A stretch of DNA of 63,450 nucleotides, from the NCBI GenBank assembly GCA_016180815.1, contig JACPAN010000022.1, positions 1 through 63,450 on the forward strand, read 5' to 3'. The position numbers and the translations under genes were made by a program. This document shows, one piece after another, positions 1 through 63,450 of the stretch. The notes beneath the pieces were generated by a model. That model saw only the letters and a program-made list of their open reading frames with translations. It had not been told where the DNA came from and did no database searches. Numbering within the stretch: the stretch's first letter is position 1; each line of letters opens with the position of its first letter. This DNA is from Elusimicrobiota bacterium. GTDB taxonomy: Bacteria; Elusimicrobiota; Elusimicrobia; JACQPE01.

Positions 1-42
1 ATCGCTAATCCTTCGTTCGTTTCATCCCTTTATGCCGAACTC

Positions 43-1326
43 CTATAAGTTGAAATTTAAAACAATGCCGCTTTCGTAGAAAACGTTGCGGGTTGGGTAA
101 CTTTTATTAAGGCCGACTTTGTACGGCCCACCGAAGTAGCTGAAAATTTTTTCGTCCTTGACGTTTTGTTCGGGCGAGAAAAAATAATTAGCGCCGACAT
201 AAGCCTTTACCCATTTACCTGAAAATAATTCTATCCCGCCGCCGATGCTCGGAATCAAGCGTTCAGGATAGGATTGTTGCGATCTTTCGTGTCCAGTGCC
301 CCAGATTAATTCCGACCTTACGAAGGCAAATCCAATCCTTAAATAAGGAGATATAGGCCTCGGGTAGAAGAAATTTTTGGTTAAGGAGAAGGGTCCGAAA
401 AAACGAGTTCTTATTTCAGGAGCGGGAACTTTAATTGTCGCCGTAGAAAACGCTCCAACAAAGGTTCTGGTATTTTCAGAAGTAAAATCAGCATCTTTTT
501 GTGAATCTGAGTGAACACCCAAATGAGCCTGAATTTTCCAGCCGTCACGAAAACATAATTCCCAAATCCCCCCATAACCTTCGCTGGACCCTTCGGTTTC
601 TTGATTGGCATGTCTAAACGGCCTGGCTGAAGACGACCAGAATCCCATACTTATCGGTGAGCGGCGGCCGACGAATACCGCTTTATCACCGATGGCCGGC
701 CGAAAAGTGTTACGGAACTCTTCGGCGGGATGATAGAAAAGAGCCGTTGATTGAAAATCGCCGATACCGCGAGTTTCGATTTTTCCCTTGTACAGGCCGC
801 TGGTATCGTAGACGGCGTATACGTCCCGTTTGTCGACCTCATGGATTGAACCGCGGTCAATCAGAACATTTTTGTTTTGAATAGCCGTGATTTCTGCCAC
901 TTTTTTAGGGACGAAAGGCTTTCCTCTTAGACTTTTTCTCCAAGTGAATACCTTGGGTGATTCGACATCGAGGTGTCTGGCCGGTGTTTCACCGGGCGTG
1001 CCTGGGTCTGCGAATTGGGCATAGACTTTTTCGCCGACGTCGATTTTTAACTTTTTTGGGACGGAAGCCGTATAGTAATAAAGATTGCGTTTTTGGCTAA
1101 GCAAATCCCCGATGACAATGGGGATGCCGTCTTGTAAATAGATGGTTCCGCCCAGGACAAGTTTCCCATCCACCTCAAGGACCATATTGGTCGTATTTCC
1201 GTCGAATTCGATGCCGAGGACTTGACCAATTGGTACTGGCACTGGTGCCGAAAAACCTACAGATGGCGTTGAAAAGAATATTGCCATCGCCATCAGCAAC
1301 CTTCTGAAAGTGTAATGTCTGTCCAT
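43..1326 (-). CDS. Secreted protein with FlgT-C-like segment and C-terminal beta-rich domain
   Basis: 427 residues. The first ~26 form a Sec signal peptide (basic RRLL, hydrophobic stretch, cleavage near GFSAP). Residues ~145-200 alternate short strands (AEITAIQNKNVLIDRGS, then KGKIETRGIGD), resembling the small SH3-like domain seen at the C-terminus of FlgT-type proteins. The last ~190 residues are rich in alternating aromatic and glycine strands and end in VLNFNL, as in outer-membrane barrels. The likely location is periplasm or outer membrane. It lies 77 bases downstream of the next minus-strand gene and may be cotranscribed with it. The molecular role is unknown; the FlgT-like resemblance is by eye only. 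Confidence 0.8.
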   Translation of the reverse strand: MDRHYTFRRLLMAMAIFFSTPSVGFSAPVPVPIGQVLGIEFDGNTTNMVLEVDGKLVLGGTIYLQDGIPIVIGDLLSQKRNLYYYTASVPKKLKIDVGEKVYAQFADPGTPGETPARHLDVESPKVFTWRKSLRGKPFVPKKVAEITAIQNKNVLIDRGSIHEVDKRDVYAVYDTSGLYKGKIETRGIGDFQSTALFYHPAEEFRNTFRPAIGDKAVFVGRRSPISMGFWSSSARPFRHANQETEGSSEGYGGIWELCFRDGWKIQAHLGVHSDSQKDADFTSENTRTFVGAFSTATIKVPAPEIRTRFFGPFSLTKNFFYPRPISPYLRIGFAFVRSELIWGTGHERSQQSYPERLIPSIGGGIELFSGKWVKAYVGANYFFSPEQNVKDEKIFSYFGGPYKVGLNKSYPTRNVFYESGIVLNFNL

Positions 1327-1403
1327 GAAATATAGAATCTATTCATTTTTTTATAGATATTCAATTTCAACTGTAAAATTACTCATAAAAATTTTTTTCA
1401 TGT

Positions 1404-3083
1404 TTAAGGTTGTTGAGGGTTATCTTGGATTACGGGAGCATTCTCGTAGCCCTTCCGGATGCCATGAACAAGATAGTAGAACTTTGCATTAGATTGACCG
1501 CCTTTTAGCTCTTTGACTAAAATGTTGGACGATGTCGCGGCGGGGACGTAAAGCCCGTTGGAGTCGTCCATGGGCGTGACTTGAACGGTAACCGGGGCTT
1601 CTGCACTGGTGACCAGAGTAAAATGTTCAGGAAGTTGTATGAGAGCCTCACCATTGGCAAGCTGGGCGGAACCCCGGACAAATGTTCCTACGTCGGAACC
1701 TTCCAAGCTGTAATAACGTATTTGTTTATTTGGGTAGTTAGGATGAGTTTGAACAAAACTCTTAGTGCCCGATGCATCAATACTGCCGGTTACCAAGTTG
1801 GAAGATTGAAGACCCCCCTGAAAGAATCCAGCACCTCGAACGCTTAATCCATCAAATATACCGTCCGGCAAAAGATGAGCCTCGCCGCGAATTACCACGG
1901 GACCATTGATATCTAAAAATCTGATAGGCGAAGCGGTTCCGATGCCGACATTGCCATCGGAAATAATTCGCATTCTTTCCACGTCGCCGACCAAAAATCT
2001 CAAATACCTCGGGTTAGAGCTCCGGCCTTCGATCTTGGTTCCGTCGAGCCCCCATTTGAGCGTTTGGACATCGGGAATCCTGATATCGCCAATAACATGA
2101 AGGGCGGACTGCGGGTTTGCGGTTCCGATGCCTATTGCGCCGTTGACGATTAATCCTCCGACGGTCAGACCTGATGACGTGGTATTGCCGCGATTGGTGA
2201 CTGATTGAAGGGTGTCCGTTTCCGCCGTGATTCCGACGTTATCAACATTGTCTGAGAAGCCCGCGGGGATGCCGGTAATTGAAGTCCATGGGAGGCTGGT
2301 GGTCATCGGAAATGAGGTGCGACAGTCTCCTGAGAGGCAAATACCCGCATTAAAGGATTGTTGTGCGCTCCAGGTGTTGGCGCTGCCTAAATTCAGGGAT
2401 ATGGTTCTGTCCGCGCTTAAGTCCCCGCCGCCGGTCAGCCCGGTTCCTGCGGCAATGGAGCGCGATGACGGGGCTTTTGAGTTTAATTGAGTTTGAATAT
2501 TGGAGGAAACACCGCTTAAATGTCCCAATTCGGTTGTGGTGACGGCGCCGGCGTTTAAATTTCCTGTGCTGCCTGAAGTTAAGACGCGATTGGCCGTTAA
2601 ATTTGAAGCGGAAAGGCTCGCGGCTGAGAGCGCGCCCGCCACCGTTAAATTGCCTTCCGCCGTGGCGTTGGGCTCAAGTTTATTAGCTTTGTCCGATTTG
2701 AGGGCAAAGGGGACGGATTGGAGCTTGATTCTGGGAACAAGCGGAGTCTCGCTTGATATTTGAGTTTGAAGGTAGCGATTGGGGGCTGAAATGACGGAGG
2801 AGGGCAAAGGGCTGACGGCGCCTAAAGCCAATTGAAAATTTCCTCCTCTGGTGGTCACGGTGCGCTGCTCCTGCCAGAGCAGATTGCCCATGCCCACGGT
2901 TTCCGAGTCCCAGATGGAGAATGTGATCGGGTAGGAGCCATCGGGCTTATTGACGCCGACGTTATCCGTTAGGCGCGATTGAATATTGATGGCTTGGGGC
3001 ACGTCCTGGGCGAAAACGTTGGAGACACCGCATGTGCCGACATAGATTACAATCAAGGCGAGACGATCATTTGAAAATTTCAT
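1404..3083 (-). CDS. Secreted tail-fibre-like surface protein
   Basis: 559 residues with an N-terminal signal peptide (cleavage near VFAQD). Residues ~30-115 are a compact beta domain that begins with a YPITFSIWD-type strand. A long low-complexity region rich in Ala, Ser, Thr and Leu follows (repeated LTVAGAL, SASNLTA-type units). Next come the repeats GIGTANPQSALHVIGD and GIGTASPIRFLDINGP, typical of phage tail-fibre and bacterial fibre shafts. No self-cleaving chaperone domain is visible at the C-terminus. It is probably an exported fibrous surface protein. This architecture is common in environmental bacterial genomes, and no phage genes surround it. Confidence 0.8.
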   Translation of the reverse strand: MKFSNDRLALIVIYVGTCGVSNVFAQDVPQAINIQSRLTDNVGVNKPDGSYPITFSIWDSETVGMGNLLWQEQRTVTTRGGNFQLALGAVSPLPSSVISAPNRYLQTQISSETPLVPRIKLQSVPFALKSDKANKLEPNATAEGNLTVAGALSAASLSASNLTANRVLTSGSTGNLNAGAVTTTELGHLSGVSSNIQTQLNSKAPSSRSIAAGTGLTGGGDLSADRTISLNLGSANTWSAQQSFNAGICLSGDCRTSFPMTTSLPWTSITGIPAGFSDNVDNVGITAETDTLQSVTNRGNTTSSGLTVGGLIVNGAIGIGTANPQSALHVIGDIRIPDVQTLKWGLDGTKIEGRSSNPRYLRFLVGDVERMRIISDGNVGIGTASPIRFLDINGPVVIRGEAHLLPDGIFDGLSVRGAGFFQGGLQSSNLVTGSIDASGTKSFVQTHPNYPNKQIRYYSLEGSDVGTFVRGSAQLANGEALIQLPEHFTLVTSAEAPVTVQVTPMDDSNGLYVPAATSSNILVKELKGGQSNAKFYYLVHGIRKGYENAPVIQDNPQQP

Positions 3084-3222
3084 TTCTTAACCCCCATCGC
3101 GAAGCTTCGCCGAATAAACCCTTCGACTTGTTAAATTTTTAGCCCCAGACTTGATACGAATCCAGTCAAAAAAAAGTCAAAACGCGGGGGGTCGGGTTGG
3201 CGGCCTGGGTCTCAGAAAAAGT

Positions 3223-3951
3223 TCAGCGTTTAGGCGAAGCGAGGTCTTCGGAAAGTTTTGTATCGAAACGATAACCGTCGTAGGCTACGGTTTTGATCAA
3301 CTCTTTAAAATCGCCCAATTTCCGATGAAGAATAGCGATGCGCGCATTGAGATTATGATCAAAGCGGGGGTAAGCGTCGTGGTTTTGCCTGATTCTCCAG
3401 CATTTTAAGATCAGTTCCTGGCGCGTGGCAATGTCTCCGCGTTTGACCATGATCGGACGCACGATGCTGAATTCGGTTCTCGTGAGTTGGATAGCGCTGA
3501 TATCGGAAATTTCCAGGAGACGCGAGGGATGAAGCGTCACATAACCTATGGCCAACACCCCATCGCCGTTTTTTTCCAAGCGCGCTTGGTTAAGTTTGGC
3601 GGCGATCCGAACTTCGAGAAGTTTCAAATTGGACGATTTGACGATGAATTCGCTGTTGCCCGAGCTCAGAACGTATTTTGCGGCGCCAGCGTCCTCATTA
3701 GCCGTCAACATGAAAATAGGAACATGTTTGGTAGCCGGATAGAGCCGCAACATTTTGAAAATATCCAAGCCGCTTTTATGACCCAACTTCAAATCCAATA
3801 AAATCAGGGCATAGTGTCCGGTTTTGGCTAGTTCCAAGGCCTCGCGGCTTGTCCACGCCAGGTCGAGCTCGTAGCCGTGGCTCGTCAAAAACTCGCGAAC
3901 TAATTCGGGCCAGTTTTCATCATCGTCGATGAGAAGAATTTTATCGCTCAT
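3223..3951 (-). CDS. Two-component response regulator, OmpR-like
   Basis: 242 residues. The receiver domain (1-120) has the acidic triad DDD at 9-11, phosphoacceptor Asp53 in LLDLKLG, Thr83 in MLTANED and Lys105 in EFIVKSS, so all the key phosphotransfer residues are present. Residues ~135-235 form a divergent winged-helix output domain (QLTRTEFSIVRPIM, then ARIAILHRKLGD and YDGYRF), as in OmpR/PhoB proteins. It is an orphan: no histidine kinase lies next to it. It is divergent from mtnA across ~215 bases, and its target genes are unknown. It could control the two surface-protein genes downstream on the same strand. Confidence 0.88.
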   Translation of the reverse strand: MSDKILLIDDDENWPELVREFLTSHGYELDLAWTSREALELAKTGHYALILLDLKLGHKSGLDIFKMLRLYPATKHVPIFMLTANEDAGAAKYVLSSGNSEFIVKSSNLKLLEVRIAAKLNQARLEKNGDGVLAIGYVTLHPSRLLEISDISAIQLTRTEFSIVRPIMVKRGDIATRQELILKCWRIRQNHDAYPRFDHNLNARIAILHRKLGDFKELIKTVAYDGYRFDTKLSEDLASPKR

Positions 3952-4167
3952 GATGACCCCACCCCGTTTCGTAAAAATTAAAAAGCCGCTCTCCTCGTGG
4001 TATTGGTTTAAGCCTAACCTGGGCTCTGAATTTTTGCAAGGCCGAAGTCTTTTCTAAATGGAATGACGGTAGAATAGATTATTAAGGATTTTATTTTTTT
4101 GGTTGAAATCTTCAGTACGGTTAAGGTAAAGCTGGCGGAGCTTGCTGAAATTTCAAACAATACATTT

Positions 4168-5232
4168 ATGAAGGCACGCAGACCTAGGCCGCCGATCGAG
4201 CCGATTCAATGGACGCGCTCCGGGATTTTTTTGTTGGATCAGCGGCTTCTGCCATCGAAGGAACGCTATGTGCGCATTCGCTCCTTAAAGGAAGCGGTTT
4301 GGGCGATTAAAGAAATGGTGGTGCGCGGCGCCCCGGCCATCGGTGTGACCGCGGCTTTGGCCCTAGCGCTTGAGGCTCGCAAACAGCGCGTTTCCGGCGG
4401 GAAATTTTTGAGCGTTTTTGCAGGTTGGAGCCGGACTTTGGGCAAGAGCCGGCCCACGGCCGTGAATTTAAGAAATGCTTTGGACTATATGCAAGCCGCG
4501 GCCCGGACGCTTGTCAACCAAAATGGGATGCCTGTGGCCAGGGGTTTGGAACATGCCGCATTGAAATACCTTGAGGATGATTTGGCCGCCAATTACGCAT
4601 TGAATTGTCATGGGGTGGCTTTGGTAAAGAAATTAAGCCGCGGCCAGGGGCCGGTAAACATATTGACGATTTGCAATACCGGGTCGCTGGCGACTTCGGG
4701 TTTCGGTACGGCTCTGGGCGTGATTCAGGAGGCGTTCCGTCGGGGGCGGCGCGTGCATGTCTATGCCTGCGAAACAAGGCCGTGGCTTCAGGGCAGCCGT
4801 TTGACCACCTGGGAGTTGAAGAAATCCGGAATTTCCCATACCCTGATCGCGGACGGAGCCGCCGCTTTTTTAATGAAGCGGACCGGCGTTGATTTGGTGA
4901 TCACCGGCGCGGACCGCATCACGCGTCAAGGCGACGTGGCCAATAAAATCGGCACTTATGCCCTGGCGGTTTTGGCGCGGCAGCACGGCGTTCCTTTTTA
5001 TGTGGCGGCGCCCATGACCACGTTCGACCCATCGTTGAACAGCGGCGACGATATAACCATCGAGGAACGCAAACCCGAAGAATTGACTTTTTTGAGAGGG
5101 GTTCCTTTGGCTCCGGCTAAAACCAAAGCCTGGAATCCTGTTTTTGACGTCACCCCCGCCTCCTTAGTGCGGGCTTATGTGACGGAGAAAGGAATACTGA
5201 AGGCCGGGGACATCGCGGGCTTGATGGCCTGA
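4168..5232 (+). CDS. mtnA: S-methyl-5-thioribose-1-phosphate isomerase
   Basis: This is the aldose-ketose isomerase of the methionine salvage pathway (5-methylthioribose-1-phosphate to the ribulose form). From ATG 4168 it is 354 residues, the usual family length. Visible family motifs are VVRGAPAIGVTAAL near the N-terminus, the catalytic-Cys segment TICNTGSLATSGFGTALG, the ETRPWLQGSRLT loop, and the catalytic-Asp segment ITGADRI followed by NKIGTYALAVLA. An upstream in-frame TTG at 4099 has an AAGGA ten bases before it and would add 23 residues, so the start is not certain. No other salvage gene (mtnP, mtnB, mtnC) is in the window. It converges on pckA with only 6 bases between. Confidence 0.93.
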   Translation: MKARRPRPPIEPIQWTRSGIFLLDQRLLPSKERYVRIRSLKEAVWAIKEMVVRGAPAIGVTAALALALEARKQRVSGGKFLSVFAGWSRTLGKSRPTAVNLRNALDYMQAAARTLVNQNGMPVARGLEHAALKYLEDDLAANYALNCHGVALVKKLSRGQGPVNILTICNTGSLATSGFGTALGVIQEAFRRGRRVHVYACETRPWLQGSRLTTWELKKSGISHTLIADGAAAFLMKRTGVDLVITGADRITRQGDVANKIGTYALAVLARQHGVPFYVAAPMTTFDPSLNSGDDITIEERKPEELTFLRGVPLAPAKTKAWNPVFDVTPASLVRAYVTEKGILKAGDIAGLMA

Positions 5233-5238
5233 GGGCTT

Positions 5239-6822
5239 TTAATTCGTCGGTAATTCGAAGCGATAGCGGGCCAGGAATTCAGACCGTTCAGTTTTGAGTT
5301 CCTGGGTCAATTGTTGATAGGCGGCGCTGCTGTAGTAGCGGCGCGGGTCGTAATCAGCGGACCAAGACGACAGATCGGGAACCTTAACGGCTGTTTCGTA
5401 GCCCCAGTCCGAATCTTTGGTCCAGGAAATGGCATTTCTTGAAACCATCTCGATGATTTTGGATGAGACCTGCTGCGTGATTTTTTTGGGCGGTAAATTT
5501 TGATCCCCGTTTTTGCCCAGGGAACCGGTATTTAAGAGGAAACATTCGATGCTGTTGGCTTGAATAATGTCCCCGATGCGTTTTCCTTCTTCATCCTCGC
5601 GTCCGATGATGAAGGGATTGAAGCCGACCTCATGCTTGGGCTGACCGGCTTTTGTCGGGTCGCCGGCGGATGTTTCGATGGATTCCCCCAGCATGAAATA
5701 CGCCGCGGCTTGCCGTGGCGTCAGTTTGGCCACCGGCGGAACAATGGTGTCGCGGCGCGTGATAAAGAAAATCTTGTGGACTTTATTGAGATTGATTTCA
5801 TCCGAGGAGCCCGGAATTTTGCGGCGGATGGCCAGGGCCCGGCCGTTGGTGCCCCGCGAAAAATTCAAAAATTCGGGCATTTTGGACTTTTCATTAACGC
5901 TGACATTTTCAAAAACCGTGCCGGGATCAAGCAGCGCCAGATCAATGCCGGGCTGGGTGTCTTTGGAAACGCCTTCAGTTTTAACGTAAAAATTGTCTTC
6001 CGTTCCAAGGGCTTCGCCGGTTGTGGTCATCCAGACGATGTCGTCTTGAAGCAGTTCAATGCCTTCCGGGGTCTTCAGACCATGGCTTTCGAGCGTCAGC
6101 GTGGTTTTGCCCGTGCCGGAGAGTCCAAATAACAGAACGCCGATATTCTCAAGGGCGCCGGAGGCGTTCTTGAGCTTTAAAATTTTGCTGCCGGCATGAA
6201 GCCCCAAGCCGCCGGCTTTTTTCATTTGATACATGGCTTGGCGTAGGAAGGACATTTTGACTTCGCCGACATAATCCGTGCCGAAAATATAGGTTTTACC
6301 CTCATCCGCGCGCACGAAAATTCCTTTGGGCCCGATTTTATTCGTGCCGTTGGCGCTCGGGAAGGCCTCGGGCCAGTTAGGGATGTCGATGGTCAGGAAA
6401 TCGGGTTTTGTCTGCGGGTCCCTTTGGCTGGGAGAAGCCTCAAATAGAGTTTCGGACCATAAGAGAGCGATGCGCGCATATTCCTTGGGGATTAAAAGGC
6501 GGCAATGCCACGTTTTACGATTGTTGTTGCCGATGACCCGGTCGATTTGAATTAATTCGAGCTGAGGCAGAATTTTTTCGAGCATGTCCTCGGCGTAGCG
6601 GACGGCGTCCGGATTCGCGGGCGTTTGCCCGAGGCCGAGCGGACGGTCGGCAAGCATTTGCGTGCTGGAGGCCGAGCGGGAAGCGGATTTCAAGGTGAAA
6701 TAAGCCGGAGCGCCGTAAGCCGTGGTTGTTTCTTCGCGTTGGGAGAGCCGCCGCAATTCGTTGCGGCCCGGGTTGTTTAAAATTTTGAGCGGTGTCTTCA
6801 AAGCTAAAGCCATCATGAACAA
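5239..6822 (-). CDS. pckA: Phosphoenolpyruvate carboxykinase (ATP), divergent
   Basis: 527 residues. It converts oxaloacetate and ATP to phosphoenolpyruvate, ADP and CO2 in gluconeogenesis. The P-loop GLSGTGKTT lies at about residue 232. The metal-binding segment usually written GDDEHGW is here LLQDDIVWM. Further family landmarks are FENV, the strand ending PPVAKLTPRQAAAYF, and LLNTGSLGKNG near the nucleotide site. The P-loop and overall order fit the ATP family, but several loops differ from textbook enzymes, so this is a remote family member. The first ~45 residues are Arg/Ser-rich and may not all be translated; MFMMALALK offers several Met codons. The next gene in the same direction begins only 7 bases upstream. 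Confidence 0.88.
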   Translation of the reverse strand: MFMMALALKTPLKILNNPGRNELRRLSQREETTTAYGAPAYFTLKSASRSASSTQMLADRPLGLGQTPANPDAVRYAEDMLEKILPQLELIQIDRVIGNNNRKTWHCRLLIPKEYARIALLWSETLFEASPSQRDPQTKPDFLTIDIPNWPEAFPSANGTNKIGPKGIFVRADEGKTYIFGTDYVGEVKMSFLRQAMYQMKKAGGLGLHAGSKILKLKNASGALENIGVLLFGLSGTGKTTLTLESHGLKTPEGIELLQDDIVWMTTTGEALGTEDNFYVKTEGVSKDTQPGIDLALLDPGTVFENVSVNEKSKMPEFLNFSRGTNGRALAIRRKIPGSSDEINLNKVHKIFFITRRDTIVPPVAKLTPRQAAAYFMLGESIETSAGDPTKAGQPKHEVGFNPFIIGREDEEGKRIGDIIQANSIECFLLNTGSLGKNGDQNLPPKKITQQVSSKIIEMVSRNAISWTKDSDWGYETAVKVPDLSSWSADYDPRRYYSSAAYQQLTQELKTERSEFLARYRFELPTN

Positions 6823-6828
6823 TTTTAC

Positions 6829-7581
6829 CTAAAAACTGGTTAAGTATCGAACATCGATGATGCGTTCCGGACGGCGCAAATCGCTTGAATTTTGATGGGT
6901 TTGCCGGCCCAGGATATCCCGGACATGAAAGCCCATTTGCACGAAAGGCGACAAGAACAGATTGGCCCCGCCGTTTAGACGGTTCCAGCGGGTGTGATGA
7001 ATATTGTCGTATTCGGCCAAGAACGCGATCATGCCGCCCGGCGGCACCCAGGTTAAATTGGTGAACGCGCGGATGGAATCTTGCTCAAAATCCGAGACAT
7101 TGGCGCCGGCCGTCCATTCAAGTCCGCGCCAAAGCACTTCCTGGGTCAGGGCCAGGTAGAGCCCGCGTTCGGGCTCGCCGTATTCCTTGGTGATTTTGTC
7201 GTAGCGATAACCTTGGCTGTCGTAGCCGATGGCCGCGGCCGGGAGGTACCGGTCGCCGTCGTAAAAACGGAATTTCATTTGAAGCTCCGGCCGTTGAAGG
7301 TCGATATTCCCATGGCCGATATAATTGTCGAGCTGCAGCGAGGCGCCCAGCATCAGGCGCTGAAACACGCCGAAGGAAACGCTGGGCAACAACCCTCCTT
7401 TATTGAAAAAGCGTGAGGAGAAGGCGAATCCGCCGTAATCCAAGACCTCGGCGTTGGGGCTGTCGATGGCGCTGTAGAGAGCCAACGGGCGCGAGGCCCG
7501 GATGCGTTTGGCCGGAGGCTCTTGGGCCAAAAGGGGCGCGGTCAAAAAAACCAGGATCGCGGCTGATGCTTTGATGCTCAT
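6829..7581 (-). CDS. Secreted YjbH-like outer-membrane protein
   Basis: 250 residues from the ATG at 7581, which overlaps the dnaE stop codon as ATGA. An upstream in-frame extension would lie inside dnaE and lacks signal-peptide character, so I chose this start. The protein begins with a clear signal peptide (SIKASAAILVFLTAPLLAQ). It continues with paired beta strands such as GGFAFSSRFF, FQRLMLGASLQLDNYIG, PAAAIGYDSQGY and FLAEYDNIHH, and ends in LTSF. These resemble YjbH-family lipoprotein barrels and similar exopolysaccharide-associated outer-membrane proteins. Function unknown. The overlap implies translational coupling with dnaE, an unusual partner. Confidence 0.8.
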   Translation of the reverse strand: MSIKASAAILVFLTAPLLAQEPPAKRIRASRPLALYSAIDSPNAEVLDYGGFAFSSRFFNKGGLLPSVSFGVFQRLMLGASLQLDNYIGHGNIDLQRPELQMKFRFYDGDRYLPAAAIGYDSQGYRYDKITKEYGEPERGLYLALTQEVLWRGLEWTAGANVSDFEQDSIRAFTNLTWVPPGGMIAFLAEYDNIHHTRWNRLNGGANLFLSPFVQMGFHVRDILGRQTHQNSSDLRRPERIIDVRYLTSF

Positions 7582-10500
7582 GAAAATCTTTTGCGTTCCC
7601 GTTCCGGCGGGGCCTGGGCGACCATGAGCAGGGTGTTTTCGTCCAGGGACGCTTGCTCGAGTTTTTCCCATAAAACTTTTTCCATTTTAATTTTTCGGGG
7701 GAACTCGACGCGGAGATCCGGAGCTTGCCCGTTGAAGGTTTTATCGCCGGTTAAAAATACAACGGTCGATCCCTCTGGGGCTTCTTCAAGATGCCCGCGG
7801 ATTTTTTGCCAGGAAGGCTCTTCCAGGGCGCCGAGCGCGATTTGCAGCTGCGCGACGCGCGTGTTCAAAAATTGTTCGACCGGGATCACGTCATCGAGCA
7901 GAATTTCCTCGGCCAGGGCGTTGTCGGCTCCCGTTTCCTCATTATTATTGCCGGCATTGCTCACGCTGCGGGATACCCGGCCCGAGACCACGATAATGGT
8001 CCCTTGTTTCAGTAGTTCGGGCGGGATTTGAGCGTAAGTCCGCGGAAAAAGAACCGTTTCAATCGTGCCCGTCAAATCTTCCAGCTTCATGCGGGCCCAG
8101 GCTTGACCCGTTTTTTTGGAAATTTGTTTCTTGACGGCGCCGGCCATACCGATGATCTGTACGCGCGTTTCATCGCGCATGGTTTTAACCTGGGCCACGG
8201 CGGGCAAGCGCGAGGCAGCCAGAAATTTTTTCCACCGGTTCAACGGATGCACGGACAGGTACATGCCGAGGACCTCTTTTTCCCAGTGCAGGATGTCCTC
8301 GTCGTTATTTTTGGTTTTGGGGCGCGGACCGATGGTTTCGCCCAGATCAAACAGCATGTCCCCTTCCTGTTTGGTGTAGAACTCGGTCAAGAAATCGATG
8401 TCTTGGACGAATTGTCCCCGTTTGACGGCCGCATGATCGCCGTCCAAACATTTGTCCAGGGCGCCTGATTTACCCAGAGATTCCAGAACTTTTTTATTGA
8501 TCAATTCTTTGGGGACGCGCTTGAAGAGATCTTCGACGTCTTTATAAGGGCCGCCTTTTTTGCGTTCCGCGACGATGGCCTCAGCCGACGCTTCCCCTAC
8601 GTTTTTGATCGCCAAGAGGCCGAAGCGGATATGATTATCCTCGATGGAAAATTTTTCTTCGGAAAAATTGACGGACGGCGGCAAAGTGGCGAAGCCCATG
8701 CCTTTGGCCTCATCCAAGTACGTGGCGACTTTGTTTTCTTTATCCTCCGAACCCATGGCCGTGCGTCCGATTTCGCTGATGGCCAAGGCGGTCATAAATT
8801 CGATCGGATAATTGGCCTTCAGGTAAGCGGTTTGATAGGCCACGATGCCGTAGGCCGCGGAGTGGCTTTTGTTGAAGGCGTAATGGCCGAAATCTTTCAG
8901 GTCCTCGTAAAGTTTTTTGGCGAAACCGGGTTGGGCATTGTTTTTAATGGCGCCTTCCACGAATTTGGCTTCCATTTTGTTCAGTTCTGCGGGGATTTTT
9001 TTGCCCATGGCTTTTCTGAGCTTGTCCGCTTCCCCGGCCGTGAACCCGGCCAATTGCTTGGCGATTTCCATGACCTGCTCTTGATAGACGCAGATGCCGT
9101 AGGTTTCTTTCAAAATGGCTTCCAGCGCAGGGTGCTCATAGCGCACGGGCGAGGTCCCGTGTTTGCGGGCGCAGAACTCATCGATCCATTTCATGGGTCC
9201 CGGGCGAAAGAGGGCGATCAGGGCGATGATATCCGTGAGTTTGGAGGGGTTGAGCTTGATGAGCAAGTCCCTCATGCCGCGCGATTCCAGTTGAAAAACG
9301 CCGCCGGTTTGAGCCCGGCTCAAGAGTTCGTAAGTTTTGGGGTCATCAAGAGGGATCGTGTTGATGTCGACGGCAATGCCGCAGTGCCGTTGGACCAGTT
9401 CGATTGTTTTTTGAATGACGGTGAGGGTTCTTAAGCCCAGAAAATCGACTTTAAGCAACCCGAGCTTGACCAACGATTCATCATTGAATCCGGTGGTGAC
9501 CATTCCGCTGGTCGGGTTTTTATACATGGGCGCGTAACGCGTGACCGGCTGCTTGGTGATGACCGTGCCCGCGGCATGGACGCCGGTGTGCCGGCGCACG
9601 CCTTCAAGCTTAATAGCCAAGGGCAAAATTCGCTGCGCCGAAGGGCTGGCTTCCACGGTTGAGCGGAATTCCTGGTTCGTTTCCATGGCCTGTTTGATGC
9701 CCAAGCCGTGCGGAATGGATTTGGCGATTTTGTCCACCTCGGATAAGGGAACGTCCAGCACGCGGCCCACGTCGCGGATCACGGCGCGGCTTTGCATGGT
9801 GCCGAAAGTGATGATTTGGGCGACGTTGGTGAACCCGTATTTTCCCTTGACGTATTCGATCACCAATTCACGGCCCTCATCGGAAAAATCGATGTCCAAA
9901 TCAGGCATGGTCCTGCGGTCCGGATTCAAGAAACGTTCAAAGAGCAGGCCGTATTTAATGGGGTCCACGCTGGTGATTTCAAGCAAATAGCTGACCAAGG
10001 AGCCGGCGCCCGATCCCCGGCCCGGTCCCACGGGAACATTGCTGCGGCGCGCAAAATGGATAAAATCCCAAACGATCAAAAAGTATCCGGGGAAGCCCAT
10101 TTTTTTGATGACGCCGAGTTCATAGGTCAGGCGCTCTTGATAGCTTTGAGGGGCGCCGGACGGAAAACTTTTTTTCATTCCTTCGCGGCAGAGATGCTCA
10201 AGATAACTTTCTTGGGTGAAGCCTTCCGGAACATGATAATCGGGCAAATGCAGCTCGTTGAAGGATAATTTGATGCCCCCCGCCATGTTGGCGACTTTGA
10301 CGGCATTGGCCAGGAACTCGGGATTTTGGCCGAACACTTTTTCCATTTCTTCGGGCGATTTGTAATAGAACTCCTGGCTCGCGTAACGCATGCGGACCTG
10401 ATCCGTCACTTTTTTGCCGGTGCCGATGCACAATAAAGCGTCATGGGCCTGGGCTTCGTCTTTGAGAAAGTAGTGGCAGTCGTTGGTGGCTACGATGGGG

Positions 10501-11150
10501 GCGTTCATTTTGGCGGCAAGCTCCAGCAAGCCGCGTCCGACCCGGCGCTGCGCTTCCAGGCCATGATCCATGATTTCTAAAAAGAAATTTCCCCGTCCGA
10601 AAATTTCCTCAAGGCGCCCGGCGCGCTGATGCGCGAGCTCCATGTTGCCCGACTCAAGGGCCTGGGCCACTTCGCCTTTCAAGCACCCGGACAAAGCGAT
10701 CAGCCCTTTGGAGTGTTTAGCCAGCAATTCTTTATCCACGCGGGGGCGATAATAAAAACCTTCGAGCGAAGCTTTGCTGGAGAGTTCGATCAGGTTTTGA
10801 TAGCCCTCGTTGTCTTTGGCCAAAACAGTCAGGTGATTGATGCCGGATTTTTGCGGATTCTCATCGTCCTTGCCCGTTGTTTTGCGTTCGTGCATGGAGC
10901 CTGTGGCCACGTAGAGTTCGCAGCCGATAATGGGCGTGATGCCCGCGGATTGGCATGCTTCATAAAATTCCACGGCGCCGAAGAGATTGCCGTGATCGGT
11001 CAAGGCCTGATGAGTGAAGCCCCAACTGGCCATTTGCTCGAGCATGGCCGTGGGCTTGCCTTGGTCGTCGGCGAAGCGCGCGCAGCCGTCTAAGAGCGAA
11101 TAATCGGAATGCGCGTGCAGGTGAGCGAAGCCGGCTGATTTTTTACCCAT
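7578..11150 (-). CDS. dnaE: DNA polymerase III alpha subunit
   Basis: This is the replicative polymerase, 1,190 residues, normal for DnaE. The N-terminal PHP domain starts FAHLHAHSDYSLLDG and contains LTDHGNLFGAVEF. The palm carries the metal-binding aspartates in PDLDIDFSD (about 411-419) and KVDFLGLRT (about 566). GPGRGSGAGSLVSYLL is the conserved fingers-side loop. A helix-hairpin-helix region follows (NKKVLESLGKSGALD), and a C-terminal OB fold begins near VQIIGMAGAVKKQISKKTG. It starts at ATG 11150. It is divergent from the nudix gene across 100 bases and overlaps the downstream barrel-like gene by 4 bases. Confidence 0.98.
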   Translation of the reverse strand: MGKKSAGFAHLHAHSDYSLLDGCARFADDQGKPTAMLEQMASWGFTHQALTDHGNLFGAVEFYEACQSAGITPIIGCELYVATGSMHERKTTGKDDENPQKSGINHLTVLAKDNEGYQNLIELSSKASLEGFYYRPRVDKELLAKHSKGLIALSGCLKGEVAQALESGNMELAHQRAGRLEEIFGRGNFFLEIMDHGLEAQRRVGRGLLELAAKMNAPIVATNDCHYFLKDEAQAHDALLCIGTGKKVTDQVRMRYASQEFYYKSPEEMEKVFGQNPEFLANAVKVANMAGGIKLSFNELHLPDYHVPEGFTQESYLEHLCREGMKKSFPSGAPQSYQERLTYELGVIKKMGFPGYFLIVWDFIHFARRSNVPVGPGRGSGAGSLVSYLLEITSVDPIKYGLLFERFLNPDRRTMPDLDIDFSDEGRELVIEYVKGKYGFTNVAQIITFGTMQSRAVIRDVGRVLDVPLSEVDKIAKSIPHGLGIKQAMETNQEFRSTVEASPSAQRILPLAIKLEGVRRHTGVHAAGTVITKQPVTRYAPMYKNPTSGMVTTGFNDESLVKLGLLKVDFLGLRTLTVIQKTIELVQRHCGIAVDINTIPLDDPKTYELLSRAQTGGVFQLESRGMRDLLIKLNPSKLTDIIALIALFRPGPMKWIDEFCARKHGTSPVRYEHPALEAILKETYGICVYQEQVMEIAKQLAGFTAGEADKLRKAMGKKIPAELNKMEAKFVEGAIKNNAQPGFAKKLYEDLKDFGHYAFNKSHSAAYGIVAYQTAYLKANYPIEFMTALAISEIGRTAMGSEDKENKVATYLDEAKGMGFATLPPSVNFSEEKFSIEDNHIRFGLLAIKNVGEASAEAIVAERKKGGPYKDVEDLFKRVPKELINKKVLESLGKSGALDKCLDGDHAAVKRGQFVQDIDFLTEFYTKQEGDMLFDLGETIGPRPKTKNNDEDILHWEKEVLGMYLSVHPLNRWKKFLAASRLPAVAQVKTMRDETRVQIIGMAGAVKKQISKKTGQAWARMKLEDLTGTIETVLFPRTYAQIPPELLKQGTIIVVSGRVSRSVSNAGNNNEETGADNALAEEILLDDVIPVEQFLNTRVAQLQIALGALEEPSWQKIRGHLEEAPEGSTVVFLTGDKTFNGQAPDLRVEFPRKIKMEKVLWEKLEQASLDENTLLMVAQAPPERERKRFS

Positions 11151-11250
11151 GAGCGAATTTATTTTTCAAAATAGAAGCGAGAAAAGCCATTAAACAAAAT
11201 GCGCATGGCAATGCCAAATTTCCGTCGATGCGCGCCACAGATTGTAAAAT

Positions 11251-11805
11251 GTGCGGGTGCCGGTTCTCACCGAGAAAAAAATAAAAAGCATTTGCCATCA
11301 TCGGGGCGTCTCAGTGTCTTTCTTCACGGACACGGTGCGCTTGCCCAATGGAAAAAAAGCGGTCCGCGACTATATGGGCCATCCCGGGGCCGTGACCATC
11401 CTGCCGTTCTTGGATCGAAAACGCGTTTTGCTGTTGCGTCAATACCGGTATCCGGTGGCTGAAACCATCGTGGAAATCCCGGCAGGAAAAATTGACGCCG
11501 GGGAACGCCCGTTGGCCTGTGCCCGCCGGGAGTTGTTGGAGGAAACCGGGTATTGGCCCAAGAGCATTAAAAAAACGTTGTCCTTTTGGCCCACGCCGGC
11601 ATTCGCGAATGAGGTGATGCACGTATACACCGCCTGGGATCTTGAGTTTAAAGGCGCGGGCACGGACGAGGACGAATTTTTGGAGCCCTTCCCCGTCGAA
11701 TTTGCCAAGGCCGTGCGCTGGGTCAAGGAAGGGAAAATCAGGGACGCCAAGTCCATTGCGACGCTCTTGGCCGTTGAAGCGTTCGGGTGGAATCCCTATG
11801 GTTGA
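11251..11805 (+). CDS. NUDIX hydrolase, ADP-ribose pyrophosphatase type
   Basis: 184 residues from a GTG start; a second GTG lies two codons on. The nudix box reads [20 protein letters not shown], matching GX5EX7REUXEEXGU. Upstream the strand [22 protein letters not shown] is the typical lead-in of the NudF/ADP-ribose branch, so hydrolysis of ADP-ribose or a related nucleotide sugar is likely. Its stop codon overlaps the mnmG start by 8 bases (ATG at 11798, TGA at 11803), so translation of the two is probably coupled. Substrate cannot be fixed from sequence. Confidence 0.9.
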
Positions 11806-13612
11806 TCGTTTTATTTTTCCTAAAGAATACGGGGTAATCGTGGTGGGCGCCGGGCACGCGGGCTGCGAAGCGGCTCTGGCTGCGGCGCGCATGAACGTGC
11901 CGACGCTGCTGTTGACGCAAAATCTCGATACCATCGGGCAAATGTCCTGCAATCCATCAATCGGCGGTTTGGCCAAAGGGCAAATCGTCTGTGAAATCGA
12001 CGCGATGGGCGGCGAGATGGGCAAAAATACGGATAGGACCGGACTTCAATTCAAATTATTGAATATGGGCAAAGGAGAAGCGGTTTGGTCGCCGAGAGCC
12101 CAATGTGATAAGAAACTTTATCAGTTCACCATGAAACTAACGGTTGAGGAACAATTAAATTTAGATATTAAACAAGAAGATGTTTTAGAAATTTTGGCTG
12201 AAAATGATAAAGTTAGAGGAATTTTAACAAAATATAACACTATATACCATTCAAAATTAATCATTGTCACAACAGGCACATTCCTTAAAGGTATTACTCA
12301 TTATGGATTGAACACTAACCCAGCTGGACGGGCTGGATGTCCCCCTTCAACGCTTTCGGAATCTTTGCTTAATCTTGGGTTTGAGATCAATCGTTTTAAA
12401 ACAGGGACGCCGATGCGTATTAACGGGCGCAGCATTGATTTTGAGAAATGCACGATTCAGCCTGGGGACGATGCTCCCTATCCCTTCTCATTTCAGACAA
12501 TGTTTCACGTGAAACAATCGCCCGGCCGGCGTTTATTTTTTAACGGCGAGGATTGGCAAGAGTATCCGCATGCTCATGCCATGGAACAGTTGCCTTGCTG
12601 GATTACATGGACGAATCCATCGACGAATGAAATTATCAATTCGAATTTGCACCGGTCACCCTTATACTCCGGAAAAATAAAATCCGTCGGACCAAGGTAT
12701 TGCCCTTCCTTTGAGGATAAAGTCGTCAAGTTTCCGGAAAAAGAGAGGCACCAGATATTTTTGGAACCTGAGGGTTATGCGACGCGCGAATTCTACGTTA
12801 ACGGACTTTTTACCAGCATGCCTGAAGATGTTCAAATTCAGGTTTTGAAAACAATCCCCGGATTGGAGCGTTCGGAAATGGTTCGCCCGGGCTATGCCGT
12901 TGAATATGATTGTTGTCCGCCGACTCAGCTAAAGCCCACGTTGGAAACAAAGCGTATCGAAAATCTTTTTTTAGCCGGACAGATTAACGGCACCACCGGA
13001 TATGAAGAAGCCGCCGGGCAAGGATTCATCGCCGGGGTTAATGCCGCCTTGAAATACTTGGAAAAAGAGCCGTTGATTCTCAGAAGAAGCGACGCTTACC
13101 TCGGCGTTTTAATTGATGATTTAGTGACGAAAGGAACAGATGAGCCGTATCGGATGTTTACCTCACGCGCTGAATACCGGCTGCATCTGAGATGGAGCAA
13201 TTCAGATTTGCGTTTGATGGATTATGGGCGTAATCTTGGCTTGATCCCGGATCAAACTTATTCGCTGTTCGATCAATACAGGAATGCGGTTTCTTCGGAG
13301 CGCGTCCCAGATTCTGATTTTGGGCCGTGGACCAGGGAAAAAATGATTCGAGAAATCGAAGTTCAGCAAAAATACAAAGGCTATCTTAAAAGAGAGCTGC
13401 AGGATATCGAGAGAATGTCCAAATTTGAGAACGTCAAAATTCCCGATGTATTCGATTATGCCCAGGTTCCCGGATTGTTGACGGAAAGCCGGCAAAAATT
13501 GTCCAAAATACAGCCGAAAACATTGGGCCAAGCCCGAAGAATTCCCGGGGTGACTCCATCCGACTTGCAAATCCTTTGGGTTTGCCTGGAAAAGAAAAGA
13601 CGGGAACGGTAG
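11798..13612 (+). CDS. mnmG: tRNA uridine 5-carboxymethylaminomethyl modification enzyme
   Basis: 604 residues, normal for MnmG/GidA. With MnmE it builds the cmnm5 group on wobble uridine 34 of tRNAs. The FAD-binding motif [15 protein letters not shown] lies near residue 15. It is followed by the signatures [24 protein letters not shown]-like [16 protein letters not shown] and [16 protein letters not shown], and by the C-terminal helical MnmE-binding domain. I chose ATG 11798 because the in-frame extension upstream is read from the nudix gene. A perfect parS site is embedded in the coding sequence and encodes MFHVKQ. Base use shifts from GC-rich to AT-rich at about 12.1 kb and stays so through parA. 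Confidence 0.97.
12501..12516. promoter_or_regulatory. parS: parS centromere site 1, inside mnmG
   Basis: TGTTTCACGTGAAACA is a perfect 16-base palindrome and an exact match to the consensus ParB-binding parS sequence. It sits within the mnmG reading frame and encodes FHVKQ. parA and parB lie 1.8 kb downstream. Confidence 0.95.
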
Positions 13613-13632
13613 AATTACCGTCAGCGTCGAAT

Positions 13633-13648
13633 TGTTTCACGTGAAACA
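13633..13648. promoter_or_regulatory. parS: parS centromere site 2, mnmG-rhomboid gap
   Basis: Second identical 16-base palindrome, located 20 bases after the mnmG stop codon and 19 bases before the rhomboid gene. As the loading site for ParB it would help segregate this part of the chromosome. Confidence 0.96.
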
Positions 13649-13667
13649 TTGCTTATGATTTGATTCC

Positions 13668-14303
13668 ATGATTCCTATTAGAGACGAAAATTATTCTCGC
13701 AAAAGGCCTTGGTTTAGAAATTTTTTAATCCTGGCCAATATCGCTATTTTTGTTTATATGTTTATTTTTAGCCCCGGCATTGTCGTGGATCAATTTGGGT
13801 TCATCGGAGCAAAATTTTTAGATGAACCGATGACGAATTTATACAGGTTCGTCAGCTATCAATTCATTCACGGCGGCTTGGGGCATTTGTTGGGTAATTT
13901 ATGGTTTCTTTATATATTCGGCGACAATGTGGAAGCAAAAACAGGGCATTTTGCATTTTTGTTTTTTTATCTTTTTTGCGGCGTCATTTCCGCGATTGTT
14001 CAAATCGCTCTTGTTCCAAGTCTTCATGTCCCGTTAATCGGAGCTTCGGGAAGCATTGCCGGAGTTTTAGGCGCTTATGCCATTTATTTTCCGAGAGCAA
14101 AAATCATTACATGGATACCTCTCGGTTTTGTCGGGTATACGGCACGTTTGCCGGCCTTCTTCTTTTTATTCATTTGGTTCGCGTATCAATTTATTCTTGG
14201 ATCGGCGAGCTCCGGCGCGCATGCTTCAGTCACCGGAGTAGCTTGGTGGGCCCATGTCGGCGGTTTTGTTTTCGGCTTGCTTTTCGGGATTAAATTTAGG
14301 TAA
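13668..14303 (+). CDS. Rhomboid family intramembrane serine protease
   Basis: 211 residues with six predicted hydrophobic segments. The catalytic serine lies in GASGSIAGVLGAY and the partner histidine in WWAHVGGFVFGLLFG. HGGLGHLLGNLWFLYIFGDN is the conserved segment of the second membrane helix. It would cleave membrane proteins within the bilayer; the substrate is unknown. It is flanked by two parS sites and stands between mnmG and parA, where rsmG (gidB) is often found. Its stop codon abuts the third parS site. The enzyme class is secure from motifs. Confidence 0.95.
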   Translation: MIPIRDENYSRKRPWFRNFLILANIAIFVYMFIFSPGIVVDQFGFIGAKFLDEPMTNLYRFVSYQFIHGGLGHLLGNLWFLYIFGDNVEAKTGHFAFLFFYLFCGVISAIVQIALVPSLHVPLIGASGSIAGVLGAYAIYFPRAKIITWIPLGFVGYTARLPAFFFLFIWFAYQFILGSASSGAHASVTGVAWWAHVGGFVFGLLFGIKFR

Positions 14304-14319
14304 TGTTTCACGTGAAACA
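14304..14319. promoter_or_regulatory. parS: parS centromere site 3, just upstream of parA
   Basis: Third identical palindrome, beginning immediately after the rhomboid stop codon and ending 5 bases before the parA start. ParB bound here would cover the ribosome-binding region and possibly a promoter of parAB, so autoregulation is plausible. Confidence 0.96.
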
Positions 14320-14324
14320 ATCAA

Positions 14325-15125
14325 ATGGCTGAGATTATTGCCGTCGTCAATCAAAAAGGCGGCGTTGGTAAAACAACCACCGCTTTAAGCTTGGGCGTTT
14401 CCTTGGCATATTTATCCCAGGAAGTTTTGGTTATTGATATGGATGCCCAAGCAAATTTGACCAGCGGCATTGGTTTTTCTTCTCCAGCCCCTTATTACGA
14501 TATTTCCGATACTCTGTTGGATCCTTCTTTGGTTTTTTCTTCTACGGTGGCAACCAAGGTTGAATTTCTTGATCTGATCCCATCCTCAAACAATTTAATC
14601 GGCATTGAGCTCTTATTAAAGGATTTGGAAAATAGGGAATTCAGGCTTAAATCGGCTCTTTTATCATTAAGTGCCATGTATAGGTATATTCTTATAGATT
14701 GTCCTCCTTCTTTGGGTCTTTTGACAGTGAACGCTCTTTGCGCCGCCAACCATGTTTTAATCCCAATGCTCCCGGAATATTATGCGTTGGAAGGCTTATC
14801 CATGCTCGCTCAAACAGTCAAAAGAGTTAAAGAGACGCAAAATCCAGATTTGGACTTACTAGGGATTGTGTTTACCATGTTCGACCCCAGGCTTCAGTTG
14901 ACCCAGGCGGTTTCAAAAGAGGTGAACGTATTTTTTCCAGGAAAAGTTTTTGATACGGTGATCCCAAGAAGCGTGCGCTTGGCCGAAGCCCCGAGTTTTT
15001 CCGTGCCGATCCATATTTATTCGCCCAAATCCAACGGGACTCAGGCGTACATGGATCTCGGCAAAGAGCTGTTGGTTCGATTGGAACCGAAGGTAGATAC
15101 GATGAGGAGGTTAAATGGCAACTAG
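14325..15125 (+). CDS. parA: Chromosome-partitioning ATPase ParA/Soj
   Basis: 266 residues. The deviant Walker A motif KGGVGKTT is at residues 11-18, with the signature lysine at 11. The A' strand is VLVIDMDAQANLTSG and Walker B is YILIDCPPSLGLL. This is the short chromosomal Soj type with no N-terminal DNA-binding domain. With ParB and the parS sites it segregates or positions the origin region; it dimerises on ATP and binds DNA non-specifically. The end overlaps parB by 11 bases. Codon use is AT-richer than in neighbouring genes. Confidence 0.97.
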   Translation: MAEIIAVVNQKGGVGKTTTALSLGVSLAYLSQEVLVIDMDAQANLTSGIGFSSPAPYYDISDTLLDPSLVFSSTVATKVEFLDLIPSSNNLIGIELLLKDLENREFRLKSALLSLSAMYRYILIDCPPSLGLLTVNALCAANHVLIPMLPEYYALEGLSMLAQTVKRVKETQNPDLDLLGIVFTMFDPRLQLTQAVSKEVNVFFPGKVFDTVIPRSVRLAEAPSFSVPIHIYSPKSNGTQAYMDLGKELLVRLEPKVDTMRRLNGN

Positions 15126-15948
15126 GCTTGGTCGCGGATTGGATGTGTTATTGCCGCAGAAGGGAGAGGGGCTGCGTCAGCCGGCGGCTATTCCCGAGAT
15201 ACCGGTGGATGCGATTGCCGCGAGCCCGCATCAGGTCAGAACGGTTTTCCATCAGGCGGATTTGCAGACCCTGGCGGATTCCATCAAAGCTTTCGGCGTT
15301 TTGGAACCGATTCTTGTTTCTCAGCGTCCGGCCGGCGGTTATGTGCTGGTGGCCGGGGAACGCCGTTTGCGGGCCGCGCGCTTGGCCGGTTTAAAAACGA
15401 TCCCGGCCATCATTAAAAATTTAGGCTCCAAAGAGTCGGTTTTAGTCGGCTTGATCGAAAATGTTCAGCGTAAAGATTTGAATCCCATTGAATTGGCCAA
15501 AGGCCTAAACAAAATGATGGATGATTTTAAATTGACGCATGAAGAAGTCGCCTCCTCCGTGGGGTTCTCCAGGCCGAGGGTGAGCAATTTACTTAGGCTG
15601 CTGAATCTTGAGCCTGAAATTCAGGAATATATCGTCCTCGGCCATATTCATGAGGGCCAGGCCCGGGCCTTGCTTTCGTTAGACAGCGAGACCGATCGCC
15701 TGCGCATCGCCAAGGAAATCGCGGAAGGGCATCGCTCCTGGAGCGTCCGGGAAATCGAGCATAAGAAAAAAATCCGCCGCAAGGATCCGAATATTGCGGT
15801 TCAGGAAGAGGAGTTGGCCAAGCATTTGGGCACGCGCGTCAAAATCAGCTTGAGCGCCAAGAAGAAATCCGGCTGGATTTCGGTTTACTTCGGCAACCTT
15901 GAGCATTTTGACAGCCTTCATCGGCGCTTGAAGGCAGAGCGCTCATGA
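15115..15948 (+). CDS. parB: Chromosome-partitioning protein ParB/Spo0J
   Basis: 277 residues. The N-terminal LGRGLDVLL is the ParA-stimulating motif. The CTP-binding domain contains GYVLVAGERRLRAARLAG (GERRxRA motif). The helix-turn-helix lies around HEEVASSVGFSRPRVSNLLR, followed by the linker EGHRSWSVREIE and a C-terminal dimerisation region. It binds the nearby parS palindromes and spreads as a CTP-dependent clamp. It overlaps parA at its start and the next gene by ATGA at its end, so the three are probably one transcript. Confidence 0.97.
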   Translation: MATRLGRGLDVLLPQKGEGLRQPAAIPEIPVDAIAASPHQVRTVFHQADLQTLADSIKAFGVLEPILVSQRPAGGYVLVAGERRLRAARLAGLKTIPAIIKNLGSKESVLVGLIENVQRKDLNPIELAKGLNKMMDDFKLTHEEVASSVGFSRPRVSNLLRLLNLEPEIQEYIVLGHIHEGQARALLSLDSETDRLRIAKEIAEGHRSWSVREIEHKKKIRRKDPNIAVQEEELAKHLGTRVKISLSAKKKSGWISVYFGNLEHFDSLHRRLKAERS

Positions 15949-16961
15949 TGAAATTACTGCGCCTGAATCCGCTTATTGTTGTTTTTTTCCTGGCGGGCAT
16001 TCGCCTTGAGGCGCAGCAGGCGGCCCCGGCTTACATTTCGTCCATGAATTCCCTGCATGATTTTGACTTGTTCGCCAATTCCGGATGGGACGGCAATTGG
16101 TATGTCGGCTACAATTCTTTGTGGATCGTGGAACTGCCCATGCCCGCGGATTCGTCCGGGTTTGTCCGGGCTTATGTGGGCGCCAAATTAGGGCGGGCTA
16201 AAACTCAGACCGCGACCGGCCAGCCGCCATGGGTCCGTTCACCCATCGACTGCGACCTTTATGCGGGCATCAGCTCAACGGCAGCGTGGAAATCTTCGGA
16301 CAGCTATTATTTGGCCGGCTGCGAGGACTTGCCCTTGGAGGGCAGCGCCGAGGAAGCCATGCGCGGCAGCGGCGAGGCGCGATGGTATTGGAAAGAGGTC
16401 CCTTTGTCAAAGATTAATTTCGGGGGGAAAAATTATTTGGCGGTTTGGTCCATAACGCCGGAGATGACGGACGCAGCCTCAGGCCCCATCTTGGCCGCCG
16501 GACGATCGGGCGGCACGGTTCGCGGGTGGTTGAACAGGGGCATCAGCGGAGCGCCGCCGATACGGACGGAAGAAGCGCTGGAAACTCAACTGAATGAATT
16601 TGCCCCGGCCCTGGCCGTCAAACTGGTCCCGGCGCATCGCGATACCCAGGTTAAGGTGGAATTGGGCGGGTTTAAAGAAGGGCCCGATGCCTACCTTTGG
16701 GAGATTCAGGCGATCGGCCGCAATATAAAAGAGGTTCGCCCGGAAATTTCCGTTGACGGCAATCGTTGGGTTTCATTCGGCCGTCCGGCCTACGACCCTC
16801 CGTTTCAAATCGGCGTTTCGCGCAAACGGATTCAAAAAGAAGTCAAGCTTCTTGTGCCGGGGAATAAAAAAATCGAGCAGGCTTATATCAGGATTACGGC
16901 TTGGGATGAGTGGGGAAATTCGGGTAGCACGGATAATTTTATTGTTTTTATCAAATATTAA
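15945..16961 (+). CDS. Secreted protein of unknown function
   Basis: 338 residues, not recognised. It starts at 15945 (ATGA overlap with parB); a second ATG follows directly. A signal peptide spans residues 1-24 (LNPLIVVFFLAGIRLEAQQ). The mature protein is beta-rich and aromatic, with one likely disulphide pair (IDCDLYAG and AGCEDLPLE). The C-terminal ~100 residues look like an immunoglobulin-type fold (SVDGNRWVSFG, then YIRITAWDEWGNSGSTDNF). It is probably a periplasmic or surface protein. The coupling to parB is notable, but its meaning is unclear. Confidence 0.78.
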   Translation: MMKLLRLNPLIVVFFLAGIRLEAQQAAPAYISSMNSLHDFDLFANSGWDGNWYVGYNSLWIVELPMPADSSGFVRAYVGAKLGRAKTQTATGQPPWVRSPIDCDLYAGISSTAAWKSSDSYYLAGCEDLPLEGSAEEAMRGSGEARWYWKEVPLSKINFGGKNYLAVWSITPEMTDAASGPILAAGRSGGTVRGWLNRGISGAPPIRTEEALETQLNEFAPALAVKLVPAHRDTQVKVELGGFKEGPDAYLWEIQAIGRNIKEVRPEISVDGNRWVSFGRPAYDPPFQIGVSRKRIQKEVKLLVPGNKKIEQAYIRITAWDEWGNSGSTDNFIVFIKY

Positions 16962-17010
16962 TTAGTATAGATTGACTTATCCGGTAATTTATGATTGAAT
17001 TAGATAAAGT

Positions 17011-17307
17011 ATGGAAGAATATAGCAAAGAAAAACCTTCTTCCGGAAAAAGAAAAAAAAATATTGAGCGAATGATTCCTCCGGGCGGTGTCCCGGAGGTC
17101 ATGGATATTAAGGAACTCTCCAGTTATCTGGGTATCGGTAAATCAAAAATCTACGCCCTCATCCGCGCTAAAAAAATTCCCGCCTCGCAAATCGGCCGCC
17201 AGTACCGTTTTTACAAAGCGCTTATCGACAAATGGCTTCAAGAGAAGCTGATCACCGGAGCATCCGAGATGCCGTTGTTCGATCAAGATGAGCGCGATAA
17301 AAAGTAG
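17011..17307 (+). CDS. Excisionase-like helix-turn-helix protein
   Basis: 98 residues. After a Lys-rich N-terminus, residues ~30-85 form the MerR-like winged helix of the excisionase/DNA-binding family: MDIKELSSYLGIGKSKIYAL, then KIPASQIGRQYRFYKALIDKW. Such proteins bind DNA through the first helices and the wing. No integrase or att site is visible nearby, so a regulatory role is more likely than excision. Two related CGWACGCGTAG sequences lie just downstream and could be its operators (inference). Confidence 0.85.
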   Translation: MEEYSKEKPSSGKRKKNIERMIPPGGVPEVMDIKELSSYLGIGKSKIYALIRAKKIPASQIGRQYRFYKALIDKWLQEKLITGASEMPLFDQDERDKK

Positions 17308-17313
17308 AAAAAG

Positions 17314-17327
17314 TTCCGAACGCGTAG
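17314..17327. repeat. Direct repeat copy 1 (possible operator)
   Basis: TTCCGAACGCGTAG. It matches the second copy at 12 of 14 positions. It lies 7 bases after the HTH gene stop codon. Confidence 0.4.
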
Positions 17328-17368
17328 CTGAAATTCATCAACTATTTGTACAATAACATTTGAGAATT

Positions 17369-17382
17369 TTTCGTACGCGTAG
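17369..17382. repeat. Direct repeat copy 2 (possible operator)
   Basis: TTTCGTACGCGTAG, containing the perfect palindrome TACGCGTA. It sits 55 bases after copy 1 and about 9 bases before the ribosome-binding site of the following small gene, a position suited to repression. Confidence 0.4.
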
Positions 17383-17405
17383 GAAAAAAAGGAGGTGAGG
17401 TGGTT

Positions 17406-17645
17406 ATGGCAGAAACATTAGCGAAGATCGGTCTTAAGCGGGAAGACGGCTACCTTTATTACGTTGGCAAAGACGGCTGTGTGTGGCGGGCGAAAATGGC
17501 TCGCGGCGGCAAAAAGGGCGGCAAGCCCCAGAAGGTTACCGTTACCAACGGCAACGGCGGTTATCCCGTCAAAAAAGAGCCCGGCTATCTTTATTTCCTC
17601 GACAAAAAAGGGAATGTGGCTAGGGCGAAAATGGCTCGCAAATAA
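17406..17645 (+). CDS. Small basic protein with a duplicated GYLY...RAKMAR motif
   Basis: 79 residues from ATG 17406. A strong Shine-Dalgarno GGAGG at 17391-17395 fits this ATG (10-base spacing) better than the in-frame GTG at 17400. The protein has two copies of one motif: DGYLYYVGKDGCVWRAKMAR and PGYLYFLDKKGNVARAKMAR. They are joined by a Gly/Lys-rich linker (GGKKGGKPQKV). Each copy looks like a three-strand beta unit ending in a basic stretch, as expected for nucleic-acid binding. I know similar short sequences only as uncharacterised proteins. It lies 92 bases after the HTH gene, separated by the direct repeats. It is probably real and cytoplasmic; its function is unknown. Confidence 0.75.
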   Translation: MAETLAKIGLKREDGYLYYVGKDGCVWRAKMARGGKKGGKPQKVTVTNGNGGYPVKKEPGYLYFLDKKGNVARAKMARK

Positions 17646-17750
17646 CGCCATTCAACCTTCGGAGCAAAGTACGCGAGTCGGGATGATTCCCGCCCCTCTT
17701 CGATTTAACCATGAAGAGGATGCTCCGGAGGCCGATTTTTTTAGCGCGCC

Positions 17751-18668
17751 ATGAACGTCGGTGTTCTTGGTCCCGGAGCCGCGGGGCTCTTCCTTTTGTC
17801 GCGGCTTATCGGACGCAGCGAGCGGCCTCCTGTCCTGATCGCCAGGAATCAGACCCAAGCTAAACGCTTGAAGCAGGATGGTTTTGTGGTCGTCGCCGGC
17901 GGCCAATCGGCCCATTATTCGTCTAAACAATTCACCGTTTCCTTCAAACCCATCTCCCTTGATGTTATTTTTTTGGCGGTGAAAAGCTACGATTTGCCGA
18001 AGGCGCTTGATTCGGCGCGCCGTTGCACCGCGACAAACGGCCTGCTGATTTGCCTGTCGAACGGCGTTTTTGATCTTAAACGCATCCGGTCGCTCGCCGG
18101 CAAGCGGCGCGTGCTCTTCGGTTCGCTGATGGTCGGTTTGGACCGCGTCGAAGCGGGGCGCGTTCTTTGTCATGGTGAGCGCGAAGCGCCGTTGATGATG
18201 TTCAGCGGCGATCAGCCGGACCTTGAGAGGATCCGTCCGTTGCTCGATGATTGCGCGGTGTCCTTCAAAATCACCGCCGGTTCGGTTGAAGATTTGCTGT
18301 GGTCAAAAAGCGCTTATCTGGCGGCGTTGGGCCCATTGAGCGCGCTGTTGAGAAAAACAAACGGCGAGATTGTTTCGAGCGAAGCGGTTCGCGATTTGGC
18401 TCAGTCGGTTTTCGAAGAGGCTCTGGCCGTGCTTAAAGCATCGGGCCGCCGCGCGGTTTTTTTCGCGGAAGCGCTCAATGGCGGTTTCCCGGCGCTTCTG
18501 GAAAAAACAAAAGGCAATCGTTCTTCCATGCTTCAAGACGCGGCCGCCGGACGGCGCACGGAATTGGATTTTATCGTCAAGCCTTTTCTTGACGCCGGGC
18601 GCAAAACCGGCGTGCCTTGCCCCTTGCTCAATCAGCTCTACATGTTGACTAAAACCTATGTCGGTTGA
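17751..18668 (+). CDS. panE: 2-dehydropantoate 2-reductase (ketopantoate reductase)
   Basis: 305 residues. The N-terminal Rossmann fold has the dinucleotide motif GVLGPGAAGLFLLSRL (GxGxxG variant). DVIFLAVKSYDLPKAL and LLICLSNGVFD are family landmarks in place of the common VKAYQ and QNG. The C-terminal helical domain has the catalytic-lysine region LLWSKSAYLAALGPLSALL and SSMLQDAAAGRRTELDFI. It catalyses NADPH-dependent reduction of ketopantoate to pantoate for coenzyme A synthesis. The start ATG at 17751 lacks a clear Shine-Dalgarno. The SNG in place of QNG makes a related reductase specificity possible. Confidence 0.88.
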   Translation: MNVGVLGPGAAGLFLLSRLIGRSERPPVLIARNQTQAKRLKQDGFVVVAGGQSAHYSSKQFTVSFKPISLDVIFLAVKSYDLPKALDSARRCTATNGLLICLSNGVFDLKRIRSLAGKRRVLFGSLMVGLDRVEAGRVLCHGEREAPLMMFSGDQPDLERIRPLLDDCAVSFKITAGSVEDLLWSKSAYLAALGPLSALLRKTNGEIVSSEAVRDLAQSVFEEALAVLKASGRRAVFFAEALNGGFPALLEKTKGNRSSMLQDAAAGRRTELDFIVKPFLDAGRKTGVPCPLLNQLYMLTKTYVG

Positions 18669-18711
18669 TCGCCGGCGTCCGCGAAGAATTGGTGCATAAT
18701 GAGTTGGAGGA

Positions 18712-19599
18712 ATGATGGCAGCGACGATTATTGACGGCAAGGCCTTAGCCGCTTCGATCCGAAAAGGCATCGCCTCTGAAATCGCGGCGCTGGCCTCCGA
18801 GAATCATCGTCCCGGCTTGGCCACGGTTTTAGTGGGGGATGATCCGGCCAGCGCGGTTTATGTTCGTAATAAAATCCAGGCTTGCCGCGAAGTGGGCATG
18901 GCCGCCATCGACCGGCATTTGCCCATATCGACAAGCGAAAAAGAGTTGCTCCATCACATGAAGGAACTTACCGATGATCCCAAGGTCAACGGCATCTTGG
19001 TTCAATTGCCCTTGCCCGATCAGATTTCACCCATGGCCGTATTCGAGGCCATGCCCGAGGCCAAAGATGTTGATGGTTTCGGCATTGCCAACTGGGGGCG
19101 TTTGTTTTTGGCGCGCACGCCCAAGGAGCTTGAGCATTGTTTTGTTCCCTGCACGCCCCTGGGAGTTTTGCGCATGATTGAATCCGCCGGTGTGAATCCT
19201 GAGGGAAAAATGGCCTGCGTTTTGGGCCGCTCCAATATCGTGGGCAAACCCATGGCTCATCTTTTGACTCTTTATAATGCGACGGCCACCGTCGTCCATT
19301 CCAAAACCAAAAATTTGCCTCAAGTCGTGAAGCAGGCCGATATTGTCGTGGCGGCGATCGGCAAAGCTCTATTTGTCACGGCCGACATGGTTCGGCCCGG
19401 AGCATGTGTGGTGGACGTGGGCATCAATCGCAATGAAAACGGTAAATTAGTCGGGGATTGCGATTTCGAGGCGCTGCGCGATAAAGCCGGTTATTTAAGC
19501 CCGGTGCCCGGCGGCGTGGGCCCCATGACCATTGCCATGCTTTTAAGCAATACGCTGAAAGCCTGGAAACGGACCATTAAAAGCGCATCGCCAAGCTGA
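18712..19599 (+). CDS. folD: Bifunctional methylenetetrahydrofolate dehydrogenase/cyclohydrolase
   Basis: 295 residues, standard FolD length. Visible motifs are VGDDPASAVYVRNKIQACRE (catalytic lysine in the YxxxK context), GILVQLPLPDQI, KDVDGF, PCTPLGVLRMIE, the NADP-binding VLGRSNIVGKPMAHLL and SPVPGGVGPMTIAMLL. It interconverts methylene-, methenyl- and formyl-tetrahydrofolate in one-carbon metabolism. The start is ATGATG with GGAGG at 18706-18710; spacing favours the second ATG at 18715, removing one residue. It follows panE by 43 bases in the same direction, so both may be one cofactor-related transcript. Confidence 0.97.
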   Translation: MMAATIIDGKALAASIRKGIASEIAALASENHRPGLATVLVGDDPASAVYVRNKIQACREVGMAAIDRHLPISTSEKELLHHMKELTDDPKVNGILVQLPLPDQISPMAVFEAMPEAKDVDGFGIANWGRLFLARTPKELEHCFVPCTPLGVLRMIESAGVNPEGKMACVLGRSNIVGKPMAHLLTLYNATATVVHSKTKNLPQVVKQADIVVAAIGKALFVTADMVRPGACVVDVGINRNENGKLVGDCDFEALRDKAGYLSPVPGGVGPMTIAMLLSNTLKAWKRTIKSASPS

Positions 19600-19766
19600 C
19601 CCGGTGCGCATCCCCCTGAGCTAATGATTTTCAAAGCAACAGCCTTAAGTATGCTTGCCACGGTAATTCTTATCACTCCGGGAACCTTCTTTTTCGTTCC
19701 TAGCTGTGATTCGTTGTAAAACGTAGTATTCAGTCATTTTTGTTCAAAATAGAATAAACTGAACTT

Positions 19767-20318
19767 ATGCAAATTAAAAAATTTACTACTAAGCAATATA
19801 TTGGCCTTGCAGTGTTCTTGCTGGGCATTTTTAGTCTAATGATGGTGGTATCAAAATTATTTGCTAATAAGGGGAGAGTGCCAATGGCTCAAGTTAAAGA
19901 AAAAACGATTGCGCCGAGTAAATTAACGCCACTGCTGATGGTTGAAGATGTGTCTAAGGCCGTAGAATTCTACGAGGGTATTCTCGGGTTTAAGAAAACC
20001 ATGACCGTTCCGGACGCCCCGCCTTTTATTTTTGGCGCCGTGCAGGCGGGGAACGTGGAAATAATGTTTCAACAAAGGGAAGCTCTGGTGAAAGACTTGC
20101 CTATGATGAAGGACAGGGGCATCAAGGACAGCACCTTTTTGTATATGGACATTGAGGGCATAGAGGATTTTTATCGTCGCGTTAAAATTCGCACTGAAAT
20201 TGTCAAAGACTTGCACAAGACTTTCTACGGTATGCGCGAATTTTATATCACTGACCAAGATGGGCACATTTTGGGTTTTGCCGAAAAGACAAGCGACAGT
20301 CAGGAAGAAGGTACTTAA
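19767..20318 (+). CDS. VOC (glyoxalase-fold) family protein, membrane-tethered or dual-start
   Basis: 183 residues. Residues ~10-32 are hydrophobic (YIGLAVFLLGIFSLMMVVS), giving a membrane anchor. Residues ~48-175 are one VOC domain: TPLLMVEDVSKAVEFYEGIL, then an FGAVQAGNVEIMF strand and REFYITDQDGHILGFAE at the end. The domain binds metals and small molecules in dioxygenases, glyoxalases and resistance proteins; no specific substrate can be inferred. An internal ATG at 19884 has GGGGAGAG upstream and would give a soluble 144-residue form. The gene is AT-richer than its neighbours and stands alone before a hairpin-rich gap. Confidence 0.85.
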   Translation: MQIKKFTTKQYIGLAVFLLGIFSLMMVVSKLFANKGRVPMAQVKEKTIAPSKLTPLLMVEDVSKAVEFYEGILGFKKTMTVPDAPPFIFGAVQAGNVEIMFQQREALVKDLPMMKDRGIKDSTFLYMDIEGIEDFYRRVKIRTEIVKDLHKTFYGMREFYITDQDGHILGFAEKTSDSQEEGT

Positions 20319-20545
20319 AGAGTTAACTCCGTCAAAGAATAAAGAATCCAAACAGTTAGAACTTTGCCACGATAGGAAATCCTTCTCTCAGCCCCGTAGC
20401 TGCGGAGGTTGCTTGACGGTCGCTTCGCGGTCCTGGCCATCCACCGGATGGCCCCGTTGCTCGACCTTTTCACTCACCGAGTGCGGCAAACTTCCGTTCG
20501 ATTCCCAATGGTCTACCGGCAGATAATTTCAAGACCGGCAGGAGA
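20319..20545. other. Hairpin-rich gap between convergent genes
   Basis: 227 bases without a supportable gene, between the VOC gene and the desaturase. It contains the perfect hairpin GGCCATCC-ACC-GGATGGCC at 20435-20453. It also has a short direct repeat (GTTGCTTGAC near 20409, GTTGCTCGAC near 20456) and a second direct repeat ACCGGCAG near 20516 and 20533. There is no T-tract after the stem, so it is not a classical intrinsic terminator. A T-loop-like GTTCGATTCC near 20495 has no matching stem, so no tRNA is called. Confidence 0.45.
20435..20453. repeat. Perfect 8-bp inverted repeat
   Basis: GGCCATCC, a 3-base loop ACC, then GGATGGCC. It is GC-rich and symmetrical and lies between convergent genes. 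It could limit read-through from either side or be a small dispersed repeat. Confidence 0.55.
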
Positions 20546-21706
20546 TTAAATCGCCGTCGGCAAAGGCAGGCGGCGGATTTCTTTGACCAGCCTTTTATGC
20601 TCCTGCCAGGCTTTCTTTAGGGAAATCCGGGCTTCTTGGACGCCTTGATCCCATCGGGCTTGAAGCTGGCGGCCCTCCCTCAGCGCATTGGCGCGCGCTT
20701 CTCTGAATTGCTCGCCATAGCGATTTTTGCTTTGAATCATTTGGGTTTTAGCGGCTTCAAATCGTTCACGAATGGCGTTCATGTTTGCCGTCAGCCGCCG
20801 GCGCCAATCATCGGGCAATTGTTCGATTTTGGACCGGGCTTTTAAATAACCCATGTCCATTTTGGCTTGGAGGATGGCCCATTCCGGGGTGCGATTCAGG
20901 CGCCAAGTGAGGCCGACATGGCTGATGGTCCAAACCCACCATTTGCAAGGGTCCCAATGATACCAGGCATGCCCATTGCGGTAATCTCCTTGAAAGGCAT
21001 GGTGAAAATTATGATAACCCTCGCCGAAGGTAAAAGGAGCGAGCCACCAATTATCCCGCGAGGTGTCTTTATTTGAATAAGGCTGAGCGCCGATGAAATG
21101 AGCGGCTGAATTGATCAAAAACGTGCCGTGATGCACCAGCACCACGCGCAGCAGCCCGCCCCAGAGAAATCCGCCGAAGGGCCGGCCAACGGCCCAGCCG
21201 ATTAATGTCGGCAAAACAAAGCTGACCGTGATGGCAATGGGCAGGTAATAGCGGTTCTGCCAGATAACCAGGCGGTCTTCTTTTAAGTCCGGGATACTGT
21301 CAAAATTTCTGTCCGGGCGGGTTTTATAGAAAATCCAGCCCATATGCGCCCAAAAAATTCCTTTCATGATGTTATAGGGATCGTCTTCGGTGTCCACGTA
21401 GCGGTGGTGGTAGCGATGGTCCGAGGCCCAATATAAAACGGAATTTTGCAGGGCTGCGGCGCCGAAAAGATGATAAAGAAATTGAATGCCCGGGCGGCAT
21501 TCATAGGTGCGATGCGCGAAATACCGGTGGTACCCGGCGGTAATGGCCACGCCCGTGCTCATGGCCATGAATACGAAAAGGACTAAATCGACCCAATGAA
21601 AACCTTGATGATAAATATAGAGTACGGCGCCGATGATGGCAGCGATCGGCGAGAGCGTTAAAAAGGCGATATTAACCCAGTTGAATTCTCTTTGTCCAGG
21701 ATTCAT
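20546..21706 (-). CDS. Acyl-CoA/acyl-lipid delta-9-type fatty acid desaturase
   Basis: 386 residues, an integral membrane di-iron enzyme. The three histidine boxes are visible: HRYFAH, HRYHHRY and HNFHH (EGYHNFHHAF), in the order of the stearoyl-CoA desaturase class. Four membrane segments surround them, including AFLTLSPIAAIIGAVLYIY and LPIAITVSFVLPTLIGWAV. It introduces a double bond into fatty acyl chains to tune membrane fluidity. The last ~85 residues (from about 300) are a charged, helical, coiled-coil-like extension that bacterial homologues usually lack. No electron donor gene is adjacent. Confidence 0.93.
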   Translation of the reverse strand: MNPGQREFNWVNIAFLTLSPIAAIIGAVLYIYHQGFHWVDLVLFVFMAMSTGVAITAGYHRYFAHRTYECRPGIQFLYHLFGAAALQNSVLYWASDHRYHHRYVDTEDDPYNIMKGIFWAHMGWIFYKTRPDRNFDSIPDLKEDRLVIWQNRYYLPIAITVSFVLPTLIGWAVGRPFGGFLWGGLLRVVLVHHGTFLINSAAHFIGAQPYSNKDTSRDNWWLAPFTFGEGYHNFHHAFQGDYRNGHAWYHWDPCKWWVWTISHVGLTWRLNRTPEWAILQAKMDMGYLKARSKIEQLPDDWRRRLTANMNAIRERFEAAKTQMIQSKNRYGEQFREARANALREGRQLQARWDQGVQEARISLKKAWQEHKRLVKEIRRLPLPTAI

Positions 21707-21769
21707 GCGTGCCTCCTATTAGTTAATTGGTCCACGAATTAACCTTCCCCACGGCACAAAACCATTCTA

Positions 21770-22846
21770 TCAGGCTTTGAAGCCCTTATCTATCGCGATT
21801 TCCGATTTTGCAACCGACGTCTCAAGGCGGGCAACGGCCCAATGAGCCAGGGCGGATAATTCCGCGTCCGTTCCTTGCATCCAGGGACACAAGTCCCGGA
21901 TAAAATCAGCATTTCCGGTATTGGCCGCGGCAATGATGGCGTTTCTTAAAAATGGCCGCCATTTGGCCCGAAGAACGGGAAGCCCGGCGAAGTGCCGGCG
22001 ATAATCCGTTTGAGTCCAGTTGAGGATGGTTTTTAAATCCAGAAATTCGGGAATTTTTGGTTCCCATCCATCGGCACGGTTCTTTTCTTGAGGTTGCTTC
22101 CGATTAAAGGGACAAACTTGCTGGCAAATATCGCACCCGAAAATCCATGATCCGGTTTTTTGGGCCAGATCAGGTTCCAATGGGATGGTTTTTTTCTCAA
22201 TGGTGAGGTAAGCGATGCATCGGGAGGCGTCGAGCGTGTGCGGCGTCAGGCATTGGGTCGGGCAAGCCTCCAGGCAGCGCGTGCATGTTCCGCAATGATC
22301 CAGAGGGTCCCAGGGGTCGGGGTCAAGCCGGGCATTAACGGCCATGCCCCCTAAAAAAAAGTAAGACCCGTGTTTTTTGTTGATTAACATGGTGTTTTTG
22401 CCGATCCAGCCCAACCCGGCCAAACGCGCATACGAGCGTTCAAGAATCGGGCTGGCGTCCACGAAAACTTTCCCATCCACTTGCGGCGCCTGCTCGCGAA
22501 TCTCTTCAAGGGCTTTTTTCATGCGTCCGATCATGACATCATGGTAGTCTTTATAGAGAGCATAACTGGCGATGCGTCCTTGGTTTTTTTGCTGCGCGGA
22601 CTGGATTGACCCGGCCGGTCCTTTGTAGAACAGAGCAGCCAGGACCACGCTTTGAGCCTCCGGGTACCAGTTTCTGATGGACTCTCGTTTTGGATTTTCA
22701 AGGTAATTCATTTCTCCGTGATGTTTACCCACAATCCATAGTTTCCAGAAATCTACATCTTGCGGCTGTAAGTCAATGGGCGCAACCCCAACAGCGCCGA
22801 AACCGTTTTTGAGAACAACTTCCTTTATAAGGGCCGTTAAGTTGAT
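21770..22846 (-). CDS. queG: Epoxyqueuosine reductase
   Basis: 358 residues if begun at ATC 22846; it performs the final step of queuosine synthesis in tRNA. Visible are FVDASPILERSYARLAGLGW, the ferredoxin-type clusters CGTCTRCLEACPTQCL and CDICQQVCPFNRK, and the HEAT-like C-terminal RAKWRPFLRNAIIAAANTG. The conserved N-terminal region (ALIKEVVLKNGFGAVGV) has no ATG, GTG or TTG in frame near it. The nearest upstream ATG is ~70 codons back, inside ybeY, and the next downstream candidate GTG would delete ~40 conserved residues. A rare ATA (22855) or ATC start, coupled to the ybeY stop codon at 22848-22850, or a sequence error, must be assumed. Confidence 0.88.
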   Translation of the reverse strand: MNLTALIKEVVLKNGFGAVGVAPIDLQPQDVDFWKLWIVGKHHGEMNYLENPKRESIRNWYPEAQSVVLAALFYKGPAGSIQSAQQKNQGRIASYALYKDYHDVMIGRMKKALEEIREQAPQVDGKVFVDASPILERSYARLAGLGWIGKNTMLINKKHGSYFFLGGMAVNARLDPDPWDPLDHCGTCTRCLEACPTQCLTPHTLDASRCIAYLTIEKKTIPLEPDLAQKTGSWIFGCDICQQVCPFNRKQPQEKNRADGWEPKIPEFLDLKTILNWTQTDYRRHFAGLPVLRAKWRPFLRNAIIAAANTGNADFIRDLCPWMQGTDAELSALAHWAVARLETSVAKSEIAIDKGFKA

Positions 22847-22847
22847 T

Positions 22848-24188
22848 TTATTTATCCCCGAGGATGTTATTGAGAATTTTTTCGCCCAGCTTGAGCATGG
22901 CCGAGCGTTTAACTTGAGAATTGTCTTCGTGGCCCAAGATATGAAGGAGGCCGTGTATATATAGGAAGAGGATTTCTTTCTCCAGGGCCCATGGCGTTTG
23001 GCGTTTGGCTTGTTCCACATTAATAAGGATTTCAATGAGCGGGGGCTCGTCATAGGAAAAACTGATGACATCAGCGTCTTTGGCCCGGCCCCAAAAAAGC
23101 TTCTTGACCCGGCGGGCCTCGCGGTCCCCGCAGAAAACGACCAAGATTTCCTTGTTAATTGCCGTCCGCGAAGCTTTGCCCGGATGAAGCGTAAGGGTGA
23201 GGCGCGCGGCTGATTGGAAAGCCGATTGTTCTGGGATTTGAAACTTAAGGCGGCGGCTGCGGAAGGCGCGGATCATGTCTTTGACCAGGGGGTGACGGAC
23301 GACATCCGTTTCATTAAGCCGGATAAAGGTGATGCCGGGAATTCCGCCTAAAACCTGTTCCGAGGCCTCCAGGCCGGAGAGCCGCTTGTTTTCAAGATCA
23401 ATTTGAGTGACGTCTCCGGTGATCACGATTTTTGAACCCTGGCCCATGCGCGTTAAAAACATTTTCAGCTGATTCATGGTCGTGTTTTGCGCCTCATCCA
23501 GGATGATAAAGGCGTCTTCCAGAGTCCGGCCGCGCATATAAGCCAACGGGACGATTTCAATGGTTTCCGTGACCTGAAGCGCCTTGAATTTTTCCGGGCC
23601 AAGCATCACGTAGAACGCATCGTACAGGGGTTTTAAGTAGGGGTAAAGCTTCTCATAAAGGTCGCCGGGCAGGAAACCCAGTTTTTCACCGGCTTCAACC
23701 ACCGGGCGCGTCAGCACAATGCGGGAAACGCGTTTGCTCCTCAAGCATTTCAACGCATAGGCCACCGCTAAAAAGGTTTTGCCCGTGCCTGCGGGCCCCG
23801 AGGAAATCACGATATCGTGATTTCCAATGGCTTCAATGTAAACGCGCTGATTTTTTGTTTTGGGAATAAGGGGTTTGCCGGAGTTGGTGATGATAATGGC
23901 TTCCGGGTGTTCGGCGACGGGCGTTTCAAATTCTTCGGCGGCATGATTTTCCCGGTTGTTGACGGGAAGGGCAGCCGTGCCTTCGCGATCATGGAGAAAC
24001 TCGACGGCTTTTTCGATTTTTTTCTTGGGTCCGCGCAAGACCAGGGAAATATCTCCGGAGGAGCGGTCCCGTTTGACATAGGCATGGACTTTGAAGCGCT
24101 GCTCCAGGATTTGCAAATTCGTGTCGTCATGGCCGAACAGAGCCATGGCGTGATTCGGATTTTCAATATGGATTTTTTTAACCGGCAA
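22848..24188 (-). CDS. PhoH-like ATPase fused to YbeY endoribonuclease
   Basis: 446 residues in one frame. Residues 1-300 are PhoH (YbeZ): an N-terminal KH-like region, P-loop GPAGTGKT at 131-138, Walker B AFIILDEAQN and the TRMGQGSKIVITGDVTQIDL segment. Residues ~310-446 are YbeY, the rRNA-maturation and quality-control RNase: ISFSYDEPPLIEILINVEQA and IHGLLHILGHED. PhoH and YbeY are usually separate neighbouring genes, so the fusion supports their joint function. The YbeY zinc motif is normally HGxLHLxGYDH; here His412 and His416 are kept, but the third position is Asp422, with His420 and Glu421 beside it. It overlaps aspS by 11 bases. Confidence 0.93.
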   Translation of the reverse strand: MPVKKIHIENPNHAMALFGHDDTNLQILEQRFKVHAYVKRDRSSGDISLVLRGPKKKIEKAVEFLHDREGTAALPVNNRENHAAEEFETPVAEHPEAIIITNSGKPLIPKTKNQRVYIEAIGNHDIVISSGPAGTGKTFLAVAYALKCLRSKRVSRIVLTRPVVEAGEKLGFLPGDLYEKLYPYLKPLYDAFYVMLGPEKFKALQVTETIEIVPLAYMRGRTLEDAFIILDEAQNTTMNQLKMFLTRMGQGSKIVITGDVTQIDLENKRLSGLEASEQVLGGIPGITFIRLNETDVVRHPLVKDMIRAFRSRRLKFQIPEQSAFQSAARLTLTLHPGKASRTAINKEILVVFCGDREARRVKKLFWGRAKDADVISFSYDEPPLIEILINVEQAKRQTPWALEKEILFLYIHGLLHILGHEDNSQVKRSAMLKLGEKILNNILGDK

Positions 24189-25929
24189 GTTTTATCCCCA
24201 ATTCTTTTAATTGTTTCGCGTCCACGGATGAGGGCGCCCCGGAGAACGGGCAGGTGCCCCGCTGCGTTTTGGGGAACGCGATGACCTCGCGGATGGATTC
24301 TTCGCCGAGCATCAGCGCCACCAATCGATCAACGCCCAAGGCAATGCCGCCATGGGGCGGCGCCCCATGCTCCAAAGCATCCAGCATCCAGCCGAAGCGC
24401 TCCTGAGCCTCCGCCGCTTCATAACCCATCAGCGAGAAAAGTTTTTCCTGAAGGCTGCGGGTGTGATTGCGGATGCTGCCTGAACCCAGCTCAACGCCGT
24501 TCATGACCAAATCATACTGCTTCGAGCGAACTTTGTGGGGGGCTTCCTTCAATAGAGGGACGTCTTCGTCCATGGGCGCCGTGAAGGGATTGTGCGTGGC
24601 TTGCCAGCGTTTGTTCTCAGGCAGGTATTCCAAAAGCGGGAAACCCTGGACCCAGCAAAAGGCGAATGTTGTGTCGGGCTTGTGATTCAACAATCCGGCC
24701 AGTCGTTTTTGAAGTTCTTTCAACACCCGGTCCGCCATATTGGGCTCTTCCGCACAGATGAGCAGAAGATCATTGGGCCGGGTGATGGACAACAAGCGCT
24801 CTTTTTCTTGAGCGGAAAGGAATTTTTCAACCGGGGATTCGATGGCGCCTTGAGCGATTTTCATCCAAATCAGGCCTTGGGCTCCCAGCGCTTTGGCCAA
24901 TTCCACGCTTCGATCCAACTCGCTGCGGGACACCGTTGAAGCGGCTTGGGGAATGGTCAAACCCGCGATCACTTTGCCGTTGTTGAGGGCCGAGCTGAAA
25001 ACTTTAAATTGAGTGCCCTGAAAAAATTCGTTCAAGCGACGGCGCTCGTAAGCCCTGAAGCGCAGGTCCGGTTTATCCGTCTGGTAGCGGCTCATCACTT
25101 CTTCGAAGCCCAGGCGTTCGAAGGGAAGCTTTAGTTTGACGCCGAACGCTTTGTCCAGGCTTTCCGCCACCAGGCCTTCCACCAAATCCATGACATCAGG
25201 CGTATCCACGAAACTCATCTCAAGGTCGATTTGCGTAAATTCCGGCTGACGGTCCGCGCGCAAATCCTCGTCCCGGAAACAGCGGGCGATTTGATAATAG
25301 CGATCCATGCCCGAGACCATGAGCATTTGCTTGAAAATCTGGGGGGACTGGGGCAAGGCGTAGAAATTTCCCGGCATCATGCGGCAGGGAACCAGAAAAT
25401 CGCGGGCGCCTTCCGGCGTTGATTTGGTCAAAATCGGGGTTTCGATTTCCCAGAATTTTTCCCGGTTTAAAACCGAGCGCACGGCTTGGCAAAATTCATG
25501 CCGGGCTTCCATCGCCCGGGTCATTTTTGGGCGGCGGAGATCAAGGTAGCGGTATTTCAGCCTTGTCTCTTCCCCGGCCTCGATGGTTTTGGAGGAAATA
25601 GGAAAAGGCGGGGGCTTTGACGTGTTTAATATTTTAAAGCGATCGACCACCAATTCGACCGAACCCGTGGGCAGATCGGGATTTTCCGTGCCCGAAGGAC
25701 GGCCTTGCAGCGTTCCTTCGGCCTGGAGCACGAATTCAAGGCCCACTGATTTAGCTTCCTGGCCAAGGCGCTCATCCCGGAACACTAATTGCAGAAGTCC
25801 GGAGCGGTCCCGTAAATCGATGAAGAGCACGCCGCCGTGGTCGCGGATGGTATGAGCCCAACCCGCCACAATCAGGCGCTGCCCGATCATTTTTGGCCCA
25901 ATCTGGCCTAGGGTGTGGGTTCTGAGCAT
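24178..25929 (-). CDS. aspS: Aspartyl-tRNA synthetase
   Basis: 583 residues, class II, bacterial type. The N-terminal OB-fold anticodon domain has VAGWAHTIRDHGGVLFIDLRDRSG (given here as separate pieces VAGWAHTIRDHGG and VLFIDLRDRSG). Motif 2 is YYQIARCFRDEDLRADRQPE and motif 3 is GIALGVDRLVALM. The bacterial GAD insertion domain lies at about 290-400. It charges tRNA-Asp, and possibly tRNA-Asn, because no asnS or gatCAB is in view to decide. It shares one base with the hisS stop codon (TGATG at 25927-25931), so the two are tightly coupled. Confidence 0.97.
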   Translation of the reverse strand: MLRTHTLGQIGPKMIGQRLIVAGWAHTIRDHGGVLFIDLRDRSGLLQLVFRDERLGQEAKSVGLEFVLQAEGTLQGRPSGTENPDLPTGSVELVVDRFKILNTSKPPPFPISSKTIEAGEETRLKYRYLDLRRPKMTRAMEARHEFCQAVRSVLNREKFWEIETPILTKSTPEGARDFLVPCRMMPGNFYALPQSPQIFKQMLMVSGMDRYYQIARCFRDEDLRADRQPEFTQIDLEMSFVDTPDVMDLVEGLVAESLDKAFGVKLKLPFERLGFEEVMSRYQTDKPDLRFRAYERRRLNEFFQGTQFKVFSSALNNGKVIAGLTIPQAASTVSRSELDRSVELAKALGAQGLIWMKIAQGAIESPVEKFLSAQEKERLLSITRPNDLLLICAEEPNMADRVLKELQKRLAGLLNHKPDTTFAFCWVQGFPLLEYLPENKRWQATHNPFTAPMDEDVPLLKEAPHKVRSKQYDLVMNGVELGSGSIRNHTRSLQEKLFSLMGYEAAEAQERFGWMLDALEHGAPPHGGIALGVDRLVALMLGEESIREVIAFPKTQRGTCPFSGAPSSVDAKQLKELGIKLAG

Positions 25930-27194
25930 CAGGAATTAAGCCGATTTTTTAAATGCGCGCTTAATTGGGCGCGGATCACGGTTTCTTGTTGCCCGCTGCC
26001 CAGCTCTTTAATGACCACGCGTTGATTTTGACACTCTTCGTCCCCGACGATCAAGGCGAGTTCGGCGCCGGAACGTCCGGCTTGGCGCATTTGGCTTTTC
26101 ATGCTGTCTGTGTACCCGGGGGTGAACACGGCAATGCCTTGCTTGCGTAAATCGTGGATAATGCCGAATGCGTAATCGAGGGTCGCGGAGCTGGGTTTAA
26201 CCATCACCGCAAAAACTGCTTGACGGCCGCGGGCTGAATCAACGGCTTGGCCCGCTGTTTTGGCTTCGATAACGCGGTCCACGCCCAAAGCGAACCCGGA
26301 AGCCGGGGTCGGGGTTCCGCCTAGCAACTCGACCAACCCGTCATAGCGGCCGCCTCCGGCCACGGCGTTTTGCGCTCCCAATTGCGCGGCCGAGATTTCA
26401 AAAACCGTGCGCGTGTAATAATCCAAGCCCCGGACAATGGAGCGGTCTTTTTTAAAGGAGACATCGTTTGAGCGCAGCAAGGATTCCACGGTTGATTCAT
26501 GCGCCGCGCATTGCGCGCAAAGGGCGAAGGCTGGGGCCGCGGCTTGGGCTTTGGGGCCGCAGGTTTTACAGTCCAGGCATCTTAAAGGATTTTTGTCCAA
26601 GCGTTTTTGACAATCCTCGCAGAGTTCCCCGGCTATTTTGTCCAAGGCTTCTTTGAGCGCCCGGCGATAAGGCCCCCGGCAATTCGGGCAACCGATGGAA
26701 TTGATGGCCAGGGCGGGGTTCTTTAACCCATATTCATTAAGGATGGCCAGGGCCAAGGTAATCAGCTCGGCATCCGCGGCCGGGGAAGGATCGGCGAAGA
26801 TTTCAAATCCGATTTGCTCGAATTCCCGGTAACGGCCGGCTTGAGGGCGCTCGGCGCGGAACATATTGGCGATGTAAAAAAGCCGGCGGCTGTTTTCTTT
26901 CTGGCTTAGATTATTTTCCAGGTAGGCCCGCACCGCGCAGGCCGTACCTTCGGGCCGCAGGGCCAATTGCCGTCCACCCCGGTCCGTGAACACGTACATT
27001 TCTTTTTCTACGATATCCGTGTTTTCTCCGACGCCCCGGGAAAAAAGACCGGCTTCCTCGAACGTCGGCGTGCGGATTTCCTCAAAGCCCCAGAGCCGGG
27101 CCATTGTTCTGGCCGTGGATTCGAGCTTAACGAACTCGTCCACCGACGGAGGCAGAATATCCCTGGTGCCGCGAACGGCCTGAAACTTAGTCAC
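25929..27194 (-). CDS. hisS: Histidyl-tRNA synthetase
   Basis: 421 residues, class II. It begins FQAVRGTRDILPP, has motif 2 around FYIANMFRAERPQAGRYREF, the histidine-specific LDYYTRTVFEI region, motif 3 SGFALGVDRVIEA and a C-terminal anticodon domain. A Cys-rich stretch at about 195-230 (LCEDCQKRL, LRCLDCKTCG, LCAQCAAH) forms a zinc-ribbon-like insertion seen in some bacterial HisRS. It heads the minus-strand run hisS-aspS-phoH::ybeY-queG, which links tRNA charging, tRNA modification and ribosome quality control. A 43-base dispersed repeat lies just upstream. Confidence 0.97.
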   Translation of the reverse strand: MTKFQAVRGTRDILPPSVDEFVKLESTARTMARLWGFEEIRTPTFEEAGLFSRGVGENTDIVEKEMYVFTDRGGRQLALRPEGTACAVRAYLENNLSQKENSRRLFYIANMFRAERPQAGRYREFEQIGFEIFADPSPAADAELITLALAILNEYGLKNPALAINSIGCPNCRGPYRRALKEALDKIAGELCEDCQKRLDKNPLRCLDCKTCGPKAQAAAPAFALCAQCAAHESTVESLLRSNDVSFKKDRSIVRGLDYYTRTVFEISAAQLGAQNAVAGGGRYDGLVELLGGTPTPASGFALGVDRVIEAKTAGQAVDSARGRQAVFAVMVKPSSATLDYAFGIIHDLRKQGIAVFTPGYTDSMKSQMRQAGRSGAELALIVGDEECQNQRVVIKELGSGQQETVIRAQLSAHLKNRLNS

Positions 27195-27211
27195 TAGGCG
27201 ATTATATGGTT

Positions 27212-27254
27212 TCCTCTTGCGCAGAGCTACGAGGACGCTGGCCCACCTGAGGCG
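27212..27254 (+). repeat. Dispersed 43-bp repeat, copy 1
   Basis: Aligned without gaps, 39 of 43 bases match copy 2 at 39934-39976, including the exact core GAGGACGCTGGCCC. It lies in the gap between the crp stop codon and the hisS start. Confidence 0.8.
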
Positions 27255-27261
27255 CTGCCGG

Positions 27262-27969
27262 TTAATTTTCGGATTGGGACAACTCTTTAAGTTTGTTGTC
27301 CGAGAGGATTCTGATGCGGTGGTCCTCGTAATCGATGACGCGCAGGCGTCTAAGCGAAGAAAGCACTTTAGTGACCATTTCCCTGGCTGTGCCCGCCAAG
27401 TCAGCCAACTCGGCGTGCGTTACGGACATGGGGATGGAGCCTCCTGATTTGCCGCCTTTGCCGTATTTTTTGGCCATTTCCAGGATTTGGCGGCAGACCC
27501 GGCCGTACAGCGAACGAAAGGTCAATGCCTCGATTTCCTCGTTGGCCCGGCGCAGGCGTTCGATCAGCGTTTTAGTGACGTTTAAGGTGAATTGAGGTTC
27601 TTCAAGAAGCAGGCGCTGAAATTCTTTGCGTGAGATGGTCAGCAGTTCGGTCTCTTCCATGGCTTGGGCGGATAAGGACCGGCCTTTTTTATCCAACAGA
27701 CTCATTTCCCCAAAAAAATCGCCTGGTTCCAAGTAAGCGAATGTTTTTTTCTTGTTGCTTTGATCGAGCCCTGAATAAATTTTAATCCGGCCTTTCATCA
27801 CCACGAACAGATGATTGCCGGCCATGCGTTTCTCGAAAATCAGGATGCCTTTGGGCACTTGATGCACGCGCGCAATGGAAGCCAGGCGCTTTAAATCAGC
27901 GCCGCCCATGCCCTCAAAAATGGAAATTTTTTTCAACAATGAAACGGCTTCGGAGTGGGCCATAGACAT
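27262..27969 (-). CDS. Crp/Fnr family transcription regulator
   Basis: 235 residues from ATG 27969 (MSMAHSEAV); ATG 27963 is equally possible, and an upstream in-frame start at 28002 would overlap the likely promoter. The cyclic-nucleotide-type beta-barrel has GNHLFVVMKGRIKIY and LEPGDFFGEMSLLDKKGRS, with the phosphate-binding FGE...R-S pattern kept. The dimer helix is followed by the HTH VTHAELADLAGTAREMVTKV, whose recognition helix retains Arg-Glu as in E. coli CRP (SRETVGR). No Fe-S cysteines of the FNR type are seen. It is divergent from the exported protease gene, with a CRP-like box between them. Confidence 0.93.
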   Translation of the reverse strand: MSMAHSEAVSLLKKISIFEGMGGADLKRLASIARVHQVPKGILIFEKRMAGNHLFVVMKGRIKIYSGLDQSNKKKTFAYLEPGDFFGEMSLLDKKGRSLSAQAMEETELLTISRKEFQRLLLEEPQFTLNVTKTLIERLRRANEEIEALTFRSLYGRVCRQILEMAKKYGKGGKSGGSIPMSVTHAELADLAGTAREMVTKVLSSLRRLRVIDYEDHRIRILSDNKLKELSQSEN

Positions 27970-27973
27970 TGTA

Positions 27974-28002
27974 AATGTACACAAGCTTATGCTCTTTCGC
28001 AA
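27974..28002 (-). promoter_or_regulatory. Candidate promoter of the crp-family gene
   Basis: On the minus strand TTGCGA (27997-28002), a 17-base spacer and TACATT (27974-27979). Predicted transcription would begin near 27967, giving an almost leaderless message starting at ATG 27963. Confidence 0.35.
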
Positions 28003-28031
28003 GAGGCAATCGCTGAATCGGGATTTTGCGA

Positions 28032-28047
28032 TGTGAGTAAAATCACC
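28032..28047. promoter_or_regulatory. CRP-type operator in the divergent region
   Basis: TGTGA-GTAAAA-TCACC, nine of ten specified positions of the CRP consensus TGTGA-N6-TCACA. It lies between the crp-family gene and the exported protease gene. Its centre is about 42 bases before the start predicted from the TATACT at 28070, the class II activator position. Confidence 0.65.
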
Positions 28048-28069
28048 GGGCCGTCTTAGGGCGGGCGCG

Positions 28070-28075
28070 TATACT
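28070..28075 (+). promoter_or_regulatory. -10 element of the protease promoter
   Basis: TATACT with no recognisable -35 hexamer at the expected spacing, as is usual for class II CRP-activated promoters. The first ATG (28087) is only 11 bases on, so the true start codon may be the downstream TTG at 28174. Confidence 0.45.
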
Positions 28076-28086
28076 TATTTGGGTTC

Positions 28087-31000
28087 ATGCCTGTTAATTT
28101 TGGTATAAACATTTCTTCCGCCGAAGCCGGCCCCTTATCCGGGGGCTTGGCGAGGCGTGGAATTGGTCGTACATTGAACAAAACCAAGCGATCATTTAAC
28201 GGGGGGATAAGCAAGTTATTGACCGCCGGCCTGCGGGCTTTGGCGGCGGGTTTCTTTTTAGGTTCGGCCCCGGCCTACGCCCAATCCCAGGCAGAGCGGG
28301 CCCAGGTTTCCTTGGATGAGTTGAACCGGCTCAAATCAAATCTTTCGGAAAAAGAACGGTCTCGTTTCCGTTTCGACGGGCAAACCCAGGAAATCCGCAG
28401 CGCTTACAATTTTAAGGCCGAGGCTCAAGCCGGCCGCGATCCTCGCGACGTGGCCGTTGACTTTATTCAAGAGAACCGCAAGCTGTTTTTTAATCCTCCC
28501 GAGGAAGCCCGCGGTTATGCCCCGGCCGCCTTCGGGCCCGCGGCGGACAACTATATTCAGCAACGCTTGGCCCTTGAGCTCGATCGCGATCATCCGAGCG
28601 CCGGTGAAAGAAATATTCTGTTTCGTGAGCGCTATGACGGCATCCCGGTTGAGTTTTCTCGTGTTTCCGCGCATTTGACCCCGGACAACCGCGTTTTTGC
28701 CGCTTTTTCCAGCCTTGATTCCGGCGTGGCCGGCGTCAACCCCAAGCCTAAAATTTCGGAAGCCGAAGCCTTAGCCGTGGTTATTCGCGAATGGGCCAAG
28801 GGTTTCCCGATCGATGCCAAGGGGCAATTGGTTTATCTTCCTAAGCGTTTCGAGGAAGCCGGGCACCCAACGAAAAAAGGCAAAACAAGACTGGCCTGGA
28901 AATTCCGCTTCCGTTTCGTTAAACCCACCCGCGATCCAAGGAAGAATCATGGTTTGTGGAGCGTGTATGTGGACGCGCATACCGGAGAATTGGTCGGAGA
29001 TATCAATGAGCTCAAATCTTTTCCGGCCAGATTGAGGCATTTTCAAAGGGATCCGAATGAAGGCGCGACAGGCATTCTTTCGACCGTTCGCGGTCTTGAG
29101 GTTGTTCAGGGGGATAATACCGGCAATTTAACGCTGATTCCCACTAATGCCTTTGGACGTTATGATTATGCCGGGTCCGGATATTTGGCCGCCAGCACGT
29201 TATTCGCGGTTTTAAGAACCACTTATGCCGCGGTGATCGATGAAAAAGGAACGAATCCTATCTATGCCGAAGGGGGAGCGGCGTGGAGTTTCGTCAATGT
29301 TTCTTCGGCAAGCGCATCGCCTTATCCGGTCAGCAGCCGGCTTCTTCAGCAATATATATGCCCGGATCGAACCGTTTTTTCAAATGTCCGTTTCAGCGCC
29401 TTTGACGTCGGTTTTCAACCGACGGAGGATTCTGGCGGGCAGGAAGATTTGGATTTTGTCGAGGTTTTGCAGTCGACCGGGCATCGGCGTTTGGCGGTTT
29501 ACACCGGCCAGAATAAGGGTTCGTTCACAACATTTTCCACAACCGGGACTCAGCTTGATCTTCGCCTCGTGTCCAACGCCACCGACGGCAGCGGCAATGA
29601 AGGGGGCTATCAGGTTAATCGAATCAATTGTTTGGTTCAAAACGCCAATGTCAATTTGGCTGCTTTGCCGGATTTGCGGTTTTTTGATTCGGACGGCGTG
29701 TTGATTTCAAGCAATATCGCGACGCCGGCGACAGCGGCGCATAACGAAGACGAGGCCTATGCCGTTGCCATCGATCATTTGGGACGCATTGTCGTGGCCG
29801 GCGCCAGCGACAACGACACCAGCAATGATTTGATTGTGATGAGGTTTTATGCGGACGGCACATTGGACACGAGTTTTTCCAACGGCGACGCGGACGGGGT
29901 CAACGGCGTGTTTGTTTTTAATGGCTCCGGCAATGGCGCCGATGAAGCCAGAGGGATGGCCATCGATTCTTCAGGCCGTATTCTGGTAGCGGGTTTTTTG
30001 ACGGCAGCGAATCAGGACGCGGCTGTTTGGAGGCTCAGCGCAGACGGCATTCTAGATACCACTTTCTCCAACGGCGACGCGGACGGCGTCGACGGCGTTT
30101 ATATTTATAACGGGGCGGGGAACGGCACCGATCAAGCCAATGCCATTACCATTGATTCTTCCGGGCGTATTTTGGTGGCGGGCTTTCTCCAAAGCGCAAC
30201 CAATCGGGACATGGCCGTGTGGAGGCTTTCCTCCAACGGGCTGCTTGACACGGCATTTGCAACTGCAGGAGAAGATGGGGTGTTCAGCTATAACGGGGCG
30301 GGGGATGATTCTGATGAGGGTAATGCCATCGTTGTCCTTTCCTCCGGGCCGATTATTGTCGCTGGTTACACGGAACGATTGTCTGCAACCAATGAAGATA
30401 TGGCGGTGTGGAGACTGAATTCCAGCGGTATTTTGGACACTAGTTTTTCTAACGGCGACGCGGATGGGATTAATGGGGTTTTTGCCTATGATGCGGGTCC
30501 CGATGATGAGCGCGGTCAGGGCGTGGTTGTGGATTCTTTGGGCCGCATTATCGTAGCCGGGTATAGCGAACGTTTGACCGATGGCAACGAAGACATTGCC
30601 GTATGGAGGTTATCGGCAAGCGGTTTGATTGACACTTCATTTGGGAGCAGCGGGCTGTTCGCCGTTGACGGCGGGCAAGACGATGATCGCGGGCACGCCG
30701 TCACGCTTGACTCATCGGGGCGCATTTTAGTCGCGGGGTTCGCTGACAGAGCCTCAGTGAGCAACGAAGATTTGGTTGTTTTGAGAATTTTAGATACCGG
30801 TTCTATCGACACTTCTTTCGGGAGCAGCGGGTTATTCGGCTATGAGGGCGGAATTGGTCAGGATAGAGGGCAGTCTCTGGTCATGGATCCTTTTGGGCGT
30901 CCTCTTGTTGCCGGATTCAGCGAGGCGGGCGTCATTGGGAATAATGATTTGACGCTGATCAGGCTCGATGCCAACGGCGCGCTGAATGTCGTGACTTCCA

Positions 31001-32763
31001 ATGCCCTGAAGCATATTGAAGAAATGCACGGGTATTTTACCGCCGGAAGCGAGCGGTACAATGCCGTTCTTTCCACTCGCCCCGCGGTTATTCATGTTAA
31101 TTTCGGCGATGAGCTGGTCAACGCTTTTTTTGATCCTGAAACGGATATCCTGGCGTTCGGCGAGGGCGGGGACTTGAATTTCAACCGCAATATCGCCTTG
31201 GCTACGGATGTTATTTACCATGAATACACGCATTTGGTCGTCGATCATATTTACAATATCGCGAATTTCGGCCAGGACGGCGCCATTTCCGAAGCTTACT
31301 CGGACTTTTTCGCGCTCGACGCCTTCAATGTCAATTATCCTGCGCTGGGCAAAACAACGTTCGGCGATTTCGCGTTTCCCGATCGAGCGGAGCTTGAACT
31401 TTTTTTGGTGCGCGAGTTAAATCAAAGCTCCAAGAAAAAATATCCGAATGACTGGGTTGGCGAAATTCATGACGACAGCTTGATTCTTTCGGGCGCTTTG
31501 TGGGACTTGCGCACGGCTTTGGGTCCGAGCTTGACCAAGAATTTGGTTCGGGATGCGATGTTTTATTTTCCGGACAGCTTCCAGTCTTTTTATGAGGCTT
31601 TGATTACCACCAGCGCCGGCCGCTTCGACAGCACGATCACCTCCATCTTCAATAATCACGGCATCGGCTCCTGGGCCATTTCCGGGGCCGACACATTCGA
31701 GCCCAATGACGGTTTTCAAACCGCCACGGCATTGGCCTCCGGCGTCAATAAAAAGGCCACGATTTTTCCGGCCGGCGATTTGGACTATTACCGGCTGGTC
31801 GCGGGCGCAGGGCCCGTCACAATCACCCTTAAGAGACCTCTTGATCCTCAATCTTTTCTTTATTTTGCTTACGGCTTTTTCGTTTACGATATTAATCGTC
31901 TGACCGTCGGGCAAGCGATGCCGGAGGCGGTGTTCGAGCTGCCTGCTTCTGGCGGCAAATTTAATTCCGCGGTGGGCGAGCAAAACGCGAGCGTGACCTT
32001 AAACTTGGCTGCCCCCCAGCTTCTTTATGTGGCGGTTTCCGCGCCCATTCTTGAGAATTCAAACGACACCACGAATTCGTCTTCCCTGCAATACGAATTA
32101 TTCCCCAGCTTTAACGCGCCCGTCGGGTCCATCTCCGGGAATCAGGTTTCCGCCTCCATGGCGGATCAAAGAAATATCAGGTATACGGCTTTAGGCTTGA
32201 CCGGTTATGAGGTCGAGCAGGCGACCGAAGCCGTCGTCGATCATGTGGATATTCTGGATCATAATATGACCAAGCTCAGCGAAGCCTCGGCCTCTTTCCT
32301 GACCGTGACCACGACCACGGTATTGCCCGGGCGTCTCGAGGGAGTCGTGACCCTGCCCGCTAATTTCTTCGACCGGTATCCTTCCGTGGGCACGATTCAT
32401 ATGGAGATGTTCGTCCGCAATGCCTTGGGCCGCGTTTATTCCGTGGGCGTCTCCAATCCCATCAAGGTTTTCTCGGATACGGCCAAGCTGACCGCTTACA
32501 ACAATATTTTCAATCCTGTCCGGGGTCAGCGCGCCACGCTCAAATATTCCAGCACCGGCTCCGGGCGTTATCGTTTGGCCATTTACACCATAAACGGAGA
32601 TTTAGTGCGCATGCTGGTGGATCGCGAGGAGGAAGCGGGATTATCCTCGGTTGACTGGGATGGGCGCAACGGGGCGGGCGAGATGGTGGCCAGCGGCATC
32701 TATTTCGTGCATTTGGAAGGTCCGAGCATTAAACAGACGCAAAAAATCGTGGTGGTCAAATAA
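28087..32763 (+). CDS. Exported M36-like metalloprotease with delta-60 repeats and FlgD-like sorting domain
   Basis: 1,558 residues. A basic leader precedes the signal segment ending APAYAQ near residue 65; TTG 28174 may be the real start. Order of parts: FTP/PepSY-type propeptide (~70-300); beta domain with CPDRTVFSN-type strands; seven ~60-residue repeats with GRILVAG signatures (555-968); zinc protease domain with HEYTH at 1045-1049 and Glu1069 in AISEAYSDF; PPC-like domain (~1198-1330); and C-terminal FlgD-like/type-9 sorting domain ending GIYFVHLEGP to VVVK. It is synthesised as a zymogen and most likely secreted to the cell surface. It shares one base with the PorV-like gene behind it. 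The domains are clear; the substrate is unknown. Confidence 0.93.
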   Translation: MPVNFGINISSAEAGPLSGGLARRGIGRTLNKTKRSFNGGISKLLTAGLRALAAGFFLGSAPAYAQSQAERAQVSLDELNRLKSNLSEKERSRFRFDGQTQEIRSAYNFKAEAQAGRDPRDVAVDFIQENRKLFFNPPEEARGYAPAAFGPAADNYIQQRLALELDRDHPSAGERNILFRERYDGIPVEFSRVSAHLTPDNRVFAAFSSLDSGVAGVNPKPKISEAEALAVVIREWAKGFPIDAKGQLVYLPKRFEEAGHPTKKGKTRLAWKFRFRFVKPTRDPRKNHGLWSVYVDAHTGELVGDINELKSFPARLRHFQRDPNEGATGILSTVRGLEVVQGDNTGNLTLIPTNAFGRYDYAGSGYLAASTLFAVLRTTYAAVIDEKGTNPIYAEGGAAWSFVNVSSASASPYPVSSRLLQQYICPDRTVFSNVRFSAFDVGFQPTEDSGGQEDLDFVEVLQSTGHRRLAVYTGQNKGSFTTFSTTGTQLDLRLVSNATDGSGNEGGYQVNRINCLVQNANVNLAALPDLRFFDSDGVLISSNIATPATAAHNEDEAYAVAIDHLGRIVVAGASDNDTSNDLIVMRFYADGTLDTSFSNGDADGVNGVFVFNGSGNGADEARGMAIDSSGRILVAGFLTAANQDAAVWRLSADGILDTTFSNGDADGVDGVYIYNGAGNGTDQANAITIDSSGRILVAGFLQSATNRDMAVWRLSSNGLLDTAFATAGEDGVFSYNGAGDDSDEGNAIVVLSSGPIIVAGYTERLSATNEDMAVWRLNSSGILDTSFSNGDADGINGVFAYDAGPDDERGQGVVVDSLGRIIVAGYSERLTDGNEDIAVWRLSASGLIDTSFGSSGLFAVDGGQDDDRGHAVTLDSSGRILVAGFADRASVSNEDLVVLRILDTGSIDTSFGSSGLFGYEGGIGQDRGQSLVMDPFGRPLVAGFSEAGVIGNNDLTLIRLDANGALNVVTSNALKHIEEMHGYFTAGSERYNAVLSTRPAVIHVNFGDELVNAFFDPETDILAFGEGGDLNFNRNIALATDVIYHEYTHLVVDHIYNIANFGQDGAISEAYSDFFALDAFNVNYPALGKTTFGDFAFPDRAELELFLVRELNQSSKKKYPNDWVGEIHDDSLILSGALWDLRTALGPSLTKNLVRDAMFYFPDSFQSFYEALITTSAGRFDSTITSIFNNHGIGSWAISGADTFEPNDGFQTATALASGVNKKATIFPAGDLDYYRLVAGAGPVTITLKRPLDPQSFLYFAYGFFVYDINRLTVGQAMPEAVFELPASGGKFNSAVGEQNASVTLNLAAPQLLYVAVSAPILENSNDTTNSSSLQYELFPSFNAPVGSISGNQVSASMADQRNIRYTALGLTGYEVEQATEAVVDHVDILDHNMTKLSEASASFLTVTTTTVLPGRLEGVVTLPANFFDRYPSVGTIHMEMFVRNALGRVYSVGVSNPIKVFSDTAKLTAYNNIFNPVRGQRATLKYSSTGSGRYRLAIYTINGDLVRMLVDREEEAGLSSVDWDGRNGAGEMVASGIYFVHLEGPSIKQTQKIVVVK
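29749..30990 (+). repeat. Seven delta-60 coding repeats
   Basis: Seven units of about 180 bases within the protease gene, each encoding a (S/L)GRI-(L/I/V)-VAG strand, a WRL or MRF strand and an LDTSF turn. Near-identical DNA (for example AACGGCGACGCGGA) recurs in units 1, 2 and 4, indicating recent internal duplication or conversion. Confidence 0.85.
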
Positions 32764-33758
32764 TGAGAGCGCTCGCTGTTGTGACCGCCTTCGGCATCGC
32801 CGCCCTTGTTCCTCTTGAGGCCAAGGAAACAGCCGGAACATTTGCCGGGACTTTTCTTTTGGTTCCGACCGGCGTGCGTTCCATGGGCATGGGGGATACG
32901 GGCGTGGCCTTGGCTTACGGCTCAAACGGCTCCATTTACAATCCGGCCACCGTGGCCCGCTCCAATTACTCGGACGTGGCTTTTTCACAGCAGAATCTAT
33001 TGACCGATTCCACGCTCGCTTTTTTGGGCTATGCCCAGCCTTTGGATTTTCGCGGGTTCAGCGAATTAGGCGGCGTTTCGATTTTTACCACGTTGCGCCA
33101 TGTGGATCACGGAAAAATAGAAGCCAATTATTTAAAGCCCGACGGCAGCCTTGACCGCACCGAAACCCTGACCGCAGGGCGCGATATTGCCTGGAGTTTC
33201 GGCTACGCGGAGTATTTTTTAAAGGGCGGCTTCGGCGACGGCGCTTTTTCGGAAGGCATCCACAGCTTGGGCATGACGCTCACCGCCATCAATTCCGAGC
33301 TGGCCGGCCAATATGAGGCCAATGCCGTGGGCGTCAGCCTCGGTTATTTGGGCAATTTTGAAAAATTAAGCCTGGGCCTGTCATTGGCAAATTTCGGCAC
33401 CGGATTGAAATACATTCAAGACAGCGACCCGTTGCCGCTGGTGGCTCGAGCCGGAGCCGCGTATCCTTTTCAGATTACCGAGTACATCCGCTTGCTTTTT
33501 GCTTATGATTTGGTTCATGAAGAACGTTCCTTCCATCAGCGCGGCGGAGCGGAGTTGAATATCGGCAAATTATTCGCGCTTCGGGGCGGCTGGCGTCTTG
33601 AGCGGGAGTCATTCCGGGGCGGGCCCACCTTCGGTTTCGGCTTGGATACGGGCCGGTTCTTCGCGGATTACGCGTTCGGCTGGTACGGGGATCTCGAGGA
33701 GACGCATCGCATGCTGGTCGGATTCCGTTTCTCGCACCATCCTTTCCATTATCACTAG
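32763..33758 (+). CDS. PorV/PorQ-like outer-membrane protein
   Basis: 331 residues with a short signal peptide. Family landmarks are GVRSMGMGDTGVALAYGSNG, followed by IYNPATVARS and then repeated barrel strands (FLGYAQPLDF, LGMTLTAIN, VGVSLGYLGNFEKLSLGLSL) and an aromatic C-terminus. PorV-type barrels carry or dock type-9 secretion substrates; related proteins occur beside FlgD-domain substrates in many non-Bacteroidota phyla. The ATG overlaps the protease stop codon by one base, so carrier and cargo are probably cotranslated. No core type-9 motor genes (porK, L, M, N, sov) are in the window. Confidence 0.9.
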   Translation: MRALAVVTAFGIAALVPLEAKETAGTFAGTFLLVPTGVRSMGMGDTGVALAYGSNGSIYNPATVARSNYSDVAFSQQNLLTDSTLAFLGYAQPLDFRGFSELGGVSIFTTLRHVDHGKIEANYLKPDGSLDRTETLTAGRDIAWSFGYAEYFLKGGFGDGAFSEGIHSLGMTLTAINSELAGQYEANAVGVSLGYLGNFEKLSLGLSLANFGTGLKYIQDSDPLPLVARAGAAYPFQITEYIRLLFAYDLVHEERSFHQRGGAELNIGKLFALRGGWRLERESFRGGPTFGFGLDTGRFFADYAFGWYGDLEETHRMLVGFRFSHHPFHYH

Positions 33759-33769
33759 CCGGAGCGTTC

Positions 33770-34945
33770 GTGCCTAAAAAAATTCTTTTTGTGTTCGGGA
33801 CTCGCCCCGAAGCCATTAAGCTGGCTCCCGTGATCCGCGCGTTCGAAAAAGAAGCGGCGTTCCGCGCCGTGGTCTGCGTCACCGGACAGCACCGGCAAAT
33901 GCTCGATCAAGTGATTTTTGCCTTCCGCCTGCGCGTTGATCATGATTTATCCATTATGACCGGGAATCAAACCTTGGCGGATATCACCACCGGCGCCTTA
34001 AACGGATTGGCCGATCTCTATCGCAAAATCCGCCCTGATTTGGTCATGGTTCAGGGTGATACGACCACGGTGATGGCCGGCGCGTTGGCGGCTTTTTATT
34101 TGAAAATTCCCGTGGGCCACGTGGAAGCCGGGCTGCGGTCCTTTGATTTGGCTAATCCTTTTCCCGAAGAAATGAACCGCATTATGGCGGATCGCGTCGC
34201 CGCCCTTCATTTCGCGCCCACACGCTTGGCCAAGCGCAATTTGATCAAGGAAGGGATCGGCCGCAAGACAATCACCGTCACTGGAAACACGGTGGTCGAT
34301 GCCTTGGCCGGCATCCGTAATCAAACCCGCGACTTCTCTGATGCATCGCTGCGCCGGTTGTTCGGCGGTCGGGGCATGATGGGCCGCGCATCGCGCCTGA
34401 TTTTATTGACCGCTCATCGCCGGGAGAATTTCGGCCGTCCTCTGGAGGAAATCTGTAAGGCGATTGCGGCTTTGGCGCGCCGGTATCAGGACGCCGTGGT
34501 CGTGTATCCGGTTCATCTCAATCCCAATGTTCAGCGGACGGCCCGCCGGATGCTTAAAGGCGTTTCGCGAGTCACGCTGACCGCGCCTCTCGATTACATG
34601 GATTTGATCGAGCTTTTGCGCCGGTCGTACCTTGTGCTGACGGATTCCGGCGGCATTCAGGAAGAGGCCCCGGCCTTCGGCAAGCCGGTGTTGATTTTGC
34701 GGCGCGTGACCGAGCGCCCTGAGGCCGTTGCCGCCGGATGCGCCCGGGTCATCGGCGAGGTCACCTCTCAAAATATCCTCAAGGCGGTCCGTCCGCTTTT
34801 TGAACAACCGTCGGCCTATCGCGCGATGGCGCGCGTCCGCAATCCTTTCGGCGACGGCCGGGCGTCTTGGCGCATTGTCCAGGCGACGCGCCGTTTTTTC
34901 GGCCTTTCGGCCGACGTCGCGGAGTTTGTCCCGGGCCGCTCATAA
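33770..34945 (+). CDS. wecB: UDP-N-acetylglucosamine 2-epimerase (non-hydrolysing)
   Basis: 391 residues from a GTG start. Motifs: FGTRPEAIKLAPVI, VCVTGQHRQML, VMVQGDTTTVMAGALAA, GHVEAGLRSFDL with PFPEEMNR, LTAHRRENFGRP and TDSGGIQEEAPAFGKPVLIL. It interconverts UDP-GlcNAc and UDP-ManNAc for surface polysaccharide. It lies 11 bases after the PorV-like gene. A neighbouring gmhA is consistent with lipopolysaccharide or capsule synthesis. Several bacterial WecB enzymes are allosterically regulated by UDP-GlcNAc; this cannot be judged here. Confidence 0.96.
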   Translation: MPKKILFVFGTRPEAIKLAPVIRAFEKEAAFRAVVCVTGQHRQMLDQVIFAFRLRVDHDLSIMTGNQTLADITTGALNGLADLYRKIRPDLVMVQGDTTTVMAGALAAFYLKIPVGHVEAGLRSFDLANPFPEEMNRIMADRVAALHFAPTRLAKRNLIKEGIGRKTITVTGNTVVDALAGIRNQTRDFSDASLRRLFGGRGMMGRASRLILLTAHRRENFGRPLEEICKAIAALARRYQDAVVVYPVHLNPNVQRTARRMLKGVSRVTLTAPLDYMDLIELLRRSYLVLTDSGGIQEEAPAFGKPVLILRRVTERPEAVAAGCARVIGEVTSQNILKAVRPLFEQPSAYRAMARVRNPFGDGRASWRIVQATRRFFGLSADVAEFVPGRS

Positions 34946-34973
34946 AACAGCATTCATTTGGGATAATCCACAC

Positions 34974-35618
34974 GTGCGCCGGGGTTTTTTTCTTGTTTTC
35001 GAAGGCATCGATAAATGCGGGAAATCAACGCAGGCCCGCTTGCTGGCCGGCGCTTTTAAACGCCTTGGCATCCCTCTGATTTTAACGCGAGAGCCCGGAG
35101 GGACCGTTCTCGGCGAGCAAATCAGGCGCATCCTTCTTTATTTTAAAGGGAACGTTTCCCCCATGGCCGAGCTTTTGCTTTATGAGGCCAGCCGGGCCGA
35201 ACATGTTGCCTCCAAAGTGGCGCCGGCTTTGCGCCAAGGCAAATTGGTGATTTGCGACCGGTTTACGCTGGCGACTTTGGCTTATCAGGCGGCCGGGCGA
35301 GGCTTGAACCTGTCCTTGGTCGACCGTTTAAATCATTGGGCTGCTTTCGGCATTAAGCCGGATTTGACCGTTGTGCTCGACCTGCCCGTTTCCGTGTCCT
35401 TGAAACGCATGGGCCGCAAGCGCGATCGCATGGAACAGAAAGCCGCTTTTATGAAGAAAGTCCGGCGCGCGTATATTGAATTAAGCCGCCGGCGGTCCGA
35501 TATTTTTTTGGTGCCCGCCGACGAGCCGGTCGACCGGCTTCGTGAAACCATCGAGCATTTGATCAAGCGCCATCCGAAATTCCGGCGATTCGCAAAGAGC
35601 CGGAGGCTGTTTCAGTGA
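34974..35618 (+). CDS. tmk: Thymidylate kinase
   Basis: 214 residues from GTG 34974; the frame is open further upstream, but that part overlaps wecB in another frame and has no family similarity. P-loop FEGIDKCGKSTQA, the DR-type TREPGGTVLGEQIR loop, VICDRFTLATLAYQ and DLTVVLDLPVSVSLKRM are visible. It phosphorylates dTMP to dTDP. The end overlaps holB by GTGA, a common tmk-holB pairing that links nucleotide supply and the replisome. Confidence 0.94.
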   Translation: MRRGFFLVFEGIDKCGKSTQARLLAGAFKRLGIPLILTREPGGTVLGEQIRRILLYFKGNVSPMAELLLYEASRAEHVASKVAPALRQGKLVICDRFTLATLAYQAAGRGLNLSLVDRLNHWAAFGIKPDLTVVLDLPVSVSLKRMGRKRDRMEQKAAFMKKVRRAYIELSRRRSDIFLVPADEPVDRLRETIEHLIKRHPKFRRFAKSRRLFQ

Positions 35619-36568
35619 GTTTCTCAGGCATCATCGGTCAAGAACGGGCCGCTGGAATTTTGGGGAAGCTGTGGGCGAGCGGCGCGCGCCCACAATTTCT
35701 ATTATTTTTAGGGTTGTCTGGAGTGGGCCGCAAGCGCGGGGCTTCGGCCTGGGCCCAGGCCCTGTTATGCCGGGAGCCGGACCCCTTAGACGGCGCCTGC
35801 GGCCGCTGCCCTAGCTGCGCGCAAGCGGCCAAAGGCGTGCACCCGGACTGTGTTACTGTTGATTTGGCGTATCAGGAGCAGCGTTCCGGCAAGGGGACGT
35901 CAGCGCAGCATTTGGGCGTGGACACGCTGCGCGAAACCGTTTCCATGCTCAGGCGCCGGCCGTTTTCCGGCGCCCATTCCGTTTGCATCATTGACGGCGC
36001 CGAGGATTTGACCCCGGCGGCTCAGGTGGCGCTGTTGAAAATTCTCGAAGAAAGCCCGGCGCACTGCCATTGGCTCTGGGTGGCTGTCTCCGAAGACCGC
36101 CTGTTGCCCACCATCGTTTCCAGGGCCGGCATGAAAATTTATTTTCAGCCGCTGGCTGAAGACGCGCTGACCGTTATTTTGACGCGCCAATTCGGCCTCA
36201 GCGAAGAGCGGGCCCGGCGCACGGCACGGGCCAGCCACGGTTCTTTAGAGCAGGCGGCCCGGATGATCGAACAAGGCGGATTGCCCGATCATCAAGACGA
36301 CAGGGCTCCCGGTTACTCGCCGCATGAGGCCTATAATTTATCCCAGCGCACGGCCCGTTTCAAAAATGCGGCTTCGGCGAGGAAAGAAGTGGCCGGGTTT
36401 ATGGATGAGTTGGAAGCCGGGGTGTTGAATTTGTGGCGGCGCCGCCCGACGCGCGGTCATTTTCAAAAACTCGAGGCATTATTGCAAGCCCGCAGGCAGC
36501 TTGACGCCAATGTGACGCCGGCTTTGGTTCTGGAACGTTTGCTGTTGGCGTTCGATGAAAAAAATTGA
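35615..36568 (+). CDS. holB: DNA polymerase III delta prime subunit
   Basis: 317 residues, a clamp-loader subunit. It starts FSGIIGQERAAGILGKL. The P-loop is altered to GLSGVGRKRGAS, with the canonical lysine replaced by Arg, consistent with delta prime being a non-ATP-binding stator. Four cysteines of the zinc module are present (LLCREP, GACGRC, PSCAQA), followed by VCIIDGAEDLTPAAQVALLK and LLKILEE, then SRA. It starts at GTG 35615, overlapping tmk by 4 bases. Confidence 0.9.
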   Translation: MSFSGIIGQERAAGILGKLWASGARPQFLLFLGLSGVGRKRGASAWAQALLCREPDPLDGACGRCPSCAQAAKGVHPDCVTVDLAYQEQRSGKGTSAQHLGVDTLRETVSMLRRRPFSGAHSVCIIDGAEDLTPAAQVALLKILEESPAHCHWLWVAVSEDRLLPTIVSRAGMKIYFQPLAEDALTVILTRQFGLSEERARRTARASHGSLEQAARMIEQGGLPDHQDDRAPGYSPHEAYNLSQRTARFKNAASARKEVAGFMDELEAGVLNLWRRRPTRGHFQKLEALLQARRQLDANVTPALVLERLLLAFDEKN

Positions 36569-36666
36569 CGACGGCCGGACTTGTGAGCAAACTCTCCTTG
36601 CGTTGGAGGCCTCTTTGGAGTAAGCTATTTTTGTTCGCGTTTTAAGTTGAGAGGGAGGAGAGCGTC

Positions 36667-38493
36667 ATGAAAACGATTCCCGGATTTTTAGTTTTATCGG
36701 CGTTGATGGCCGCGGTCCCGGCCAGCGGCTGGTCCGCCAAAAAAGCGACGCTCGAAGTGATCGAAGGCAAAGTGCAGGTGATGCAAACCGGCAAAAACGA
36801 TTGGCAGCCGGTCGAGCCTCGCGGAACGACTGATCTTACGCAAGGCGACCGAGTGAGGACATCCAACAAAGCCCGGGCCGTGATCACGCTCGATGATGCC
36901 TCGAAAATCGAACTCCAGCCCTCATCGGTTTTTTTGGTTGATTTTCTTGAGGAGAAAAATTTCCGCTTCAAGCTTGATTTCGGACGATTAAAGGCTTTTG
37001 TTTCAAAAATCAGGGTCCGGCAGTTTTCCGTTATCACCCCAACCGCGGTTTGCGCGGTCCGGGGCACGGAATTCGAGGTGAATGTCGATCCCTCCAATCA
37101 GCACACCCAGGTTTCGGTGCTGGAGGGCTTGGTCGCGGTCGCGGACAATAAGGGCAGCGAAATGCTGCTGAAAGCCGGGGAAAGCGTTTCCGTGACCGTC
37201 GATGGTTTGGGCAATCAGCAGGGCGCGGCCGGCGATCAGACCAAAGATAAGAAGGATGATAAAAAAGATGAGAAGGCCAAACAGGAAATCACCCGCGAGG
37301 TGCGCTTAGACATGACCAGAGAAGCCATCGAAGCCGCGGCCGCGCTTGAGATGAAAAACGCCGTGGCCCAAGACGGCAAAACATTAATCGACGCCTTCGG
37401 GCTGCGCGTACGCGCGGAATCTTACATCGTGCGCCCCACTGCGGACAGCATTTCCTGGGTGACGCTCAATACGCGCGATCAGAGCTTTAATTTTTCCCGC
37501 TGGGATATTTACGCCAACAAGGCTTTGCCTGATCAGTTGGGTTCCGGTTTTTTGGGCAGTTTGTATTCCAAGCCCGGAACAGGAGCGCCGGAATACTGGG
37601 CCACAAAAAGCATGTGGTTTATGTCCAACACCAAGGATTATTGGATCGACGCCAAATTCGGCGGCAACCCAGTCAAATTATGCACGGTTGCGGGTTGCGG
37701 CAGCGGGAGCGTCTGGTGGGAGACGATCTTCGATCATACTTACGTCGCCGTATCGGACGCCGGGCAAACGCATTTGTTGACGCATCTTGTTCCCGGGACC
37801 GGCGTCAAGGGCTCGGACATCAGCGTAGCCAATGGTTTTGCCGCCGGCAATGTGTACCAATGCGTCCCGTCGTTTACCGGATCATGCTTGACCGATCCCG
37901 TGGCCTCCGGCGATTTGACCACCCCATTTTTCTACAAGTATTTTGAAAGCGCGGATGCCGGGACGACGGTCGGCGATCAGGGCGGACCCGGGGCGGGCAC
38001 ACACTTGAACGCGGCCAACACGTTGGATGCTTTGAATACCGCTTATTCCGGCCAAGAGGGATACTTTAGAACGGCTAAGTTCTATATGGACGGTAAGGAT
38101 ATGTCTGATCCATCGTTTGCGACTAATTTCAACGATGCTTTAAAGCTTCGTTTTACCACGGAGGTTACCTATTGCTTGCAAGGCTCTGGCTCCAGTGTTT
38201 GCAGCGCTACGCTGGCTAAGACATCGGACAATAAGGATATCAAGCTGACCTATGACGATTATGTGATTCATGACGAGGGGAATGCGTTTACCGTGGCCGA
38301 TCTAAAGGCTATTTTTTCCGCTGATTCCAATAATATCGGCAACGCCAATTCTCCTTGGAAAAAATTCGCGGAGCGGGCCAATTATGAGTTTGTGACTCAG
38401 TCGTCGAGTTACGGATCGAAAATCGACCTGGTCATTCCCATGCGGATTCTCAATCAGTTGAATTCCTCAAACGACAACAGGCCGTCATCGTAA
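36667..38493 (+). CDS. Exported FecR-domain protein
   Basis: 608 residues. GGAGGAG stands 6-12 bases before the ATG, one of the best Shine-Dalgarno sequences in the window. A signal peptide runs to about residue 23. Residues ~28-185 form a FecR domain (GDRVRTSNKARAVITLDDAS, KLDFGRLKAFVSK, TPTAVCAVRGTEFEV). A Lys/Asp-rich linker follows at ~195-220. The large remainder has no family I recognise and carries several cysteine pairs (LCTVAGCG, YQCVP, SCLTDP, YCLQGS, SVCSAT). It is probably a periplasmic or surface protein; a sensory role as in FecR is not supported because no sigma factor is adjacent. Confidence 0.88.
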   Translation: MKTIPGFLVLSALMAAVPASGWSAKKATLEVIEGKVQVMQTGKNDWQPVEPRGTTDLTQGDRVRTSNKARAVITLDDASKIELQPSSVFLVDFLEEKNFRFKLDFGRLKAFVSKIRVRQFSVITPTAVCAVRGTEFEVNVDPSNQHTQVSVLEGLVAVADNKGSEMLLKAGESVSVTVDGLGNQQGAAGDQTKDKKDDKKDEKAKQEITREVRLDMTREAIEAAAALEMKNAVAQDGKTLIDAFGLRVRAESYIVRPTADSISWVTLNTRDQSFNFSRWDIYANKALPDQLGSGFLGSLYSKPGTGAPEYWATKSMWFMSNTKDYWIDAKFGGNPVKLCTVAGCGSGSVWWETIFDHTYVAVSDAGQTHLLTHLVPGTGVKGSDISVANGFAAGNVYQCVPSFTGSCLTDPVASGDLTTPFFYKYFESADAGTTVGDQGGPGAGTHLNAANTLDALNTAYSGQEGYFRTAKFYMDGKDMSDPSFATNFNDALKLRFTTEVTYCLQGSGSSVCSATLAKTSDNKDIKLTYDDYVIHDEGNAFTVADLKAIFSADSNNIGNANSPWKKFAERANYEFVTQSSSYGSKIDLVIPMRILNQLNSSNDNRPSS

Positions 38494-38501
38494 TCGAATC
38501 G

Positions 38502-39110
38502 TCAGTTCAGCCAGAAGGGCGGTTCGCCGCGCAGGGCCATCAAGGCGTCCACAAAGGTGTGGCAGATCAGCAAATGCGCGTTTTCCACATGCGCGTAGGA
38601 ATGGGACGGAACGTAAAAATTGACCTCGCCCAAACGTCTTAACGGGTTGTTCTCGTCGAAGCCGGAGCAGGTGACGATATGGCAGCCGTTGCGCCGGGCA
38701 GCTTCAACGCCTTTAATGATATTGGAGCTTTTGCCTGAGCTTGAGATCGCAAAAAGAATATCCCCGGTGTTTGTCATGCGTTCGATTTGCCGGCTGAAAA
38801 TTTCGGTGTAGTTGTAATCATTGGCCAGGCAGGTGAGAATCGACGCGTCGTTAAAGGATGCGGCGCGCACCCCGCCGTTTTTGAAAAAATCCGTGGCTTG
38901 ATGGCTGGCAATGGCGGCCGAGCCCCCATTGCCGATAAAACATAGTTTTTTGCCGAGTTTATTCTGTTTGATGATGAGATCGAGCGCGCGCTTGAAACCC
39001 GATTCGCCGAGAGAACGGCCTTGGGCGTCCTCGATTTTGACGCGGGCCAGCAGGTTGGCGTAATTTCGGAAAGCGCCGAGCAGCGTTACTTTCTTTGCTG
39101 CGATAGCCAT
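38502..39110 (-). CDS. gmhA: Phosphoheptose isomerase (SIS domain)
   Basis: 202 residues. The sugar-isomerase fold has FIGNGGSAAIASHQATDFF, then TCLANDYNYTEIFSRQIE, ILFAISSSGKSSNIIKG and the C-terminal ENAHLLICHTFVDAL. These match GmhA, which converts sedoheptulose-7-phosphate to heptose-7-phosphate for the lipopolysaccharide inner core. The closely related DiaA is less likely given the ANDYNY and FSRQ segments. It lies 16 bases downstream of the next minus-strand gene, and its presence supports a lipopolysaccharide-bearing outer membrane. Confidence 0.9.
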   Translation of the reverse strand: MAIAAKKVTLLGAFRNYANLLARVKIEDAQGRSLGESGFKRALDLIIKQNKLGKKLCFIGNGGSAAIASHQATDFFKNGGVRAASFNDASILTCLANDYNYTEIFSRQIERMTNTGDILFAISSSGKSSNIIKGVEAARRNGCHIVTCSGFDENNPLRRLGEVNFYVPSHSYAHVENAHLLICHTFVDALMALRGEPPFWLN

Positions 39111-39126
39111 GGTGAAATTTTACGAA

Positions 39127-39879
39127 TTAGGGAGGAGTGACGCGGACCCAAAGCATCAGCCGGCCGTTGACCGTAATAAAGGCCAGATCAAAGCGATACC
39201 GCTCAAAGGTTACGCTTTTTTTCTGATCGGGATCAGCCCCGCCGTTTTCGGGAATGTCGGCCGCGTCCACATGAAAGCGGCGGAAGGCCTGATAGTTTTC
39301 CGGGCGGACATTATTCATGAGATAAACCCATCGTCCGCGCTGTCCGATTTTTGAAAAGTACGCGATTTTAAAGGGATGAGAACCGAGAGCGCGGGCTGTA
39401 TCGTAAAGCCCGCCCAACAGGTCCTCGATCGGGATCGTGTGGCTCTGAAGGCCCCGCGTTTCGGGAGTTAAATAAAGATCCCCCATAAATTTATTTTGGA
39501 CGATATTCCTGGGCACGTATTTAACTTCATAGCGGGAACCGCCCAGTTCATAAACCGGGCCGCTCATGCTGCGCGCGGGGCGATAAATGCTCACGGTATC
39601 GATGGCGTTGGGCCGTCCGCCCTGCGGGGTCAACAGCATATAGAACTTTCCGTACCCGTCCATGAAAATGTTTTCAAGGGCGCCGGCCTCTTCCCCGGGT
39701 TTTTCCTCCTGCCCGCTGAAATAATACGTCGTTTGGTTGCTTCCCAGCGCGCGCATGGTGGATGTTCGATAATGGGTGTTTAAAATATTCGCGGCATCAA
39801 ATTGGTGCGTGCTGGCCTGTGCTAAGGCGGTCATGGAGGCTAGCAAGACCAGGGCTGATTGAAGCAAGAATTTATTCAT
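39127..39879 (-). CDS. Secreted protein of unknown function
   Basis: 250 residues from ATG 39879 (MNKFLLQSALVLLASMTALAQA signal, cleaved near AQA; longer upstream frame lacks signal character). The mature part is beta-rich with no cysteines. It has charged strands such as GSRYEVKYVPRNIVQNKFMG and RYRFDLAFITVNGRLMLWVR. Not recognised; the likely location is periplasm. It precedes gmhA in the same direction and follows a hairpin cluster behind the giant gene, which suggests a separate transcript from the latter. Confidence 0.78.
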   Translation of the reverse strand: MNKFLLQSALVLLASMTALAQASTHQFDAANILNTHYRTSTMRALGSNQTTYYFSGQEEKPGEEAGALENIFMDGYGKFYMLLTPQGGRPNAIDTVSIYRPARSMSGPVYELGGSRYEVKYVPRNIVQNKFMGDLYLTPETRGLQSHTIPIEDLLGGLYDTARALGSHPFKIAYFSKIGQRGRWVYLMNNVRPENYQAFRRFHVDAADIPENGGADPDQKKSVTFERYRFDLAFITVNGRLMLWVRVTPP

Positions 39880-39933
39880 CAGGACAATCAAATTATCACT
39901 TTGACAAAATCGCCGCAAATGACTTTGGTCAAG

Positions 39934-39976
39934 TCCTCTTCCGCAGAGCTCCGAGGACGCTGGCCCGCCGGAGGCG
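39934..39976 (+). repeat. Dispersed 43-bp repeat, copy 2
   Basis: Same orientation as copy 1 at 27212-27254 with 39 of 43 identical bases. It lies between the 3' end of the giant minus-strand gene and the next gene. Part of it forms the stem CCCGCC-GGA-GGCGGG. Confidence 0.8.
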
Positions 39977-39995
39977 GGACCCCAGCAGTCTGGGG
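39964..39995 (-). terminator. Two adjacent hairpins behind the giant gene
   Basis: CCCGCC-GGA-GGCGGG at 39964-39978 and CCCCAG-CAGT-CTGGGG at 39980-39995, just past the stop codon of the giant gene. No T-tract follows, so they may stall polymerase or protect the mRNA 3' end rather than act as a classical terminator. Confidence 0.4.
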
Positions 39996-40004
39996 GGTGG
40001 GCGA

Positions 40005-43000
40005 TCAGGGCGCAGCCGGGCTTGCCGCGGAACGGATGACGCCATAGCGCTCGGCGCGGGCGCGCAAGGCCGCCTCATAAGCCGCGATCGAATCCGCGGA
40101 AAAAACGATCACGTCTTGGCCCCCGTCCGGCCGGCTAAACGTGTAGTCTTGCCGGACGACGGCCAACACGTCTTCTCTGGAGCGGCCGTTTAAGCGCTCG
40201 GCCAGGTAGCTGCGCACGGATTCGTCGCCGAGCTCGAACGACGTCACATCCCCGCGCGCGTTTAAGTGAACCACGCCTCCCTGAGTCAACAGTTCCGGGT
40301 AGCTGCGTTGAAATTCATAGCGCCGCCGTTCGTTTTCAAAATTTTCCCGGGCCACGTTGTAGCCTAAAAACGCCTGGTGGATTTCCCGGACCCGGCCGTT
40401 TGAATCGAATAAAACCAGGGCCATGGTTTGGGGGTTAAAGAGCCACGTGCCGTCTCTGGACAGATAAGAATTCGTCGGCGCATCATAAATGGTTTGCGTC
40501 GCGGCGTCGAGCGTTTGACGCACGCGGCGGCGCCAATTTTCCAATGCCTCCGCGCCCGCGAGCAAGCGCCGGCTGTCGACCCTCCCGTTTTCAAAGCGGA
40601 CATGCGCGGTGCCGCCGGGTCCGCTGATGATACGCTCCCAGGAATCATGGTCGCGCCCGCGGGTTTCGGCGGTTTGAACGCGGGCCTCGGCTCCGGGGAT
40701 GCCGGGGATGAGCTGGCCGGATACTTCGGAACCCGTGGGCATCACTTCCAACAGGAATGAACCGTCCGGCGCAAAACGCACGCCGATGGACCGCAAGGAA
40801 TTGACCACTTGCGTGTAGGTCTCCCCCTGGGGGAGGACTTGAAGCTGGGTGTCGCGCCAATGGCCGTAGGCGCCCGGCACAAGGCGCCGCTCGCGCAGTT
40901 CGATACCGCCGGTGAAGGCGGCCAGCACGCGCCCTCTTAATACTTCGTAGTCTTCCTCCCGATACCGCAGCGAGCGCTCTAAAGCCTTGGCCCCGGGGCG
41001 AACGACCCGGTTGGTTGATTGATCCGTGCGCGGATCAACTTCGACCAAGCGATCGGAGTTCCTGCCGGCCAAGGTCAAGCTGATATAGTAAAGCGCGCGA
41101 TCCCAGGTCGAGGCCGGGTCCCGGGCCACGAGTTGCGGGTAGCCGCTGGGGTCGTTTAAGTGATCTTGGGGTTGGGGAACAACTTTGCGGAAAATCGCCT
41201 GATTGGCGATGTCCCAGGCCAAATCCAAGGCAAAGCCCCAGCTTTGCTCCATGGCGCCCTCTCCGGTTAAGGCATGAATGCGATCCGCGGTGTTGGCGCC
41301 GCCCACGCCGATGGTCAAAGGCAACAGCCAGGGGGTGAAAAAGGCCTGAGTCACTACTTCGCCGGCAAAACCCAAGGTCAACAGCCAGGGCCGGATTTGA
41401 GTGCGGGTCAGATTGCCGCGCACTTCCCCGCGGAATTCTTTGAGCATGTCAGCCGAGTAAACCACGGTTGTGCCGGCATCGGGATTAACCACGGCCACGG
41501 CCCGGGCCAAGCCCGCATCCGCTCCTCCGGGGAAGCGGTTCCTGGCCACGGGGTAAATTCGATTGTCATCCATGAAATAAGCCCAGGAAGAGAGCGGCCC
41601 GTCTTGCGTGGTGTCCTTGTTGACGATGCGGCGCACGCGGAAATCCCGGTCGATTTCAATGGCTCCCCAGTTGCGGTGCCAACGCGTCGTCGCCGGTCCG
41701 GCGCCGCCGAAGCGTTGGCGCCACTGGGAGCCGTCTAAGGCCGTCATTAAGGCTTCGACGATATTGCCGTCCGCATCCAAAACAACGGTCATGTCGTTTG
41801 ATTTAAACAATCTGTTTTTAGGGTGATGGTCTTGCGCCTCGTCCAGATCGTCGTCCGACATGAAAACTTTTTCGATGCGCCCTTGTTCGTTCATCAAAAA
41901 ACCGTAGGACGTTTTCAAGTACACATAGGCGGATTGCATGGCGCGCCTAAGTTCGCGATGGGCGTCGCGCCTTAAACGGCTGTCGCCGTTTTGAGTCGAG
42001 GTGATTTCGCGGACATCCGCGCCGAATTGATCGAGTTCATCGGCTGTCTGAATGCCGGCTAAAATTTCCGGAGTCCGGCCGAAATAGGCGAAGAAGCGAA
42101 GGCTCCGGTTGGGCGCATTGGGCGCGTTCATTTCTTCCGGGCTGATGCGCATTGGGACCCCCTCGATGGGATTTTCTTCGAATACCAAAAGGCGGCCGTC
42201 CCTCAATAATTCCTCGAAGGTCCAGACCCTGGCCCCACCTTGCCCGGTGAAATAATAGTCGCCGTTTAAATAGATTTCCATGGCTTGGCGCTGCCAAAAA
42301 GTGCGATTGGCGATGTAAGTGGGATCTAACGCCCGCTGCGTGCTGCGCCGCCATAAAACGAGTTGCCGTCTTGAGGCCAGCTCAAAGGCTTCGCTTTCAA
42401 GCAGGACGCGGATGGGCTCCTGTTCGCTTTCGCTGCTTGGCGTTTCCGGCGCGCCGCGGTGCGGATTCATCACTGCGAAGGAGTCGGGGTTGCTGTGATA
42501 AGCCTGCTCCCTTAACCACCGGCCTTCGTTTTCTTCGAAGCGGCGCGTGACCAGGTTAAATGACCGGGCCGTTTCCTCGCGCCCGGGGTGAAATTCCATA
42601 AACCCGGCGGCCGCGGCTTCTTGAATCGTGCTTGGCGCCTGTCCCCTGTAGTTGAACGGCGCCAAGAAAATTCTTCGAGAAGGGTCCTCCAACAATTCAT
42701 CGGACAGGCTGATGCGTTGCCCGGTTCCCGAATCATAAGCCGTCAAGCGCCGCTGGGTGCGCCATTCTTCAAGTTCCAGGGCGCTGACCACCAGCGTGGC
42801 TCCGTACGCGGCGTTGCCGTCGGCCTCAAGCGCGGTCAGGACTCCGGCCGGCCGGTTGTCCCGCCTGAAGCGCAGGGAGGCGTCCCTGCGGATGCGCTGG
42901 GCCATGTTCTCGACATTGGACCGTTCGTCCTCGGGCAAAGCCGTCAAGCGCGCATTAATTTGCGTGCCCCAGGCTTCAAGGCGGGCTTGTTTTTCATCGG

Positions 43001-46000
43001 GCGTCAGTTCATGCCAGCGGGCCACGGGCGTGGGATTGATTTCACGGGCCAGGCTCAAGGCTTCGGCGTTGCCCATGGCGCGCACGCGCCGGTCCATGGT
43101 CCAGGGATCGCGGCTGCCCCGGCCGAGGCCTCTGGGAATTTGAATGCCCAGAAGCTTCAAATCAGCCTCGATTTGCAGGTAAAGCTCGTGCATTTTGGAC
43201 GTTGCCAGCAGGGTCTCTTCAAAGGCATTGTGGTAGTGATCGAGCAAATCGATATTGCTTGGATCGCGTTCCATCTCCGTTTTTAGGTTGTAGAGGAAAA
43301 CTTCCCGTTGGGCCAGTTCATCGACTAAGTAGCGCAGGGCGAAGTAGTTTTGAGCGAGCCGTTCCCGGGCGTCGCCGGCTAAAGTGCCGGCGGCCAGCAC
43401 CGAGGCGATATTGGAATGGATGACGAAATCAATGTCCCGGAATAAATCCGCCCCCGGCGTTCGCCCGGCCGTGGGCGCGGACACCATCATGCCGCCGATG
43501 ATGCCGTTCCTTAGGTAGCCCAGGACAAAGGACGGGCTCATGGATTGGTAGCGCAGGTTGTCCACGATTGCCTGACCCTGAAGGCGGCCGATGGCCAAAT
43601 CTGATTGCAGGCTGCCCAGCACGGGCGCGTCGCCGACGACGTAGCGCAGAGCCGTGTTGACTAAAACATTCAAATCATCGGTATTTATGGGGTGGGCGCG
43701 GATTACGGAGGGATATTCTTCTGGAACGAGGGCGAATTCGCTTTGGATTTGATTTTCGGTTTCCCGGATGCGGCCGGCGATGCGTTCGCGAAGAGCCTGA
43801 TCGACGGCTTCGTTCAATCGGTCGGTCAGGTATTGGTGTCGCCAAACGAGCCCGGAAAGCCGCGACTGGCGCATATCGCTTTCCATGCGCTCCGTGCGCA
43901 CTTCGCGCTCGCGCTCGAGCTCCTCGGCGCGGGCCAAGAGGCGCGGGTTGATCATTTGCGGCCGCGAGAGCATGATTTGAATCATGCCTTCATAATACGT
44001 GACTTGATGGCGGGTATTGGGATCGAAGAAACGCTTGGAGCGTCCGGCTGTTCCCGGCGTGGGGTCCGCTTCTTCGGTGACGTAAACGCGCGCGCCCCAG
44101 CGCAAGAGAGGCTCGGAACGCCGCTCCGTGATCAGGGGCGTGTGCCTTGACGTGATCGTGCCGCTGAAGCCTTTGGCGATGGACGCGGACCAGGCCAGTT
44201 CGCGGTTTAAACGGTTCATCATCGAAGGATCCTCGGCGATGGCGCGCTCGGCCGAGCCCAGGCGCACCGTGGCCCGGTTTCGATCGATGACCATTTGTCG
44301 GTCATAGCGCTCCAGCGTGCGTTCCAGCTCCAGGCGGTGGCGCCGCACCGCGATTAAATCCACTTGGCTCGATCCGGTCGGCCCTTCTTCGCCGAAAAGT
44401 CCGGCTACGATATCGCCGACCACCTGGAACAAGGCGCCGATGGGATCGGTGCGGATATTCATGCCGCGTTCCCTCAGCAGCAATTTGCCTTCCATCGCGC
44501 GCACGACTTCCAGCCGGGCTTCCAGCGCCCGGCGTTGAATTTCCGGCGCGCGCGAGAGGTTGGATTCGATCCAGGGGCGCAGGGCTTCGGCCGTGGATAC
44601 CGGGTTTCTTCTCATGAGTTCTTCCAGGTCGAGTTCGTGCGTATTGGGGTCAAGGCCCAGCAGGATGAGCAGGCGCAGCGATTCTTTTTGCACGGCCATA
44701 CGCAGTTCGAGGATTTCGATATTGAATCGCGCGATATCGCTGAGGTCTTGGGATTCTTCGGCCCGGCGGATCAGTTCCCGTTTCGCGGATTCGGAAAAAA
44801 CCAGCCTGAGGTAGGCTTCCACGATTTGCCGTCGCAGGTCCAGAGACTGCAAGTCCCTGTCCGCAACCGTGGCCCGGGCCAGGGCATGGGCGAAGCGTTC
44901 TTCCACCCGGCTCGTGCCGGAAGATTTGATGGCTAATTCGATGGAAGGCAAGAGCATGCCCCAGCCTCCGGTGGTGAAAATAGCCGTATTGGTTTCAAAC
45001 CAGATATTGTTGACCGGATTCCAGCGCGCGCCCAAACGCACGCCGAGGTTGAACCGGGCCTGAGCGGCTTCCTCCAGATGCTGGGCGACCTGGGTTTCCA
45101 ACGCGAGTTTGGCCAGAGTCCTGGAGCGGGATTCGGCTTGCTGAATCAGCGGCGCAAATTCATTGACGCGATAGCGTTCGCGTCTGGGGGGCGTGGCGGG
45201 GGCGGCCAGGCGCGGCAGGCGCGCCAGCTCAAGATAAATGCGGCTCGATTCTCTCGCGGCTTCGGCCAAGTCATCGAGCAACCGCAGGCGTTCGGTGAGG
45301 GTTTGCGCGGCGTCGAGCCTCTCGCGAAGTCCGGCGATATAAACATCCATGATTTCTTTTTCGCGCTCCAGGGCCCAGCGGTCGAAGCGCATCACGTCCG
45401 GATTGTTCTGGAGATTTTCCCGCATCAGGCGTTCGGCTACGTCCAAGTCCGCGATCTGCCCTTCCAAAACCGTGGCTTCGCGGCGATGGCGCCGATCCGC
45501 GTCCCACAGCGTCAATTTGACCGAGCCCCCGATGCCGGCGAATGAATTGCCCATCTCATCCCATAAATTGGCGCCGAGGCTGATCGTTAATTCATCGATG
45601 AAGGGCAGGAAATTCAGAGGGGAAACGAATGAGATGGCGCGCTCGGCCCAACCCGGCCGGGCCGTGTCCCCCGGGTCGGTTTCCGAAAGCCGCTGCAAAA
45701 ATTGCCGCCACCCGTTTCTAAATTCAAACGCGCGAGTGACCGCGGCCAACGTGGCTTCGGGATTGTTCGGGTCAATGGGGATGGATTCGATTTCTCTCGG
45801 CAGGGGATCCCGCAAGGCCAGGCCTAAGCGCGCCCGCAGCAGGGCTTCGGCTTGGGCTTGTTCGGAGCGGGCTTCAAGCTCCTCGAGCTCGATCGCGGAC
45901 AAGAGCGTCGGATCACCCGCCACGTCCGGGCGGGACTTGATGCCTTCCAATTGCCGGACCCTCAATCGCGCCAGCACCACGCGCATGCCCGCGGTTCGAA

Positions 46001-49000
46001 AACCCTCGATGGATTCGTTATAAGCGGCTTTGAGATCAAGAAGCATCACTTTCATCCGGGCGATTTCCCTCATCGCCGCTTCTTTCTGAGGACGGGTGAG
46101 GCCCATGAAAATTTCAGCGCCGACCTGGATGCCTCCGGCGGTTGAGGAGAATCCATAGGCTTTTTGAGAAACCGAGCCTCCCGAAGTCCCTTCGCTTTGC
46201 GGGTCGCTATAGCCCGTGCCCAAAACCACGCCCGCATTGGCGGACAAGCCCGCATTAAATACCCGCTGCAATTCGACGGCTTCCGCTTCCCGGGCGCCGA
46301 TGGCTTGGGTTAGGGCCGCGATCCGGGTATCGCGGTCTAAAATTCGCCGCAGAGCCAGATTCATGGAATAGGAGTCGCCGGTGGCCGTGCTTGTGGAACG
46401 CGGCAGCACGCGGTCCAACTCTTCCCGGAAATCCCCGAGCGTGTCCCCCCCGCGCAGCGCCTCCTCCGCATTGGCGCTCGCATTCCTGCGCAATTGTTCG
46501 AGCGTCAATCCGGTGCGCACGCCCAGCATCAGCCTGGGCACGGATCGGATGCGGTCTGTGCCGTACGATAGGTAAAGTTCGGAGCCCGCGCCCAGGCGCA
46601 AATTCAACGCCACTTGGCCGGTGTATTGTTCGCCGTAGCGCGCGCCGCGCACTTCGATGGAGATGCCTCTGGGCAGAATCAGCGCCACGCGTCCGGCCAG
46701 TTCCAGTTCGTTGTTTTGATCGAGCGCGGCCCTGGTTTCGCCCCGGATCGAGGTGGGTTCGCCGAACATATTGAAGTGGATTTCTTTGACGATCCGGGCG
46801 CCTTTCCAAAATTTATGGTAATTGTCCGCCACGTTTTCGCGGTACTCATCGGAGACTTCGCCGTTGTTGACTTCCGTGCCGTTTTCATCTTCGATGAAGA
46901 ACTCGACGCTAAAGGTATTTTTTGTGGAGAAAATTTTGGCTAAATCGAATTCCACGCCCGCATGGCGCTGGATGTACTGCAGGATCGCGCCTTCGATATG
47001 CACGCTTTCCTCGTTCATGTTCAACGGGTCGATGGAGGTGTTGATGGTGCGGGAGAATTCGTACGGGTCCCGGGCGAAGAGCCCCAGCACCGAAGCGTTG
47101 ATCCCCACGACTTCGTGCAGGTACAGCGTGGCCTTGGCCCGGCCGCCGACCACATAGGGGGGAGCGTCCGGATTGCAGCCCGGGGGCGCATTGCCGTCGG
47201 CCCCCGGTTCGCAGGTCGCCCCTTGATTGAGAGGAAAATCCCCGAATCCGGTCAATGAAATAAAGAGGCGGTCCTGCAACACCATGAACGCCATGTTTTC
47301 AAAAACCATGAGCCGGTAAATATGTCCCTGCTGCAGGTTTTGATGGATGTCGATGACCGTGGTATTAATGTAGCGCTCGTCCGCGCGATCGCGTTCGAAT
47401 GTCGCCCGGATGCCCCGCGCGCCGCGCGGCGGCTCGGCTAAATCTTTCCAGTCGTATAGCGACAGCGACATGTTGTGCCCCAACACTTCGCCTAAATTGC
47501 CGAATTTGAGCAGCGTGTCCGAGGTGAAATTATTGACGACTTGATCCCCGGAGCCTAAGGCCGTGCCGGCCGTGAAATTGACCACAACATAAAAGGAATC
47601 CGCGCCCGAACCAACGGGGATGACTTCATAATTGGATAAGCCCAGGGCCGAAACCCAGGAGTTGACGGAAGGCGTTTGGCCGCCGGCTAAGGCGCCCTGG
47701 CTCAAAATGCGGTTGACCGTATTGCGGCGCACGAAGAGAGCCCCGGAACGGTTATTGATTTGGTCCGGATCGTCGAACCCGTCCGAGGGGTAAAGCAATT
47801 CGCCCTGAAGCACCATTTCCCGGCCCCGAGCGAAGCTGGGATCGTCGGGGTTAACCCGCTCCAGCATGGCGGCGACTCGTTCGCGTTCCACGCGCAGGCG
47901 TTCCAGCGTTTCCCTTAATTTTTGGCGTTGTTTTTTCGTTTCCTCGGCGGCGTAGATGAGGAATTTTTTGTTTTTCAGCCGGCGTTCGATTTCTTCGCCG
48001 GCGTCGCTGATGGCGCGCGCCAGGCGCCTCATGGCCGGGTCTTCACGGGGATTGATGTTTTCAAGCCAGCGTTTAATGTTGTTGAAGTCTTCCAGGAAGG
48101 TGCCGGAAAGTTCGTTGATGAATTCTTCGAAGGCTTGCAAGCCTTCGGCCTCGGTATTAAAGAAGCTTTCTTCCGCCTGGTGGAGAGTGCCGAAACCGTC
48201 GCGATAAAGTTTGATGAAGCCCAGGTAGGTGTCCGCCTTGGCCGCGGCCGCGGGCCGCTCATAAGTTCTCAAAAAATCCAGCAAGGCATTGGCCATGTCG
48301 AGTTGCAGGTGGGAAATTTCACTTTGTTTGCCGATGACATCCGCCTCAAGAAATTGGAAAAAGCTGGGGCCGGAGGCCAAAAAGGAGCGTTTCCAATGGT
48401 AAAACTCGAGGCTGGTCTCGGCCACGCCCATGGCGCGTTTCAAGGCCGCATAAGCGCGATGGGCATAACCCTCGGGCGAAACGGCCTGGAAGTCCTCACG
48501 GATCATGTTGACGAGTTCATCCATTTGGGTGTTGCTGATGACGCCGAGGCGATTGACCAGCAAATCCCGCTCCATTTCCAAGCCTTCGATGGCCAGGCCT
48601 TTAAGGCCGGCGGCCACGGCCCGGCCTGCGTCCATGCGGCTTAGGGTATTGTCGTAATAAGGCTCGGGCCCGATATTATCCGGGAATCCGGCGTCTTTTC
48701 GATAGGCCAGGCGCAGCGCGTTCAACGTGGACTCGGCGATTTTAAAATCGATGACCGCATAGCCGAAGGTCAACAAAGCGAAGCCTTCCCGCCGGGTCAA
48801 GAGACTGGCGACTTGATCGGGCGTGGCCTGCAATTCCGGATCCTCGCGCACGCCGATATAAAAGCATGCGCCCCGGGCCTGGGGATTAGGGGCATTGTCT
48901 ATACAATCGCGGATTCCTTTTAATTGCCGGAATTCATCCATGCTGGTTCTAATGGCGCCTTCGGACGTCTGCAGGCTGGCGATCAATTCTTCGGTCCACA

Positions 49001-51374
49001 AATGGACCGAGGTGAAATGAGTATCTCCGAATTCATCCGCTTCGCGCTCGCTGATGGCGCGCAAAATGTCCAAGAATTTTCGGACCTTATCATAGAGAGG
49101 TTTGATGTCGTTGTCTCTTAAATCGGTCCAGTCCGCGATTTCTTTATCCACGACCGCCGGGTCCAGGAATGTGCCCGCCAAATTGCCCCAGCCGCCGTTT
49201 AATAGATTCTCGATATTGCCGATGGACGACAAGAGCGCGTCGGCTTCATTTAATTTGTCCTGAATTTCCTGGATGCGCTGCTCCACTTCCCGGACAAAAT
49301 CGCCGCGCAGGGCTTTTTGATACATTTCCTCTGCGATACGTAGTTTGCGCTGGACATCTTCGCGTTTATTCGCGAGCGCCCCTATGTCTTGACGGTTGCG
49401 TTCTTTTTCGCGCTGCACTTCTTCCAGCATATCCCTCAAGCGCCGGGTGGCCAGATCCAGGAACATGTAGCCGCGCTTCAAGAGCAGAACCTGAACCAAT
49501 TCGGTGTTGGCGCGCATGATATTTTGCATGGAGCGTTCGGTGCGGGCGATTTCTTTGGCTTGCTGGTAGATTTCAAAGAGGGTGGCCTCATTGCTCATCG
49601 CGGATTGATAAGCCGCGATCGCGGCTTGGACTTCGCGTTCGGTTTCCTCCAGAACCCGCACCTGGTCGCGCAGCACCGGATCCCCGCCGTTGGGGTCGGC
49701 TTCAAGAGAAGCTCTTAACGTTTGATAGGCGGCGACTTCCGAGGCCAGACGCCGGGCGTCGGCATCGCTTTTGGTGGCTCTGGCCAGGGCCGCGTCATCG
49801 CCTAAGAGCCTGTAAAATTCGTTTTGTTCAAGCCGGCGCGCCGCGCGCCTGCTGAACGCTTCCCAGTCTTCTTGAGCCGCTCGCGCGCCGCGAAGAACCC
49901 GGAGCGCTTCGGGGTCGTCGCGGTGCCCGATATAGGCCTCGATGTCGGCGCCCGCGGCTTCCAGCTGATGGACCTCGGCCGGATCCGCGATCTCGACCCA
50001 GCCGAGTTCGTCTCTTTTGTAATAACGGACATTGCCGACTCGGGAGAGGTCCGTTCCGGAAGCGAACGTTTGCGCGACTTGACCTTTATTTCGTCCGCGC
50101 GTATACGTGGCGATCGCGTAGTTTTCACGCAGGACTCCGTCAAACCGTCGGGCCAGTTGAGCGGATGATTGTTCGCCGCGCGGATGGGCGCGGTTGGGCC
50201 TTGCCCGCCTTGGACCGGAGGATCGCCGGGACCGGGCGTCGGGGGAACGGGGTGTATCCGAGGTTGCAACTTCTTCATCGGCGCCGGCCGGCGGTTCTTC
50301 GTTTTCTTGTGCCGATGCGCGGTTTTGATCGGGTCCTTTGCTCTCGCGGCGTTTAGCCGGCGGCGCGCGCGGGGAAGAACCTTCTCCGGCCGCAGCCTGG
50401 ACCGCGATGGGAGCTCCTCCGGAAACCGCGTCCGTGGCGATGGTTGCGGCCTGAGCCGCGGGAAAACTAAGGGAGGCGTAGAGCGGCGGCTGCGGGTGTT
50501 CTTGGGGTTCGCCCGCATGCTGATCAGCGCCCGCGGCCGCCATGGCCGTGTTGACCGACATGCGTCCGACTTGTCCCCCTAGGCCCGCGAAAAATTCTTG
50601 AATGCCGCGCCAAATGGATTCGCCTAAGGATGGGTTTGCGGAAGGCCTGGGCTGCGCGGCGGGCGGCGCACGCTGTTGGGAATCGGCGCCGATCTGTTCG
50701 GAAGGCCCATGGGCGGGATCGGGTGTTCTACTAAAGGAGACGGGATTCGGTTGCGCCTCCGGCGCAGGATCGGCGGGTAGGCGCACGGGCCGTTTGGCCT
50801 GAGGCCTTAGGGATGTGTCGGCTGCGGCGGTTTCGGCATCAGCTGAAGATTGTTCAAAAACGCGCGCCAGGGCATCGCGCACCGATAGAGGCTGCCTTAA
50901 AAGCTGAGGGTTGCTGCGAAGATGCTGTTTAGCCGATTGGAAGGCCGCGATATTGGGCGGTATCCCGCGCCGGCGAAACTGCATGCCGAGCCAAACGCCG
51001 AAATTGCTCAGACGTCCGCTCTGTGCGGTTAGCAGCGAGACCCAGAAGTCATCTTCCAGTAGGTTCAGCCGTTGAAGTTGCTGGATCGTTTCGGTTTCAA
51101 AGGAACGGAAATCAGACTCCAGGCGGGCTTTTTCTTCCGGCGGCAAGGCGGGGTAATCGCGTTCGCTGGAAATGCCTTGAGAATTAAGAAAAAAAGAAAA
51201 AGAGCCGGCGGGTGTAGTCCGATTTTCTCCGCCGCTCGCTATAGTTTGGCCCAGGGTTGCGTATAATTCGACGCCCGGCAGGCATAACAATTGGCATGCC
51301 GCCAAGCCTACGGCAACCCCCCTGCGAAATTTCAAATTTGAAATTTCAAATTTTTTAAAAAGGGGGTCCTTCAT
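40005..51374 (-). CDS. Giant exported protein with TolC-like helical modules
   Basis: About 3,789 residues in one uninterrupted frame; ATG 51374 is preferred to TTG 51389. A hydrophobic export segment covers ~20-45. Approximate order: Pro/Ala-rich disordered region (190-410); long charged coiled-coil helices (490-1180); beta-rich part (1190-1625); and five stretches resembling TolC outer-membrane-factor halves (about 1667-1810, 1925-2060, 2068-2250, 2270-2440, 2570-2740). In these stretches barrel-like strands (PSIELAIKSSG) alternate with helices (RRQIVEAYLRLVFSESAKRE, APEIQRRALEARLEVVRAME). The last 1,000 residues are unrecognised, with a hydrophobic stretch near 3,325-3,365. It has very few cysteines, and no repeats are evident at DNA level. 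Function unknown; an envelope-spanning or surface scaffold is plausible. The TolC resemblance is by eye. Confidence 0.9.
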   Translation of the reverse strand: MKDPLFKKFEISNLKFRRGVAVGLAACQLLCLPGVELYATLGQTIASGGENRTTPAGSFSFFLNSQGISSERDYPALPPEEKARLESDFRSFETETIQQLQRLNLLEDDFWVSLLTAQSGRLSNFGVWLGMQFRRRGIPPNIAAFQSAKQHLRSNPQLLRQPLSVRDALARVFEQSSADAETAAADTSLRPQAKRPVRLPADPAPEAQPNPVSFSRTPDPAHGPSEQIGADSQQRAPPAAQPRPSANPSLGESIWRGIQEFFAGLGGQVGRMSVNTAMAAAGADQHAGEPQEHPQPPLYASLSFPAAQAATIATDAVSGGAPIAVQAAAGEGSSPRAPPAKRRESKGPDQNRASAQENEEPPAGADEEVATSDTPRSPDARSRRSSGPRRARPNRAHPRGEQSSAQLARRFDGVLRENYAIATYTRGRNKGQVAQTFASGTDLSRVGNVRYYKRDELGWVEIADPAEVHQLEAAGADIEAYIGHRDDPEALRVLRGARAAQEDWEAFSRRAARRLEQNEFYRLLGDDAALARATKSDADARRLASEVAAYQTLRASLEADPNGGDPVLRDQVRVLEETEREVQAAIAAYQSAMSNEATLFEIYQQAKEIARTERSMQNIMRANTELVQVLLLKRGYMFLDLATRRLRDMLEEVQREKERNRQDIGALANKREDVQRKLRIAEEMYQKALRGDFVREVEQRIQEIQDKLNEADALLSSIGNIENLLNGGWGNLAGTFLDPAVVDKEIADWTDLRDNDIKPLYDKVRKFLDILRAISEREADEFGDTHFTSVHLWTEELIASLQTSEGAIRTSMDEFRQLKGIRDCIDNAPNPQARGACFYIGVREDPELQATPDQVASLLTRREGFALLTFGYAVIDFKIAESTLNALRLAYRKDAGFPDNIGPEPYYDNTLSRMDAGRAVAAGLKGLAIEGLEMERDLLVNRLGVISNTQMDELVNMIREDFQAVSPEGYAHRAYAALKRAMGVAETSLEFYHWKRSFLASGPSFFQFLEADVIGKQSEISHLQLDMANALLDFLRTYERPAAAAKADTYLGFIKLYRDGFGTLHQAEESFFNTEAEGLQAFEEFINELSGTFLEDFNNIKRWLENINPREDPAMRRLARAISDAGEEIERRLKNKKFLIYAAEETKKQRQKLRETLERLRVERERVAAMLERVNPDDPSFARGREMVLQGELLYPSDGFDDPDQINNRSGALFVRRNTVNRILSQGALAGGQTPSVNSWVSALGLSNYEVIPVGSGADSFYVVVNFTAGTALGSGDQVVNNFTSDTLLKFGNLGEVLGHNMSLSLYDWKDLAEPPRGARGIRATFERDRADERYINTTVIDIHQNLQQGHIYRLMVFENMAFMVLQDRLFISLTGFGDFPLNQGATCEPGADGNAPPGCNPDAPPYVVGGRAKATLYLHEVVGINASVLGLFARDPYEFSRTINTSIDPLNMNEESVHIEGAILQYIQRHAGVEFDLAKIFSTKNTFSVEFFIEDENGTEVNNGEVSDEYRENVADNYHKFWKGARIVKEIHFNMFGEPTSIRGETRAALDQNNELELAGRVALILPRGISIEVRGARYGEQYTGQVALNLRLGAGSELYLSYGTDRIRSVPRLMLGVRTGLTLEQLRRNASANAEEALRGGDTLGDFREELDRVLPRSTSTATGDSYSMNLALRRILDRDTRIAALTQAIGAREAEAVELQRVFNAGLSANAGVVLGTGYSDPQSEGTSGGSVSQKAYGFSSTAGGIQVGAEIFMGLTRPQKEAAMREIARMKVMLLDLKAAYNESIEGFRTAGMRVVLARLRVRQLEGIKSRPDVAGDPTLLSAIELEELEARSEQAQAEALLRARLGLALRDPLPREIESIPIDPNNPEATLAAVTRAFEFRNGWRQFLQRLSETDPGDTARPGWAERAISFVSPLNFLPFIDELTISLGANLWDEMGNSFAGIGGSVKLTLWDADRRHRREATVLEGQIADLDVAERLMRENLQNNPDVMRFDRWALEREKEIMDVYIAGLRERLDAAQTLTERLRLLDDLAEAARESSRIYLELARLPRLAAPATPPRRERYRVNEFAPLIQQAESRSRTLAKLALETQVAQHLEEAAQARFNLGVRLGARWNPVNNIWFETNTAIFTTGGWGMLLPSIELAIKSSGTSRVEERFAHALARATVADRDLQSLDLRRQIVEAYLRLVFSESAKRELIRRAEESQDLSDIARFNIEILELRMAVQKESLRLLILLGLDPNTHELDLEELMRRNPVSTAEALRPWIESNLSRAPEIQRRALEARLEVVRAMEGKLLLRERGMNIRTDPIGALFQVVGDIVAGLFGEEGPTGSSQVDLIAVRRHRLELERTLERYDRQMVIDRNRATVRLGSAERAIAEDPSMMNRLNRELAWSASIAKGFSGTITSRHTPLITERRSEPLLRWGARVYVTEEADPTPGTAGRSKRFFDPNTRHQVTYYEGMIQIMLSRPQMINPRLLARAEELEREREVRTERMESDMRQSRLSGLVWRHQYLTDRLNEAVDQALRERIAGRIRETENQIQSEFALVPEEYPSVIRAHPINTDDLNVLVNTALRYVVGDAPVLGSLQSDLAIGRLQGQAIVDNLRYQSMSPSFVLGYLRNGIIGGMMVSAPTAGRTPGADLFRDIDFVIHSNIASVLAAGTLAGDARERLAQNYFALRYLVDELAQREVFLYNLKTEMERDPSNIDLLDHYHNAFEETLLATSKMHELYLQIEADLKLLGIQIPRGLGRGSRDPWTMDRRVRAMGNAEALSLAREINPTPVARWHELTPDEKQARLEAWGTQINARLTALPEDERSNVENMAQRIRRDASLRFRRDNRPAGVLTALEADGNAAYGATLVVSALELEEWRTQRRLTAYDSGTGQRISLSDELLEDPSRRIFLAPFNYRGQAPSTIQEAAAAGFMEFHPGREETARSFNLVTRRFEENEGRWLREQAYHSNPDSFAVMNPHRGAPETPSSESEQEPIRVLLESEAFELASRRQLVLWRRSTQRALDPTYIANRTFWQRQAMEIYLNGDYYFTGQGGARVWTFEELLRDGRLLVFEENPIEGVPMRISPEEMNAPNAPNRSLRFFAYFGRTPEILAGIQTADELDQFGADVREITSTQNGDSRLRRDAHRELRRAMQSAYVYLKTSYGFLMNEQGRIEKVFMSDDDLDEAQDHHPKNRLFKSNDMTVVLDADGNIVEALMTALDGSQWRQRFGGAGPATTRWHRNWGAIEIDRDFRVRRIVNKDTTQDGPLSSWAYFMDDNRIYPVARNRFPGGADAGLARAVAVVNPDAGTTVVYSADMLKEFRGEVRGNLTRTQIRPWLLTLGFAGEVVTQAFFTPWLLPLTIGVGGANTADRIHALTGEGAMEQSWGFALDLAWDIANQAIFRKVVPQPQDHLNDPSGYPQLVARDPASTWDRALYYISLTLAGRNSDRLVEVDPRTDQSTNRVVRPGAKALERSLRYREEDYEVLRGRVLAAFTGGIELRERRLVPGAYGHWRDTQLQVLPQGETYTQVVNSLRSIGVRFAPDGSFLLEVMPTGSEVSGQLIPGIPGAEARVQTAETRGRDHDSWERIISGPGGTAHVRFENGRVDSRRLLAGAEALENWRRRVRQTLDAATQTIYDAPTNSYLSRDGTWLFNPQTMALVLFDSNGRVREIHQAFLGYNVARENFENERRRYEFQRSYPELLTQGGVVHLNARGDVTSFELGDESVRSYLAERLNGRSREDVLAVVRQDYTFSRPDGGQDVIVFSADSIAAYEAALRARAERYGVIRSAASPAAP
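51326..51353. repeat. Tandem 14-bp repeat in the giant gene's first codons
   Basis: GAAATTTCAAATTT occurs twice in perfect tandem. The AT-only, nearly palindromic unit encodes KFEISNLKF here, a sequence that usually marks intergenic repeats read by chance. The start codon of the giant gene could therefore lie further downstream. Confidence 0.75.
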
Positions 51375-51536
51375 GAGTCCATTTACCAACAGCTGCCTTG
51401 TATCTCCCCCCCAGCTCCCGGCGACAGGGCTGGGCTGGCCAACGGACTCACGAACCCTTCAACCAGGATCGTGGAAGTCCATTTTATCAAATGCAGCCAG
51501 CCGCAGCCCTCCATTTTGGTCTAGGGTCCGGTTTTA

Positions 51537-51701
51537 TTAAAGAGGAGCCGAGCGGACCAGGCAGTCGGTCATTCTTAGAGCGCGGGCATTTAAGACAACC
51601 CCGTGTTTTGTCTTTTTAATGATCCGAGATACGGCGTAGAGAGGAATATAGAGGTAAAGCGAACGTCTCCTGAGCTTGAGCAGAAAGGCTAATTTCTTCA
51701 T
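51537..51701 (-). CDS. Small basic protein, 54 codons
   Basis: ATG at 51701 reads MKKLAFLLKLRRRSLYLYIP and continues to TAA at 51537-51539. A very good Shine-Dalgarno (AGGAGG on the minus strand, 8 bases before the ATG) and a TTGCCC-17-TATAAG promoter support it. Residues 1-26 alternate hydrophobic and basic, like a membrane-active or signal-type helix; about a quarter of the protein is Lys/Arg. It lies ~160 bases upstream of the giant gene in the same direction and would be first in its transcript. It could be a leader peptide, small membrane protein or toxin; no family is recognised. Confidence 0.5.
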   Translation of the reverse strand: MKKLAFLLKLRRRSLYLYIPLYAVSRIIKKTKHGVVLNARALRMTDCLVRSAPL

Positions 51702-51747
51702 ACAGTAACCCTCCTAATAACCACGTTCCTCCCCCTTCCCAGTCTTA

Positions 51748-51776
51748 CTTATAGGCTTTACCGGATTAAGGGGCAA
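51748..51776 (-). promoter_or_regulatory. Candidate promoter for the small gene and giant gene
   Basis: On the minus strand TTGCCC (51771-51776), a 17-base spacer, then TATAAG (51748-51753). It stands ~45 bases upstream of the small gene's ATG. No other promoter-like pair stands out before the giant gene. Confidence 0.5.
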
Positions 51777-51835
51777 TGAGGCCGGGAAAACCCGATTACG
51801 AACAGGTTACGCATGGTTACGCTGCGCCGTCCGGC

Positions 51836-51867
51836 TTGACATTGGGGGTCGCGGGCCATGGTATAAT
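51836..51867 (+). promoter_or_regulatory. Consensus promoter hexamers before the NACHT-like gene
   Basis: TTGACA (51836-51841) and TATAAT (51862-51867) are both perfect sigma-70 hexamers, but the 20-base spacer is longer than the usual 17. Transcription would start near 51874, just before a terminator hairpin. Confidence 0.55.
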
Positions 51868-51879
51868 GTTTGTTATTGA

Positions 51880-51910
51880 GGGAGAGCCGGGAGGCTCTCC
51901 CTTATTTTTT
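51880..51910 (+). terminator. Intrinsic terminator or attenuator
   Basis: Perfect 9-bp stem GGGAGAGCC / GGCTCTCCC with a GGGA loop, followed by TTATTTTTT. It begins about 6 bases after the predicted transcription start and ends directly against ATG 51911 of the NACHT-like gene, so it would stop most transcripts after ~35 bases. Confidence 0.8.
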
Positions 51911-53479
51911 ATGCCATCGCCTCAAACCTTTATCTTCGGTAAACAGGAGCTTTGCTCCATTTTTGGGGATTTACGCCGCGTTGAACGCATTAAGCAGCGC
52001 GTTTTTCATTTAAACCGGCTCGGGGAGAACCTCGGGATCAAAATCACTTATTCCAGCGTGGATGCGACATTGGCCATACGCTTCCCTGTCGCCGGAGGCG
52101 CGGAAACCCTGACCCAGCGCCTCACCCGCGGCAAGGGGCATATTCAGAGGGCCATCGGCCAGGCTTTGGCTCAGCGGCTTGAATCCGCCAGAGAGCCGAT
52201 GGCTGCGCTGGAAGCTTTGGCCCAAAACCAACAGGCTTGCCTTAGCCGGCGTTTGCCGGGTTGGGGCGCTTGGGGTTTGGATGAAATCTGGGTTAACCCC
52301 GTGACCCAATGGGATCAGCCGGTTCCCGGCCAAAATAGCAATTTAGGCCTGGCGGACCTGATCAGCGCTTACATGACAGGGGAGTCCGGCGGTTCGGTGA
52401 TTGTTCTCGGCAATGCCGGAACCGGAAAAACCAGTTTGGCTTATCAGGTTTTCAAGAGATTGTCCGGCGCTTCCGGAGCGTTAAAATTTTATCCCCTTTA
52501 TGTTCCCGCTCAAAGCCTAAGTTTTTCCCCACCTTCAAAAGGAATTTGTTGGGGTTCGCTTCCGGGCGCCCTTACTGAAGTCAATACTGAAATTCAGAAC
52601 CGCGCTTTTCAAGAAGGAGGCCTGACCCTCCTTCTTGACGGTTTGGATGAAAATCCGAACATTTTTGATTTGACGGATCCGGCTGTTTTGGCTTTTTGGG
52701 AGAGCGTTTCCAGGAATCGCTGTTTGTTGACCATTCGCAAAGACTGTTGGGAAAAAATGGGCCTTCGGCGGTTGGAGCGTTTCTTTTCCCAGCGTCCATC
52801 CATCGTAACGCTTGGGGATTGGCCGTTTTCAACCATCAAACTTTTGTTCGCTCGTTTAGCGGAAATCGCCGGGCAACATCTTCCGGCCGCGGCCGCCGTT
52901 CTTAAACATTGCTCCGGTTTGGCTGATGCGGATTTGACTAAATTATTGGCCATGGTTCCTAAAACGCCATTAGGGTTGAACGCTTATGCCTCGTTGGTTC
53001 TCAATCAGGAGGGCTTGCTTCCGAAAAACGGGGACATGGTCCGCGAAGCCATGTTGCGTTGCGCTTTGTCCTGGGAAGCCGCAAAACAGTCGTCCGGCAT
53101 CGATACGCAGACAATGACCGGGCTATTAACCCTTGTCGTTGGGCAGGCGCAAAAAAAGGAGACCTCGGTCTCATCATTTGAGCGGGTCTGGACCGAGGTT
53201 TGCCGGCGTTACCCGTATCTTGAGGGCCGAAGTCAAAAAGTTTTTTCCTGGCTGGAGCGGTTGCCGTTTTTGTCTTTGGATAAAGAGAGGGCCTGTTTGC
53301 TGATCGAGCCCGGCATAGCCGAGTTTTTAACCCGGCGGGCCCATTTTTTCAGAAAAAATAAACACACCCCGAAAGTTTTTTCGGTTGTCATCGACCAAGA
53401 TCGCGGCGTTCAACGCCCGCGTGACGCCCAACGCCGGGGCCGCTCTCGCCGTCGTCAACGGCGGTCCCCCAATCCCTAG
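51911..53479 (+). CDS. NACHT-like STAND ATPase
   Basis: 522 residues from ATG 51911; the same frame is open from 51776, but that region is promoter-like. Residues 1-150 are an uncharacterised helical N-terminal part. The ATPase has Walker A VLGNAGTGKTSLAYQVF and Walker B LTLLLDGLDENPN, the DGLDE form typical of NACHT proteins. Sensor and winged-helix-like regions follow (NRCLLTIRKDCWEKM, KTPLGLNAYASLVL). Such ATPases act as oligomerising switches, often in phage defence. There is no obvious nuclease, TIR or repeat sensor domain. The last ~25 residues are Arg-rich and could result from a frameshift at the T6 run 53376-53381. There is no Shine-Dalgarno at 51911. Confidence 0.8.
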   Translation: MPSPQTFIFGKQELCSIFGDLRRVERIKQRVFHLNRLGENLGIKITYSSVDATLAIRFPVAGGAETLTQRLTRGKGHIQRAIGQALAQRLESAREPMAALEALAQNQQACLSRRLPGWGAWGLDEIWVNPVTQWDQPVPGQNSNLGLADLISAYMTGESGGSVIVLGNAGTGKTSLAYQVFKRLSGASGALKFYPLYVPAQSLSFSPPSKGICWGSLPGALTEVNTEIQNRAFQEGGLTLLLDGLDENPNIFDLTDPAVLAFWESVSRNRCLLTIRKDCWEKMGLRRLERFFSQRPSIVTLGDWPFSTIKLLFARLAEIAGQHLPAAAAVLKHCSGLADADLTKLLAMVPKTPLGLNAYASLVLNQEGLLPKNGDMVREAMLRCALSWEAAKQSSGIDTQTMTGLLTLVVGQAQKKETSVSSFERVWTEVCRRYPYLEGRSQKVFSWLERLPFLSLDKERACLLIEPGIAEFLTRRAHFFRKNKHTPKVFSVVIDQDRGVQRPRDAQRRGRSRRRQRRSPNP

Positions 53480-53506
53480 TTTCGAATAGAGTCGTTTACC
53501 TCCGGG

Positions 53507-53950
53507 TTATTGATTGATGGAGGCGATGGTTACCCCGAGCGCAATGCCCCCGCCCAGCGCGGCTAAGCCCGATCCCAAGGCAACAAGACCAAACGGTCCG
53601 GCCAGCATGATGCCAACAAGAGCAAGCCCCATCCCGCTGAAAAATCCGACCAGGCGAATGGTTCGGCCGTTTGATTTTTCTTTTAAGGGGCCGGCTGCGG
53701 ACGCTTGGGCGGCCACGGAAGCCGATCTAGCGGCGTTCGCCGGAGTTTGTCCGGCCGCCGGCCTAATTTGGTCAGGATTCGCGGCAGGCCCGGCTGTATT
53801 GACCGGAGCAGGGGTTGTCGAAGGCGAGTTTGCGCGATCGAAGATTTCAACCGCTTGCTCATGGTCGGCTTCCGGCGGTGTTTGAGCGCATAGGCTGCCC
53901 CCTGCGGCCAATAGCGCGGCCGTTAACGAAGCGATTATGTTGCGACGCAT
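53507..53950 (-). CDS. Exported glycine-zipper membrane protein
   Basis: 147 residues: signal peptide (ending SLCAQ), a Pro/Ala-rich linker (residues ~40-90), and a C-terminal pair of Gly-rich hydrophobic helices (LVGFFSGMGLALVGIMLAG and LVALGSGLAALGGGIALGV). Glycine-zipper hairpins of this type occur in small membrane proteins, holins and some pore-forming effectors. It converges on the NACHT-like gene with 27 bases between stop codons. The family is unrecognised; membrane insertion is likely, and a toxic or structural role is speculation. Confidence 0.75.
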   Translation of the reverse strand: MRRNIIASLTAALLAAGGSLCAQTPPEADHEQAVEIFDRANSPSTTPAPVNTAGPAANPDQIRPAAGQTPANAARSASVAAQASAAGPLKEKSNGRTIRLVGFFSGMGLALVGIMLAGPFGLVALGSGLAALGGGIALGVTIASINQ

Positions 53951-54454
53951 GGTTCCTCCTCATCATCTGTGCATATTTCCCTCGAATCCATGCTATCGGT
54001 TTTGGGATTGTCCGACGCAGGACTATGGGGAGGGAAAAACATGGGTCTTTAGACCCAAGGATTTTCCGGCCATTTCTTATCCAATAGAGCTGCCCGGAGT
54101 TGATGAGGGTATTTGACGTCTGACTTCTTGTCGCGAGGACGCGGTTGCTCAGGAATCGCGCTGCGATCCGGCGACATTCAATCCCAGCGAAGAGCGCGCT
54201 GGGTTCATTTTCGAATCGACATTGACCCGGATGGGTTGGCGCTTTATAACGAGCCAGGCGATCATGCCGTTGTTCTGGAAGGATATCGGGAAAACGGCCC
54301 GGACGGCGGGTTGGTTTTTTTGCGCGATTCCAACGACCCGAATGCCATCGTCGTTCTTGGCGCAAATCAAGTGCGCGATGCTTATTTGCGCCTGACCGGC
54401 GGGGGATTGGGTTTGTGCCCGCCCCATCAGCGGGAACGTTGCGTGACTCCTTAG
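53949..54454 (+). pseudogene. Decayed papain-like (C39-type) peptidase remnant
   Basis: Two protein-like stretches lie in different frames. Frame one reads from 53949 to the TGA at 54114 (YRFWDCPTQDYGEGKTWVF, then ISYPIELPGVDEGI). It is followed, past the stop, by RCDPATFNPSEERAGF. After about 54210 another frame carries DHAVVLEGYRENGPDGGLVF and LRDSNDPNAIVVLGANQVRD, ending at 54454. HAVVLEGY plus LRDSNDP resembles the His and Asp/Asn half of C39-like peptidases. The internal stop and shift suggest a broken gene. The whole 53951-54549 gap holds nothing else I can support. Confidence 0.4.
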
Positions 54455-54549
54455 GTCGCGGCACCGTTGCCAGCGCAGGGCTTTGAACCTAAACAACGAA
54501 GGCGCCAAGCTGGAGGAAAGTTATCAGGAAGTTGGCATTATGATTATTA

Positions 54550-56667
54550 TCAACGATTCCATATATAGCGGTAGTTGGAACGCAAGCTGCGCTCGATTTC
54601 GTCGGCTGTTCTGAGCGAATTGCCCCCTAAACCTCCTGCGTCAATGACCACTAAACTTCCGGTCGGGCGTTCAACGCCGTTGATTATTTGGGGACGTGTC
54701 AGAATTCCAAATTGCAAATCGGCGCCGCCGAGCCCGGCTTCATTGATCCACTCGGTTATTTGTCGGCCTTCTTGGACGATATTTTCTAGGGTGTCTTCAG
54801 TCATAACCGTACGCAGGCGATTTATATCGGATAAAGGGGTGGTGCCTGGTCTTACAAAAACATCCACCATCTCAACTTCCTCCATGGCAAACGCCGGATT
54901 GCCTCCAACATTAACTTCGCCGTAGAAGCGGGGCATGTATCCGGACGGCAAGATATCTTGGACTTGTTGGTAGGTGTCAATTTCTCTTCTAAAATGAGTC
55001 AGTAGATTATCCCATTCGCCTAAAGCCGTAGATTCCGGTCCTAAGGAAATTTTAATAGCGACGTGTTCGCCGCTAGCCAATGTACCGCGAAACACAACTC
55101 CATTGGCTCCGCCAGAATGACTGATGATATCAGTCAAGCGCGCTTCAGGAAGCCCTTCCTCGGCGATATGTGTTAAGTGTGACGGGGGCGGGTCATAGAG
55201 GTGACGCGTATCCGGAGCCGATGAGAAAGTTTCCCGGCGCAGGCGTAGAGCCTCATCCATTACTTCTCGGTTTCTGAGAACAGTTCTTGACGCGGTTCTT
55301 ACCGGCATCCTAGCCGCGACTCTTCCAGCCACCAGTCCCGCACTCGGCCCCAGTGCAATGTCAAAAGCGGTTTCTCCGGTCATCGTTAAGCGGGCCAGAA
55401 AGTCCGTCCACCCGCCTTCTTGCTCTACAATACGGCCGGGCTCATAAGCGCCGCCTAATTCAATCAGAAGTTCTTCATCGGTGATTTCCCGGTCCCTGAA
55501 AGCGGCCAACGCCTGCTCGCGCGCGTCATTGCTGATCATCGTGGGCGCGTTGTTCAAAAAGTATTCTTCTCGTTGAGCCCGGATATTGCTTTCAATGGCC
55601 TTTTGGATTTGGGGCCGGGTTTTGATCTCATCGATAAAAAATTGATCCCCGTGAAAAGCGCGGGCGTAGGGGGCCCGGTAAAGATTGGAGAGCATCCCAA
55701 GGGTGTATTCGTCGCCGTGAAATAGCGATTGATACAGTTGCCCGGCGGCAATGGCGCCGTAATAAGCGCTTTGAACAAGGTCTACTGCGGGCTGCAAGAG
55801 GTCTAAGGCGCTGAAAAAAGCGGCTACAAATAAACTTGATGAAACAGTTTCTTCCCGTTCCTCATGACTTATCGTCTTGCCGGCTTGACTTCGCCAATTT
55901 CCATTGGTGTGGCGGTGTTGCTGGCTGAAATTGCACCAATCGTACCGGCGTACTTCGCCGAGAGCGAGGAAAGGGTCGTCTTCCCAGGAGTCAACTCTGC
56001 CGTCTGGCAGATGGACGCGCCGGATACGTTGACTGTGGTATTCAAACAGCGTTTGTTTTCCGTCCTCGGAGGAGAGCGGCTGGCCGGAGGATTGAAGAAA
56101 AATCCCCCGAGCCACATTCAGCACGCGGGTGAAATTGTAAGTATCACCGGAAGGAGATGCGGTAATCAGCTCCGTTCCTCTTCCGAAGTGCGCGTTCCAA
56201 ATCCCCATGAGCCCCGAAGTTTTTCGGACAACAGCCCGAAGATGAGCCGAATCGCCGGCCTCCACATGAAGGGAAAGGCTTTGCGGAGTCTCGTTGGCAT
56301 CAGCGACCGGTGCCGTTAAATCACAAAGCCAGCTGGATAAAGGTCCCGTACGCCAGGATGCCCAGGAAAAATGTTGCCTGAGATTTTGCGCGATGTTGTG
56401 GCTGGCCGTTAATCTTGTTTCTGAACAGGCTTGGCCAACGATCAGCGAATCCAGATTGATATGGGTTTCCAGGAGTCGGTCATTTTCATAAATACGCGAT
56501 CCCTGAAGACCGTTTTCTTCAAAATGAGCGGCTGTCCGACCGTCGGCAAGGGGTACGGCTGAAGCGGGGGCAGGGGTATCGGTGGGTTGGGCCCACAAAA
56601 AAGAGACGGACAATGAAATCACGCTGCATAGAAGCAGCGTGTTGCCCCGTAAACTTTGCTGTGGCAT
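54550..56667 (-). CDS. Exported protein with C-terminal protein-kinase-like domain
   Basis: 705 residues with a signal peptide (cleavage near LWAQP). Residues ~30-290 are a beta-rich part with paired cysteines (GQACSET, WLCDLT). Residues ~290-450 are helical, with a Gly/Ala-rich segment (GPSAGLVAGRVAARM). Residues ~515-700 look like a kinase fold: a Gly-rich loop GGANGVVFRGTLASGE, Lys539 in VAIKIS, Glu562 as the alpha-C candidate, Asp650 in GADLQFGIL in place of HxDxxxxN, and Asp676 in VVIDAGG in place of DFG. The catalytic-loop Asn is missing, so activity is uncertain. It is probably a secreted kinase or pseudokinase, perhaps an effector. Flanking genes encode other exported proteins. Confidence 0.78.
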   Translation of the reverse strand: MPQQSLRGNTLLLCSVISLSVSFLWAQPTDTPAPASAVPLADGRTAAHFEENGLQGSRIYENDRLLETHINLDSLIVGQACSETRLTASHNIAQNLRQHFSWASWRTGPLSSWLCDLTAPVADANETPQSLSLHVEAGDSAHLRAVVRKTSGLMGIWNAHFGRGTELITASPSGDTYNFTRVLNVARGIFLQSSGQPLSSEDGKQTLFEYHSQRIRRVHLPDGRVDSWEDDPFLALGEVRRYDWCNFSQQHRHTNGNWRSQAGKTISHEEREETVSSSLFVAAFFSALDLLQPAVDLVQSAYYGAIAAGQLYQSLFHGDEYTLGMLSNLYRAPYARAFHGDQFFIDEIKTRPQIQKAIESNIRAQREEYFLNNAPTMISNDAREQALAAFRDREITDEELLIELGGAYEPGRIVEQEGGWTDFLARLTMTGETAFDIALGPSAGLVAGRVAARMPVRTASRTVLRNREVMDEALRLRRETFSSAPDTRHLYDPPPSHLTHIAEEGLPEARLTDIISHSGGANGVVFRGTLASGEHVAIKISLGPESTALGEWDNLLTHFRREIDTYQQVQDILPSGYMPRFYGEVNVGGNPAFAMEEVEMVDVFVRPGTTPLSDINRLRTVMTEDTLENIVQEGRQITEWINEAGLGGADLQFGILTRPQIINGVERPTGSLVVIDAGGLGGNSLRTADEIERSLRSNYRYIWNR

Positions 56668-56747
56668 AAATCAGTGTTAATTTTTAAAAGTTGCTTATTT
56701 AAAGGTTAACAGGGATTTTGAACCGACGGTAGGATGTTTTTTTGTCG

Positions 56748-57791
56748 TTACGGTGAAGATGGGCGGCTTAAACATCGTTGGCGCGCGCGGATCGAGCGGG
56801 TGAAGGACCATATGGGGCCGTGTTCCCTCAATCCTGCGGCGCTGTCAGCCGCTCTTTCAAGGGCATGTCTAAGATACCAGTTGGCCTGGGCGCAGGAATC
56901 CTCCGGTCTTGGTCCTAACTCCGCAAAAATAAGCTCGCCTCCCATGTCATAAACCGTATCCCCGCTTTCCGAACGAATGTCAGTGTATCCGCTTATCCAC
57001 CATTCGTTGAAACGGCTCCATTGCTGGCGCTGGGCAGCGTTGATTTTGGAAGAGGCGCTGTTTTTGACAAAGTCAAGGAGCCGGCTTTCACCTTCCTCCG
57101 CGGAAGAAAAACGTTCATCTTGGTCGCTGTCAATGAGGAAATGATAGGCCAGCATTTCAGCTAGAATTTCTCCTTCCGAACTGCTTTCAGCGACCCCGAG
57201 AACCTCCCGGGTGTAGGCATGGATATATTCGTGGGCCAAGGTCGGCAGTTCCAGACCTTCGGGAAGGCAAATGAACACATCGTTGATCTCAATGGCATGG
57301 GTTGAAGCATCATAGATACCAAATGTGATTCCATCGGGGTCAAGGCCCAGGCCGGCATACCGCAAGGACGGTTGATGTTCAAAGGTGGAAAGCATCCGGC
57401 CGAAGAAACTGCTTTCGCGGCCCATTTGATCAGCCAGATTCTGTAAAGACCTGGGGCCGACATAGGAATATCCTGGTCCGCGCGCCGCGCGACAAGGGGA
57501 ACCGGACCACAACATATGATCCAGGATGCGACAATCAAGCCCTTCGATTTCGGTTACACTGAAATCCTCGAAGGCGGTCAACGCTTCTTCTGAAACATTC
57601 GGTCTTAACCGGCTTGGGTCTGATGCATCAGGTTTTGCAAAACGATCCATGACAGCGTTGGATACCCGTGCCGCACCGAGGCATTCTTGAAGGCGATCCC
57701 GCGCTGCGGAAGCCGTCTCCGGGCTGATCGCATGGCCGAGGGTAACCCATGTTTTCAGAAAGATTACCACTCCTACGGTTATTGAAATCAT
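56748..57791 (-). CDS. Exported HExxH metallopeptidase-like protein
   Basis: 347 residues from ATG 57791, beginning with a signal peptide (ISITVGVVIFLKTWVTLGHA); an in-frame TTG lies nine codons upstream. The zinc motif is LAHEYIHAY (HEYIH at 196-200 if counted from the TTG), with candidate third ligands in SEGEILAEMLAYHF about 17-21 residues on, the gluzincin arrangement. Several cysteines (LQECLG, LDCRIL, SPCRAA, IFICLP, DSCAQA) suggest disulphides. It is probably a secreted zinc peptidase. It lies in the same direction as, and 80 bases upstream of, the kinase-like gene, so the two may be one transcript. Confidence 0.78.
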   Translation of the reverse strand: MISITVGVVIFLKTWVTLGHAISPETASAARDRLQECLGAARVSNAVMDRFAKPDASDPSRLRPNVSEEALTAFEDFSVTEIEGLDCRILDHMLWSGSPCRAARGPGYSYVGPRSLQNLADQMGRESSFFGRMLSTFEHQPSLRYAGLGLDPDGITFGIYDASTHAIEINDVFICLPEGLELPTLAHEYIHAYTREVLGVAESSSEGEILAEMLAYHFLIDSDQDERFSSAEEGESRLLDFVKNSASSKINAAQRQQWSRFNEWWISGYTDIRSESGDTVYDMGGELIFAELGPRPEDSCAQANWYLRHALERAADSAAGLREHGPIWSFTRSIRARQRCLSRPSSP

Positions 57792-58010
57792 TGACTTGTT
57801 ATTAATTGATAACACCAATGATGCTTTTTTGCCATGGGGCTGTGGACGCCATTGGAATCTTGCGATAGTTTTTTAAAGGCGAATTTAAAATGCACGCCGC
57901 GTTGTTTGAATCATTCGACACTGTGATCATCAAAGGACGTCGTGGCGCCGCTATCTTAGTCCTGGTACTATTGCGGGGAAGGCGGATCATGTTTATAGAG
58001 CAGAAGGGGG

Positions 58011-59447
58011 TTGTCCATGCCGCACTACTTTAGAGCCGGTGTTGTTGCCTATTTTTTTATTTTTTCAGTTTTTACTGAGGCCCAAGAGGGCAAAATCCCG
58101 GCTGCCGGTTCTGCTGCTGAGTCAGAAGCAAGCCGGCTTTTGATCAAGGACGCGATCAGGCGCTCGATGGCTGCCCGGCAGGGCCGGGCCCGGTCCTCTC
58201 CGTCTGTGGCTCTGGAAAATTCGCCTCTTGCCGAAGGTGGAACCACGGTCGGCGTATCCCGATCTGCTGAGATTACGACTTTTGATTTTGGGGATGGCCA
58301 GGGGCCGATTCCTGCGCACCGACATCCTAATGGTGATGGATGGGTGGCTGATACGGCTTCAGTGGCGCTCGATGCTTATCTTGACCAAAATACCAGAGTT
58401 TTTGGCGCAGCCCGGATTCGCGGTGCGGCGAATATCGAGGGCCATGCCCGGATATCCGGGGACCATGTTCTCATTGAAGGCAATGTGCATATTGCCGGCA
58501 ATGTGCGCATTAGCGACGGCGTTCAAATCATTTCCCGCGCTGGTGAACTCGACTACAGTATTATTATTGCCGGAGATGTTTCCTTGTTTGGCCAAGCGGT
58601 TATTGCCGCTGATGCCAGCGATCGTATTTCTATAGAAGCCGAAGATTCAGGCGAGGGAATCAATATTTCTGGCGATGCTCGAATCGGCGATGAGGCCGTA
58701 GCCAATGAAAATATTTCCATTTCCGGCCATGTTCATATTTCTGACCGCGTTAAAATTAAAAATCGTGTTCGTATTGACGGTGAGCAGATTTTATTGGCCG
58801 GGGATGTGGAAATCAGGGACCGGGCTCAGATTTTAGACCGAGCCTGGATTTACGGAAGCGCCATCATTAGGGATGACGCCGTGGTGTCGGGGGCGACCCG
58901 GGTTCATGGTCAATCCCGCGAAGCCCTCAGGGATACGGCCAGCGTTTCCGGATGCGCTGAAATTGACGACCGAGCCCAAATTTTTGAACGGGCCCAGGTG
59001 ACGGAGAATGCCCATGTTTTAGGACGAACGCTGGTGTATGAGGACGCCCGGATTGCCGGTCATTCCTGGCTTGCCACCAATTCCGGTACGACCAGGCTGC
59101 GCGTCGCCGGCCAAGCTGTTATTGCCGGCTATTCACTGCTGGAAATGTTGGAGCGCGGCCATCGTCTCCACGTTTCAGGCAATCCTGTTTTTGGCGAGTG
59201 CACTGCTATTGATGACCAACTGCTGGAGGAGAACGGCGGCCGGTTTACGCTGGGATGGATGGGCGCTGATATCAGGGCGCGTTCCCGCAGAGGCCGCAAT
59301 TCCTATGAGGTATCCGTTAATAGCGGCAAATGGGCGATGAGTTGCGAGGAGGATTCAGGATTGGCTGAATTTTTGGCCGCTGAGGCCGCAGGCTGCCGCG
59401 ATCGTAACATCATTTCCTGCCGCCATAATGAAAGCAGGGGAGATTAG
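58011..59447 (+). CDS. Exported hexapeptide beta-helix protein
   Basis: 478 residues. Signal peptide (YFRAGVVAYFFIFSVFTEAQ), then a Ser/Ala-rich spacer. From about residue 105 runs a long left-handed beta-helix of hexapeptide-like turns (ARIRGAANIEGHARISGDHV, DVEIRDRAQILDRAWIYGSA). It begins with HRHPNGDGWVADTASVALDA, a lead-in seen in phage-related and YdcK-type beta-helix proteins. Acyltransferases with this fold are cytoplasmic; here export points to a structural or binding role. A two-cysteine C-terminal part follows (SCEEDSG, GCRDRNIISC). It starts at ATG 58017 or TTG 58011. The next gene lies 17 bases on in the same direction. Confidence 0.82.
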   Translation: MSMPHYFRAGVVAYFFIFSVFTEAQEGKIPAAGSAAESEASRLLIKDAIRRSMAARQGRARSSPSVALENSPLAEGGTTVGVSRSAEITTFDFGDGQGPIPAHRHPNGDGWVADTASVALDAYLDQNTRVFGAARIRGAANIEGHARISGDHVLIEGNVHIAGNVRISDGVQIISRAGELDYSIIIAGDVSLFGQAVIAADASDRISIEAEDSGEGINISGDARIGDEAVANENISISGHVHISDRVKIKNRVRIDGEQILLAGDVEIRDRAQILDRAWIYGSAIIRDDAVVSGATRVHGQSREALRDTASVSGCAEIDDRAQIFERAQVTENAHVLGRTLVYEDARIAGHSWLATNSGTTRLRVAGQAVIAGYSLLEMLERGHRLHVSGNPVFGECTAIDDQLLEENGGRFTLGWMGADIRARSRRGRNSYEVSVNSGKWAMSCEEDSGLAEFLAAEAAGCRDRNIISCRHNESRGD

Positions 59448-59464
59448 ATTCAAAGGACAAGAGA

Positions 59465-60952
59465 TTGTTGCCAGTATTTTTGGCGCTATGGTTGATCAAC
59501 CCTCTTCATGCTCAAGAGACTACTTTTGAAAGCTGCCGCCATCCGGAGCCGGGGCAAAGCCTTTTGGATTGGACCAGAGCCTGCGATTCTTCACCGGAGC
59601 GCTGGCTGGTTTCAGCGGATTCATCTGAAGTGGGCCTTCTTTCCCCTTACGGCGCGTATTTAAGTCCAAGCTGCGTCGCCGCCGGCCGCCGGGAAGAATT
59701 GGAATCTGCTCTTGAGCGTATCATGACGGAAGCCTTTTCCATGATCCAATCGTGCGCCGGACGTTTTCCTCAATTGCCGTATACCGAGGATTTGGTTCAT
59801 GTGTTAAGGCGGGCGAAAATTGAATGTTCGGATACTGAGGATGACGCGGCGTTTACCGACAACGGCGGGTGCCTGGCTTACATGGTGCCTCCGGGCGGCG
59901 GCCGTATGGTTCCGGAAGAACATCGTTTTGTTATTTATATCCCGAACAGTTTGGAGCATTTTGTGTCTTTGGCGCGAACCAACGGGCGCTCTGCGGCTTC
60001 TATTTTGCTGCACGAGGCGCTTCATCACATTCGGGCGGATAATTTTGAATCCGAGGAACACCGGCAGCGCTGGCGGGCGATGCCTCTTGAGGGACATGCC
60101 TGCGAGGACAATGTCTTGGATGACCGCATCGCCCTGATTCAGACCATGTGCGGCGCAGGCGACGGCGATTTCGTCCGGTTTTTAGGCGAACGATTTAGAG
60201 AGTGCCGGGATCGATGCCGGCGCACGTTCATGGCGGCCAGGGTGCCGCGTAATCGGTTTGATATTTTGATGAACTCGCGCGCAGCCGGCCGGTTATGCGA
60301 CTTGGCCCAGGAGAGATTGGACGCCATTGAATTGGGGCGCCAGCACCGGCGGGAAGAGATTTTGGTCCTACTGACGAGGGTTTTAAGAGATGGAGGCGGG
60401 CTTCAGGGGGGCATCCCAGACTATTATTTGAATGCTTTACCTGCCGACGAAAGGAAGGCTCTTGCGATTTTGTTCACGGCAGGTGTACCAGCGGCTTGCG
60501 GTTCCTTATTGGCTACGCAAACCCTTGCTGATTTTATTATTCCCGTTGCCATGCGCGATGAGATGAACGCTCTTTTTTCCGGTAACCGGGAATTTTTCAA
60601 CTTGACGCGCCCCGCTTCCTTGCCCGCAAGCTGTCCTTTAAGCAGCGAATATTACGTCCCGGCGGTGGATGAGCTTACCCGGCGCGGGTTGCTTCATTTG
60701 CTTGACTTTCATAACCAAGAAGAACAGTTGCAGCAGAGTTACCTTGGTGTTTTGATCAGGCTATTACAGCTGAATGAAACCGTGCATTCGGAAAATCAAA
60801 TGTTGTTGCGTGTTCAAGAGCTTGATGAAATCAGGACTCAAGTCCGTACATCGCGTGAGTCAGCCTGCGTTCCAGAGGGTTTCCGGCCGAAACTATGCCG
60901 TATTGATTTTGAGCTGTTCGAGCGAACGATCGATGAGTTTCGAGATTTTTAA
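59465..60952 (+). CDS. Exported cysteine-rich HExxH metallopeptidase-like protein
   Basis: 495 residues from a TTG start with AAAGGA about 7 bases before it. A signal peptide runs to about residue 17 (LALWLINPLHAQ). The zinc-type motif is ILLHEALHHIR (HEALH at 183-187), with possible further ligands in EGHACEDNVLDD. About 16 cysteines, many spaced as pairs, imply an oxidised, extracytoplasmic protein. The C-terminal half (~260-495) is helical with no recognised family. It ends 4 bases into the convergent next gene. It is probably a secreted metalloprotease. It and the protein at 56748 are not alike outside the zinc motif, but both are exported and neighbours. Confidence 0.78.
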   Translation: MLPVFLALWLINPLHAQETTFESCRHPEPGQSLLDWTRACDSSPERWLVSADSSEVGLLSPYGAYLSPSCVAAGRREELESALERIMTEAFSMIQSCAGRFPQLPYTEDLVHVLRRAKIECSDTEDDAAFTDNGGCLAYMVPPGGGRMVPEEHRFVIYIPNSLEHFVSLARTNGRSAASILLHEALHHIRADNFESEEHRQRWRAMPLEGHACEDNVLDDRIALIQTMCGAGDGDFVRFLGERFRECRDRCRRTFMAARVPRNRFDILMNSRAAGRLCDLAQERLDAIELGRQHRREEILVLLTRVLRDGGGLQGGIPDYYLNALPADERKALAILFTAGVPAACGSLLATQTLADFIIPVAMRDEMNALFSGNREFFNLTRPASLPASCPLSSEYYVPAVDELTRRGLLHLLDFHNQEEQLQQSYLGVLIRLLQLNETVHSENQMLLRVQELDEIRTQVRTSRESACVPEGFRPKLCRIDFELFERTIDEFRDF

Positions 60953-61455
60953 TGGCGTACTGCGGCGAACCACCATTCGCCGTTCCAAAAAACCTGGTTT
61001 TGCTTGGAATAGCCCTCATTGGTATGCCAACCAAGGGAGTTGTATTCAAGGTAAGTGATGTGCCGGGGGTCCCCTGAGCCTAAAGCCGCGATTAGTCGGT
61101 ATCGTTGATCTTGACCCAATTCCTCACCCAGGGCCAACAGCTCGTAAAAATTCGCCGGGCGATATCCCCATTCATGAAGTCGGATCAACGCATCGCTGGT
61201 GTAGGTGTGGTTCAAGGGGATAATCTCAATAGTGGTGATGACTTGGCTGTTCCAGTGTTTGGGATGAACGGAGTATTTAGCCGCATGCTCCGGAAAATTT
61301 TGGGAGACGAAATCGCGGCTTATGGTTTCGTATTGCCCGTCTAAGATGAATTGCAGCAACGGCCTGCTGTAATCAACGGTGACGGTAAATTCCTGCGCAC
61401 GGGCGTTTTCGCTTAACAAAGGGCCAAGGAGAAGCACGGCCAGAAACCGGATCAC
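60949..61455 (-). CDS. Small secreted protein of unknown function
   Basis: 168 residues. Signal peptide (FLAVLLLGPLLSENARAQ). The mature protein has FILDGQYETISRDFVSQNFP, a helical ANFYELLALGEELGQDQRYR segment, and ends in WNGEWWFAAVRH. The combination of a FYELLALG helix, an IAALGS strand and a terminal W-FAAVR occurs in uncharacterised proteins of several candidate phyla, where it is found as a repeated stand-alone domain. No cysteines. The end overlaps the convergent metallopeptidase gene by 4 bases. The molecular role is unknown. Confidence 0.75.
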   Translation of the reverse strand: MIRFLAVLLLGPLLSENARAQEFTVTVDYSRPLLQFILDGQYETISRDFVSQNFPEHAAKYSVHPKHWNSQVITTIEIIPLNHTYTSDALIRLHEWGYRPANFYELLALGEELGQDQRYRLIAALGSGDPRHITYLEYNSLGWHTNEGYSKQNQVFWNGEWWFAAVRH

Positions 61456-61490
61456 AAGAGAATTTTAAACGGAAAATTTAGGATTTAAAT

Positions 61491-61530
61491 AGGACAAAGG
61501 TCCTTTTTTCAATTAGGACGAAAGGCCTAA
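61491..61530. terminator. Two small hairpins between minus-strand genes
   Basis: AGGAC-AAAG-GTCCT followed by TTTTT on the plus strand at 61491-61509, then TTAGG/CCTAA at 61513-61530. The first has terminator shape for plus-strand transcription; on the minus strand the pair follows the PAP2 gene. Stems are short. Confidence 0.35.
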
Positions 61531-61549
61531 CCAGAAATTACCCTTGCGA

Positions 61550-62446
61550 TTAGCGTTTATCGAGAGGGACCGGATGTTCCATTTGATGCGCCGAAGGCAG
61601 CCACACCGGCAGCAAGGGGGTTAATGTTAAAGAAAGCCATGCCACGATCAAGCCTGTCACCACGTCAACGAGATAATGAAAACCTAGGCCCATGGTGGCC
61701 ACCCAGAGCAGAAGAGCCGGCACTAAGCCGGCCCAAAACCAGCGCTTATGGTTGAACCAATCGAAAAATAGGATATACGCCGTGGCTCCCACGTGCATGC
61801 TGGGCATCACGGCCCAGGGCGATCCTAGGCGGTCGACCAAGGCAACGGCCGCAGTCGCGAGCCAAGACCCATCCGTCATAAAACTATCGCCCATGGCATA
61901 GCGGGGGCCCAGCGCCGGGAAAAGCACATAGCCGAGAAAGCCAATGCTGTAGGCGATGGTCAAACCGAGAAAAAAACGTTCATGCTGCTCTTCGTTGCCG
62001 TTTGTGGTGATCATGAAGGCGCGCCCCAGGCAATAAGGAAAATAGAACAAATAGCCTAATCCGAAAAGCTCGGACAACCAGCGGGGCAACCCTTGGCCCG
62101 CCCAGCGGTAAACATCGGCGCCCAGCATCTGGTCGAACAGACGCAGTTCTTTTTCATAGCTGGGCTGGGGAAATTCGCGTAAAACGAGCCCGATGGATAT
62201 GTAACCCAACAGAATGACTCCCAGATAGGTCCAATAACGCCAGAATTCCGAGGCTTGCTCATGCCGGGCAAAAAATTGAACCGCCATGAGATAGGCCAGC
62301 GTCAAAAGAGCGAGGCTTAATAAGCCTCTGCTTTCAAAAATAGCCGTCCAACCGTATTGCCAGGCCATGCGGCCGGCCAGAAGCGAGGCTAAGACGGTCA
62401 AGGTCAGCGCTGTCAGCGCTTCTGCGGTTTTCCAATTTTTCAGCAT
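61550..62446 (-). CDS. PAP2-family membrane phosphatase
   Basis: 298 residues with about six to seven membrane helices. The PAP2 catalytic motifs are PSMHVG (motif 2) and FHYLVDVVTG (motif 3); motif 1 is the weaker FPALGPRYA. This layout fits the Aur1/PAP2-like subgroup that dephosphorylates or exchanges head groups of phospholipids, undecaprenyl pyrophosphate or inositol lipids. The active site would face the periplasm. It is divergent from phaE across 59 bases. The exact substrate cannot be determined. Confidence 0.88.
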   Translation of the reverse strand: MLKNWKTAEALTALTLTVLASLLAGRMAWQYGWTAIFESRGLLSLALLTLAYLMAVQFFARHEQASEFWRYWTYLGVILLGYISIGLVLREFPQPSYEKELRLFDQMLGADVYRWAGQGLPRWLSELFGLGYLFYFPYCLGRAFMITTNGNEEQHERFFLGLTIAYSIGFLGYVLFPALGPRYAMGDSFMTDGSWLATAAVALVDRLGSPWAVMPSMHVGATAYILFFDWFNHKRWFWAGLVPALLLWVATMGLGFHYLVDVVTGLIVAWLSLTLTPLLPVWLPSAHQMEHPVPLDKR

Positions 62447-62505
62447 GAGGTATTTATTTTATCACGGCCGCGCCTCTGTCGACGGAAATTTAATAGAATT
62501 TCATC

Positions 62506-62802
62506 ATGCCTGAGACGGATTTCTATAAAACCTTCTATAAAATGTGGGTTGATACCACGGCTAAAATGATCGAGGGCACCATGCGCCACCCTCTGTTCAC
62601 CCAGGGCATGGGCCAGGCTTTGGAGGGCTCGGTGGAGATGAAAAAAGCCCTGGATTCCTTGGTTGAAAATAGCTTGCACCAGATGCAGTGGCCGACCCCG
62701 AAAGATTACGCTTCGTTGGCCAAGAAGGTGCATGAACTCGAAGAGCGCGTCAACGCCCTCGAACGTGGCAACCACAAAAAAGCGAAAGTCCTCCGGGGCT
62801 GA
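62506..62802 (+). CDS. phaE: Short PhaE-like polyhydroxyalkanoate synthase subunit
   Basis: 98 residues, far shorter than classical PhaE (~350). It keeps the family C-terminal pattern: a helix (ALEGSVEMKKALDSLVENSL), then QWPTPKDYASLAKKVHELEE, the PT-x-x-D/E-hydrophobic segment found before a terminal coiled coil. It overlaps phaC by 38 bases. Together they would form a class III polyester synthase on carbon-storage granules. The reduced length suggests only the PhaC-contacting part is required. Confidence 0.8.
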   Translation: MPETDFYKTFYKMWVDTTAKMIEGTMRHPLFTQGMGQALEGSVEMKKALDSLVENSLHQMQWPTPKDYASLAKKVHELEERVNALERGNHKKAKVLRG

Positions 62803-63450
62803 GGCTTCGCCGGCCGGCGCCGGTCCGGGGTTCGCCGACAGCGTCGTTCGTTTTTACTCCGGGCTTTTTCAAGAATGGCGGCGGGCGACGTCTTTTAAGA
62901 GCCCGGACCTTGATTCTTTTTTTCTCAATAAAGACCGAGTCGAGGTCGGCTTGACTCCTCATGATGTCGTTTATGAAGAAGGCAAATTGCGCCTTCTTCA
63001 TTATCGAGCCCAATCCAAAAAAGTTTTGCGCCCGCCGCTGCTTGTCGTTTACGCGCTGGTCAACCGGCCGTATATCCTTGATTTAAGGCCGGGCCGAAGC
63101 GTGATCGAGGCGTTGGTCAAAGGCGGCGTGGATGTTTACCTGATTGATTGGGGCGCGCCGGATTTAGCCGATCGCTATTTGGATTTGGATGATTACGTTT
63201 CCGGCTTGATCCCTCGCTGCGCCGAGCGCGCGATGAAGCGCGCCGGAACCGACAAGGTGTCGATGCTGGGCTATTGCATGGGCGGGACTCTGTCGACGAT
63301 GTTTGCGGCCACGCATCCCGGCTGGGTCAAGAATTTGATTTTGATGGCCGCGCCTATTGATTTTCATGTCCGCGAGGGCCTGTTGAATTTATGGAGCGAC
63401 GCACGCAATTATGACGTGGATCAATTGGTCGACGCCTATGGCAACGTGCC
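62765..63450 (+). CDS. phaC: Class III polyhydroxyalkanoate synthase, 5' part
   Basis: 228 complete codons, then the window ends. Likely start GTG 62765, inside phaE; no ATG occurs in frame before the conserved region. Lead motif VVRFYSGLFQEWRR, then PPLLVVYALVNRPYILDLRP with the oxyanion region, DVYLIDWGAPD, and the nucleophile elbow GYCMGGT with the catalytic Cys. These are typical of PhaC that polymerises hydroxyacyl-CoA. The catalytic Asp and His lie beyond the edge. The N-terminus is short, as in class III enzymes. Confidence 0.92.
   Translation, partial: MATTKKRKSSGAEASPAGAGPGFADSVVRFYSGLFQEWRRATSFKSPDLDSFFLNKDRVEVGLTPHDVVYEEGKLRLLHYRAQSKKVLRPPLLVVYALVNRPYILDLRPGRSVIEALVKGGVDVYLIDWGAPDLADRYLDLDDYVSGLIPRCAERAMKRAGTDKVSMLGYCMGGTLSTMFAATHPGWVKNLILMAAPIDFHVREGLLNLWSDARNYDVDQLVDAYGNV

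Follow-up and report, generated by a model that had tools for sequence, protein, structure and literature searches.

The 63,450-nucleotide stretch of Elusimicrobiota DNA analyzed here (the window) carries a gene for a Crp-family regulator and, in the opposite direction, a gene for an exported protease-like protein, with a CRP-type box between them (Table 1). For CRP, the textbook activator, the strict spacing known from E. coli serves as the yardstick when other bacteria are examined. The question raised by this locus is whether the box is placed so that the neighboring regulator could activate the protease gene, and whether the E. coli yardstick applies in this lineage.

Table 1. Features of the crp/protease region (window coordinates).
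Feature	Position	Strand	Remarks
Crp-family regulator gene	27262..27963	-	ATG 27963 by ortholog alignment; in-frame ATG at 27969
-10-like TACATT of crp gene	27974..27979	-	10 nt before ATG 27963
-35-like TTGCGA of crp gene	27997..28002	-	17 bp from TACATT; box centre 37.5 bp upstream
CRP-type box TGTGAGTAAAATCACC	28032..28047	.	centre 28039.5; core TGTGA-N6-TCACC
P1, -10-like TATACT of protease gene	28070..28075	+	30.5 bp from box centre, no -35
Exported protease-like gene	28087..32763	+	FTP propeptide, DUF5122 propeller repeats, Peptidase_M4, FlgD_ig; ATG 28087 uncertain
P2, extended -10-like element TTTTGGTATAAA	28098..28109	+	common to 4/4 family peptidase upstream regions

The preliminary description of the locus had placed a TGTGA-N6-TCACC box about 42 bases before a start predicted from a TATACT hexamer devoid of a -35 element, and both the arrangement and the lack of a -35 were found again. 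The distance from the box centre to the first base of the TATACT (P1) brings the centre near -42.5, provided that the transcription start lies 7 nt beyond P1. At the 17-bp spacing from P1, the sequence matches TTGACA at 2 of 6 positions, and a two-hexamer promoter scan of 27100-28300 gave no match. The matrix score of the box (19.2) falls within the range of 36 Elusimicrobia boxes (12.3-26.1), and cores with at most one mismatch are not in excess within the window (6 found, 5.25 expected). The E. coli class II promoters of the mglB, cdd, glpT and udp type share the TGTGA-N6-TCACA letters with the lineage box; their box is centred around -41.5, at 29.5 bp from the -10 element, and their -35 is lacking or replaced. 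The window promoter resembles them by a -10 element without -35 and by a box that immediately precedes the polymerase site, and a position of the activator type is supported. In the E. coli literature the class II position is given as -41.5, and moving the malT site revealed a local optimum at -42.5 (PMC10882989); class II sites are described as overlapping the -35 (PMC6301791).

The regulator contains a cyclic-nucleotide-binding domain and a Crp helix-turn-helix, the domains of CRP within the Crp/Fnr family (Pfam matches PF00027, 2.6e-20; PF13545, 1.4e-15; PF00325, 1.4e-4). Among proteins of solved structure, the closest in sequence are the Crp-family regulator 4ev0 and 3d0s from Mycobacterium tuberculosis, which we take to be Rv3676, the CRP of this organism, solved in other entries as well. 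The Arg-Glu pair of the CRP recognition helix reads TGTGA. This pair, which the neighboring regulator had been said to keep, is indeed present: the recognition helix is AREM in the window protein, R-E occurs in 18 of 18 aligned Elusimicrobia orthologs and, among the three Crp-type helix-turn-helix domains above cut-off in the genome, only that of the window protein carries it, the two others being L-E and Q-E. The third contact of the helix is Lys in the window protein and Arg in most other orthologs and in E. coli. In the phosphate cassette GE and RS are kept, and the equivalents of Thr127 and Ser128 (E. coli numbering) are Ala and Asn. Rv3676, which binds TGTGA-N6-TCACA, also combines R-E and Lys in the recognition helix with Asn at the Ser128 position, but has Thr at the Thr127 position where the window protein has Ala. 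Class III cyclase domains were detected in the four family genomes. Cyclic AMP is the likely ligand of the window protein, though not a certain one because of the Thr127 to Ala and Ser128 to Asn changes in the pocket.

The count of further boxes in the genome, proposed in the preliminary description as a check, revealed the exact 9-base core at 5 places (7 strand matches) of the 2.85-Mb genome, versus 0 for the reversed pattern. Four of these places were judged intergenic, in a genome whose sampled part is ~94% coding: two before response-regulator genes, one before a gene for an exported protein without Pfam match, and the window box itself. The fifth is inside an apparent glyQ, a gene named by eye. 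One intergenic core, on contig C17, sits in a 99-aa mechanical ORF that overlaps other genes and was judged spurious. With one mismatch allowed, the motif gave 17 sites against 12 for the control, little above it, and was rejected as not useful for a genome-wide search. In three family relatives the exact core was found at 13 places, 9 of them judged intergenic; two of the nine, L144 and L145, are in contact with a mechanical ORF at its extended 5' end. Coding status was assigned from mechanical ORF calls and hand judgement in these family sets, and by a fixed rule in the set from other families (coding when inside an ORF and >75 nt from its 5' end). In 14 genomes of other Elusimicrobia families which have regulator orthologs, TGTGAN6TCACA is found at 37 places, distributed over 10 of the 14 genomes, versus 2 places for the reversed pattern. 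By these counts, the box is a real motif of the lineage.

Some neighborhoods of the family boxes recur. Four of the nine intergenic boxes of the relatives (G001 C43, G001 C180, G002 C68 and G003 C2) lie at most about 200 bp from prepilin-type N_methyl matches, which total 20 in these relatives. In the window's own genome, the four intergenic boxes are all away from such matches. Three family boxes adjoin response regulators. A link of the family boxes to type IV pilus or competence is possible.

To analyze the spacing, -10 hexamers were scored over all distances on either side of the box. A peak at 31.5 bp was obtained with the 13 intergenic family boxes (sum 30.2 versus a mean of 6.7; permutation over all distances, p 0.0035, this and the other p values of the spacing test being too small since some boxes are orthologous, namely those of G005/G014 and of eight genomes of one genus in the phylum scan). 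No peak at 31.5 bp was seen with the 5 coding family boxes. For the boxes of other families the test was fixed beforehand and 13 of the 37 boxes were dropped as coding; the 24 non-coding ones peaked again at 31.5 bp (49.7 versus a mean of 16.3, sd 7.0), a value reached in 0 of 20,000 draws. When 340 genomes from the phylum were scanned for a box combined with TATANT, 27 spacings being allowed, 119 matches were obtained, of which 26 lie at 31.5 bp, a count inflated by orthologous promoters and reduced to 18 at <72% identity. In the class Elusimicrobia, 18 of 44 matches are at 31.5 (~10 of these 18 once G005/G014 and the one-genus group are collapsed by hand), 2 at 30.5 and none at 29.5; for the remaining classes of the phylum, the corresponding numbers are 8, 5 and 4 of 75. 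The E. coli control, made of 15 boxes (at most 2 mismatches) upstream of 13 genes taken as CRP-regulated, peaked at 29.5 bp (30.2 versus a mean of 4.3), with 0.9 at 30.5 and 0.8 at 31.5; the galE box picked by the program is off its known place and contributes nothing to the 29.5 peak. Outside the phylum, 47 genomes, E. coli not among them, gave 36 matches with 8 at 29.5, 4 at 30.5 and 0 at 31.5, those at 29.5 coming from three genomes (two Fibrobacteres and one Delongbacteria).

In the 26 phylum matches at 31.5 bp, a -35-like hexamer follows the box directly (mean 3.19/6 versus 0.35-2.08 at neighboring offsets; TTGACA itself in 5 of the 26) and TATACT is the commonest -10 hexamer (16 of 26). 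The E. coli class II promoters, with 29.5 bp from centre to -10, differ from those of Elusimicrobia, with 31.5 bp and often a -35-like hexamer flush against the box. These results suggest that the class Elusimicrobia places the -10 element two bp farther from the box than E. coli. Two bp represent ~70 degrees round the helix, so that either the surface by which CRP activates or the way in which sigma and alpha dock would have to differ. That the CRP-polymerase contact of Elusimicrobia would be built for 31.5 instead of 29.5 bp, with the box flush against the -35 and not replacing it, is a proposal for which we see even chances; the shift could mean either activation by a different surface or repression. 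The window, at 30.5 bp, is one bp off both the E. coli and the lineage peaks. The classical activator geometry attributed to the locus therefore holds as closeness to the E. coli rule and fails with respect to the lineage's own peak.

Five matches of the class (G005, G014, G035, G042 and G111) have a spacing of 41.5 bp, which exceeds 31.5 by one turn of the helix, and three of them carry TTGACA-N17-TATAAT. This distance is perhaps a second activator position.

The box was then looked for before the same genes in the nearest relatives. It is missing from the matching intergenic region in G001 and G003, where both genes are still divergent, and in G002, where the two genes lie apart, no box was found before crp or before the peptidase gene. 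The best matrix scores at the equivalent regions range from -9.6 to 2.1, compared with 19.2 in the window. Footprinting of the box across the family relatives was rejected as negative, with no conservation in the three relatives. As none of the three nearest relatives has it ahead of these genes, the window box looks like a recent gain.

On the protease side, the four family peptidase upstream regions share the string TTTTG(n)TATAAA, and TTTG(n)TATAAA has two occurrences in 462 kb, both strands included. The protease gene probably has in this element (P2) a second, older promoter. P2 lies downstream of ATG 28087, which is 11 nt past the TATACT, and so within the reading frame as assumed. The probable site of signal cleavage is ~20-30 residues after the start in the relatives and ~66 residues from ATG 28087. 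Since P2 is downstream of this ATG and the stretch preceding cleavage is shorter in the relatives, two TTG codons in frame, at 28147 and 28174, are good candidates for the protease start, which is perhaps later than ATG 28087. The codon usage of 28087-28149, at +1.45 bits, does not discriminate between these starts. The conserved -10-like element found downstream makes ATG 28087 doubtful, as well as the transcription start that had been predicted from TATACT. In the encoded protein, the FTP propeptide motif and the M4 catalytic match flank the DUF5122 beta-propeller block, and FlgD_ig is C-terminal.

On the regulator side, a TATAAT-like hexamer (at least 4/6) stands 9-10 nt before the aligned crp ATG in four of four orthologs (chance of 2.8% per sequence in the genome sample), and a TTG(N3)-N17-hexamer arrangement was read by eye upstream of crp in the same four. 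In the window, the gap of 10 is within the 6-10 nt which, in the absence of a Shine-Dalgarno sequence, were used to define a near-leaderless message; the G001 ortholog also shows AGGGG before its ATG. The crp message is probably near-leaderless. The view that both divergent messages are nearly leaderless is thus supported for crp only; for the protease it depends on ATG 28087, which the relatives do not favor. Leaderless genes of bacteria are known from the Deinococcus and Mycobacterium type. Similarly, in 379 ORFs over 462 kb of the window's genome (contigs C22, that of the window, C15, C3 and C7 of G000), hexamers with 5/6 matches to TATAAT pile up 6-9 nt before the starts (17 at gap 6 versus a background of 1.08 per gap), and leaderless messages appear widespread in this genome. 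The crp gene differs from that type by its gap of 10 and a predicted leader of ~3 nt. Among the literature matches listed, as judged by titles and beginnings of abstracts, no paper dealt with the CRP regulon or leaderless genes of Elusimicrobiota.

A class I reading for crp, grouping by eye three family sites, that of the window included, at 37.5/60.5 bp, was not replicated in the set from other families (p 0.97) and is retained as no more than a possibility. An imperfect palindrome, TTGTAAATGTACACAA, was read by eye at 27969-27984 over the crp -10 and start region and could be a further operator.

We propose that the ligand-bound Crp-family protein would bind the box and help RNA polymerase to start at P1 of the divergent protease gene, in a class II-like activation. 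P1 would be a recent, genus-level addition to the older P2, so that the regulator would increase expression of the protease without being the only switch of the gene. The crp gene would be transcribed from its own -35/-10 promoter as a nearly leaderless message and, the same box being at a class I-like distance upstream, its autoregulation is possible. Binding, ligand, activation rather than repression and transcription starts are what we infer from the sequence in this model, to which, taken as a whole, we give about the same weight as to its being wrong. The motif, the regulator family, the presence or absence in relatives and the spacing statistics were computed. The model is supported by the exact cores (5 versus 0 reversed, 4 of 5 intergenic; 37 versus 2 in the 14 genomes), by the sole R-E regulator of the genome, with R-E in 18 of 18 orthologs and cyclase domains in 4 of 4 genomes, by a -10 peak at 31.5 common to both box sets and the phylum scan, with the window at 30.5, and by P2 and the crp -10, each kept in 4 of 4. 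Were counted against it the absence of the box in G001, G002 and G003, the 17 versus 12 sites of the one-mismatch motif, a window promoter one bp off the lineage peak and without the -35-like hexamer common in the 31.5 set, and Ala at the Thr127 position of the pocket.

P1 may also be unused. The conservation of P2 in four of four relatives and its rarity elsewhere, together with the short signal peptides of the relatives, which favor starts downstream of P2, are compatible with P2 alone driving the protease; the box would then serve crp, by autoregulation from about -72 or as a repressor block, and its 37.5/60.5 spacing to the crp -35/-10 resembles, by eye, two other family sites. We consider this rather unlikely, as no hexamer is more frequent in the lineage set than TATACT, here at a class II-like distance, and as the set from other families shows no enrichment of the 60.5 spacing (p 0.97). 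The box could also be read by the Crp-family protein at promoters that are mainly repressed when the box is flush against a -35 hexamer; 31.5 bp would then mark a repressor operator position rather than an activator one, and the window would behave likewise. Several promoters at 31.5 bp are near consensus (TTGACA-N17-TATACT) and would need little help, a CRP footprint would touch the flush -35, and both activation and repression are reported with CRP at -40.5 (PMC6301791). Many matches at 31.5 have nevertheless a poor -35, as the mean of 3.19/6 indicates, and the absence of a -35 in the window suits activation; repression is in our opinion improbable. A chance match without function would agree with a box conserved in none of the three family relatives and with a one-mismatch motif barely above control genome-wide. 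It is hardly credible in view of an exact core that is mostly intergenic, of a TATACT at the expected place and of the sole R-E regulator being encoded next door.

If the lineage spacing is as proposed, the spacing rule would evolve while the DNA code of the box stays fixed, and the CRP regulon of an almost uncultured phylum could be listed directly, the window promoter being an ordinary and recently gained member of this regulon. The lineage-wide 2-bp shift is the new and notable point.

Two other genes of the window deserve mention. PhoH and YbeY are usually encoded by two neighboring genes; at 22848-24188 (minus strand) both domains are fused in one protein of 446 aa. At 40005-51389, also on the minus strand, lies a reading frame of 3794 aa with a single Pfam match, to an outer membrane efflux stretch, in the middle of the protein.

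Follow-up and report, generated by a model that had tools for sequence, protein, structure and literature searches.

The window analysed here is a 63,450-nucleotide stretch of an Elusimicrobiota genome (contig JACPAN010000022.1), and its minus strand carries a giant gene whose product is probably a Sec-exported, pseudo-trimeric, single-chain TolC-like exit duct with large periplasmic arms. The central domain of this protein consists of six repeats, each corresponding to a TolC or outer-membrane factor (OMF) half-protomer of helix, beta hairpin and long helix, and together they are three TolC protomers' worth. The reading frame, the conservation of the protein, the OEP (PF02321) homology of modules A to C and, in the structure model of a homologue, the six-repeat topology and OMF fold were obtained directly from the tools described below. 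All coordinates are given in Table 1.

The giant gene is a single unbroken minus-strand frame of ~3,790 residues, and a plus-strand reading of 40005–51374 was rejected because it contains stops throughout. Two start codons were considered, and the ATG at 51374 is likelier than the TTG at 51389. The frame is a real gene, since no frame exceeded 386 codons when the window was base-shuffled 200 times and full-length homologues keep the frame across >2,200 residues at 43–46% identity. G+C content by codon position was 64, 45 and 69%, which is coding-like. The sequence-only reading that preceded this analysis had described a ~3,790-residue protein in one 11.4-kb open frame; the frame stands as described, with its strand corrected to minus.

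Table 1. Features of the giant gene and its product, with residue numbers of the protein, positions in the window, strand and basis or remark.
Feature	Residues	Positions	Strand	Basis or remark
Giant gene	3,794 aa or 3,789 aa	40005..51389	-	3,794 aa from TTG (51389), 3,789 aa from ATG (51374); stop 40005-40007
Signal-peptide-like N-terminus	6-45	51255..51374	-	Basic stretch, hydrophobic core GVAVGLAACQLLCLPGV, then ELYA
Pro/Ala/Arg-rich low-complexity linker	~190-420	50130..50822	-	Sequence
Helical/coiled-coil-like arm	~505-1056	48222..49877	-	Sequence pattern; conserved in L036 and L037
Family-defining conserved region	~1056-1672	46374..48224	-	Helical, then beta-rich
Single-chain OMF/TolC-like domain	1672-2756	43122..46376	-	Six repeats
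Module A, first-half type	~1688-1855	45825..46328	-	Hairpin 1713-1724/1754-1765; mapped from homologue model, also in window model
Module B, second-half type	~1874-2063	45201..45770	-	Hairpin 1931-1945/1948-1961; hhalign and both models
Module C, first-half type	~2078-2243	44661..45158	-	Hairpin 2113-2123/2130-2139; Pfam OEP match, hhalign, both models
Module D, second-half type	~2263-2405	44175..44603	-	Both models
Module E, first-half type	~2416-2552	43734..44144	-	Hairpin about 2451-2473; both models; weak likeness to C and A
Module F, second-half type	~2573-2746	43152..43673	-	Hairpin 2618-2626/2629-2637; both models; weak OEP signal
C-terminal region	2850-3794	40008..42842	-	Partly conserved (3049-3548)

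Searched against Pfam, the window protein matched OEP at residues 2080–2220 (E 1.4e-6, 28.7 bits, curated cut-off 22), so that one module of the six, module C, lies above the cut-off. The same stretch was also picked out by the OEP search of the genome, and OEP matches were found in 5/17 homologues; module F of the homologue L052 gave E 0.028. Slices of the family alignment were then matched by hhalign to a profile built from 30 ordinary OEPs of the same phylum. Modules A and B together matched the final part of the OEP first half and the second half (95.5%, E 1.6e-8), module B alone matched at 84%, and module C matched the OEP first half (91%, E 9e-7). Modules E and F together reached 9% against the second half, a weak signal for F, and modules D and E gave no OEP signal by sequence in this comparison. 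None of the control slices exceeded 2.2%, whether from the beta-rich region, the C-terminal region or the coiled-coil arms, and the arms were below 1%. Several stretches had earlier been read by eye as TolC-like, and this is borne out by the above-cut-off Pfam match at 2080–2220 and by the profile-profile matches of A+B and C to ordinary OEPs; an OEP hit is therefore present.

Profile comparison of the slices with one another gave modules A and C as the strongest non-overlapping pair (90.5%, E 1.3e-6, in register), and the next in-register pairs were C-E (5.7%) and A-E (4.5%). The pairs NcoilB-NcoilC, E-F, D-E, B-C and C2-C3 were ignored because their slice ends overlap. By sequence, the odd modules A, C and E appear alike, E weakly so, as the first halves of three protomers should be. 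Self-BLAST of the giant protein for internal repeats returned the identity line only, the repeats having diverged beyond what BLAST can align, and sequence searches of the PDB with single and profile queries gave no useful match.

AlphaFold2 was run on residues 1672–2842 of the window protein with 25 homologues at 17–24% identity in the alignment, and at such low identity the resulting model was poor (pLDDT 51.6, pTM 0.34). In this low-confidence model long helices alternate with five beta hairpins, and its first 13 Foldseek matches were OMFs, none of them significant. The prediction was repeated on the corresponding region of homologue L052 (1,115 residues), with an alignment whose members were 29–43% identical to it and to which the window sequence was added at 21%, and reached pLDDT 75.4 and pTM 0.72, a value which over this length means that the units are placed relative to one another with fair confidence. 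Six units were seen, each composed of a helix, a hairpin, a long helix and a further helix. The hairpins of modules A to C lie at 49–58/74–86, 238–244/254–267 and 434–448/464–474 of the model; module D is reduced to a single short strand (621–626), and its hairpin is absent from the window model, while E and F have strands at 776–790/796–811 and 969–977/980–988. Amphipathicity of the module strands was just moderately over background, and there was none in module F. The long helices of modules B and F, at 68 and 69 residues, are followed by helices of 39 and 38 residues; in OprM, H3/H7 have 67 residues and H4/H8 have 36 (PMC8277102). The structural repeat of OMFs, in which a pair of beta strands is combined with one long and two shorter helices, was thus found in the L052 model.

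All of the first 36 PDB matches of the L052 model in Foldseek were OMFs (OprN, OprM, CusC, TolC and others), the best with E 2.6e-5, probability 1.00 and a target TM-score of up to 0.58. The alignments covered ~420 columns, which is one protomer, and the query is 2.5 times longer, with six such halves. The predicted structure of the homologue therefore resembles TolC, OprM, OprN and CusC first, rather than unrelated coiled coils only. About five TolC-like modules had been counted in the sequence-only reading; the OEP halves are present, the count is six (~1688–2746) with D mostly lacking its hairpin, and the earlier figure is close to what could be had from the letters alone.

In TolC, it takes six half-protomer repeats to complete the barrel of 12 strands and the tube of 12 helices (PMC8277102), and because the giant chain also has six, a single-chain pseudo-trimer is the most economical reading. 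Residues ~1672–2756 would then be three TolC/OMF protomers joined in one chain, and judging from the pTM and the repeat count, one molecule probably closes on itself into a TolC-type tube. An outer-membrane beta-barrel would presumably be built from the six hairpins (11–12 strands), with the long helices making up an alpha-barrel in the periplasm. An OMF chain has its two termini in the periplasm, and the ~1,670 residues before the tube and the ~1,040 after it should therefore be periplasmic as well. These N- and C-terminal arms could serve as an adaptor or spacer that is permanently joined to the duct and reaches toward the inner membrane, and some cargo may be transported through the duct. 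A single-chain trunk, as proposed earlier, is thus the favoured interpretation, given the six repeats and the OMF fold of the homologue model.

A signal-like N-terminus was recognised by composition and hydropathy in the window protein, in L036 and L037 and in other complete homologues, and this segment of the window protein aligns with those of L036 and L037. The Pro/Ala/Arg-rich linker is mostly missing from the nearest homologues, where it falls in the gap between the aligned stretches of L036/L037. No OEP similarity was found by hhalign for the coiled-coil arm (~505–1056) against the OEP profile. The best-conserved part of the family is residues 1056–1672 (mean column identity 52%, alignment A5), rather than the TolC part; no convincing Pfam or PDB match and no known family were found for it, and it may have an adaptor or docking role. 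Searches likewise gave no known family for the C-terminal region (2850–3794), and hydropathy gave no C-terminal transmembrane helix in the window protein. Weak Pfam matches to NOG1_N, RtcR, Spc29 and DNA_pol3_tau_5 were rejected as under the cut-off or coiled-coil-like. The export segment, the long coiled-coil region and the beta-rich region of the earlier description were all recovered, the first as a hydrophobic N-terminal stretch found also in many homologues, the second as a coiled-coil-like pattern and the third toward the end of the conserved region.

For the distribution of the family, a profile search was performed across 341 Elusimicrobiota genomes. Matches were obtained in 53 genomes, two of which were dropped as short OEP-sized frames (427 and 434 aa; E about 1e-4), leaving homologues in 51 genomes from six families of one class. 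Nearly all match the family model end to end where the contig permits, and complete homologues are 3,500–5,600 aa long. The same module order is kept across the class in these 51 genomes, a recurrence that the sequence-only reading had proposed to look for. L036 and L037 come from two genomes of the window organism's family and share about 43–46% identity with the window protein over the aligned part, with L036 cut off by a contig end. A first genome scan with the window sequence as the sole query found no relatives, and the homologue alignment was needed. A scan of 84,980 species' genomes with one nine-residue pattern, which can miss distant relatives, returned 38 loci, and those with a phylum in their title were all Elusimicrobia/Elusimicrobiota.

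Some genomes carry two paralogues, a short form of ~3,700–3,900 aa and a long form of ~5,400–5,600 aa (L052 and L058, L055 and L087, L056 and L059), and the window protein has the size of a short form. In one complete genome (CP096137.1) the giant genes L072 and L073 are both split, with longest frames of 1,904 and 1,057 aa, which is either real decay or the result of sequencing errors. Membrane segments are predicted in many long homologues, around 290–550 or 1,100–1,400, and many of these chains end in a transmembrane helix with a basic tail. The long forms L087, L064, L058 and L089 have up to 2,600 residues N-terminal of the conserved core, with several predicted membrane segments; no Pfam family of a fused transporter domain was found in these N-terminal regions. 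Having predicted membrane segments N-terminally, at the extreme C-terminus or in both places, the long homologues would bridge both membranes, and the terminal helix with its basic tail would fit inner-membrane anchoring. The window protein is without such anchors and would be held only in the outer membrane. The trans-envelope scaffold that had been suggested as a second option thus gains from the anchors of the longer homologues, which the window protein itself lacks. It is a tentative proposal, and one we would not rely on, that the family is a one-protein trans-envelope conduit in which a single chain supplies outer-membrane channel and periplasmic adaptor in place of the three-part TolC assembly, with inner-membrane anchorage added in the long forms.

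Flanking genes were scanned in the window and at the homologue loci, and no adaptor, transporter or pump gene was found beside the giant gene, nor any conserved regulator gene. OMFs function together with a periplasmic adaptor and an inner-membrane transporter whose genes often lie close by, but they can be encoded apart from these partners, and missing partner genes are therefore weak evidence. Recurrent neighbours at the homologue loci were a histidine kinase, a K+ channel, an M48 peptidase and a relative of the IS200-like (Y1) transposase, the last (identified by Pfam in L087) being a ~300-aa same-strand upstream gene at 14 loci, mostly of long forms (L058, L059, L060, L063, L064, L065, L072, L078, L082, L083, L085-L088). 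In the window, 39127–39918 on the minus strand, 87 bp downstream of the giant gene, encodes a 263-aa protein with a signal-like N-terminus and no Pfam family; it is a possible operon partner, and the top neighbour clusters at related loci contained no homologue of it. A gene for a NACHT-type ATPase (Pfam NACHT E 2.2e-7) lies at 51776–53479 (+) and is transcribed divergently to the giant gene. Further away, 28087–32763 (+) encodes a 1,558-aa protein in which DUF5122 beta-propeller repeats occur together with a FlgD-like Ig domain and weak matches to thermolysin-type peptidases, 58011–59447 (+) encodes a hexapeptide/bactofilin-like repeat protein, and several exported proteins of no known family are encoded around the latter at 54550–60952.

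The lack of a conserved transporter, adaptor or regulator gene beside the giant gene would suit an OMF-derived structural tether, whose repeats anchor in the outer membrane and whose arms hold or space the envelope, without forming an open channel or transporting anything. The same genome has about eight other, ordinary OEP genes for transport, half of the giant protein's modules are degenerate, the hairpin of one module is reduced, and the long forms have inner-membrane-type anchors, all of which point the same way. A pure anchor, however, needs no exact six, and all six repeats, the number that closes a 12-strand barrel, are kept family-wide; the homologue model is also globally confident. 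We regard a tether as a possibility to be taken seriously, although we doubt it. That OMFs are as a rule multi-chain (PMC8277102), and that module D has no hairpin and may leave self-closure imperfect, could alternatively mean that the repeats of each chain go into a larger barrel or array shared by several chains, but six repeats already make one trimer and first and second halves alternate in the order expected of three protomers, which makes such an assembly improbable. Large regions of no known fold on both sides of the barrel might be passengers, the N- or C-terminal part of the protein leaving through its own barrel, as in an autotransporter; against such self-secretion, which we consider very unlikely, both ends of an OMF chain are periplasmic and the terminal helix and basic tail of the long homologues fit inner-membrane anchoring, not surface release. 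A generic coiled-coil likeness in an otherwise unrelated scaffold, compatible with the low identity and with most modules lacking a Pfam match, is scarcely credible when the protein's own coiled-coil arms stay so low against the same OEP profile and beta hairpins recur where expected.

As a probable single-chain TolC-like duct, the giant protein resembles the OMF family (TC 1.B.17 / PF02321; TolC, OprM, OprN, CusC) in its helix-hairpin-long helix repeat and its alternating half types. An OMF chain measures 472 +/- 30 aa and contains two repeats (PMC4827864), and trimers are made of separate chains (PMC8277102), whereas the giant protein has six in one chain, with the long extensions described above. 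Since that one chain holds three protomers' worth, its homotrimerisation is not expected. Neither a two-repeat chain of ~470 aa nor nearby partner genes were found, and this sets it apart from ordinary OMF members. Bucl8 of Burkholderia, a fusion of OEP with a collagen-like region, is likewise an OMF joined to large extra domains, but it has two OEP domains per chain and was modelled as a homotrimer (PMC4565658). The engineered, covalently linked AcrB trimer (cited in PMC8277102) also puts a trimeric efflux component into one chain; it is a laboratory construct of the inner-membrane pump, in contrast to a natural protein that would be an outer-membrane channel. Elusimicrobiota are rich in proteins >5,000 aa (PMC11573180), for which the consulted passages of that article give no COG assignment or function; its text does not mention TolC. 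No description of a natural single-chain TolC trimer was found in the literature searched, a scope with most subscription papers and bioRxiv preprints outside it.

TolC-type channels are homotrimers with exact threefold symmetry. If our reading is true, a natural single-chain TolC breaks this symmetry and leaves its thirds free to diverge, with the hairpin of module D nearly lost, and it would show the absorption of an oligomeric channel into one gene. The covalent link would join the outer-membrane channel to a periplasmic arm, and the protein could be a scaffold for asymmetric nanopores. For the Elusimicrobiota themselves, it would provide a function-based handle on their unexplained giant proteins.
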